This document shows positions 1 to 33,894 of a stretch of DNA of 33,894 nucleotides, piece by piece. A program made the translations under genes and the position numbers. Position 1 is the first letter of the stretch. Each line of letters opens with the position of its first letter. The DNA lies in IMG/VR virus record IMGVR_UViG_3300020442_003731, positions 1-33,894 of that record. One strand, 5' to 3'. Origin of the DNA: a virus. The notes beneath the pieces were generated by a model. That model was not told the origin of the DNA, searched no databases, and saw only the letters and a program-made list of their open reading frames with translations.

Positions 1-2
1 TA

Positions 3-1271
3 ACATTGACTGCATGGAGTTATTCACAAGGAGATACATTAAACTTTAGCTATGCTCCATTGCCAAAACACGATGTGAAAATTTACACATTTTCTAATCA
101 TGATATCAACGGCTTTGAGAGAGAAAGTTTTGATGTAGTATTTTCTACAACTCATGCACCAGAAGGCACAACTGCTTATATTGATAGAAATAATTTAACT
201 AAAGGTTATTTAGAATTAAGTAAACCTGCAATAAGCACAAATTATGTTTGGGTTATTAAAAATGGTAAACTTTTATCGCCAGAAATTGATTATGTGTTGA
301 ATACAGATAAAACTGCTGTGCAACTTGCAAGACGTGTTAACAAAAATAGCACAATTGAAGTATTACATTTTGCAGGTAGTTTGTCAAGTCCAAAATATGG
401 CTTTAGAATATTCAAAGACATGTTGAATAGATTCCACTTCAAACGTCTTAATAATCAAAATACATACAAATTACAACAGCCATTAAATTACTATGATAAT
501 AAAATTTTATTAGAAAGCACAGATGGAATAACACAACCTGATCGTAGTAGAAATCAACCAGGTATAATTTGGATTGACAAAGAGCGTATAGAATATTACA
601 CAGTTGACGGTGCAACATTAGGTGGGCTACGTAGAGGAACATTAGGTACAGGTATTGCTACAGTACATGCAGCAGGAACTATAGTTGCAGGACAAGGACC
701 AGAAGAAACTGTACCTTACAAAGAAACTCAACAAATAGTTGACTTGAGTGATTTTGCAGACGGAAGTACAGGTGAAATTCTGTTAACTGATGATCTATAT
801 ACTGCTGCAAATTCATACATAAACAATTTTTCAAGCACGTTGAGTTCATATGAAATTGAAGTATTCATAGATGACATTGCAGCAAGTATGGTAGATATTT
901 TTGTTGGAGGTAGACGTTTAAGAAAACCGTTGCCACTAGAACCAAACGATAAACTCAAAGATAGAAACTTTTACAAATTTAATGCAACAATAGATCTTGA
1001 TTCATCTGCCGGAGATGAAGTTGTAGCACCAGAATACACTATGGAAAACGTGTTTATAAATGGCGAATCAAAAACACTTTTGACGTTAAATATTCAAGAT
1101 GCTACACATCCTGATAACATACCGCTGACAGGTGAAAAAATTATTATGGTTAAGAAAAATGGTAACTTGTGGAATGACATAGTTAGTGATACAACAACAT
1201 TGTCATTAAGTGACAGCCAAAATAAAATTGCAAGATTTATAAGAGACAAAACAATATCGCTACCACGATAA
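3..1271 (+). CDS. Myovirus virion structural protein, 3' part (start lies left of the window)
   Basis: The reading frame is open to the left edge, so the TTG at 6 is probably not the true start; at least 422 residues are visible. No enzyme motif is seen. A segment around residues 185-225 (PGIIWIDKERIEYY, then GGLRRGTLGT) resembles a conserved stretch that I associate with large structural or baseplate proteins of marine T4-like phages. The rest is beta-rich and low in cysteine. It heads a same-strand run of seven virion genes, so a role in the baseplate or fibre base is inferred from position. Its stop codon lies inside the late-promoter-like box at 1267-1274 that serves the next gene. The family is only loosely recognised, and the exact role is not determined. 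Confidence 0.6.
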   Translation, partial: TLTAWSYSQGDTLNFSYAPLPKHDVKIYTFSNHDINGFERESFDVVFSTTHAPEGTTAYIDRNNLTKGYLELSKPAISTNYVWVIKNGKLLSPEIDYVLNTDKTAVQLARRVNKNSTIEVLHFAGSLSSPKYGFRIFKDMLNRFHFKRLNNQNTYKLQQPLNYYDNKILLESTDGITQPDRSRNQPGIIWIDKERIEYYTVDGATLGGLRRGTLGTGIATVHAAGTIVAGQGPEETVPYKETQQIVDLSDFADGSTGEILLTDDLYTAANSYINNFSSTLSSYEIEVFIDDIAASMVDIFVGGRRLRKPLPLEPNDKLKDRNFYKFNATIDLDSSAGDEVVAPEYTMENVFINGESKTLLTLNIQDATHPDNIPLTGEKIIMVKKNGNLWNDIVSDTTTLSLSDSQNKIARFIRDKTISLPR

Positions 1272-1274
1272 ATA
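1267..1274 (+). promoter_or_regulatory. T4-like late promoter box GATAAATA
   Basis: GATAAATA matches 7 of 8 bases of the T4 late -10 consensus TATAAATA. With the usual spacing, transcription would start near 1280, about 13 bases before the ATG at 1293 and just ahead of the ribosome site AGGTGAG (1281-1287). It overlaps the stop codon of the upstream gene. The same box at similar distances precedes other virion genes here, which supports it. Confidence 0.6.
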
Positions 1275-1292
1275 CAGTATAGGTGAGATAAC

Positions 1293-1901
1293 ATGGAACA
1301 ATTAACTGATTATAACGGCATACACATTGAAGGACATATAAAGATACACAATCCAGATTCTGGTGAAGTCTTTATTAACAAACGTAATGCCATTCATTAT
1401 GAAAATATGAGTATTGCTTTGGCAGAAAGTTTAGGTAATGCTGGTCAAGGTTTTATATATGAAATGGCTTTTGGCAATGGAGGCACAAGCGTTGATCCAA
1501 CTGGTATTATTACATATCTCACACCGAATAGTACTGGAACTAATGCAAGTCTTTATAATCAAACTTATACAAAAGTTGTTGACGATCAAAGTGTAAACAA
1601 CATAGATCCAACACGTAATAAAATTGAAACACGGCACCTAAGTGGAACAAACTATACTGACATTATTGTTTCTTGTTTATTAGATTATGGTGAGCCAGAT
1701 GGTCAAGCAGCATATGATACTGCTGCAAATGCAGAAGATCAGTTTGTATTTGATGAATTGGGTTTGAAAAGTTACTCACCAACTGGAACAGGAAAATTAA
1801 TAACGCATGTTATATTTCACCCTGTGCAAAAGTCCTTAAATAGATTAATTCAAATTGACTATACAGTAAGAGTGCAGAGTTTGAGTGGAGGTAATATTTA
1901 A
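1293..1901 (+). CDS. Small virion structural protein (conserved in marine T4-like phages)
   Basis: This is a 202-residue protein with no signal peptide, membrane segment or catalytic motif. The N-terminus (NGIHIEGHIKIHNPDSGEVF) looks like a beta-strand-rich virion module. Position between a structural protein and three fibre-like proteins suggests a baseplate or tail-fibre attachment part, which is inference. The ATG at 1293 has a ribosome site AGGTGAG about 5 bases upstream and a late-promoter-like box just before it. Its stop TAA shares one base with the next ATG (TAATG at 1899-1903), so translation of the 706-aa fibre gene is probably coupled to it. I do not recognise a named T4 counterpart. 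Confidence 0.6.
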   Translation: MEQLTDYNGIHIEGHIKIHNPDSGEVFINKRNAIHYENMSIALAESLGNAGQGFIYEMAFGNGGTSVDPTGIITYLTPNSTGTNASLYNQTYTKVVDDQSVNNIDPTRNKIETRHLSGTNYTDIIVSCLLDYGEPDGQAAYDTAANAEDQFVFDELGLKSYSPTGTGKLITHVIFHPVQKSLNRLIQIDYTVRVQSLSGGNI

Positions 1902-4021
1902 TGGCATATAGTATTCCATTTACAGATTCAGCAAACAAAGGTAGCATTACTGTAGAAGACAACAGCATTAATACTGAAACTAGTTTGCTTTTACCAGGTA
2001 GAAATACAAGCGACTATGGTACAAGTATTCTTACAAATTTTTTACATTTACTAGAAAGCCATGCTGATGTAAATCCTCCTTCTAATCCAGTTGAAGGACA
2101 GCTTTGGTATGATACAACAAATGACGTTGATCAATTAAAAATATATGATGGAACAAATTGGGTCGCTGCCGGAGGTCTTAAAAAAAGCGGAGCAGAACCT
2201 GAAAGTATAAACAGCACAGTAGGTGATCTATGGGTTGATACAAGTACAAGCCAATTGTATTTGTACAGTGGTAGTGGATGGATTCTAATTGGTCCTAGTT
2301 TTGCTACAGGTAATAAAACTGGAGCACTAGCTGAACAAATTGTAGATACAGCTGACGTTACAAGAGATGTTGTTATAAATTACGTAAATAATATTCCAGT
2401 TAGCATAATAAGTGCAGTAGAATTTACTCCTAAAGTTGCACTAAGTGGTTTTCCAACAGTTTATATTGGAACAACATTAAGCAATAATGTAAGTGGTAAT
2501 TTAGCAAATATCAAAGGCATTGTTGAACAAGCAGCTTATATACAAGAAAATCCAGTATTAACACAACCTTCAGGTACAGTCGCAGTAGCAACATTAGCTC
2601 GTAAAGACGCAGGCGGCGGAACACAAGTTTTTCAAAATAAAATTACAGTACCTAATCAAGGTATTGAACTTGGCACTGTAAAAACATTTAGTGCTTTAGT
2701 TGAAGGCACAAGTGGTATACTTGAATTAGCAGGAGCAGGTACAATTGATATACGTACTCCGGTAAGTGCAAGTCCTGTTGTAAGAATTAGTAATGATGGT
2801 AATTTTGGTATCAATACATTAAGTCCTACACAAAAATTAGATATAAAAGGTAATCTAAATATTGGTGTTGAAACAGGAGATGATGCAGCTCTTGACACAA
2901 GCGGTAAATTAGTTGTAAACAGTGAATTTGATAGTTTAGCACCAACTACAGGTGCAGCAACAGTAAAAGGTGGCCTAGGAGTTGCAAAACAATTACAAGT
3001 CGGAGGCAGAGCTACATTTACTGATGTAATTCAAACTAATCCAACAGGTACAGTAATTGAGCCTGATACTAATGGACAAGGTGTAATTGGTAGTACATCA
3101 AAAAGATATGCTGGAATATATGCTAACACAGTCTACGGAAATTTACAAGGAAATGTAAACGGTAATGTAACAGGTAATGTTACTGGGTCTTCAAGTAAAC
3201 TAACAAGTCCAACAACATTTACCATGACTGGAGATGTAAGCGCAAGTTCTTTTAGTTTTGACGGGCAAGTTGGCGGAAGTACTAAAACATTCACAACTAC
3301 AATCAATGACGATTTTATAAACACAAAATTAGATGTAGCTGCACAGTTAGGTAGATTAATTAGCACAGACGAAATAATAATTTATAGACCTACAGCAGAT
3401 GATGTAACAATAGATCCAACAGGAACATTAGGTGTCTTCAAAACCACAATAGGAGATATTACAGCACAAATTTCAACATTACCAATTGGTACTGTGATGA
3501 TGTGGGCAGGATTAACTGCACCAACAGGTTGGTTTATTTGTGACGGTAGCGAATACCCAATCACAACATATGGAAATTTAGCAACAGCAATTGGATGGGA
3601 TGCAAGCGATCCAACAACTTGGTATTGGGGCAATGCTAGTACAATAGCAAATTTTGTTATACCAGATTTTAGAGGACGTTTACCAACTGGTATAGGAACA
3701 CCAGGCGGCGCAAATAGAATTGGTAACGCTGCAACAGGCACAATGGGCGGCGTATCAGGTGATGACGAAGCAACACTTACAAGTGCAAACTTGCCAAATC
3801 ACACACATGATTTATTAAGCAGCACAGGCGAACAATTTTATGCAGTAACTAATGCAACTACAAGTGCTCCGGAAACATTGTCCGGAGGAGGAATAGATGG
3901 AGGCACAGGCAGTAGACTTCCAAATAGCGGTACGATAACTGGCGGTACAACAAATGCTCCAGTTGATATTACTCCACCATTTGCTGCAATTAATTTTATT
4001 ATCTATCACGGGGTAACATAG
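1901..4021 (+). CDS. Tail fibre-like protein with C-terminal phage tail collar domain
   Basis: This is a 706-residue protein. The N-terminal part (about 1-150) is shared with the next two genes: a LLLPGRN.. stretch, FLHLLESHA, GQLWYDTT and YDGTNW. The middle is repetitive and beta-rich with GNLQGNVNGNVTGNVTG, a glycine-spaced fibre-like stretch. The C-terminus (about 527-706) is a tail collar domain: IGTVMMWAGLTAPTGWFICDG, then FVIPDFRGRLPTGIG, then NHTHD. Collar domains occur in short tail fibres such as T4 gp12 and mark fibre tips or attachment regions. The likely role is a trimeric receptor-binding fibre or its adapter. The start overlaps the previous stop by one base. No separate promoter is seen. 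Confidence 0.8.
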   Translation: MAYSIPFTDSANKGSITVEDNSINTETSLLLPGRNTSDYGTSILTNFLHLLESHADVNPPSNPVEGQLWYDTTNDVDQLKIYDGTNWVAAGGLKKSGAEPESINSTVGDLWVDTSTSQLYLYSGSGWILIGPSFATGNKTGALAEQIVDTADVTRDVVINYVNNIPVSIISAVEFTPKVALSGFPTVYIGTTLSNNVSGNLANIKGIVEQAAYIQENPVLTQPSGTVAVATLARKDAGGGTQVFQNKITVPNQGIELGTVKTFSALVEGTSGILELAGAGTIDIRTPVSASPVVRISNDGNFGINTLSPTQKLDIKGNLNIGVETGDDAALDTSGKLVVNSEFDSLAPTTGAATVKGGLGVAKQLQVGGRATFTDVIQTNPTGTVIEPDTNGQGVIGSTSKRYAGIYANTVYGNLQGNVNGNVTGNVTGSSSKLTSPTTFTMTGDVSASSFSFDGQVGGSTKTFTTTINDDFINTKLDVAAQLGRLISTDEIIIYRPTADDVTIDPTGTLGVFKTTIGDITAQISTLPIGTVMMWAGLTAPTGWFICDGSEYPITTYGNLATAIGWDASDPTTWYWGNASTIANFVIPDFRGRLPTGIGTPGGANRIGNAATGTMGGVSGDDEATLTSANLPNHTHDLLSSTGEQFYAVTNATTSAPETLSGGGIDGGTGSRLPNSGTITGGTTNAPVDITPPFAAINFIIYHGVT

Positions 4022-4022
4022 T

Positions 4023-5999
4023 ATGGCATACAAATTAAATAAAACAGATGGATCATTAGTTGTAGAACTTGTTGATGGTAAGTTAGATACTACTACCACA
4101 GATCTTTCATTAATTGGTAAAAATTATCAAGGGTTTGGCGAAAGTATAAATGAAAACTTTATTAAACTGCTCGAATCTTTTGCTAACACTGCTGCCCCAA
4201 GCAAAGCACTAAGAGGACAGCTTTGGTATGACACAGCTGAAGGCAGATTAAAAGTATACGATGGAACAACATTTAGAAGCACAGATAGTACAATCTTTTC
4301 TTCTACACAACCTACAACATTAGTTCAAGGTGATATTTGGATCAATGGTGTAGAAAACCGTATGTACTTTTTTGATGGTACAGACTTAATTCCTGTAGGA
4401 CCTGATTACACTAAATCACAACTTAAATCTGGTATTGAAACTGTAACAGTAAAAGATACAACAGGGCAAAATAAAGTTATTGTAAAATTGTTTATAAATG
4501 GAAGCAATGTTGGTATTTGGTCAAAAACAACATTTACTCCATTTCCAGGTATTCAAGGATATGACAGTCTAAAAACTGGCTTCAATATTAATGCTAGTTT
4601 TGGAGACTTTGGATTTTATGGTAAAGCAACAAGTGCTGAAAAGTTAGTTACTGAAACAGGTGACGAATTTACCAAAGATAGTTTTTTAAGTACATTAGCA
4701 GATAGTAATCCTGCTGGTAATAGAGTTGCATTAGGCACAATTACATTTAGTACAGATAACGGTATTTTTATTGGCGCAAACAACAGACTTAATATTAAAA
4801 AATCTGGAACAAAAACATTGCTTGACAATGTTGGTGTAGATAACGATTTTGAATTGCAACTTGTAAAAGATACAGGTACAGGAACATTACAGTATAGTGC
4901 ATTTAAGTTTGATACTGTAAACCAGCGTATGGGTATTTTTAACGATTCGCCAAATGCAACTGTAGAAGGCGGAATTGATACTCGCTCATCGGGCGTGGTA
5001 ATTGGTACTACTGCTGATCCAAGAAACTTAGTTGTAAGCGGTGATATGCGTATTGACGGGGATCTTAGAGTTGGTACAATAGTTAATGAAGAAATTAGTA
5101 CATTAAGAGTTGCAGATAAAGTTATAGAACTTGCTACTCCAGACGATAGCACATTACTAGATAGTTCAAGTGAATATATAGACGGCGCAGGAATAGTAAT
5201 CAATACAACATCTGGAAGTATTGACTGGGTCTATAGAAATGAAAATTCCAATTGGACAACAGCAGTAAACATTAATATTGATAATTTAGTTGGCAAATAT
5301 AAAATTGAAGACGAAACAGTATTAACAAAAACAGGGTTAGGCCCAAGTGTTGTTAACAGTAATTTAACAAGTATCGGTACACTTGTTGCAATCAACGTTG
5401 ATGATATTAATATTGATAACAATGTTATTACAAGTTCAAATGCAGATGGTTTAGAATTTAATGTATTGAATGATATTGCAATTAATCCTGGCACATTGAA
5501 CTATAGATATATTACAGGTGTCAAAAAACCTATAAGTGCATTGAACGCTGCATACAGTATCAACAATGAATCAGCAGACGATCTTGCTGCAACAAAAGGT
5601 TATGTTGACGAAGAAATTTTAGGAAGAACACAATATCATACTGTTAATGCTACAGGATTTGGCGCAGCTGGCTTTGGCGCAGCAGGTGACTTAGAAGGTG
5701 CATTAAAAGCATTGCTGCTTGTATGGATACCAACAACCACGGTAACAGAAAATACAACTGTTAGGCTATTAGCAGAATCACCGACTGCGACAACAGATCC
5801 AATCGATGTTAATAGCAACATTAACAAGAGCTTTTTAGCAGTTGACAGTGCAGGTGTTCAAAACGTTAGTGTGATTTCAGATATAACAGTAAGTCCTGAT
5901 CCGACTACTACAATTACATTTGGAATAAACAGGCATATTGTAGAATTTAGGATGCAGGCAAGTGATTGGGTTTGGGTGTCGACCGTAACATATCCATAA
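4023..5999 (+). CDS. Tail fibre-like protein, paralogue without collar domain
   Basis: This is a 658-residue protein. Residues about 1-150 repeat the module of the preceding gene (LIGKNYQGFG, NENFIKLLESFAN, GQLWYDTAEG, YDGTTF, then GDIWING). The middle is threonine-, serine- and asparagine-rich and beta-like. A DDLAATKGYVDEEI stretch near residue 515 is a type often seen in phage fibres before a change of fold. The C-terminus (SDWVWVSTVTYP) differs from its neighbours, so this fibre probably presents a different tip. The ATG lies one base after the upstream stop, so expression is probably coupled. Receptor binding or a structural fibre role is inferred from the shared module and from position. 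Confidence 0.72.
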   Translation: MAYKLNKTDGSLVVELVDGKLDTTTTDLSLIGKNYQGFGESINENFIKLLESFANTAAPSKALRGQLWYDTAEGRLKVYDGTTFRSTDSTIFSSTQPTTLVQGDIWINGVENRMYFFDGTDLIPVGPDYTKSQLKSGIETVTVKDTTGQNKVIVKLFINGSNVGIWSKTTFTPFPGIQGYDSLKTGFNINASFGDFGFYGKATSAEKLVTETGDEFTKDSFLSTLADSNPAGNRVALGTITFSTDNGIFIGANNRLNIKKSGTKTLLDNVGVDNDFELQLVKDTGTGTLQYSAFKFDTVNQRMGIFNDSPNATVEGGIDTRSSGVVIGTTADPRNLVVSGDMRIDGDLRVGTIVNEEISTLRVADKVIELATPDDSTLLDSSSEYIDGAGIVINTTSGSIDWVYRNENSNWTTAVNINIDNLVGKYKIEDETVLTKTGLGPSVVNSNLTSIGTLVAINVDDINIDNNVITSSNADGLEFNVLNDIAINPGTLNYRYITGVKKPISALNAAYSINNESADDLAATKGYVDEEILGRTQYHTVNATGFGAAGFGAAGDLEGALKALLLVWIPTTTVTENTTVRLLAESPTATTDPIDVNSNINKSFLAVDSAGVQNVSVISDITVSPDPTTTITFGINRHIVEFRMQASDWVWVSTVTYP

Positions 6000-6003
6000 T
6001 TAC

Positions 6004-6011
6004 GATAAATA
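6004..6011 (+). promoter_or_regulatory. T4-like late promoter box GATAAATA
   Basis: This box is identical to the one at 1267. The expected start near 6017 gives a 17-base leader before the ATG at 6034, with ribosome site GAGGAG at 6023-6028. It sits in the 34-base gap between two fibre genes. Confidence 0.62.
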
Positions 6012-6033
6012 AGTGTAAGCACGAGGAGCGAAG

Positions 6034-7542
6034 ATGGCATACATAATTAACACTTTTAATGGTAACCAACTCGTTGTAGTTGAAGACGGTACAGTTGACC
6101 AAACTACCGATATAAAATTGATAGGTAAAAACTACAGTGGTTACGGAGAAGCGCAGAACGAAAACTTTTTGCACTTACTAGAACATTTTGCAAATACAAC
6201 TGCACCTGCAAAAGCAATTACAGGCCAAGTTTGGTATGATGCAGGCACAGCAAAATTAAAATTTTATACAGGTAGTGCATGGAAAAATGCAGGAGGAGCA
6301 GAAGTTGCTGCTACAGAACCAGCTGGTTTAGCAGAAGGCGATTTGTGGTATAGTACTACAAGTAGCCAGTTATTTGCAAAAAATGCTTCAGGTGAATTTA
6401 TACTAGTAGGTCCACAAGCCGCAGGCGATGGAACCACACAAATGTTAAGTGTAACAGTAGTAGATACCCTCAGTGCTAATAAATCTATTATTGTTGCTTT
6501 AATTAACGATACACCAGTTTATGTCATCAGCTCACAAGAATTTACATTAGGCTCTACGCAGCCAGCAGACGTACCAGATTTAACAGGTTTTACTTTAATA
6601 CGTAGAGGTATTACATTAATAAACACAGATAGCACCACAGGTGTTACCACAGGCGCAGGCACTACTGGCGAACCAGTTATTTGGGGAACAGCTAGTGATG
6701 CACTAAAATTAGGCGGACAACCCGCAAGCGATTTCTTAACTGCAAGCACAGCCAATTTTACAAGCATAGCAAGATTTGCAGACGTAGGATTTACAGTTGG
6801 TAACAGCAATGATTTGTCTGTAAGTATAGTATCAGATACAGTAGGACAAATTCAAAACCAAATTGGAGATAGAATTTTACTAGGCGCTACACGTAGTGGT
6901 GTAGGTGTTGCAAATATTGTAAGCATTAGAAATGTTGACGCAACTAATACAGGTATTTTTCCAGAAACAACTGCATTATATAATTTAGGTAGTTCATCGT
7001 TAAAATGGTCAACAGTACATGCGGATACCTTTGAAGGTGAAGCAACATCTGCTGCTGCACTTGACGTTGCAGGTACAGCAAGAGTTGCAAGTACACTTGG
7101 CACTCCAAATACTATTGCTGCAAGAGATAGTAGTGGTAACTTAACTGCTGTCATATTCAGTGGTACTGCAACAAAAGCACGTTATGCTGACTTAGCAGAA
7201 AAATATACTACAGATAAAGAATATCCAGTAGGAACAGCTATGGCAATTGGTGGTGCATCTATTGAAGCAGAAGCAACAGCATGTAAGAGTTCAGATCTTG
7301 CAGTTGGTGTTATAAGTGAAAATCCTGCTTATTTGATGAACAGCGAAATTGACGGACAAGCTATTGCACTTAAAGGTCGTGTACCGGTAAGAGTGAAAGA
7401 ACCAGTATCAAAAGGACAGGCAGTGTATGCTTGGGCAGATGGCGTTTGCACAACTACTGCAACAAGAGCATTAATTGGTATTGCACTTGAAACAAATACA
7501 AGTGCAGAAGAAAAACTTGTTGAGTGTATTTTGAAAACATAA
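6034..7542 (+). CDS. Tail fibre-like protein, third paralogue with a peptidase G2-like C-terminus
   Basis: This is a 502-residue protein. The N-terminal module (LIGKNYSGYG, NENFLHLLEHFAN, GQVWYDAG, GDLWYSTT) matches the two upstream fibre genes. Downstream comes a stretch often found in marine phage fibres (LYNLGSSSLKWSTVHADTF). The last 110 residues (ADLAEKYTTDKEYPVGTAM, then VGVISENPAYLMN, then VPVRVKEPVSKGQAVYAW) resemble C-terminal domains of phage fibres related to peptidase G2, which act as intramolecular chaperones or caps. That relation is by memory of the pattern and is uncertain; no catalytic residues were assigned. The ATG at 6034 has a strong ribosome site GAGGAG, and a late-promoter-like box lies upstream. 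Confidence 0.7.
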   Translation: MAYIINTFNGNQLVVVEDGTVDQTTDIKLIGKNYSGYGEAQNENFLHLLEHFANTTAPAKAITGQVWYDAGTAKLKFYTGSAWKNAGGAEVAATEPAGLAEGDLWYSTTSSQLFAKNASGEFILVGPQAAGDGTTQMLSVTVVDTLSANKSIIVALINDTPVYVISSQEFTLGSTQPADVPDLTGFTLIRRGITLINTDSTTGVTTGAGTTGEPVIWGTASDALKLGGQPASDFLTASTANFTSIARFADVGFTVGNSNDLSVSIVSDTVGQIQNQIGDRILLGATRSGVGVANIVSIRNVDATNTGIFPETTALYNLGSSSLKWSTVHADTFEGEATSAAALDVAGTARVASTLGTPNTIAARDSSGNLTAVIFSGTATKARYADLAEKYTTDKEYPVGTAMAIGGASIEAEATACKSSDLAVGVISENPAYLMNSEIDGQAIALKGRVPVRVKEPVSKGQAVYAWADGVCTTTATRALIGIALETNTSAEEKLVECILKT

Positions 7543-7545
7543 ATA
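7538..7545 (+). promoter_or_regulatory. T4-like late promoter box CATAAATA
   Basis: It matches 7 of 8 bases of TATAAATA and overlaps the stop of the fibre gene. The expected start near 7551 leaves a 19-base leader with AAGGAAG at 7559-7565 before the ATG at 7570. Confidence 0.55.
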
Positions 7546-7569
7546 TACGTAGTTAATTAAGGAAGTGTT

Positions 7570-8538
7570 ATGGCAATAGGAGACATTATAGGCGCCGCAA
7601 GATACAATACCTTACAAGGTAGAATTGCAGCAATCTTAGGCGTAGGAAGCGGCGATAAAGGATATAATAATACAGTTTTAAGTAATCCTGTTGCTGTTGG
7701 CAATGATGTAACTGCCGAAGATTTGCAAAACTTAGCAAGCGATTATACAAAAATTTATGTTCACCAAACAGGTAGTTTGCCTGGCGGATTAATTGGACAA
7801 GATGTAGAAACAAGAACATACCTAAGTGAAACAGGTTTGGTATGGGATGATCTATATGCTGAGTACGAAACTAATGTTACAACTATTGAAACAAATAGAT
7901 TTGATATACATTTCAATTATGCAAGTGTAGAATCATCTGGAGCTAACAGTTCTAGATCAACTGTATGGGGAGGCAGCGCATTACCCCAAAGTGTAATCCA
8001 CGAATTTATAGTTGACTTTGGCACAGCTAACGCTCGTAGAGGTTTTTTCAATGCCGGCGGTGAAATTAGATTTGCTGCATCCCTTACACATAGTTTGTCT
8101 GTAAGCGATCCTGATTATCAAAAAACGGTTGATTGGCAGTCCATGTTATCTGCAATGCAAACAGTAAAATTTAATTATGACACAACTGACAGTTATAATT
8201 TAACTAGTACACCAGATGATGTTACAGATGATACAGTTACAGGTGCAGGCACAGGAAGTGCTATTGGAAACTTAGATCTTACAACAAGTTATCAAACAAT
8301 TTACACTAAAACTGGTAGCGCAGCATACATAGACAACGAACTTACAATTCAAGCCAAAGAAGAGTCAAGTAGTCAAATAAGATTCTTGTTGACTTTTGCA
8401 GATGATGCTAATGGATCTGGTGGTGCAGACGAAAGAGTTAATGGTACACTTACTAGTAGTATCAGCCATTTAAGAGCTGATAGCACCAGTTACGTTAACA
8501 ATCCTGCTCCTGCTTATTCATTAATCACAGGTCTATAA
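7570..8538 (+). CDS. Virion structural protein, first of a paralogous pair
   Basis: This is a 322-residue protein. The N-terminus (GDIIGAARYNTLQGRIAAILG) and a central stretch (FFNAGGEIRFAASL..DWQSMLSAMQTVKF) are also present in the next gene (GGEIRFDASL..DWRQILSAMGTIRF), so the two arose by duplication. The body is rich in Ser, Thr, Gly and Asn with no catalytic motif. It lies at the end of the fibre block behind a late-promoter-like box with a good ribosome site. A decoration, fibre or baseplate role is inferred from position. I do not recognise a named family. Confidence 0.6.
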   Translation: MAIGDIIGAARYNTLQGRIAAILGVGSGDKGYNNTVLSNPVAVGNDVTAEDLQNLASDYTKIYVHQTGSLPGGLIGQDVETRTYLSETGLVWDDLYAEYETNVTTIETNRFDIHFNYASVESSGANSSRSTVWGGSALPQSVIHEFIVDFGTANARRGFFNAGGEIRFAASLTHSLSVSDPDYQKTVDWQSMLSAMQTVKFNYDTTDSYNLTSTPDDVTDDTVTGAGTGSAIGNLDLTTSYQTIYTKTGSAAYIDNELTIQAKEESSSQIRFLLTFADDANGSGGADERVNGTLTSSISHLRADSTSYVNNPAPAYSLITGL

Positions 8539-8571
8539 TTGACAAAATGAAAATTGTGTGTATAATAAATA
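8539..8571 (+). promoter_or_regulatory. Consensus sigma70 promoter overlapping a late-promoter-like box
   Basis: TTGACA (8539-8544), a 16-base spacer and TATAAT (8561-8566) form a perfect-consensus host-type promoter immediately after the stop of the upstream gene. AATAAATA (8564-8571) overlaps its -10 and matches 7 of 8 late-box positions. Both would give short leaders, with starts near 8573 and 8577, before AGGAG (8582-8586) and the ATG at 8592. Confidence 0.7.
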
Positions 8572-8591
8572 CATTACAGTAAGGAGTAAAT

Positions 8592-9752
8592 ATGTCTGGT
8601 GTAGGACAACCGATTACAGCATTAGAGTATAACAATACCAGAGGGTTGATAGCATCTTATGTAGGTGATTTTAACACATGGAGTGAGCACGGTTTAAGCA
8701 CTAGTACAACTACAAGTGGTTATGGTAGAAATTTTACTAGCAACTTAGTTGTTGGCGGAAGTACTCCTGGTGTAAGCGACTATGTAACAGAACAACAACA
8801 TTTTGATTTATGGCTAGATTTACAAGCAGGACATGTACACCAATTTGGCACCCAATATACAGGAATACAACCAACCGCATTTGAAGGTAAATTAACCTAT
8901 CCTAATGATGCTGATTACGCAAGCAGAGATCTAATTGAGTGGGCGCATTATGCAAATGCTGGTTCTAATAATGATTTAAGAGACATTGCAAGTGCAGTTA
9001 ATGCATTCAACCATGCTAGTACAGATTTTGATTCTTCTAGTTTTACCACAGCTTTACTACGCACAAGCGGCGGAGCAAGTTGTTCTAGTAGTAGAGATGG
9101 ATCATCTAGTCCTTGGAATACTACTATTACACATAGAGTTACAGTAAGTTTTCTTAACCATAATGATCTTTTATATTTTTTAAGTGCTGGCGGAGAAATA
9201 CGTTTTGATGCTAGTTTATCTGGCGGTACTAGTGCAACTGCAAATACAAAAGATTGGGATTGGAGACAAATTTTATCTGCAATGGGCACTATTAGATTTG
9301 GTAGGGTTGCTGGTAATTGGAGGACAGAAAGTTTATCAGGTAGTGGTAGTGGTAGTTTGTTAAGCACTATTAGCACAGGAACATCACCTAGTACACTTAT
9401 ATTCCAAAAACAAGGTGGTGTTACTACAGGTAATCCTAGTCCGGGCGATCCTGGTGGTACAACAATATATGACAACAACAGTTATCAAATTTATGCCAGC
9501 ACAAATGTTGCATTTAGTAGTGCAACACAATTGATATTTGAAGTACGTTTTGACGATGCCGATCCTGGCACAGGTGGCCAACAAGGATATCCAACAGAAC
9601 CTGATGTCGGCGGCGTTGACGAAAATGTTACAGGAACAGCTACAAGCAATATTTACACATATACTCCTAGTAGTACTTTTGTGTACAACAGTGTCACTTA
9701 TTCTGCTATTCAACAAGCTGCACCAGAAGGCACTGTAAATTCTAATTTATAA
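8592..9752 (+). CDS. Virion structural protein, second of the paralogous pair
   Basis: This is a 386-residue protein. It shares with its upstream neighbour the opening pattern (ALEYNNTRGLIASYVG), an HVHQFGTQYTG stretch corresponding to IYVHQTGSLPGG, and the GGEIRFDASL..LSAMGTIRF segment. It is longer through insertions rich in Ser, Gly and Thr. Several cysteines and aromatic residues occur but no enzyme motif. The ATG at 8592 has a clear AGGAG ribosome site. Unlike the other virion genes it has a full sigma70 promoter as well as a late-like box, so it may be expressed early as well as late. The function is inferred only from position in the tail block. Confidence 0.58.
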   Translation: MSGVGQPITALEYNNTRGLIASYVGDFNTWSEHGLSTSTTTSGYGRNFTSNLVVGGSTPGVSDYVTEQQHFDLWLDLQAGHVHQFGTQYTGIQPTAFEGKLTYPNDADYASRDLIEWAHYANAGSNNDLRDIASAVNAFNHASTDFDSSSFTTALLRTSGGASCSSSRDGSSSPWNTTITHRVTVSFLNHNDLLYFLSAGGEIRFDASLSGGTSATANTKDWDWRQILSAMGTIRFGRVAGNWRTESLSGSGSGSLLSTISTGTSPSTLIFQKQGGVTTGNPSPGDPGGTTIYDNNSYQIYASTNVAFSSATQLIFEVRFDDADPGTGGQQGYPTEPDVGGVDENVTGTATSNIYTYTPSSTFVYNSVTYSAIQQAAPEGTVNSNL

Positions 9753-9763
9753 CCATTAATAAG

Positions 9764-9792
9764 TTGACTTTCATAAAAAATCATTATATACT
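9764..9792 (+). promoter_or_regulatory. Sigma70-type promoter for the accessory region
   Basis: TTGACT (9764-9769), a 17-base spacer and TATACT (9787-9792) match the host consensus at 10 of 12 positions with optimal spacing. The start would be near 9799, followed by GGAG at 9804-9807 and the ATG at 9815. No late box is seen, so the genes downstream are probably transcribed early by host polymerase. Confidence 0.65.
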
Positions 9793-9814
9793 ATAGCTCT
9801 AATGGAGAATTCAG

Positions 9815-10162
9815 ATGGACGAACGGCTTACAAAAGCACTTGATATAAGTAATTTTATGGTAACACTGAACAATCAACGTAGATTGTTAAAGGAACAATA
9901 CGCTGAAAATTTAATTTATTATTACAATGGCGGACAATTTTCAATTACACAACAACTGATAAGTTTTTGTCAAAGTTTAATTATGCGTGATCAAGAAGAA
10001 ACTATTCTTGTAGATGACAACAATACTCCAGTTCAAATCGCTGATTTAGAAGATTTTACAAATTCTTTAGTTTCTAAATATTTTGAAGCAAGTAATGTTT
10101 ATCTTACCGAATATAATAAACTAAAGAAAAACAGATCAGTTGAAAGTATAATGGATTTATGA
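9815..10162 (+). CDS. Conserved small protein of T4-like marine phages, function unknown
   Basis: This is a 115-residue protein, mostly helical by composition, with no signal peptide or membrane segment. Recognisable stretches are an N-terminal helix (LTKALDISNFMVTLNNQRRLLKE broken into two halves), a FSITQQLISFCQSL segment, VDDNNTPVQIADLEDF and a C-terminal KLKKNRSVESIMDL. I recall similar small proteins near the tail genes of marine T4-like phages, but no function is known to me. It is the first gene after a sigma70-type promoter, and its stop overlaps the next gene's start (ATGA at 10159-10162), so it is coupled to the glycosyltransferase-like genes that follow. Confidence 0.6.
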   Translation: MDERLTKALDISNFMVTLNNQRRLLKEQYAENLIYYYNGGQFSITQQLISFCQSLIMRDQEETILVDDNNTPVQIADLEDFTNSLVSKYFEASNVYLTEYNKLKKNRSVESIMDL

Positions 10163-10998
10163 GCAAAGGTGTAGTTTTATTTGCAAGTAACAATCATAAA
10201 ATTAATTATGTAAAACAAGCAACTTTTCTTGCGAAACGTATAAGCAAGTATATGGACTTGCCTACTTCTATTGTTACTGATGTTGATATAAATGACAAAT
10301 ATCCTGACAGTGTTGATGCTTTTGATGAAATAATTTTAGTGAACAATCTTAAGCACAACTATGCCAGTAAAAGATATAATGACGGTTCTCTTTCGAATAG
10401 AGTTCTAAATTTTAACAATGGCAATAGAGCAGATGCATATTTTTTGTCACCTTATGACGAAACGTTAGTAATGGATACTGATTATGTTGTATGTAATAGC
10501 ATATTAAACAACTGTTTTGAACAACAAAAAGATTTGTTGTTATATAAAAATGCTGTTCATTTAGGCATACATAACGGTACACCTGAGTTTGATAGAATAA
10601 GTGATACAAGTGTTGATTTTTATTGGGCTACTGTTGTATTTTTTAGAAAGACTAAATTAAACGAAATTTATTTTAATTTAATAAAACACATACAAGAAAA
10701 TTATATGCACTATAGAAGTGTTTACCAATTCAAAAGCAATGTTTATAGAAATGACTTTGCTTTTAGTATTGCAGCTCATATTATGAATGGATATCAAAAA
10801 GGTAATTTTATAGCTAATTTACCAGGCAAACATTTTTATACAATAGATAAAGATGTGTTACATAGTATACAAGATGATGAAATAACAGTACTACTTGAAA
10901 AAGCTCAAAGATTAGGAGAATATACATTATCAAAAGTTAAAGGTATGAATGTACATGTAATGAATAAGTTTAGTTTGGAGAGAGCTATTGACAAATAA
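10159..10998 (+). CDS. Glycosyltransferase-like protein, DTD type (GT-A fold)
   Basis: This is a 279-residue protein. It opens with GVVLFASNNHKINYVKQATFLAKRI and reaches SPYDETLVMDTDYVV, where D106-T-D108 sits in the place of the metal- and nucleotide-sugar-binding DXD of GT-A (GT8-like) enzymes. This resembles retaining glycosyltransferases that move a sugar from a nucleotide donor. The acceptor is unknown: phage DNA, virion protein or a host surface sugar are all possible. The next gene is a clear paralogue of equal length. The ATG overlaps the stop of the upstream gene by four bases. The assignment rests on the DXD context and the N-terminal pattern; a related non-catalytic sugar-binding protein cannot be excluded. 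Confidence 0.6.
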   Translation: MSKGVVLFASNNHKINYVKQATFLAKRISKYMDLPTSIVTDVDINDKYPDSVDAFDEIILVNNLKHNYASKRYNDGSLSNRVLNFNNGNRADAYFLSPYDETLVMDTDYVVCNSILNNCFEQQKDLLLYKNAVHLGIHNGTPEFDRISDTSVDFYWATVVFFRKTKLNEIYFNLIKHIQENYMHYRSVYQFKSNVYRNDFAFSIAAHIMNGYQKGNFIANLPGKHFYTIDKDVLHSIQDDEITVLLEKAQRLGEYTLSKVKGMNVHVMNKFSLERAIDK

Positions 10999-11830
10999 TT
11001 TTACAATGCTTGCTCAAAATAGTGATTTTGATTATGTAAGACAAGCCTGTCTTGCTGCAATGAGTATACGTGCAACTAATAGTAATTCAAAAATTTGTCT
11101 TATTACTAATGATCCGGTACCTGCTAGACATAAGCAACTATTTGATGATATAATAGAAATACCGTGGGGAGATCATGCAGAAAACGAAGATTGGAAAATA
11201 AGTAATCGTTGGAAGATTTATCATGCTATTCCATATGATGAAACTGTGGTTATAGATACAGATATGCTTGTACTCCAAGACATATCTAGTTGGTTTGACT
11301 TTTTACGTAATTATGATTTATTTTATACAAGCAAAGTTTTAACATATAGAGGCGAACTAGTAGCAGACAACTACTATAGAAAAGCATTTAATAAATTTAA
11401 TCTTCCTAATTTGTACAGCGGATTTCATTATTTCAAAAAGAGTGATTTAGCACATGAATTTTATACATGGCTTGAAATGATTACAAATAACTGGCAGCAA
11501 TTTTATAAAGCACATGCAGGTGGAAAAACATATCAAAAAATTTGCAGTATGGATTTAAGTGCAGCTATTGCAGCTAAAATAATGAATATAGAAAATCAAA
11601 TTACCAATCCAAATGTAATGTATCCAAGTTTTGTGCATATGAAATCTAAAATACAAAATTGGAATCAAAATTTTGCAGAAAGCTGGCAAGATAGAGTTGG
11701 AATATATTTAGATAAAAACTTACAACTAAAAATTGGAAATTATCAACAATCTGGTATTTTTCATTATACAGAAAAAAGTTTTTTATCTAATCACATAATT
11801 CAAATATACGAGGATAAATTAGGATTATGA
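10988..11830 (+). CDS. Glycosyltransferase-like protein, DTD type, paralogue
   Basis: This is a 280-residue protein. The TTG at 10988 is chosen because GGAG lies 7 bases upstream (10977-10980) and because the N-terminus then matches the neighbour at equal length (MTNNFTMLAQNSDFDYVRQA against MSKGVVLFASNNHKINYVKQA); the next ATG, at 11006, would cut off the first strand. IPYDETVVIDTDMLVLQDIS carries the DXD at D90-T-D92. A later SGFHYFKKSDLAHEFY stretch and H638-type histidines near the end (FHYTEKS) fit GT8-like enzymes. It overlaps the upstream gene by 11 bases and is followed directly by an unknown gene, so one operon is likely. The sugar and the acceptor are unknown. Confidence 0.62.
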   Translation: MTNNFTMLAQNSDFDYVRQACLAAMSIRATNSNSKICLITNDPVPARHKQLFDDIIEIPWGDHAENEDWKISNRWKIYHAIPYDETVVIDTDMLVLQDISSWFDFLRNYDLFYTSKVLTYRGELVADNYYRKAFNKFNLPNLYSGFHYFKKSDLAHEFYTWLEMITNNWQQFYKAHAGGKTYQKICSMDLSAAIAAKIMNIENQITNPNVMYPSFVHMKSKIQNWNQNFAESWQDRVGIYLDKNLQLKIGNYQQSGIFHYTEKSFLSNHIIQIYEDKLGL

Positions 11831-12372
11831 TGCAAATAGAATTAGTTACAAATAGATTTGTTCATTATGATGATGACGGAAAAATTACAAAAATTGGTCA
11901 TGTTAGAGATGAGACAATGTCAGCTATTGAAGTTCCTTTTGAAGAAGTAAAACCGTTAATGACAGGAAAAGAATCTTTAGCTAGTTTTATTGTAGAATGG
12001 GATTTCTTAGAAAAAAAGAATGTTCTAAAACATGTATCTGTTTGGCAAAATGATCAATTAAAAGAAAGTTTTTTATATGAAATAAAAACTGATAAAGATG
12101 CAGATGCAGTCATACAGCAAGATAAAAAGAACAAATGTTGGAGACTAATTCTTAGTGATGATGTATTACAGGCAAATGTAGATCCAACAAAGCAGTTTTA
12201 CAGCGTTACAAAAAAATATGATCCAAATATCTTGTACAGATTGTTTAGATTTACAAAAGTTGATAATGAATATGTAGTGCCTTTTGAATACGATTTTGAA
12301 GTTGACAACCTTGATTTGTCAATATATACTGTAAGGAAGTTTTCTACTTATTGTTATGAGGTATTAGAATGA
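11827..12372 (+). CDS. Unknown protein in the glycosyltransferase operon
   Basis: This is a 181-residue acidic, soluble protein without signal peptide or membrane segment. It starts MMQIELVTNRFVHYDDDGKITKIGHV, with alternating hydrophobic residues suggesting beta strands, and ends DLSIYTVRKFSTYCYEVLE. Two adjacent ATG codons occur; the second, at 11830, may be used. It overlaps the glycosyltransferase-like gene upstream (4 bases) and the one downstream (ATGA at 12369-12372), so it is produced together with them. I do not recognise a family, and no catalytic motif is visible. An accessory or structural role next to the glycosyltransferases is only a guess. Confidence 0.5.
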   Translation: MMQIELVTNRFVHYDDDGKITKIGHVRDETMSAIEVPFEEVKPLMTGKESLASFIVEWDFLEKKNVLKHVSVWQNDQLKESFLYEIKTDKDADAVIQQDKKNKCWRLILSDDVLQANVDPTKQFYSVTKKYDPNILYRLFRFTKVDNEYVVPFEYDFEVDNLDLSIYTVRKFSTYCYEVLE

Positions 12373-13292
12373 GCAAAAAGTTCAAAGTAATTGACTATGA
12401 TATAATATATCTTAGTTACGATGAACCAAATGCAGAAAAAAATTACGCAGATTTGTGTAGTAAAGTTCCGTGGGCAAAACGTGTGCATGGAGTTAAAGGA
12501 AGCGATAGTGCTCATAAAGCCGCAGCAAATGAAAGTGACACTGAACGTTTTGTCACAGTAGATGGTGACAATAGAATATCTGATCAGTTTCTTACACAAG
12601 AAATTAATTTTGATGAAAATGTAGATTTAACAAACAAAGTCATAAGCTGGACTGCTGATAATATTATTAACGGATTAAGTTATGGCAATGGCGGACTAAA
12701 GTGTTGGCCTAAACAACATGTATTGAATATGCGAACACACGAAAACGCAGATCCAAAAAATCCACATGCACAAGTAGATTTTTGTTGGGATACAGAATAC
12801 GTACAAATGAATGGCACATTCAGTAAAATTTACAACAACGCTACTCCGCATCAGGCATGGCGTGCAGGTTTTCGTGAAGGTGTTAAGATGGCGTTAGATA
12901 GAGGCTTGCGTGTGACAGCAGAACAGTTTCATAAAAATCATTGGAAGAACTTGCATCGTTTGTACATATGGCTAATGGTAGGAGCCGATATAGAAAACGG
13001 ACGTTGGGCAATATATGGAGCAAGAGAAGGTCTTTACAAAACAATGTGTACAGATTGGGATTTTGTAAACGTGCGTGATTTTGATTGGCTTAACCAATAT
13101 TGGAGTGAAAATACACTCGACGAAGAAGAAATGTTTCTTGCTACTGAAGATTACGGTGATAAACTAATTAACGAATTGTTGCTGCCAATAGCAGTTGAAC
13201 CATTAGATGCAGGACAAAGCAAGTTTTTTAAGACTGTATATCAAAATCCTACTAGAGACAACAGCAATCAGTTTTTGGATAGAGAGACTTAA
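12369..13292 (+). CDS. Glycosyltransferase-like protein, DGD type (GT-A fold)
   Basis: This is a 307-residue protein. It shows YDIIYLSYDEPNAEKNY, then AKRVHGVKG, then RFVTVDGDNRI with D65-G-D67 where GT-A enzymes bind metal and nucleotide sugar, then INGLSYGNGGLKCWP and a C-terminal FDWLNQYW. The same order is found in the third module of the protein encoded at 17499-18821, so both belong to one phage family. The ribosome site GAGG is at 12358-12361. The start overlaps the preceding stop and the TAA at the end shares a base with the next ATG (rSAM gene at 13292). This links a glycosyltransferase-like protein with an rSAM enzyme in one coupled operon. Activity is inferred, not shown. Confidence 0.55.
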   Translation: MSKKFKVIDYDIIYLSYDEPNAEKNYADLCSKVPWAKRVHGVKGSDSAHKAAANESDTERFVTVDGDNRISDQFLTQEINFDENVDLTNKVISWTADNIINGLSYGNGGLKCWPKQHVLNMRTHENADPKNPHAQVDFCWDTEYVQMNGTFSKIYNNATPHQAWRAGFREGVKMALDRGLRVTAEQFHKNHWKNLHRLYIWLMVGADIENGRWAIYGAREGLYKTMCTDWDFVNVRDFDWLNQYWSENTLDEEEMFLATEDYGDKLINELLLPIAVEPLDAGQSKFFKTVYQNPTRDNSNQFLDRET

Positions 13293-14665
13293 TGGAGCGT
13301 AGCGAAAGCGAAGAAATAAAACGCATTGATGGTATAACACAAGAAATATCACCAACGTTTTGTTTTGCAAAATGGTATCATGCCAACATATATTTCCAAA
13401 CAGGTGAAACACATAGTTGTTATCATCCTGCTCCCCATAAGATTGATACAGCACCGTTACTAGAAAATCCAAGTGCAATACATAACACAGCACAAAAGAA
13501 ACAAGAACGTGCTGCAATGATGCGTGGCGAACAGCCTGCTGGTTGTAATTACTGTTGGAAGATTGAAGCACTTGGTAAAGATTATGTAAGTGATAGAAAA
13601 CAACGCAATCAAACAATCTATTTCAAGCATAGGCTAAACGCTGTAAAAGAAGGTGGTGCAGAGTTTGATGTCAACCCAGAATACTTAGAAGTTTCATTTG
13701 GCAACGAGTGCAACTTCCGTTGTGGATACTGTCATCCAAAAGCCAGCAGCAGATACTATCAAGAAATTAAACAGCATGGTCCTTACACAAATGTAAAAAA
13801 TCACAGATGTGATATTGATTGGTTCCAAATATTTGAAGAAGAAAACAATCCATATTTAGATGCATTTTGGCGTTGGTGGCCTGAGCTTAGTAAAGAGCTA
13901 CACATATTGCGTATTACAGGCGGAGAGCCAACAATACAAAAAAGCACATACAAACTGTTTGATATGTTGGATGCAGATCCTAAGCCAGAACTAGAACTAA
14001 ACTGCAACAGCAACTTAGGTGGCAAACCGAAGCAGTTAGAAAAGTTTACAAACCGTGTAAATGATCTGTTAACTAACAACAAGATTAGACGTTTCAAAAT
14101 GTTTACAAGTATTGACACTTGGGGCAAACGTGCAGAATACATACGTGACGGATTAGACATTGAAGTGTTTGAACGCAACTTGGATTATTATATGCGTAAC
14201 TGTGAAGCACCTATGGTGTTGATGATTACATTTAATATATTCAGTGTTACAACATTCCGCACACTATTAGAAAAGATCTTAGAATGGCGCAAAAAATACA
14301 ATGATATAGAAACACACAGATGGCAACGTTTAGGATTTGACACACCGCATCTTAAAGAACCGTTGCAATACGATATGAATATTTTGCCAAAACACTACAT
14401 GAGTTATATGCGCGATCATTTGCAGTTTATAAAAGAAAATGTAGATGACAATCGTAAAGATGCATTTAGCACTATTGAATATGAAAAGTTTAGACGTGTT
14501 GTTGATTATATGGATACAACAGAATATCCATTAGAAAAAGTCATACAAGGACGTAGAGACTTTCATAATTTTTTTGCAGAACAAGGTCGCAGACGTGAAG
14601 TTGATCACGAACAAGTTTTTCCAGAAATGTCAGACTTTTTTAAGTTGTGTAAAGAATACGTCTAA
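13292..14665 (+). CDS. Radical SAM protein with N-terminal twitch-like cysteine module (rSAM-1)
   Basis: This is a 457-residue protein. The N-terminal cysteines C24, C43, C85 and C88 (PAGCNYCWK) form a four-cysteine module expected to hold an auxiliary iron-sulphur cluster. They are followed by the rSAM motif C140-NFR-C144-GY-C147 and the SAM-binding GGEP at 210-213. Radical SAM enzymes cleave S-adenosylmethionine to a 5'-deoxyadenosyl radical that attacks unreactive C-H bonds; the substrate here is unknown. The C-terminus carries a FPEM motif (near residue 445) that recurs in two other rSAM proteins of the window. Its start shares one base with the stop of the DGD glycosyltransferase-like gene, and its 3' end overlaps the opposing gene by 36 bases. 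Confidence 0.85.
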   Translation: MERSESEEIKRIDGITQEISPTFCFAKWYHANIYFQTGETHSCYHPAPHKIDTAPLLENPSAIHNTAQKKQERAAMMRGEQPAGCNYCWKIEALGKDYVSDRKQRNQTIYFKHRLNAVKEGGAEFDVNPEYLEVSFGNECNFRCGYCHPKASSRYYQEIKQHGPYTNVKNHRCDIDWFQIFEEENNPYLDAFWRWWPELSKELHILRITGGEPTIQKSTYKLFDMLDADPKPELELNCNSNLGGKPKQLEKFTNRVNDLLTNNKIRRFKMFTSIDTWGKRAEYIRDGLDIEVFERNLDYYMRNCEAPMVLMITFNIFSVTTFRTLLEKILEWRKKYNDIETHRWQRLGFDTPHLKEPLQYDMNILPKHYMSYMRDHLQFIKENVDDNRKDAFSTIEYEKFRRVVDYMDTTEYPLEKVIQGRRDFHNFFAEQGRRREVDHEQVFPEMSDFFKLCKEYV

Positions 14666-15256
14666 GCACTCTTTGCTCTCTGGCCATTGTTGCTTCACAA
14701 ATGTATCCCACCACACTTCTGTGTTAACCTGCCAAAAAAATTGAAAATGATTCCTATATTCTAATTCGATAGGTTCTTGTAACAAACCAAACTCTTTTAG
14801 TTTAGGACAATATTTGTTGTGAACTATTTTTTGACTACCTACTGCACTAGGATGGCTGCTTACATACATGGGTGTGTCTAAACCTAAGTATCGTATTCCA
14901 ACAGCATATAGAAACTGATGATTAATGTGATCGTGGCAATTATTTTCATTAAGACTACGCATGCCTGTGATTTTTCTTGGCCCTTGGATGTGATCATTTA
15001 TTACACACATTCTTGCCGCTATACGATGTGCATTGGCACCAAGTATTCCTAGACTGTGTAATTTATGTGTAACAAAATTTCCTACTATTCTATCATTATT
15101 ATAAAGTAAAAATAGAGTAGTATTTTTTTCAGTTTGCAGTCTTTCAAACAGCATTTCTTGACTGCTGTTGTTCACATAATTCTTAGCAGCAGCATCTTTG
15201 AACCACTGTTCTAAATCTTGTGTTCCGTTATAAATTTCGAGTTTCCACATTGACAT
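14630..15256 (-). CDS. Possible GNAT-type N-acetyltransferase
   Basis: The protein is 208 residues if it starts at MSMWKLEIYNG; the open frame extends 12 codons further but lacks a ribosome site there, and a second ATG two codons on is equally possible. LFLLYNNDRIVGNFVTHKL (about 48-66), followed by AHRIAARMCVINDH (77-89), resembles strands 2-4 of a GNAT fold in which the acceptor is reached by acetyl-CoA. The canonical acetyl-CoA loop (RxxGxG/A) is not clearly seen, so the call is tentative. It is a single minus-strand gene whose end overlaps the rSAM gene at 13292-14665 and whose start overlaps the -35 of the desaturase promoter. Regulation was not resolved. Confidence 0.4.
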   Translation of the reverse strand: MSMWKLEIYNGTQDLEQWFKDAAAKNYVNNSSQEMLFERLQTEKNTTLFLLYNNDRIVGNFVTHKLHSLGILGANAHRIAARMCVINDHIQGPRKITGMRSLNENNCHDHINHQFLYAVGIRYLGLDTPMYVSSHPSAVGSQKIVHNKYCPKLKEFGLLQEPIELEYRNHFQFFWQVNTEVWWDTFVKQQWPESKECLDVFFTQLKKV

Positions 15257-15277
15257 TTTGATTAAATAGTGTATAAT
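15250..15277 (+). promoter_or_regulatory. Consensus sigma70 promoter of the desaturase gene
   Basis: TTGACA (15250-15255), a 16-base spacer and TATAAT (15272-15277) match the consensus fully. The start would be near 15284, only about three bases before the ATG at 15287 and downstream of the GGAG at 15278-15281, so the transcript would be nearly leaderless unless it starts further upstream. The -35 overlaps the start codon region of the divergent minus-strand gene. Confidence 0.65.
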
Positions 15278-15286
15278 GGAGTAATA

Positions 15287-16033
15287 ATGCACAATACATT
15301 AGTACGAGCTACACAAATACTTAACCATATATTATTAGTAGCTGGGTTAAGTTTGGTTATATTTTATGACATCTCACCTGTATATCTATTATACAGTTTA
15401 CTTACCTATTGGTTTATAGGAGTATTTGGTGTGAACATAGGATATCATAGATTAATCAGTCATAGGAGTTTTACAACATATAAATGGTTAGAATATGTTT
15501 TAGGACTAATTGGTTGTATTACCATGATAGGTAGTCCACTTGCATGGACAGCAATACACAGACAACATCACGGACATGCTGATACAGAAAAAGATGTGCA
15601 TAGTCCGCATATGTTGGGTTGGGTCAAAGCCTGGTTTGGTTTTTGGAATATACAGCATATAAATCCAAAATATATCAAGGATATTCGTAAACAAAATTTT
15701 TACAAAATTACACACAAATATTATTTTTTAATTAACATTGTTTATGTTATAATTCTTGCTATTATAGATCCATTGTTAGTAATATTTGTTTATGCTATTC
15801 CTACTGTTTTAGTTTTACACAGCACTAGTGCTATTATTGTTATTGCACACATACATGGTTATAAAAATCATAATATTGATGATCATAGTCGTAATAGTTG
15901 GATAGCAAGTTTAATCACACTTGGAGAAGGTTGGCACAATAATCATCATGCTAATAGTAAAGCATGGAACAATCAAGAGCGATGGTGGGAACTTGATCCG
16001 CCTGCATGGATAATAAGATTAATTAAAACTTAG
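15287..16033 (+). CDS. Fatty acid desaturase, acyl-CoA/acyl-lipid delta-9 type
   Basis: This is a 248-residue membrane protein. The three histidine boxes of the family are present: H54-RLIS-H59, H91-RQ-HH95 and H217-NN-HH221, preceded by GVNIGYHR and EGW. They bind the two irons that remove hydrogens from a fatty acyl chain to make a double bond. Hydrophobic spans near 13-25, 31-50, 68-84, 146-165 and 166-185 fit membrane segments. I start at the ATG at 15287, which has GGAG just upstream, rather than at the GTG 18 bases earlier, which lies inside the promoter. Desaturases of this type are known in marine phage genomes and could remodel host membrane lipids. The gene converges on a minus-strand fibre, with the two stop codons overlapping by 4 bases. 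Confidence 0.88.
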   Translation: MHNTLVRATQILNHILLVAGLSLVIFYDISPVYLLYSLLTYWFIGVFGVNIGYHRLISHRSFTTYKWLEYVLGLIGCITMIGSPLAWTAIHRQHHGHADTEKDVHSPHMLGWVKAWFGFWNIQHINPKYIKDIRKQNFYKITHKYYFLINIVYVIILAIIDPLLVIFVYAIPTVLVLHSTSAIIVIAHIHGYKNHNIDDHSRNSWIASLITLGEGWHNNHHANSKAWNNQERWWELDPPAWIIRLIKT

Positions 16034-17424
16034 CCTAGTACAACCCAAGCACTACCGTTGTAACCTTCAAATTTATTACTGCTATTATTGAAAATTATCA
16101 TGCCTGCTTCTGCAGCCATGCTATCACGTTGTGCATATGTATGACTTCCTACTTTGGCTATTGGCGTTCTTAGAACACCTGCGCTATCAAATATCAAACC
16201 TTTGTTTTCATTTCCTGCCGGGCCGTTAACTCCATCGGATAGAGCAACTCCAAAGTATGCATTGTATGCTGTATTGTTAATAGGTTCGTCTGCAACATAG
16301 ATACCAAAGCCGCCTGCTTGTCTCCAACCGTTGCCATCAAAACCTTCTGCATCAAACTGTAATACACAATCGTCTGGCAGTAGTGCTGATTTGTTATGCC
16401 ATGTTCCGTTGAAGCTTCTTACAGTTTGCGGACCTTTTACATTAAATGTTACAGATTGACTCATAAACTCTATATCGCTTGTAGCATCATTTGCTTCAAA
16501 AGTCAATATACCATATGAATTTACATAAACTTGACCGCTGCCTTGATTGTAACTTATTATACTTTTATCATCGGCTGAATATAGCTCACCTCTAAATTTA
16601 CCAAAATGTTCAGCTACCCATGGTGCATTTCCAATTATATCAGCTGTTACAATAGGACGCCCATCGTAGTGTTGAACATGTCCTCTAAGAGCACTTTCTG
16701 TTCTGTCATCTCCTAATACAACAATAGGTCCTTTAGCGATTGCATCCTCTGGCGGCATTACTGTGTGTGCTATACCACCTAGCCAATTGTGTTGATTGTG
16801 GTTTTCATCAGGTGGGCTCATTAATGAAGTAGTTTCATCAGCCATCACCGAGCCGATAAGATTTCCTGTAAGGGTTCCTGTATGATTACCAGTAGCGTCT
16901 CCAGTTAAAGAACCTGTAACATTACCTGTAATATCTCCATAAAAATCTCCATAGTGACTACCGTTGAAGTCTCCACTAAACGCACCAAACAGAGTAGTAT
17001 CACTAGTTACACTACCAATTAGATCTCCGTAAAATGTGCCATATATTGCATCTGCATCAATAGATCTATTAGCGTTATCAACAATTGATTGTCCGTACTG
17101 ATCAATGACATTACCGGTAATATCAGCATTTAATATTTCGCTTTCAGGATCTAGTATTACGTTGCCATTTCTATCTCTTACTTCGCCAATAATACTTGTT
17201 TTGAAAACATTTGTTGTACTATCAAATAATACTGTACCATCTAGGTCGTGTATATCGCCAATCATTGGTCCAAAAATCTTTCCAGTATCAACATCAACTT
17301 GTAATGCGCCTGATTTTGACACAACGCTGGCTTTAATTTGGCTGGTCCAGCTGTCAACTAAGACATCGCTGTCAGCACCAACTACATCTAATCTGTAACT
17401 TTCACCGGGTATAAAATCTGCCAT
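16030..17424 (-). CDS. Fibre-like protein with 24-residue repeats, opposite strand to the tail block
   Basis: This is a 464-residue protein. Residues 56-128 are three repeats of about 24 residues (GDIHDLDGTVLFD.., GEVRDRNGNVILD.., GNVIDQYGQSIVD..). Residues 129-192 are a glycine-spaced stretch (GDFNGSHYGDFYGDITGNVTG and on) typical of slender fibres. The C-terminus has a GFGIYVADEP..GLIFDSAGVL region and ends FEGYNGSAWVVLG, similar to the YDGTNW motif of the plus-strand fibres. There is no catalytic motif. A host-range fibre or fibre tip is inferred. The minus-strand late box (17444-17451) and ribosome site AAGGAG lie just upstream, so it is timed like the virion genes although it sits among accessory genes. 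Confidence 0.7.
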   Translation of the reverse strand: MADFIPGESYRLDVVGADSDVLVDSWTSQIKASVVSKSGALQVDVDTGKIFGPMIGDIHDLDGTVLFDSTTNVFKTSIIGEVRDRNGNVILDPESEILNADITGNVIDQYGQSIVDNANRSIDADAIYGTFYGDLIGSVTSDTTLFGAFSGDFNGSHYGDFYGDITGNVTGSLTGDATGNHTGTLTGNLIGSVMADETTSLMSPPDENHNQHNWLGGIAHTVMPPEDAIAKGPIVVLGDDRTESALRGHVQHYDGRPIVTADIIGNAPWVAEHFGKFRGELYSADDKSIISYNQGSGQVYVNSYGILTFEANDATSDIEFMSQSVTFNVKGPQTVRSFNGTWHNKSALLPDDCVLQFDAEGFDGNGWRQAGGFGIYVADEPINNTAYNAYFGVALSDGVNGPAGNENKGLIFDSAGVLRTPIAKVGSHTYAQRDSMAAEAGMIIFNNSSNKFEGYNGSAWVVLG

Positions 17425-17443
17425 AGGAGCTCCTTATGTAAAG

Positions 17444-17451
17444 TATTTATC
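17444..17451 (-). promoter_or_regulatory. T4-like late promoter box GATAAATA, minus strand
   Basis: Read on the minus strand, the box is GATAAATA, the same as at 1267 and 6004. The start would be near 17438, giving a 14-base leader with AAGGAG before the ATG at 17424. The ribosome site lies in a 10-base palindrome, AGGAGCTCCT (17425-17434). Confidence 0.62.
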
Positions 17452-17463
17452 AGAAATCTGTTC

Positions 17464-17492
17464 TTGACATCAATTTATAATTTTAGTATAAT
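17464..17492 (+). promoter_or_regulatory. Perfect-consensus sigma70 promoter with the start codon at the expected +1
   Basis: TTGACA (17464-17469), a 17-base spacer and TATAAT (17487-17492) match the consensus at every position. Transcription is expected to start at about 17498-17500, which coincides with the ATG at 17499, so the mRNA would be leaderless. No ribosome site precedes the ATG. Confidence 0.72.
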
Positions 17493-17498
17493 TACTGT

Positions 17499-18821
17499 AT
17501 GTATGATATATTCTATGTTGGCTCGAAATCTGATGAACAATGGCAAGTTTTCAAAGAAAATTTTCCTATAGCAAAATGCACGGATAGTGTAAAATCAGCT
17601 ACACAAAAAAGTTTAACAAAACACTTCTGGATAGTTTACCCAGATACGATAGTTACTGATTTTTCGTTTGATTATGTACCAGACGAATATAGTCAGAATG
17701 TTGCACATGTATTTCTAAACAACAATGAATATGACGGAGTAGTATTACTACCTAAAACACACAGTTACACTGATAAAGAAATACAAACTAGATTTTATGT
17801 TTCACATAAAAAAGTTGAAATTGTAGCGAGTATGCCTGCAAATTATGAAATATTTTACGTTGATACATATCAAGAATATTGTGATGCTTTTGACAAATCA
17901 AAATTTGAAATGTTTTATGTAGTTCCTAAGTATGTAGAAATACACAAAGACTTCAAATTTGATACGTATTTTTCTCACCACAATACATATGATAGGAAAA
18001 TAAATCATATGTATCTAAATGGCGAATATCATGACGGTGTAATGCTTTGTAATAAAAAAACAAGAATAAGTGAACGAGAATGGTTATTCAAATTTATTGC
18101 TGCAAAAAAAGAAATAAATGTTTTAGCAAGCACACCTAAGCCTTATGATGTTGTGTTTATAAGTTATGAAGAACCGGATGCTGATATAAACTTTGAAAAT
18201 TTGAAAAATAAAGCACCAGATGCAAAACGTGTTCATGGAGTAAAAGGAATACACCAGGCTCATATCGAAGCAGCAAAGTTATGTGATACTCCTTTCTTAT
18301 GGATTGTAGATGGAGATGCTACAATAGTTGACGATTTTGAATTTAATTATCATGTTCCTGCATGGCAACATACACATGTGCATGTTTGGAGAAGTAAAAA
18401 TCCTATTAACGGTTTAGTGTATGGTTACGGTGGAGTAAAACTATTTCCAAGAGAAGCAACTATAAACATGGATACTAGTAAACCAGATATGACAACAAGC
18501 ATAAGCGATAAATTTGTTGCTGTTAAAAAAGTTAGTAACATAACAGGATTTAACACAGGAGAATTTGAAACATGGAAAAGTGCTTTTAGAGAGTGTTGTA
18601 AACTTTCAAGTAAAATTATTGATAGACAAAAAGATGAGGAAACTGAGCGTAGATTAAAAATTTGGTGTAGTATTGGCAGAGACAAACCTTTTGGAGAATA
18701 TGCTATAAAAGGAGCTAAAGCAGGTGCAATGTACGGTGCAAGGAACAAAGGCGATGCACAAGCATTGAAAATGATTAATGATTTTGATTGGTTAAAGGAA
18801 CAGTTTGATGGAAACATATAA
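17499..18821 (+). CDS. Triple-module glycosyltransferase-like protein, two modules degenerate
   Basis: This 440-residue protein is built of three repeats of one unit: about 1-115 (YDIFYVGSKS..FWIVYPD..TDFSFDY..EYDGVVLLPK), 116-215 (YEIFYVDTYQ..FYVVPKY..KDFKFDTY..YHDGVMLCNK) and 216-440 (YDVVFISYEEP..KRVHGVKG..LWIVDGDATIVDDFEFNY..INGLVYGYGGVKLFP). Only the third keeps the D271-G-D273 motif and matches the protein at 12369-13292 over its length, so the first two are likely non-catalytic, perhaps for substrate binding or assembly. The ATG lies exactly where the promoter would start transcription; the repeat boundaries confirm that this is the N-terminus. Its 3' end overlaps the next gene. A glycosyltransferase role is inferred. 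Confidence 0.55.
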   Translation: MYDIFYVGSKSDEQWQVFKENFPIAKCTDSVKSATQKSLTKHFWIVYPDTIVTDFSFDYVPDEYSQNVAHVFLNNNEYDGVVLLPKTHSYTDKEIQTRFYVSHKKVEIVASMPANYEIFYVDTYQEYCDAFDKSKFEMFYVVPKYVEIHKDFKFDTYFSHHNTYDRKINHMYLNGEYHDGVMLCNKKTRISEREWLFKFIAAKKEINVLASTPKPYDVVFISYEEPDADINFENLKNKAPDAKRVHGVKGIHQAHIEAAKLCDTPFLWIVDGDATIVDDFEFNYHVPAWQHTHVHVWRSKNPINGLVYGYGGVKLFPREATINMDTSKPDMTTSISDKFVAVKKVSNITGFNTGEFETWKSAFRECCKLSSKIIDRQKDEETERRLKIWCSIGRDKPFGEYAIKGAKAGAMYGARNKGDAQALKMINDFDWLKEQFDGNI

Positions 18822-19851
18822 AATCCTTGATAGATTTGAATTACTGTATCCTACAGATGAAAGATTTAGTGATTTACGTAGAGCATATATAGACAAAGAT
18901 TTACATAGTATATTTAGGTTATCTAATGTTGACGATGAATATCGTAAAGCAATATTAGAAAAAAATGTTTACAGTATTTTTAGACTATGTGAAAACGCAA
19001 CAGTCCAAGGAGACATTGAAGATCTTAAAAAAGCTATTATTGATCAAAATTTGTATAGTATTTTTCGTTTGATACCTGACGATTATGAAGATCTAAAAAA
19101 AGCAGTGTGCAATGAAAATAGGAATAGCATTTACAAATTATTAGAATTAGATAGTATAAGAAAAATTGTAGAACTAGATAATCCATATGCGTTATATGAT
19201 ACATTAATAGAATACACTGACAGTCAGTTTGCTCATGCATTGAAATTTATGTTTCTTGAAGGAGTAGAATTTGATGAAGATTGTTTAAGTAGAGGACAAT
19301 TAAGAAGTAAAATTTGGCTTGTAAATGAGTTGAAAAAAATAAGTGTTGATTTAGGTGTTGTATTTTTATGTGCTGGTTGGTATGGTACATTAGCTGTAAT
19401 GTTATTTGAATCAGGAATGAGCATAGAAAAAATAAGAAGTTTTGATATCGATCCTTCTACTGAAAAAGTTGCAGAAATGTTTAACAAAAAATGGATAAGT
19501 GGCTGGAAATTCAAACCTGTTGTACAAGACATACACGATATTGACTTTGAAGAACATAACTATATAGTATTGAAAAAAGATGGTGATTTTGAAAGGCTTT
19601 GGGATATACCAAACACTATTATAAACACAAGTTGTGAACATATAGATAATTTTGAAACTTGGTATGAAAAAATACCTAGCGGTAAACTTGTTGTGTTGCA
19701 GTGTAATGATTATGATGAAATTGAAGAGCATGTAAATACACATGAAAATATAGAAAGTTTTGCACAGCAAACTCCTATGGAAACAGAATTATATAGTGGT
19801 GAAATAGACTTAGGAAAATATAAAAGGTTTATGAGAATTGGATTTAAGTAA
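18808..19851 (+). CDS. SIFRL-repeat protein with methyltransferase-like C-terminal domain
   Basis: This is a 347-residue protein. The ATG at 18808 is chosen over the TTG just before it because AAAGGAA lies 8 bases upstream. Residues 22-111 hold four copies of a 17-residue core (DLRRAYIDKDLHSIFRL at 22-38, then 44-60, 72-88 and 95-111), perhaps with a fifth weak one at 117-133; they look like short helical-pair repeats. Residues 180-300 resemble a class I SAM methyltransferase: VFLCAGWYGTLA for the glycine-rich loop and FDIDP for the acidic residue that binds the ribose. The substrate is unknown. The gene overlaps the end of the glycosyltransferase-like gene and its own stop overlaps the 74-aa ORF, so it bridges the two groups. 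Confidence 0.6.
   Translation: METYKILDRFELLYPTDERFSDLRRAYIDKDLHSIFRLSNVDDEYRKAILEKNVYSIFRLCENATVQGDIEDLKKAIIDQNLYSIFRLIPDDYEDLKKAVCNENRNSIYKLLELDSIRKIVELDNPYALYDTLIEYTDSQFAHALKFMFLEGVEFDEDCLSRGQLRSKIWLVNELKKISVDLGVVFLCAGWYGTLAVMLFESGMSIEKIRSFDIDPSTEKVAEMFNKKWISGWKFKPVVQDIHDIDFEEHNYIVLKKDGDFERLWDIPNTIINTSCEHIDNFETWYEKIPSGKLVVLQCNDYDEIEEHVNTHENIESFAQQTPMETELYSGEIDLGKYKRFMRIGFK
18871..19140 (+). repeat. Four in-frame copies of a 17-codon SIFRL repeat
   Basis: The core D-L-K-K-A-(4)-N-(2)-S-I-F-R-L recurs at spacings of 22, 28 and 23 residues. Copy 4 is degenerate (NSIYKL). The spacers differ, so the copies are old enough to have diverged at the DNA level. Confidence 0.75.
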
Positions 19852-20062
19852 TTTTTCAGTAAGACAACTACAATTAGAAAGTGCTAGAGCGTTAAGCACC
19901 ATGCAAGCAACAAATGATAATATTTGGCAGTTCAACAAAAAAGCACACCATAATAGCCAAAATTGGTATATTGCAGTAATTGATTGGTATGTAGAACAAT
20001 ACGGAGACTTGCCTAGTAAAGTAGGCCCTGGTAAGGATGTAAAGTTGATACACGATGTATAA
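19838..20062 (+). CDS. Small unknown protein (74 aa) directly upstream of an rSAM gene
   Basis: The start is probably the TTG at 19838, since no earlier ATG is in frame and the next ATG (residue 22) would remove a third of the protein; AAGG lies about 10 bases upstream. The sequence is soluble, with a helical N-terminal half (VRQLQLESARALSTMQ) and a tryptophan- and tyrosine-rich second half (NIWQFNKKAHHNSQNWYIAVIDWYVEQYG) ending in GPGKDVKLIHDV. It overlaps the methyltransferase-like gene by 14 bases and the following rSAM gene by 8. I do not recognise it. Its size and place would suit a peptide substrate or a small binding partner of the rSAM enzyme, but it lacks a clear leader/core layout. 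Confidence 0.45.
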   Translation: MDLSNFSVRQLQLESARALSTMQATNDNIWQFNKKAHHNSQNWYIAVIDWYVEQYGDLPSKVGPGKDVKLIHDV

Positions 20063-21134
20063 TTATGAAGATATACGTGTTATTCATTTAGAAAACACAC
20101 AAAATTGTCAAGCAAGTTGTCCTATGTGTGATAGGAATCAAAATGGTGGAGATATAAATCCGCACATTGATCTTAGTGAACTTACACTAGAAGATTGTAA
20201 ACGCATTTTTGAGCCAGACTTTATTGCACAATTGAAAACAATGTACATGTGTGGCAATTTAGGTGATCCTATTGTAGCACGAGATACACTTGACATATTC
20301 CGTTACTTTAGAGAACACAATAAAGACATGTGGCTTTCTATGAATACAAACGCAGGAGCAAAAAGTGTTGAATGGTGGCAAGAACTTGCCCAAGTCTTTG
20401 GTCGAATGGGTGCTGTTATTTTTAGTGTTGATGGTCTTAGTGACACTAATCATCTATACAGGCAGGGTGTTGTCTGGAACAATGTAGAACGCAACATGCG
20501 GGCATTTATAGATGCTGGCGGCAGAGCTCGTTGGGACTTCTTAATATTTGAGCACAATCAACATCAAGTTGAAGAAGCAGAAGAATTAGCAAACGCTTGG
20601 GGTTGTGAAAAGTTTATGAAAAAGAAAACTGGTAGATTTGTTACAGCAACCAGTAAAAAGAAAGAATCACATCAAGCAGTTGACCGTAAAGGCAAAGAAA
20701 CTCAAAAGTTATCCAAGCCAAAGGAAGAATTTCAAAACGAAGCAATCAAACAATACGATAAAGTAGTTGAAAAACACGGTACCATGGATGAATATTATGA
20801 TCGTGCAGAAATACATTGTAAAGTAAAAGACGAAGGTGGTTTGTTTATTACAGCCGAAGGACTTGCTATGCCTTGTTGTTGGACTGCTGGTAGAATGTAC
20901 AAATGGTGGCACAAAGATCCTAAGGTAGAACAAGTGTGGGACTTTATTGATGCTGTAGGAGGCAAAGATGCAATCAGTGCTAAGACACACGGATTACGTG
21001 CAGTGTTTGACACAGGTATTTTTAACAATATTGAAAACAGTTGGAATAAGACTAGTTGTGCAGACGGCAAATTGAAAGTTTGTAGTATGAAGTGTGGTAA
21101 AGAATTTGATCCGTTTGCATCACAATTCAAGTAA
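20055..21134 (+). CDS. Radical SAM protein with SPASM-like C-terminus (rSAM-2)
   Basis: This is a 359-residue protein. The rSAM motif lies near the N-terminus (C18-QAS-C22-PM-C25). Instead of GGEP it has GNLGDP at 67-72. Conserved stretches shared with the genes at 22394 and 30575 are WWQELA, FSVDGLSDTNHLYR (123-136), NVERNMRAFIDAGG and FEHNQHQVEEAEE. A lysine-rich insert (185-240) separates the core from the C-terminal cysteines C255, C274-C275 (MPCCW), C335, C343 and C347, which fit a SPASM-type auxiliary cluster of the kind used on peptide substrates. It overlaps the 74-aa ORF upstream by 8 bases and converges on a minus-strand rSAM gene with a 15-base overlap. The substrate is unknown. 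Confidence 0.85.
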   Translation: MYNYEDIRVIHLENTQNCQASCPMCDRNQNGGDINPHIDLSELTLEDCKRIFEPDFIAQLKTMYMCGNLGDPIVARDTLDIFRYFREHNKDMWLSMNTNAGAKSVEWWQELAQVFGRMGAVIFSVDGLSDTNHLYRQGVVWNNVERNMRAFIDAGGRARWDFLIFEHNQHQVEEAEELANAWGCEKFMKKKTGRFVTATSKKKESHQAVDRKGKETQKLSKPKEEFQNEAIKQYDKVVEKHGTMDEYYDRAEIHCKVKDEGGLFITAEGLAMPCCWTAGRMYKWWHKDPKVEQVWDFIDAVGGKDAISAKTHGLRAVFDTGIFNNIENSWNKTSCADGKLKVCSMKCGKEFDPFASQFK

Positions 21135-22367
21135 TTTTTTTAATTCAGGAAATGTCTTACTAAAGTTTGTATTTCTTAGCTTATCAAATTTATCAATGCT
21201 TTTAACAAATAATCTTTTGCGTTTAGGTAATCTTTTTGTTGGTGCGTTGAGATAACCTTTTAACATTTGTATATTCCATCCTTGAAATTTATATTTGTCA
21301 AGTTTTTCCAATTGTATATTTGCCTTGCTATGTAGTTCTTCATCTATTTGTAAAAAATCTGCTGTAAAAGGTGCTGGATCTTGCCACGGATTTATACTGA
21401 TATTATTTTTGATTTTTACATTGTCTAGATACCATGTATACAAATCATCAAGCACTAAAGCATTAAAAACACTATAGCAAGTTTGTATGTCTATTTGTAT
21501 TCCAGTTTCGTGCAATCTATTGTATGTGTTTAACCATTTCTTTTGTTTTAACCCAAATCTAATATACTCACCTCTGTCACCATGACAATCGTGACTCATT
21601 ATTATATTACAATTATCTTTCCAATGTATAAGATATTTTTCTATAATGTTTACGCCTTTGTAGGTAGTGACACTACCGTTAGTGTGTGCCCATATTTTTA
21701 TTTTTTTGTTTAATTTGTGTTTTAGTAATACATCTAATAATTCATATACACCTTCTTGCATAAAAGGTTCTCCGCCGTTAAGATGTATACGATTTATTGT
21801 ATCTTGATGCTTTAGTATATAATCTATTTTTTTATCGTTATAATTTTGCCATTCTTCTGTAGGCATACTACCTGGTTTTAAGTCTCTAACAACTTCATAC
21901 GCTTCGTTGTAGTTTTGTGCTATCGTGCTACTTAGTGTGCTGTTGCATCCCATACATGCAAAATTACATTTATTTGTCCAAAGTAAATCAAGCCAAGTTG
22001 GTGTTTGAGTTTTCAGAGTTCCGTCTTTTGAGGTATTTTTTATAGCTTTGTTTATTTGTTCAGCACCATATTCATTTACTTGTTGTCTTACAGGAGATAT
22101 CTGTCCAGTCATTGATTCCATGCGTGAACAACTATTGCATTGTTCTGGAAAACGGTTCTGTAAAAAATCTCTTCTTATTTCTTTTGCTGCTTCACTGTTG
22201 ACAATGTCCTCAAAAGGTGTTATATTATTATTGTAACCTATTGCATCCATTGTAGCACAACAGGTGCTTATGCGGTTAAACTGACCTTCATACAAACTTG
22301 TAAAAGGTGCAGCACAAAAGTTTGATCCATATTTCTTTAATGGATCTTTGCTGAAAAAGGTAAACAT
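21120..22367 (-). CDS. Radical SAM protein with N-terminal twitch-like module (rSAM-3), minus strand
   Basis: This is a 415-residue protein. The N-terminal module has C18, C36-C37, C77 and C80 (EQCNSCSRME). The rSAM motif is C134-NFA-C138-MG-C141 and GGEP is at 198-201, followed by HTNGSVTT. The C-terminus ends NTNFSKTFPELKKLLEL, matching the FPEM tail of two other rSAM proteins in the window. It is the only minus-strand rSAM gene. A perfect late box (TATAAATA, minus strand, 22373-22380) lies so close that transcription would begin on the start codon, so the mRNA may be leaderless; no ribosome site or alternative in-frame start is visible. The substrate is unknown. Confidence 0.83.
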   Translation of the reverse strand: MFTFFSKDPLKKYGSNFCAAPFTSLYEGQFNRISTCCATMDAIGYNNNITPFEDIVNSEAAKEIRRDFLQNRFPEQCNSCSRMESMTGQISPVRQQVNEYGAEQINKAIKNTSKDGTLKTQTPTWLDLLWTNKCNFACMGCNSTLSSTIAQNYNEAYEVVRDLKPGSMPTEEWQNYNDKKIDYILKHQDTINRIHLNGGEPFMQEGVYELLDVLLKHKLNKKIKIWAHTNGSVTTYKGVNIIEKYLIHWKDNCNIIMSHDCHGDRGEYIRFGLKQKKWLNTYNRLHETGIQIDIQTCYSVFNALVLDDLYTWYLDNVKIKNNISINPWQDPAPFTADFLQIDEELHSKANIQLEKLDKYKFQGWNIQMLKGYLNAPTKRLPKRKRLFVKSIDKFDKLRNTNFSKTFPELKKLLEL

Positions 22368-22380
22368 AAATATATTTATA
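22365..22380. promoter_or_regulatory. Two back-to-back late promoter boxes forming a 16-bp near-palindrome
   Basis: The plus strand reads CATAAATATATTTATA. Its left half, CATAAATA (22365-22372), is a late-like box for the plus-strand rSAM gene (start near 22378, 16-base leader to the ATG at 22394). Its right half read on the minus strand is a perfect TATAAATA (22380-22373) for the minus-strand rSAM gene. The first three bases are also the minus gene's start codon. The two promoters cannot be occupied at once. Confidence 0.6.
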
Positions 22381-22393
22381 AAACACGCACATT

Positions 22394-23440
22394 ATGAAAA
22401 TTGAACTAGAAATTACAAGTGATTGCAATGCAGCATGTCCTGGGTGTGCTAGGACTTTGAATTCTGACATCTTGAAAATACAAAGTTTTACGCTACAAGA
22501 TTTATATCGTATATTTTCACCAATGGATGTAAGAGGTAATCAATTCAAGTTTTGCGGAGTATTAGGTGATCCTATAGTAAATCCTGACTTCCTAAAAATG
22601 GCAGATTATATAACACATTATGATGGATACGTAGAAGTTAGCACAAACGGTGGCTACAACAGTGCAGACTGGTGGCGTGAACTAGGCACTATAGCAGCAA
22701 ATCATCCTGGCATGTTACATATACATTTTTGTGCAGACGGACATAAAGAAACAAATCACATCTATCGTGTCAATACAAAATGGAACGTTGTCGAACGCAA
22801 CATGCAAGCCTTTGCTGAAACTGCACCAGAACAACATGCAACTTGGATTTATATTGTGTTTGATCACAACGAGCATGAATTAGATACAGCAAGAGAACAT
22901 GCAAAAAAGTTAGGATTTAACTTTGCCACACGCACAGGTATGCGTAACAGTTATCATCAATGGATAGCACAAATAGGCAAAAAGAATAATAAAACCAAAA
23001 AAGTTATTACCACAACAAAAGTTGAACATAGCAAAAAAGATGTTATGAAAGAAATTGATAATTTTATCAAAGACCATAAAGACAACAAAGTTGATGATAC
23101 TGCAAAGCAAGAAATGTTAGATAGTATTGTATGTAAATATATTCATGAAGATGAAGTATTTGTTGCAAGTGACCTAACCATGTGGCCTTGTTGTTTTTTA
23201 TATGACAGTGCTTTTAAGAATAAAGAAGGTATAGTTGATAAATTAAATCAATTTGAACCCGGTTGGAATAGTTTACGTAAGCATAGTGTAAATGGTATCA
23301 AACATCATCCTTGGTATAAGAAACTACTACAAGAAAGTTGGGATCCTGATCATCCGTTGCACTTTAATCGTTGTATCAAAACTTGTGCAAAAAATAAAGC
23401 ATACCATAATGAGATAAAATATGAAAAAGTATTACCATAA
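22394..23440 (+). CDS. Radical SAM protein with SPASM-like C-terminus (rSAM-4)
   Basis: This is a 348-residue protein and a paralogue of the genes at 20055 and 30575. The rSAM motif is at the very N-terminus (C11-NAA-C15-PG-C18). GGEP is replaced by GVLGDP (55-60). The shared stretches are DWWRELG, HFCADGHKETNHIYR, NVVERNMQAF and FDHNEHELD. A lysine-rich insert (195-245) precedes C247, C266-C267 (WPCCF), C327 and C331. The ATG at 22394 has no ribosome site; a late-like box gives a 16-base leader. Its 3' end overlaps the sulfotransferase gene by 20 bases, so the two are probably made together. The product and substrate are unknown. Confidence 0.85.
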   Translation: MKIELEITSDCNAACPGCARTLNSDILKIQSFTLQDLYRIFSPMDVRGNQFKFCGVLGDPIVNPDFLKMADYITHYDGYVEVSTNGGYNSADWWRELGTIAANHPGMLHIHFCADGHKETNHIYRVNTKWNVVERNMQAFAETAPEQHATWIYIVFDHNEHELDTAREHAKKLGFNFATRTGMRNSYHQWIAQIGKKNNKTKKVITTTKVEHSKKDVMKEIDNFIKDHKDNKVDDTAKQEMLDSIVCKYIHEDEVFVASDLTMWPCCFLYDSAFKNKEGIVDKLNQFEPGWNSLRKHSVNGIKHHPWYKKLLQESWDPDHPLHFNRCIKTCAKNKAYHNEIKYEKVLP

Positions 23441-23993
23441 AAATTCGCCTACTCTAATTTATTGCCCGCCTAAATGCGGAAATGTAACATTAGAATTTTC
23501 TGGATATTTTCAAGATGAAGAAAAACCTGTAAAAAGAAAAATATTATTAATTAGAGATCCAATGGAAAGATTTGTCAGTGGCTATTTGTATCTGTTGTTT
23601 CAAAATAAAATAAGATTGAAAAGAGGTGCCAAACCGGCCGATCATACATTAAAATATACAAGGGAAGGATTTTCATTATTTGTTAATGAACACTTATATT
23701 ATCCTGTGATCAATAGATGGTACGATACACATGTTGAGCCGCAAATTAATTTTCATAAAAGATATCCTGTACCATTAGACGATGTAGAATTAATAGAAAC
23801 AAAAAATTTATCTAAATTAATGAAATCTTTAGAACCTGGCTGGGAACCACAAATATTAAACAGGAGTCAGATGAAATTTATTTTTCCTAACGAGGATTTA
23901 TTTGAGAATTGTAGATACAGATGGAATTCATTATTTGAAGATGATATAGCACATTATAAAAAACTTCGTAAACGGTTGGATAAAACCTCTTGA
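23421..23993 (+). CDS. Sulfotransferase (PAPS-dependent, sulfotransferase family 2-like)
   Basis: This is a 190-residue protein. YCPPKCGNVTLE (14-25) fits the 5'-phosphosulfate loop and LLIRDPMERFVSGYLYL (42-58) fits the 3'-phosphate-binding motif of sulfotransferases, which move a sulfuryl group from PAPS to a hydroxyl or amine, often on a sugar. It is short for the family, and the lysine of the loop is preserved (K18). There is no signal peptide or membrane anchor, so it is probably cytoplasmic. It overlaps the upstream rSAM gene by 20 bases and precedes the next rSAM gene by 15. Embedding in an rSAM run suggests that it acts on the same product, which is inference. Confidence 0.75.
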   Translation: MKKYYHKNSPTLIYCPPKCGNVTLEFSGYFQDEEKPVKRKILLIRDPMERFVSGYLYLLFQNKIRLKRGAKPADHTLKYTREGFSLFVNEHLYYPVINRWYDTHVEPQINFHKRYPVPLDDVELIETKNLSKLMKSLEPGWEPQILNRSQMKFIFPNEDLFENCRYRWNSLFEDDIAHYKKLRKRLDKTS

Positions 23994-24008
23994 TAAAATA
24001 AGTATAGT

Positions 24009-25406
24009 ATGAAGCATGTTTCCGATACATTTTGTTTATTACCTTGGGTGCATCTAAGCACAAGACCAGATGGTAGTATGAGAGTTTGCTGCACAGCTAA
24101 TGCTAGTTCAGTTGGACCTACCAATGACAAAGAACACGGTGGTCAAGTTGGTATCCTAAAAGATGATGAAGGAAGACCAAACAATCTCAACGTGAGTGAT
24201 TTCCAAACTGCTTGGAACAGTGATTATATGAAGAATGTTCGCAAGCAAATGCTAAACGGAGAAAAGCCGCCTAGTTGTCTTAAATGCTACAAAGAAGAAG
24301 CAGCAGGACATCGTAGCAAACGTATGTGGGAAACACATTACTGGAGCCAACGTGTTGACGTAGATAAAATACTAGAAGATACAAACGAAGATGGTAGTGT
24401 GCCTCCTAACTTGGCATATATCGATTTGCGTTTTGGAACCAAGTGTCAGTTAGCATGTGTTATGTGTAGCCCACATGATAGTTCGGGTTGGATAAAAGAT
24501 TACAAAGCAATTTTTCCTGCTGTAAAAAATGAATCACTAAAAGAAATAATGCAATGGGAAAACAAAGGCAGCACCAATGGTAGCAGCTACAATTGGCACA
24601 AACAAAATCCTGTGTTTTGGCAACAGTTTTATGAACAAATGCCTAGTATGCAGCAAATTTATTTTGCTGGCGGTGAAAGCCTTATCATTGAAGAACATTA
24701 CGAAATACTTGAAGAAGCAATACGTAGAGGGTTGGCAAAAGATTTAGAATTGCGTTACAACTCAAACGGTGTTGAATGGAGAGAAGACTTATTTGATCTT
24801 TGGAAAGAATTCAAGCTAGTGCGTTTTCACTATTCAATAGACAGCATAAAGAAAATGAATGACTACATACGTTATCCAAGTGAATGGAAACGACAAGAAG
24901 AAGTTTTCCGTATACTTGATACACAAACTAGCGATAACGTAGAAGTAACTATTGCATGTGCAGTACAAGCTCTTAATATACATTACTTGCCAGATTTTAT
25001 ACAATGGAAACTAGAGCAAGGGTATAGGAAAATAAATATGTGGCCATTTGGTGCAGGTGGTATAAGCCAGCACTTTGTTTATTGGCCTGCACATCTAAAC
25101 GTTAAAGTATTACCCAAATGGTTCAAAGAAGAAACAAGACGCAAGTATGAAGCATGGTATCCTTGGTGGGAACAAAATTGGGAACTTGGTATTCCTAGTT
25201 GGCACAAAGGAAAAGTTACATATGAACAATTCCGCAGTGCTGAGTATGGAATAAAAAGATTAGATGGTATACTCAATTTTATGGACAGTGAGGATTGGAG
25301 TAGACGCTTGCCTGAAATGAAAGAGTTTTTGGATTTATGTGACAAGCAACGTGGCATAACATTTGCAGAAACATTTCCAGAAATGAAAGGAATATTTGAT
25401 GTTTGA
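24009..25406 (+). CDS. Radical SAM protein with N-terminal twitch-like module (rSAM-5)
   Basis: This is a 465-residue protein, the longest rSAM in the window. The opening FCLLPWVHLSTRPDGSMRVCC gives C9 and C27-C28, with C90 and C93 (SCLKCYKEE) completing the module. The rSAM motif is C146-QLA-C150-VM-C153; GGEP is altered to GGES (221-224). The C-terminal region contains LPEMKEFLDLC and then FAETFPEMKGIFDV, a doubled form of the tail seen in the rSAM genes at 13292 and 21120. It starts the unbroken plus-strand operon that runs to the right edge. It is followed, with an 8-base overlap, by a QueC-like gene, a pairing that repeats with the next rSAM. The substrate is unknown. Confidence 0.86.
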   Translation: MKHVSDTFCLLPWVHLSTRPDGSMRVCCTANASSVGPTNDKEHGGQVGILKDDEGRPNNLNVSDFQTAWNSDYMKNVRKQMLNGEKPPSCLKCYKEEAAGHRSKRMWETHYWSQRVDVDKILEDTNEDGSVPPNLAYIDLRFGTKCQLACVMCSPHDSSGWIKDYKAIFPAVKNESLKEIMQWENKGSTNGSSYNWHKQNPVFWQQFYEQMPSMQQIYFAGGESLIIEEHYEILEEAIRRGLAKDLELRYNSNGVEWREDLFDLWKEFKLVRFHYSIDSIKKMNDYIRYPSEWKRQEEVFRILDTQTSDNVEVTIACAVQALNIHYLPDFIQWKLEQGYRKINMWPFGAGGISQHFVYWPAHLNVKVLPKWFKEETRRKYEAWYPWWEQNWELGIPSWHKGKVTYEQFRSAEYGIKRLDGILNFMDSEDWSRRLPEMKEFLDLCDKQRGITFAETFPEMKGIFDV

Positions 25407-26235
25407 AGAAATTAAAAAATTATATGAAGATCAAAATTTTATACAAATGTATGAAAAGTTTCATGCAAAGAAATATCCAGACAGACATGATGTAAATGGT
25501 TTACCGTTTCATTTTGATGCAGCCTTTCAACGTGTAGGATTAAGTCTAAGTGGCGGTGCAGATAGCACGATATTGTTTTATATGTTGTGTAAGTTAATCG
25601 AAGATACAGGAAGTAAATGCAAAATCATGCCAACCACAGCAGTGAGATTTCATGATACAAAACCTTGGCTTGAAATAGCACCAAAAAATGTTTATGCATA
25701 TATGAAAGAACGTTTTCCGGATATTGTTTTAGAACACGATTGGTATTTTATTCCTCCTGATCTAGAAGTTGTAAAAATGAAAAAATTAGGGTTACGTCAT
25801 CTAAATAAACTATTACCTACGGATAAAATGTTTACCGATGTTCTTTGCACTATAAGTTACAACGACTACCTTTCTAAAAAACAAAAATTGCAATTTATGT
25901 ATAGCGGAACCACTATGAATCCCCCAGAAGAATATGATAACGCACCGCAATTTAGAAATTCAGAAATTGTAAAAAACAGTATAGATCAAGTTATATCTGC
26001 ATCATTTATAAATCCTTTTGCTCTTGTTACAAAAGATTACACTATGGCACAATACGAAAATTATCAAGTTCAAGATTTACTTGATATGACCAGAAGCTGT
26101 GAAGCTGATACAAAAGTGCTAGGCGAAATGTGGATGCACATCGAAGACGAAGAACCACCTGCTTGTGGTTATTGTTTTTTCTGTAAGGAACGTCAGTGGG
26201 GTGTAGATAATCAGGACAAGTATCTTATCAAATGA
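25399..26235 (+). CDS. QueC-like PP-loop ATPase, first copy
   Basis: This is a 278-residue protein. VGLSLSGGADSTILF carries the N-type ATP pyrophosphatase loop (SGGADS at 51-56), which adenylates a carboxylate or similar group. C234 and C256-GY-C259-FF-C262-KERQWG match the zinc-binding cysteines of QueC (7-cyano-7-deazaguanine synthase). The purine-recognition stretch of E. coli QueC (GYPDCR) is not seen, so a different substrate is likely; YSGTTMNPP occupies a similar place. The start is the ATG at 25399, with GAAAGGAA 6 bases upstream, rather than the preceding TTG. A paralogue lies at 27478. It overlaps both flanking rSAM genes. PreQ0 synthesis, amidation or nucleobase attachment are possible, not shown. 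Confidence 0.7.
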   Translation: MFEEIKKLYEDQNFIQMYEKFHAKKYPDRHDVNGLPFHFDAAFQRVGLSLSGGADSTILFYMLCKLIEDTGSKCKIMPTTAVRFHDTKPWLEIAPKNVYAYMKERFPDIVLEHDWYFIPPDLEVVKMKKLGLRHLNKLLPTDKMFTDVLCTISYNDYLSKKQKLQFMYSGTTMNPPEEYDNAPQFRNSEIVKNSIDQVISASFINPFALVTKDYTMAQYENYQVQDLLDMTRSCEADTKVLGEMWMHIEDEEPPACGYCFFCKERQWGVDNQDKYLIK

Positions 26236-27485
26236 GTTTACCATGCTACTATGCACTTGGTGGTATAAACTTCAAAAATGGTTTTGTTACTAGTTGTCCA
26301 CAACAAAGTGATCAACTTGTAATACTTGAAGATCAATACATTCCAAGTAAATTTATCAACAGTGCAAATTTCAAACAACATCGCAAACAGTTGATGAGCG
26401 GTAGTTTTCCGCACGGTTGCGATATGTGTGAACGTGTTGAATGTGCAAATAGTGGCACAAGTATGCGACAGGAAGAACCTGTTAGTTTAGATTATTACAA
26501 TGAAAATGGTAGCATAGATTTTTTAGGTTTACGCACAGCAGAAATACGTTTTAGTCATAGTTGCAATATGAGTTGTTTGCATTGTAGTATGGTGTTCAGC
26601 AGCGGCTGGATGACAAAACTAAAACGCTATGAAAGCGACAACGAAGATAGACAACATCAATTACATCAACTTACTGGTGCCATGCACAGAAAGTCTCCAG
26701 ACGATGATTTGACAATGAGTATAAGCACAGAACGTGCTATAGAAATTGTTGAAGACTTGAATAAAAATTTTCCTAATCTTGAACGTGTTGATTTTGCAGG
26801 TGGAGAAGTGTTATACCAAAAACAATTCTTTCCTACACTTGAAAAATTAAGTGAACATCCAAATGCGCAAAATATGTTGATATTGTTTCATACAAATTTT
26901 AATGCAGACTTTGATCCAGAAAGACTAAGTAATCTCTTGCAAAAATTTGGAAAAAGTATTATAATGATAAGTGTAGATGCAGGACCACGTATATACCCAT
27001 ATTTTAGGCAAGGCGATTGGAACAAGTTGAATGAAAATATAAAAGCATTTAGGGCAATAAATAAAAAAACTGAAGTAAACACTGTTTGCACCACAGGCAC
27101 ATATCAAGTAATGGAAATACAAGACACGTTTGCTGGCTTGTTAACATTAGATGTAGATTGGATAAACAGTAGTATTGTGTTTACACCTGATTACTTGAAT
27201 CCAGCACTTATGCTTAGACACTTTGAGCAAGATACTATGAACGATATTGAAAAAACAAAACAATACATTATCGATTTAAGAGATGTAAAAAGGACTAAAA
27301 AAATAAGTGCATTAGATGCATTAGAAAATATCAAAAAGTATATTACAAATCATAGAACACAAGAATCACATTGGGACGCATTTAAGGTATACATTAGAAA
27401 AAGTGACAGTATATGGAAACAAGATTTTAATCAACATATACAAAACTATAAATTCATAGACGGAGAGATCGTTAGAAATGTATGA
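26232..27485 (+). CDS. Radical SAM protein with N-terminal twitch-like module (rSAM-6)
   Basis: This is a 417-residue protein between the two QueC-like genes. C5, C22, C63 and C66 (HGCDMCERVE) make the N-terminal module; the second position has one cysteine rather than the CC seen in most others. The rSAM motif is C111-NMS-C115-LH-C118; the SAM motif is GGEV (190-193) instead of GGEP. VDAGPRIYPYFRQGDW corresponds to the S(V/I)D segment of the relatives. The C-terminus lacks the FPEM tail. It overlaps the upstream gene by ATGA (26232-26235) without a clear ribosome site, so it probably depends on coupled translation. The deviations suggest a specialised member; the reaction is unknown. Confidence 0.82.
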   Translation: MSLPCYYALGGINFKNGFVTSCPQQSDQLVILEDQYIPSKFINSANFKQHRKQLMSGSFPHGCDMCERVECANSGTSMRQEEPVSLDYYNENGSIDFLGLRTAEIRFSHSCNMSCLHCSMVFSSGWMTKLKRYESDNEDRQHQLHQLTGAMHRKSPDDDLTMSISTERAIEIVEDLNKNFPNLERVDFAGGEVLYQKQFFPTLEKLSEHPNAQNMLILFHTNFNADFDPERLSNLLQKFGKSIIMISVDAGPRIYPYFRQGDWNKLNENIKAFRAINKKTEVNTVCTTGTYQVMEIQDTFAGLLTLDVDWINSSIVFTPDYLNPALMLRHFEQDTMNDIEKTKQYIIDLRDVKRTKKISALDALENIKKYITNHRTQESHWDAFKVYIRKSDSIWKQDFNQHIQNYKFIDGEIVRNV

Positions 27486-28302
27486 AACAAACAATAACTT
27501 TTACAAAAATCTTTCTGAAGATGTTCTATTAACTAATGTAAGCCATTTGGATATTCCTTTTATGACAAGTTGGAATAAAATAGGCGTAAATCTAAGTGGA
27601 GGTGCTGATAGTGCATTGTTAACATATTTGCTTTGCACAATAATAGAAAAAAATAAATTATCAACACAAGTTGAAATAATCACATATCAACGTTGTTGGG
27701 AAACAAGGCCTTGGCAAGGAGATGTTGCTACAAATGTTTTCATGTGGTTAATGAATAAGTTTCCTAAAATAATTAGCAAAAGGCATCTTTGCTATATTCC
27801 TCCAGAATTAGAACACGGAGTAATAGGACCTATACATGAAGGAAGAAGTGGTGATCAAATTATTGTAGGCAGTTATAATAAGTTTGCTGCTTGGAATTAC
27901 AAACTAGATGCAGTCTATAATGCTACAAGTAAAAATCCTGATGATTTACGTGATGACAGAATGCGTAACAGAGACAAAGATGCTGAAGATGGAAATGTTA
28001 AAGATTTATGGTGGGAAAGTAGAAAAGTAAAAAGTGTCTTTGTACATCCGTTTAGATTTGTAAAAAAAGATTGGATTGTTGCTCAATATCATATACACAA
28101 CATTTTAGGATTATACAATACAACAAGAAGTTGCGAAGGTGATATAAATCATCATGATGTTGTTAAACAAGCATGTGGACATTTTAGAGATTATAAAACA
28201 AACATGAAAATACCAGAGTGTGGTGAATGTTGGTGGTGTGAAGAACGTGAATGGGCAAACAATAGAGCAGCAAGTGTAATAAAGGAAATTAATGAGTTTT
28301 GA
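27478..28302 (+). CDS. QueC-like PP-loop ATPase, second copy
   Basis: This is a 274-residue paralogue of the gene at 25399. VNLSGGADSALLTYLLC gives the PP-loop (SGGADS at 40-45). TTRSCEGD (C219) and ECGECWWCEEREWA (C248, C251, C254) match the corresponding TRSCEAD and CGYCFFCKERQWG of the first copy. C233 is extra. The middle segments differ strongly (NATSKNPDDLRDDRMRNRD here), so the two probably act on different partners or as a heteromer. The ribosome site GGAGAG (27462-27467) lies about 10 bases before the ATG. It overlaps the upstream rSAM stop by 8 bases and the downstream rSAM start by 11. Keeping two copies argues for two separate steps. Confidence 0.7.
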   Translation: MYETNNNFYKNLSEDVLLTNVSHLDIPFMTSWNKIGVNLSGGADSALLTYLLCTIIEKNKLSTQVEIITYQRCWETRPWQGDVATNVFMWLMNKFPKIISKRHLCYIPPELEHGVIGPIHEGRSGDQIIVGSYNKFAAWNYKLDAVYNATSKNPDDLRDDRMRNRDKDAEDGNVKDLWWESRKVKSVFVHPFRFVKKDWIVAQYHIHNILGLYNTTRSCEGDINHHDVVKQACGHFRDYKTNMKIPECGECWWCEEREWANNRAASVIKEINEF

Positions 28303-29449
28303 TACTATAGACTTGCTAAGTGGCAAAGTATTTCAAGTCACTTGGGATACAGGAAGACGCTGCAATTACGATTGCAGTTATTGTCCAGCACACAGACATG
28401 ACAATTTTAGTAAACACGCAACATTAGAAGAGTTAAAAAACAATGTAGATTTTCTATATGAATATACCGATTTGTATATGCAATATAGAAATCACAAAGT
28501 TGCAAGTTTTGGCTTTACTGGAGGCGAACCTACAGTCAATCCTAACTTTATTCCTTTTGCTCAATATTTGAAAAATCAATACGATGAAAAATATGCTGAT
28601 CGTTGGGAAGCAGGATTTGCTCTAACTACCAATGGTGCTATGAGCGAGAAGATGGGATTTGCAGTAATGGAAAATTTTGGCCATGCTACTGTAAGTTACC
28701 ATGCAGAAAGTGACAATAAATTAAAGCAGCAAGTCAAAGATAGAATTATGCAGTTCCAATATTCAGGAGAATTGTTTAATTTTACTGTAAGTGTAAATGT
28801 TATGTTTCATGCAGAATATTTCGACGAATGTGTTGAGCTTTGTGAATTTTTGAAAGCACATGAAGTTGATTTTGTGCCACGAGTAATAGGAGAAGAACCT
28901 GACAGCCGTCCAACATTTGCACACAAATACAGTGAAGAACAGTTAGCATGGATGAAAAACTACTGGAAACAAAAAAATGATGCTACCTATGCCAATAGTG
29001 CTGCTAGTGATGTGGTAAAAAATGCAAAAAAACTTGGCAACAGCATTGGAAGACCATGCTGCGGTAGTAGAGACATGTTGTTGACACTTGGAAATGAAAG
29101 TCGAAAAAGCAATTTTGTAGATTTTAGACAATTCCAAGGCTGGAGTTGCAGCGTAAATTGGTTTTTCTTACACTTAGAACAGCAAACCGATAGTATCTAT
29201 CACCATCAAACGTGTCAAGCTCGCTTTGACAACCGTCGAGGACCCATAGGCAAGCTCAGCGAGGGCAAAAAATTGATAGCAGAACTAAAAGATATGCTCG
29301 AAAATAACCGTATGCCTATAATACAGTGTCCTAAACACACCTGCGGGTGCGGATTGTGTGCGCCAAAAAGCAAATTTGAAGAAAAGTTTGTTGAAACACT
29401 AGGTAATCATGTAGACATAGGAGTTTTACAAACAAATGTGGAAACATAG
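28292..29449 (+). CDS. Radical SAM protein with cysteine-rich SPASM-like C-terminus (rSAM-7)
   Basis: This is a 385-residue protein. The rSAM motif C24-NYD-C28-SY-C31 and a canonical GGEP (77-80) are present, with TTNGAMS and VSYHAES after them. It differs from the other C-terminal-cysteine proteins here in having GGEP and no lysine-rich insert. C-terminal cysteines are C256-C257, C286, C308, C346, C351, C353 and C356 (CPKHTCGCGLCAP), enough for one or two auxiliary clusters of SPASM type. The ATG has the ribosome site AAAGGAAA (28281-28288). It overlaps the QueC-like gene upstream and the rSAM gene downstream by 14 bases. SPASM enzymes most often modify peptides; here that remains inference. 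Confidence 0.85.
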   Translation: MSFDTIDLLSGKVFQVTWDTGRRCNYDCSYCPAHRHDNFSKHATLEELKNNVDFLYEYTDLYMQYRNHKVASFGFTGGEPTVNPNFIPFAQYLKNQYDEKYADRWEAGFALTTNGAMSEKMGFAVMENFGHATVSYHAESDNKLKQQVKDRIMQFQYSGELFNFTVSVNVMFHAEYFDECVELCEFLKAHEVDFVPRVIGEEPDSRPTFAHKYSEEQLAWMKNYWKQKNDATYANSAASDVVKNAKKLGNSIGRPCCGSRDMLLTLGNESRKSNFVDFRQFQGWSCSVNWFFLHLEQQTDSIYHHQTCQARFDNRRGPIGKLSEGKKLIAELKDMLENNRMPIIQCPKHTCGCGLCAPKSKFEEKFVETLGNHVDIGVLQTNVET

Positions 29450-30575
29450 ATGTGTTTTACCGTTTCATCATATGGCTATACGTCCTGACGGGGGTATTCG
29501 TCCTTGCTGCTACTTCAGAGAAGAAACAGTTCCAGACGATTTGAACACTGCACATGACGATCCGTTCAACCATCCGTTCATGTTAGACGTGCGTGAGCGT
29601 ATGCTCAAAGACGAATATATAGAAGGATGTAGTAAATGCTATGCTGATGAACAAGCAAGCGGTAAAAGTATGCGGACTGATATGAACTCACCGTTTACAG
29701 AGTTTGGACTACCAAAAGAAAACAGAGGTGAAATACCAAAACTAACAAATTTAGATTTAGCATTTAGTAATGTGTGCAATAACAAGTGTAGGATGTGCGG
29801 TCCGGAGTTAAGCACACAATGGTATAGTGATGCTAAGAAAATGAATTATGGGTTTGAGCAGCGCGGAGTGTTAGCTCGTAATAGTATTGTTGAAGATTAT
29901 GATTTACAAGACTTGCGTTTTATAAAATTGCTCGGCGGTGAGCCTCTCATGGAGCAAGATAAATTTATAAAATTATTAAGCAAGTGTAACTTGTCTGAAT
30001 TAACACTACTACTGGTTACTAATACTACACATAGACCAAATGAACAACTTACTGAGTTGTTCAAACAGTGTAAAAAAATGACTATAACATTTAGTATTGA
30101 TAGTTATGGTGAAATGAACGACTTCTTACGTAAAGGTAGTGATTGGAAACAAGTAGAAGAAAATGTGCAATGGTATAAAGAAACGTTTGCTGATTATCCT
30201 ATTGATTTGAGTGTGCATAGTATAGCAAGTATATACAATATAAATCAAATTGAAGAATTAATTATGTGGTGTTTGAAAAACAAATTATATCATAACTATG
30301 TAGTAGTTGATGGACCAAATTGGATTATGCCAAGGCACATACCAGATCCTGTAAAACAAGAACTTATACCAGAACTACAGAAACGTGCTGACAGTTATGG
30401 GCGTAATGGAAAAATATTCAAGTTATTGATAAGCGAACTTGAAAACACTGGCGATTTTGGCATGTTTATACGCAATGATATTAGACTAAATGGTATACGT
30501 AAAGAGGATTGGAAGAAACTTAATCCTTGGTTATGGCGTAAAATACAAAAATATATAGTGCCTGAGATTTTGTAA
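29436..30575 (+). CDS. Radical SAM protein with N-terminal twitch-like module (rSAM-8)
   Basis: This is a 379-residue protein. CVLPFHHMAIRPDGGIRPCC provides C6 and C24-C25, and EGCSKCYADE gives C65 and C68. The rSAM motif is C114-NNK-C118-RM-C121, followed by GPE, and GGEP lies at 167-170. The CRMCGP stretch is shared with the gene at 31618. FSIDSYGEMNDFLRKGSDW corresponds to the SIDS..NDYIRYPSEW of rSAM-5. It is shorter at the C-terminus than its relatives and lacks the FPEM tail. AGGAG at 29419-29423 is about 12 bases from the ATG, a long spacing. Its stop shares a base with the next ATG (TAATG). The substrate is unknown. Confidence 0.85.
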   Translation: MWKHRCVLPFHHMAIRPDGGIRPCCYFREETVPDDLNTAHDDPFNHPFMLDVRERMLKDEYIEGCSKCYADEQASGKSMRTDMNSPFTEFGLPKENRGEIPKLTNLDLAFSNVCNNKCRMCGPELSTQWYSDAKKMNYGFEQRGVLARNSIVEDYDLQDLRFIKLLGGEPLMEQDKFIKLLSKCNLSELTLLLVTNTTHRPNEQLTELFKQCKKMTITFSIDSYGEMNDFLRKGSDWKQVEENVQWYKETFADYPIDLSVHSIASIYNINQIEELIMWCLKNKLYHNYVVVDGPNWIMPRHIPDPVKQELIPELQKRADSYGRNGKIFKLLISELENTGDFGMFIRNDIRLNGIRKEDWKKLNPWLWRKIQKYIVPEIL

Positions 30576-31621
30576 TGTATTTAGATATTAAAGAAATAAC
30601 AAAAATACAAATAGATCATACAAGCAGATGTAATTGTATGTGTCCTCAATGTGCCAGAGTGGTAGATGGAAAAATAGTTAATCCTAGTATGCCAATCGCA
30701 GATTTGACCTTAGATGATTACAAAATTTTATTAGAGCCATTTGATAATATTCAATTGTTTCATTGTGGCAACTATGGCGATGCTTTGGTTAGTCCTACTT
30801 GGGACGAAACATTTGATTATAGTTTGACAAAAACAAAAAAGATACGTATTGCAACAAATGGTAGTATGCGTACAACTGACTGGTGGCGTGAGCTTGCACA
30901 AAAAGGCGGCAACAAAGTCAATGTTATTTTTAGTGTAGATGGATTAGCCGACACAAATCATTTGTATCGTGTAGGAAGTAATTTTGAGAAAATAATGGAA
31001 AATGCACAAGCATATATTGATGCTGGTGGACATGCTGAATGGGCATTTATAGAATTCAAACACAATTATCATCAAATTGAAGAAGCAGAACGCATTGCAA
31101 AAGAAATGGGATTTGTCAAATTTAGTGCAAAGTATACAGCAAGGTTTGCAGATCAAGATCAAAAAACAACCGAAACACGTAAAGGCAACACAGTAGAAGA
31201 AAAAGAAAATCAAAACACACAAGACAAAATAGATATACGTAAAAAATATAAAACTTTTGACGAATATGTTGAAAATGCTCCAATTACTTGTAAGTATAAA
31301 AAAGATAAAACAGTATTTGTAGATATGTGTATGAAACTGTGGCCTTGTTGTTGGTTAGGAGCACCCGAATATTTTCATAGACCAACACAACAAACAAAAA
31401 GTTTTGATCATTTATTTGATTTATATGGAAAAGATTTTAATGATATGAGAAAACACGGATGGAGTGTTTTTGAACATGACTTTTTCCAAAACTATTTAGA
31501 TAAATCCTGGAATGCTCAAACACAAAAGTATAAACGCATATATACTTGTGGCAGGACCTGCGGAGATAAGTTTGAATTTAGTAGCGGGCATGGAAAAAAT
31601 ATACAAAGCGAGATGTTATGA
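30575..31621 (+). CDS. Radical SAM protein with SPASM-like C-terminus (rSAM-9)
   Basis: This is a 348-residue paralogue of the genes at 20055 and 22394. The rSAM motif is C19-NCM-C23-PQ-C26, with an additional C21. In place of GGEP it has GNYGDA (65-70), the most altered of the three. DWWRELA, FSVDGLADTNHLYR, YIDAGG and FKHNYHQIEEAE match the relatives. The lysine- and glutamate-rich insert (195-225) precedes C239, C258-C259 (LWPCCW), C325 and C329. The start shares one base with the upstream stop, and its end overlaps the next rSAM gene by four bases. It lies between two N-terminal-module rSAM genes, so the two classes alternate here. The substrate is unknown. Confidence 0.85.
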   Translation: MYLDIKEITKIQIDHTSRCNCMCPQCARVVDGKIVNPSMPIADLTLDDYKILLEPFDNIQLFHCGNYGDALVSPTWDETFDYSLTKTKKIRIATNGSMRTTDWWRELAQKGGNKVNVIFSVDGLADTNHLYRVGSNFEKIMENAQAYIDAGGHAEWAFIEFKHNYHQIEEAERIAKEMGFVKFSAKYTARFADQDQKTTETRKGNTVEEKENQNTQDKIDIRKKYKTFDEYVENAPITCKYKKDKTVFVDMCMKLWPCCWLGAPEYFHRPTQQTKSFDHLFDLYGKDFNDMRKHGWSVFEHDFFQNYLDKSWNAQTQKYKRIYTCGRTCGDKFEFSSGHGKNIQSEML

Positions 31622-32955
31622 ATAAAGCATGGTGTCCATTACCTTGGTTAGGATTAAATGTTAGAAACAACGGTGACATAAGAGTTTGCTGTAATGCAAA
31701 CGTGAGCGAAAATCAAGGGCTTATTTCTAAACCTGACGGTACCTATTATAATTTAGGAAAAGACAGCATACAAGATTTTCGCAACGCTGATCTTATGAAA
31801 GAAATACGTGTGAGTATGCTTAAAGGAGAGTATCACGAAAGTTGTATACGCTGTAAACGTGAAGCAGAATCAGGTATGGAAAGTCGTGCAGATTGGGAAC
31901 GTGCTATTTGGCATCATAGACTAACAGAACAAAAAGCCAAGGAAATAACTGATGAAGATGGCACAATAAATGCTATAGATAATCCTATAAAATATATGGA
32001 TTTAAGATTTGGAAATTTATGTAATCTAAAATGTCGCATGTGTGGCCCGACTGACAGTAATATGTGGTATGAAGATACTGTAAAATTATGGGGTCCACAA
32101 TATACTGATAGCGGACAAAAAATAAAACTTATAAAAAATACAAAAGGTAAACATCAGCCCGATGTTGATATTTACAGTTGGTATGAAAATCCATTGTTTT
32201 GGAAAGATCTTGAACAGGAAATTCCTGTTGTTGAACGATTGTATATTGTTGGCGGAGAACCTTTAATGATTGATCAGCATTATGAGTTTTTGCAAAAATG
32301 TATTGATGCAGGTCGTGCTAATAAAATTATAATAGAATACAACACAAATATTACAAACATACCAGAACGTGCTTGGAATATTTGGAAGCATTTTGAACGT
32401 GTACAAATAGGAATGAGTGTTGATGCTGTAGGTCCTATAAATGATTACATACGCAATCCAAGCAAATGGTGGAAGATTGAAGAAAACATGCGCAAGTTAG
32501 ATAATGCAGAAGGTGAATTTAAGATTTGGTGGGCTGCAACTATCCAAGCATACAACTTACTACATTTGCCGGAAATGATGATGTGGAAAATACAGCAAAA
32601 CTTCAAGCGTATAAATGTTGAAGTAAAACATAAAAGTGTTATAAGTCCACATCCATTACACAATCCTAAATTCTTAAATATAAAAGTTTTTCCTAAAGAA
32701 AGTAAGCATTGGATTGAAAATTATTTTAATGATTGGAAGATACGTGCAGAATTAGATATTGATAATAATCTAAATAAAAAACATTTTTGTAAAATATTAG
32801 ACACATATATAAAATATATGTGGGCAGATGATTATAGTGATCAATTAGAAAAATTCTGGCACTACACTAAAACATTAGATACATCACGTAATGAAAACCT
32901 AAAAGATGTAAGTCCAAAAACTTGGGAATTACTTTTAGGAGAACAGTATGCATGA
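31618..32955 (+). CDS. Radical SAM protein with N-terminal twitch-like module (rSAM-10)
   Basis: This is a 445-residue protein. WCPLPWLGLNVRNNGDIRVCC gives C6 and C24-C25; ESCIRCKREAESG gives C76 and C79. The rSAM motif is C135-NLK-C139-RM-C142 followed by GPTDS, and GGEP is at 212-215. It resembles rSAM-5 (24009) along its length: YMDLRFGNLC against YIDLRFGTKC, SWYENPLFWKDL against NWHKQNPVFWQQF, and NDYIRNPSKWWKIEENMR against NDYIRYPSEWKRQEEVFR. It is therefore a close paralogue, but it keeps GGEP and lacks the FPEM tail. ATGA overlaps the upstream stop and the next rSAM start lies inside its end by 8 bases. The substrate is unknown. Confidence 0.86.
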   Translation: MNKAWCPLPWLGLNVRNNGDIRVCCNANVSENQGLISKPDGTYYNLGKDSIQDFRNADLMKEIRVSMLKGEYHESCIRCKREAESGMESRADWERAIWHHRLTEQKAKEITDEDGTINAIDNPIKYMDLRFGNLCNLKCRMCGPTDSNMWYEDTVKLWGPQYTDSGQKIKLIKNTKGKHQPDVDIYSWYENPLFWKDLEQEIPVVERLYIVGGEPLMIDQHYEFLQKCIDAGRANKIIIEYNTNITNIPERAWNIWKHFERVQIGMSVDAVGPINDYIRNPSKWWKIEENMRKLDNAEGEFKIWWAATIQAYNLLHLPEMMMWKIQQNFKRINVEVKHKSVISPHPLHNPKFLNIKVFPKESKHWIENYFNDWKIRAELDIDNNLNKKHFCKILDTYIKYMWADDYSDQLEKFWHYTKTLDTSRNENLKDVSPKTWELLLGEQYA

Positions 32956-33894
32956 CACATACTGTAAGCGTAGCAAAGAAGAATTAGTTTTAAGATCTTT
33001 TAATCATGATGTAGAAGCAGCATTATGTTGTAAATCTCAACATCCAATAAGTTTATTTGACAAAAATAAATTACAAAAAGCAATTGATGATTTAGATAAT
33101 GGCATCAGAAACAAACATTGCACAGTATGTTGGCTTGCAGAAGATAAAGGAGAATTGTCTTGGCGCCAAATTGGTAACGATTTAGAAATACCAGCAAAAA
33201 GTATAGAAATTTATTTTGACAACACTTGCGATCAGGCTTGTATATATTGTAGTCCAAAATACAGTAGTAAATGGGTTCAAGAAATAAAATACGCTAATAA
33301 CGATAATAGCAAGTTTCTTAAAAAAATTATTAATGATGAAAGTTTTGAACCTACTCCTAAGCAAGATCATAAAAAAGCAATTATGAGTGAAATAGAAAAT
33401 GCAGGAGCTAATGCTGAAAAAAATAAAGTAGTTGCAATAATACTTTTAGGAGGAGAACCGTTGATATCTCCTCAATTTGTCAAAAAAAATATTTTAGAAG
33501 AAATTGTGGAAACTTTTTATTCCAAAGCAGATGAGTCTGTACGTCTAAGATTAAATATTGTTACTAATGGAAATACACCCGATGCACAAATAGACAACAC
33601 TATTAATATTGCAAATAAACTATTAAAGAAATACACTAATCTTAAAATAATTGTTCAACTTAGCATTGAGTCTACAGGAAAAAATGCTGAATATGTAAGA
33701 TATGGATTGAACTATGATCAATTTGTAAAAAACACAATTAAATATTTTCAAAGTGATATTAGGGTTGGATTTAGTATGTCTGTAAACACAGTTTCTTATA
33801 CCGATACACCAAATTTTTTACAAACTATGTTTAACCTTTGTAAGACACACAGTAAATTAAAACAATTAGCCTTAAATTTTAATCTTGTTGATTA
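32948..33894 (+). CDS. Radical SAM protein with N-terminal twitch-like module (rSAM-11), cut by the right edge
   Basis: 315 codons are visible and the frame is open at the window end. The ATG at 32948 has the ribosome site AGGAGAA (32937-32943) at good spacing and overlaps the previous stop by 8 bases. I translated this gene directly: MHDTYCKRSKEE begins it, with C6, C27-C28 and C58-TV-C61 forming the N-terminal module. The rSAM motif is C94-DQA-C98-IY-C101 and GGEP is at 168-171, followed by VTNGN and SIES. The N-terminal module is shorter than in its relatives. It extends the coupled rSAM operon beyond the window, so the full cluster is larger than seen here. Confidence 0.82.
   Translation, partial: MHDTYCKRSKEELVLRSFNHDVEAALCCKSQHPISLFDKNKLQKAIDDLDNGIRNKHCTVCWLAEDKGELSWRQIGNDLEIPAKSIEIYFDNTCDQACIYCSPKYSSKWVQEIKYANNDNSKFLKKIINDESFEPTPKQDHKKAIMSEIENAGANAEKNKVVAIILLGGEPLISPQFVKKNILEEIVETFYSKADESVRLRLNIVTNGNTPDAQIDNTINIANKLLKKYTNLKIIVQLSIESTGKNAEYVRYGLNYDQFVKNTIKYFQSDIRVGFSMSVNTVSYTDTPNFLQTMFNLCKTHSKLKQLALNFNLVD

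Follow-up and report, generated by a model that had tools for sequence, protein, structure and literature searches.

Organization of the locus

The analysed window, a stretch of 33,894 nucleotides from the viral record IMGVR_UViG_3300020442_003731, is a fragment of a marine jumbo myovirus, with tail genes upstream of a gene island and tail-fibre genes adjoining it (Table 1). Four genes, rSAM-A, PP1, rSAM-B and PP2, follow one another with successive overlaps of 8, 4 and 8 bases, in agreement with the initial annotation, which described alternating radical SAM (rSAM) and QueC-like genes overlapping by a few bases. rSAM-C in turn overlaps PP2 by 11 bases, and the pattern is therefore rSAM-PP-rSAM-PP-rSAM, within an array of 11 rSAM genes. 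The start codon of PP1 is the ATG at 25399, and the listed reading frame opens at a TTG three bases upstream. Promoter and terminator scans gave results at chance level.

Table 1. Features of the island, with amino acid identity to the Bdellovibrionota counterparts
Feature	Coordinates	Strand	Evidence	Identity (%)
GT-A-fold glycosyltransferase-like protein, left edge of island	12369..13292	+	predicted fold; invariant DGD	
Radical SAM protein, twitch type	13292..14665	+	PF04055 26 bits; phrog_14086	
Fatty acid desaturase-like protein	15269..16033	+	PF00487 62 bits	39 (G241 chromosome island)
Second GT-A-type protein, homologue of 12369-13292	17499..18821	+	invariant columns in common incl. DGD	39-41
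Conserved island protein, no assigned function	18805..19851	+	34 phage loci	32-40
Radical SAM protein, island backbone	20055..21134	+	PF04055 32 bits	43
Radical SAM protein	21120..22367	-	PF04055 28.8 bits	
Radical SAM protein, island backbone	22394..23440	+	PF04055 22.6 bits	32-35
Sulfotransferase-like protein	23421..23993	+	PF03567 24.8 bits, cut-off 22	
rSAM-A, twitch-domain radical SAM, most conserved gene of island	24009..25406	+	NF033640 421 bits	59-61 (two chromosomes)
PP1, QueC-fold PP-loop ATPase, zinc cysteines at C terminus; optional, paralogous to PP2	25399..26235	+	SGGADS, TRSC..CxxCxxC; in family A1	22-25
rSAM-B, twitch-domain radical SAM, PP2 partner	26232..27485	+	NF033640 196 bits	22-25 (weak)
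PP2, QueC-fold PP-loop ATPase, zinc site present	27478..28302	+	AlphaFold model; 48 viral loci	22-25
rSAM-C, radical SAM, cysteine-rich C-terminal region, island backbone	28292..29449	+	PF04055 39 bits	38-42
Radical SAM protein, twitch type	29436..30575	+	NF033640 255.6 bits	
Radical SAM protein	30575..31621	+	PF04055 27 bits	52-57
Radical SAM protein, twitch type	31618..32955	+	NF033640 365 bits	42-45
Radical SAM protein, truncated by contig end	32948..33892	+	NF033640 123 bits, partial protein	

A QueC-like fold outside the QueC family

The AlphaFold model of PP2 (pLDDT 94.0, pTM 0.92) was compared with PDB structures, giving VIA Z values of 14.7 for QueC, 13.5 for Cap9, 13.3 for TilS/MesJ, 12.8 for NcsA and 12.6 for QatC; in Foldseek, NcsA ranked first. 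By profile comparison, phage QueC was matched with a probability of 93-95% (E 1.5e-8 and 3.5e-7), TilS models matched the PP proteins weakly, and nothing significant was returned from the PDB by sequence search. Both proteins carry SGGADS and a C-terminal TRSC...CxxCxxC site. The SGGADS pyrophosphate loop is invariant among 46 sequences, and the PF(x)4K lysine, TxSCE and CxxCxxC are likewise invariant in the PP alignment; the zinc motif is of the C(x)nCxxCxxC type, with invariant cysteines and a first spacing longer than in canonical QueC. The structure match, the profile match and the invariant motif bear out the QueC-type fold and zinc cysteines first proposed, and PP1 and PP2 are PP-loop ATPases that share both the fold of QueC and its zinc site.

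Canonical QueC shares with them the fold, the SGGxDS and PF(x)4K motifs and the C-terminal zinc cysteines. However, against the QueC family PF06508 (gathering score 22 bits) PP1 reached 12.2 bits and PP2 gave no match, and neither the alignment nor the profile comparison showed conservation of the 7-deazaguanine-recognition motifs YPDC, VPxRN and YxQxHxxE, of which YPDC is the CDG-recognition motif of QueC (PMC13329287). Because the family threshold is unreached and these motifs are absent, the two proteins are set apart, by sequence, as their own clade. They also differ from canonical QueC in that no queD or TGT partners are seen in the window and in being linked or fused to twitch rSAMs, and no curated family in Pfam, NCBIfam, PHROGs or PADLOC matches them.

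Cap9 of type IV CBASS and QatC of qatABCD are other QueC-fold zinc PP-loop ATPases diverted from preQ0, and a link to such defence systems had been suggested. PP1 and PP2, however, are without the CDG motif of Cap9 (its YxDC site) and, at 278 and 274 aa, without the N- and C-terminal extensions of QatC (about 400 aa), and they differ from both in having phage-borne rSAM partners. No CD-NTase was found among the Pfam and PHROG matches of the window genes, and no QatC/CBASS partner genes or extensions were recognised. With no PADLOC match and the features of these systems absent, a defence role of this type was set aside.

Coupling of radical SAM and PP genes

rSAM-A and rSAM-B are clear members of NF033640, the NCBIfam family 'twitch domain-containing radical SAM' (cut-off 170 bits), and rSAM-C falls below it with 32.6 bits; an rSAM with the N-terminal module thus precedes each PP gene, as had been claimed. 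What distinguishes these members from the family at large is their pairing with, or fusion to, a QueC-fold ATPase. rSAM-A is at least 97% identical at 257 of 465 positions across 52 sequences, with all cluster cysteines invariant, and rSAM-C has at least 580 viral relatives.

The search of viral metagenomes that had been recommended for this adjacency found the linkage conserved: the same layout recurs in dozens of viral contigs and is therefore not due to chance. A same-strand rSAM gene lies directly 5' of the PP gene in 75 of the 89 cases with a readable 5' neighbour, against an rSAM background of 53%, the counts being phylogenetically non-independent; the gap to that neighbour is at most 20 nt in 85 of the 89. 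Adjacency alone is weaker than it appears, because the island is rich in rSAM genes anyway. rSAM-B is always accompanied by PP2 (32/32), and in four contigs (L048, L049, L096 and L109) the two form a single polypeptide of 827-873 aa. Through these fusions and the neighbour counts, the proposed coupling of rSAM partners with PP enzymes was corroborated: the pairing is real. A weak match of the fusion N-terminus to BtrN (E 0.25) was taken as chance.

Among named phages, PP1, PP2 and rSAM-C have no match, nor does the four-gene stretch at the DNA level, and rSAM-A reaches only 20% identity, in two Vibrio phages. In the literature searched, no description of an rSAM/QueC-like fusion was found.

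A chromosomal counterpart and its glycan and lipid context

A counterpart of the island lies in Bdellovibrionota chromosomes, flanked by housekeeping genes: between EF-Tu and the rpl/rpoBC genes in G241, and adjoining serS/murA in G100 and G026. Window genes from 12369 onward match these islands and the phage tail genes do not. The PP proteins of the two groups are only 22-25% identical, rSAM-B gives weak matches only, and the PP genes of G102 and G103 contain an in-frame stop inside the matched stretch.

Neighbours in the cellular islands include UDP-glucose/GDP-mannose dehydrogenase, GT2, a PMT-like transferase, a desaturase, a SIS-domain phosphoheptose-isomerase-like protein, UDP-GlcNAc 2-epimerase, an MBOAT-type acyltransferase and a carbamoyltransferase, with CysC/CysD-like and sulfotransferase-like genes beside PP. 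Phage islands, too, carry a UDP-sugar dehydrogenase and a GATase/Asn-synthase amidotransferase. For the gene at the left edge, nearly all the best PDB matches of the model (pLDDT 85) are GT-A enzymes, with Z up to 10.1, and the DxD motif is present as the invariant DGD. The profile of glycosyltransferase alignment A2, used for this comparison with A4 set aside, found no relative in the PDB, so that the assignment rests on the predicted fold. A full complement of polymerase, flippase or export genes was not seen in the window, which weighs against the glycan/lipid reading set out below.

Similar settings have been published: host-recognition clusters of pelagimyophages combine rSAM cassettes with LPS genes (PMC7029224), and jumbo phages carry surface-polysaccharide clusters (PMC7824862). 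In both, rSAM or polysaccharide genes form variable cassettes near tail fibres, as here, whereas the rSAM/QueC-like cassette, its fusion and the Bdellovibrionota counterpart are undescribed in these accounts. A functional analogy is offered by the N-acetyl sugar amidotransferases (WbpG/PseA/LpNASAT), which join a PP-loop to a zinc tetracysteine and decorate surface polysaccharides, such a PP-loop zinc amidotransferase acting in LPS synthesis (PMC10607449). Their published zinc motif, CxxC(x)6CxC, differs from the C-terminal CxxCxxC of the PP proteins, and homology was not detected. Taken together, the comparative context points to surface-glycan or lipid chemistry.

Proposed function and alternatives

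The favoured reading, held tentatively though with a fair chance of being right, is that the building block remodelled by the rSAM is a sugar or lipid, that the QueC-like enzyme amidates its carboxylate, and that the island decorates a surface glycan or lipid. PP1 and PP2 would adenylate the substrate carboxylate, converting ATP to AMP and PPi, and the adenylate would be handed to ammonia or an amine, yielding an amide or a further nitrogen product. The twitch-type rSAM directly upstream of each PP gene would act in series with the PP enzyme, transforming by radical chemistry the small molecule or glycan intermediate that both of them use, and the two-enzyme cassette of rSAM-B and PP2 would swap in and out between rSAM-A and rSAM-C. 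The island, which combines at least ten rSAMs with GT-A glycosyltransferases, a desaturase and a sulfotransferase, most likely builds and diversifies a surface glycan or glycolipid on the envelope of the infected host or on the virion, a decoration that could, for example, block competing phages.

It is less probable, though worth weighing, that the product is a small molecule, a secondary metabolite that either diffuses away or stays inside the cell; the backbone rSAMs would assemble its scaffold, and variation would come from the rSAM-B/PP cassette. The backbone-plus-cassette architecture is in keeping with this, the desaturase, nitroreductase, TauD, carbamoyltransferase and amidotransferase genes suit natural-product clusters, and a similar proposal was made for a jumbo cyanophage cluster (PMC7824862). 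However, no PKS, NRPS or dedicated exporter was recognised among the annotated genes, and the UDP-sugar dehydrogenase, glycosyltransferases and sulfation genes suit glycans more directly.

Modification of proteins or peptides, such as tail fibres, with PP attaching small acids to amines of proteins in the manner of Cap9, seems unlikely. Many SPASM and twitch rSAMs modify peptides, which speaks for this alternative and counts against the glycan/lipid reading; tail genes lie upstream, and the relatives Cap9 and, according to a proposal, QatC target the N-termini of proteins (PMC13279940). Yet no conserved short precursor gene was seen adjoining the module, the CDG-binding Tyr/Asp motif is absent from the PP proteins, and the cellular islands have no phage tail genes.

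That the module supplies DNA or RNA with a modified base, of the 7-deazaguanine amide or nitrile type, is improbable. QueC-like enzymes do turn a carboxylate into an amide and a nitrile, and FolE occurs in 9 of 18 related, fragmentary records, mostly beside a QueE-like gene. That QueE-like protein, however, is without the third cluster cysteine and is encoded far from the module; the three recognition motifs are unconserved, and nucleotide-modification genes do not adjoin the cellular islands. QueD, QueE, FolE and TGT are all missing from the window. Ordinary preQ0 synthesis is unlikely, as was concluded at the outset, because in the same fragmentary records TGT (0/18) and canonical QueC are absent and QueD occurs in just three, and because the PP proteins lack the CDG-recognition motif. 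Standard 7-deazaguanine DNA modification was set aside for lack of TGT in these records and of the recognition motifs in the PP proteins, and decoration of a sugar or lipid is more likely than either modified DNA or the transfer of a base to protein. About as improbably, the PP proteins are ATP-dependent sulfur-transfer or tRNA-modifying enzymes of the TilS/TtuA/LarE type with the rSAMs as unrelated neighbours, a view favoured by the Z scores of TilS/MesJ and NcsA near that of QueC, the Foldseek rank of NcsA and the weak TilS matches, but opposed by the invariant QueC-type zinc motif, the four rSAM fusions and the lack of tRNA-modification neighbours. Overall, the initial annotation was supported as to fold, zinc site, coupling and preQ0, and was not supported as to the defence link or a base or base-protein conjugate as product, where the comparative context favours surface chemistry.

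Significance

Recent work has shown that enzymes of the QueC fold were repurposed for immunity, and PP1 and PP2 represent another branch, a viral one, tied directly to radical SAM enzymes, even by fusion. It is plausible, though somewhat less so than the function favoured above, that the twitch rSAM with, or fused to, a QueC-fold ATP-dependent ligase is an undescribed two-enzyme module serving as an interchangeable cassette in a biosynthetic island that marine jumbo phages and Bdellovibrionota chromosomes exchange. Its structurally diversified product would then be a metabolite, a glycan or a glycolipid, made by new chemistry. The four fusion proteins provide a compact tool for finding the substrate. 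That an island of at least ten radical enzymes occurs both in phages and in Bdellovibrionota chromosomes suggests that a large field of chemistry at the phage-host surface is still unexplored.

Gene layout and conservation of the cassette

The alternating radical SAM (rSAM) and QueC-like PP-loop ATPase genes proposed in the initial annotation hold at their positions (rSAM-A, PP1, rSAM-B, PP2), overlapping by 8, 4 and 8 bases, with ATG 25399 as the PP1 start codon. PP2 in turn overlaps a third rSAM gene, rSAM-C, by 11 bases. The window contains 11 genes with rSAM matches, and the array runs past its right end, the IMG/VR record of 33,894 bases having no larger genome behind it. Tail and virion genes form the upstream part. 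A 202-aa protein has counterparts in jumbo myoviruses (56% in Sinorhizobium phage Phosso, 55% in Agrobacterium phage Atu_ph07 and 44% in Salmonella phage Munch), and related records are up to 246 and 342 kb long; the window is therefore a piece of an environmental jumbo myovirus.

The adjacency recurs across viral loci. Among 96 distinct PP-family proteins, 89 had a readable 5' neighbour, which was a same-strand rSAM gene in 75 (rSAM background in the same loci, 53%) and lay within 20 nt in 85. In a second census, seeded with rSAM-C instead of PP2, PP2 accompanied rSAM-B in 32 of 32 cases and rSAM-B never occurred without it; seven loci had PP2 without rSAM-B, and four had neither, rSAM-C there following rSAM-A directly or almost directly. 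Four loci (L048, L049, L096, L109) encode rSAM-B and PP2 fused in one reading frame of 827–873 aa. The cluster cysteine ligands are invariant in all three rSAM proteins, and rSAM-A is exceptionally conserved (at least 97% identity at 257 of 465 positions). Adjacency, presence/absence counts and fusions thus indicate that rSAM-B and PP2 work together as a cassette inside a conserved rSAM backbone.

Coordinates of features in the window and in compared loci
Source	Position	Strand	Feature
Window	1293-1901		202-aa protein
Window	14630-15292	-	Weakly similar to N-acyl amino acid synthase (FeeM)
Window	18805-19851		Repeated 'NLYSIFRL'-like units
Window	24009-25406	+	rSAM-A
Window	25399-26235	+	PP1
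Window	26232-27485	+	rSAM-B
Window	27478-28302	+	PP2
Window	28292-29449	+	rSAM-C
L008	3156-4430		GATase/Asn-synthase amidotransferase
L054	3786-4682	-	QueE-like, jumbo-phage relative
L055	6058-6951		QueE-like, jumbo-phage relative
L057	5599-6471	-	QueE-like, jumbo-phage relative
L059	4432-5325	-	QueE-like, jumbo-phage relative
L164	3083-6780		PP, CysC/CysD/CysN-like and sulfotransferase-like genes
L162	7236-10939		PP, CysC/CysD/CysN-like and sulfotransferase-like genes
L142	7042-8506		Hydrophobic pair 3' of PP
L161	10254-11877		Hydrophobic pair 3' of PP
L169	17614-19063		Hydrophobic pair 3' of PP
L145	1-3459		PP, probable nitroreductase, rSAM-like protein, probable methyltransferase

Fold and substrate

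Neither PP1 nor PP2 reached a curated family threshold in family-library searches. With a confident AlphaFold model of PP2 (pLDDT 94, pTM 0.92), Foldseek ranked NcsA and QueC together. QueC was the top VIA match (Z 14.7, rmsd 3.4, 190 aligned), followed by other PP-loop proteins (Cap9 13.5, TilS 13.3, NcsA 12.8, QatC 12.6; rows within 1 Z treated as tied). Among these matches, those with a comparable C-terminal zinc site are QueC, Cap9 and QatC (PMC13329287, PMC13279940). Against eight phage QueC proteins, profile comparison gave probabilities of 93–95%. Across 46 aligned relatives, SGGADS, P191, K197, T216, SCE (218–220) and CxxCxxC are invariant (PP2 numbering). The published QueC signature, YxQxHxxE, VPxRN and YPDC (PMC13329287), is not conserved in the alignment or the profile comparison; among the residues that the PP family does not conserve are the Tyr and Asp with which QueC and Cap9 recognise the 7-deazaguanine base (PMC13279940). 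Judged from these residues, the substrate is therefore probably not CDG in its known binding mode.

A shared island in Bdellovibrionota

A bacterial-genome scan returned a contig from the Bdellovibrionales that carries three PP genes; the family occurs in 6 of 141 genomes of its order and 7 of 369 of its phylum. Two islands are chromosomal, one flanked by EF-Tu and rpl/rpoBC genes on a contig of 349 kb (G241), the other on a 936-kb contig after murA and serS (G100), these flanks being identified by sequence inspection. Matches begin at window gene 12369, a predicted GT-A fold, and continue onward (rSAM-A, 59–61% identical; 30575, 52–57%; 31618, 42–45%; 20055, 43%; rSAM-C, 38–42%); no window tail gene was matched in the island. 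The island protein with 'NLYSIFRL'-like repeats, of no known family, is conserved in 34 phage loci and Bdellovibrionota.

Bacterial neighbours include UDP-glucose/GDP-mannose dehydrogenase, GT2 and PMT-like transferases, desaturase, TauD dioxygenase, SIS-domain protein, UDP-GlcNAc 2-epimerase, MBOAT and carbamoyltransferase. By sequence inspection, CysC/CysD/CysN-like and sulfotransferase-like genes adjoin PP in G102 and G103 (loci L164 and L162), with one in-frame stop within the PP match of each genome. PP is followed in G026, G127 and G241 by two hydrophobic proteins, one small and one larger, a pair conserved in Bdellovibrionota (loci L142, L161 and L169); the larger protein of L169 has no Pfam family. 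The row on a small Rhodobacteraceae-bin contig (L145) is another combination of the PP module.

Phage islands carry a UDP-sugar dehydrogenase (L036) and, directly upstream of rSAM-A, an amidotransferase that is a second kind of PP-loop enzyme (L008). The gene with weak FeeM similarity adjoins a fatty acid desaturase, which suggests a lipid branch of the island.

Possible products

Radical SAM cassettes are known in the pelagimyophage host-recognition cluster (PMC7029224), as are surface-polysaccharide clusters in jumbo phages (PMC7824862). In the literature searched there was no account of the QueC-fold clade, of its fusion to rSAM or of the island shared with Bdellovibrionota.

A diffusible metabolite as the product is unlikely, and protein modification by the island enzymes slightly more so. 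Base modification, which the initial annotation had suggested alongside a base-to-protein product, is very improbable. Related records do contain FolE (9 of 18) and QueD (3 of 18) but no TGT (0 of 18), absences that are weak evidence since the records are fragments. FolE mostly adjoins a QueE-like gene, in a separate genome part tens of kilobases from the island; in the QueE-like protein the CxxxCxxC cluster motif reads CNFRCMNFG or CNFRCQNFG, without its third cysteine, so the protein may be a non-radical variant.

QueC-fold PP-loop ATPases adenylate a carboxylate or amide and transfer a nitrogen nucleophile, ammonia in QueC. In LPS synthesis, sugar amidotransferases rely on PP-loop chemistry (PMC10607449). 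The island includes a dehydrogenase of the uronic-acid-forming type, which makes a carboxylated sugar a natural candidate for the substrate; the PP enzyme would amidate it, and the rSAM enzyme would act before or after that step. The overall direction of the island may be glycan or lipid decoration, a reading that we favour tentatively, with slightly less than even confidence.
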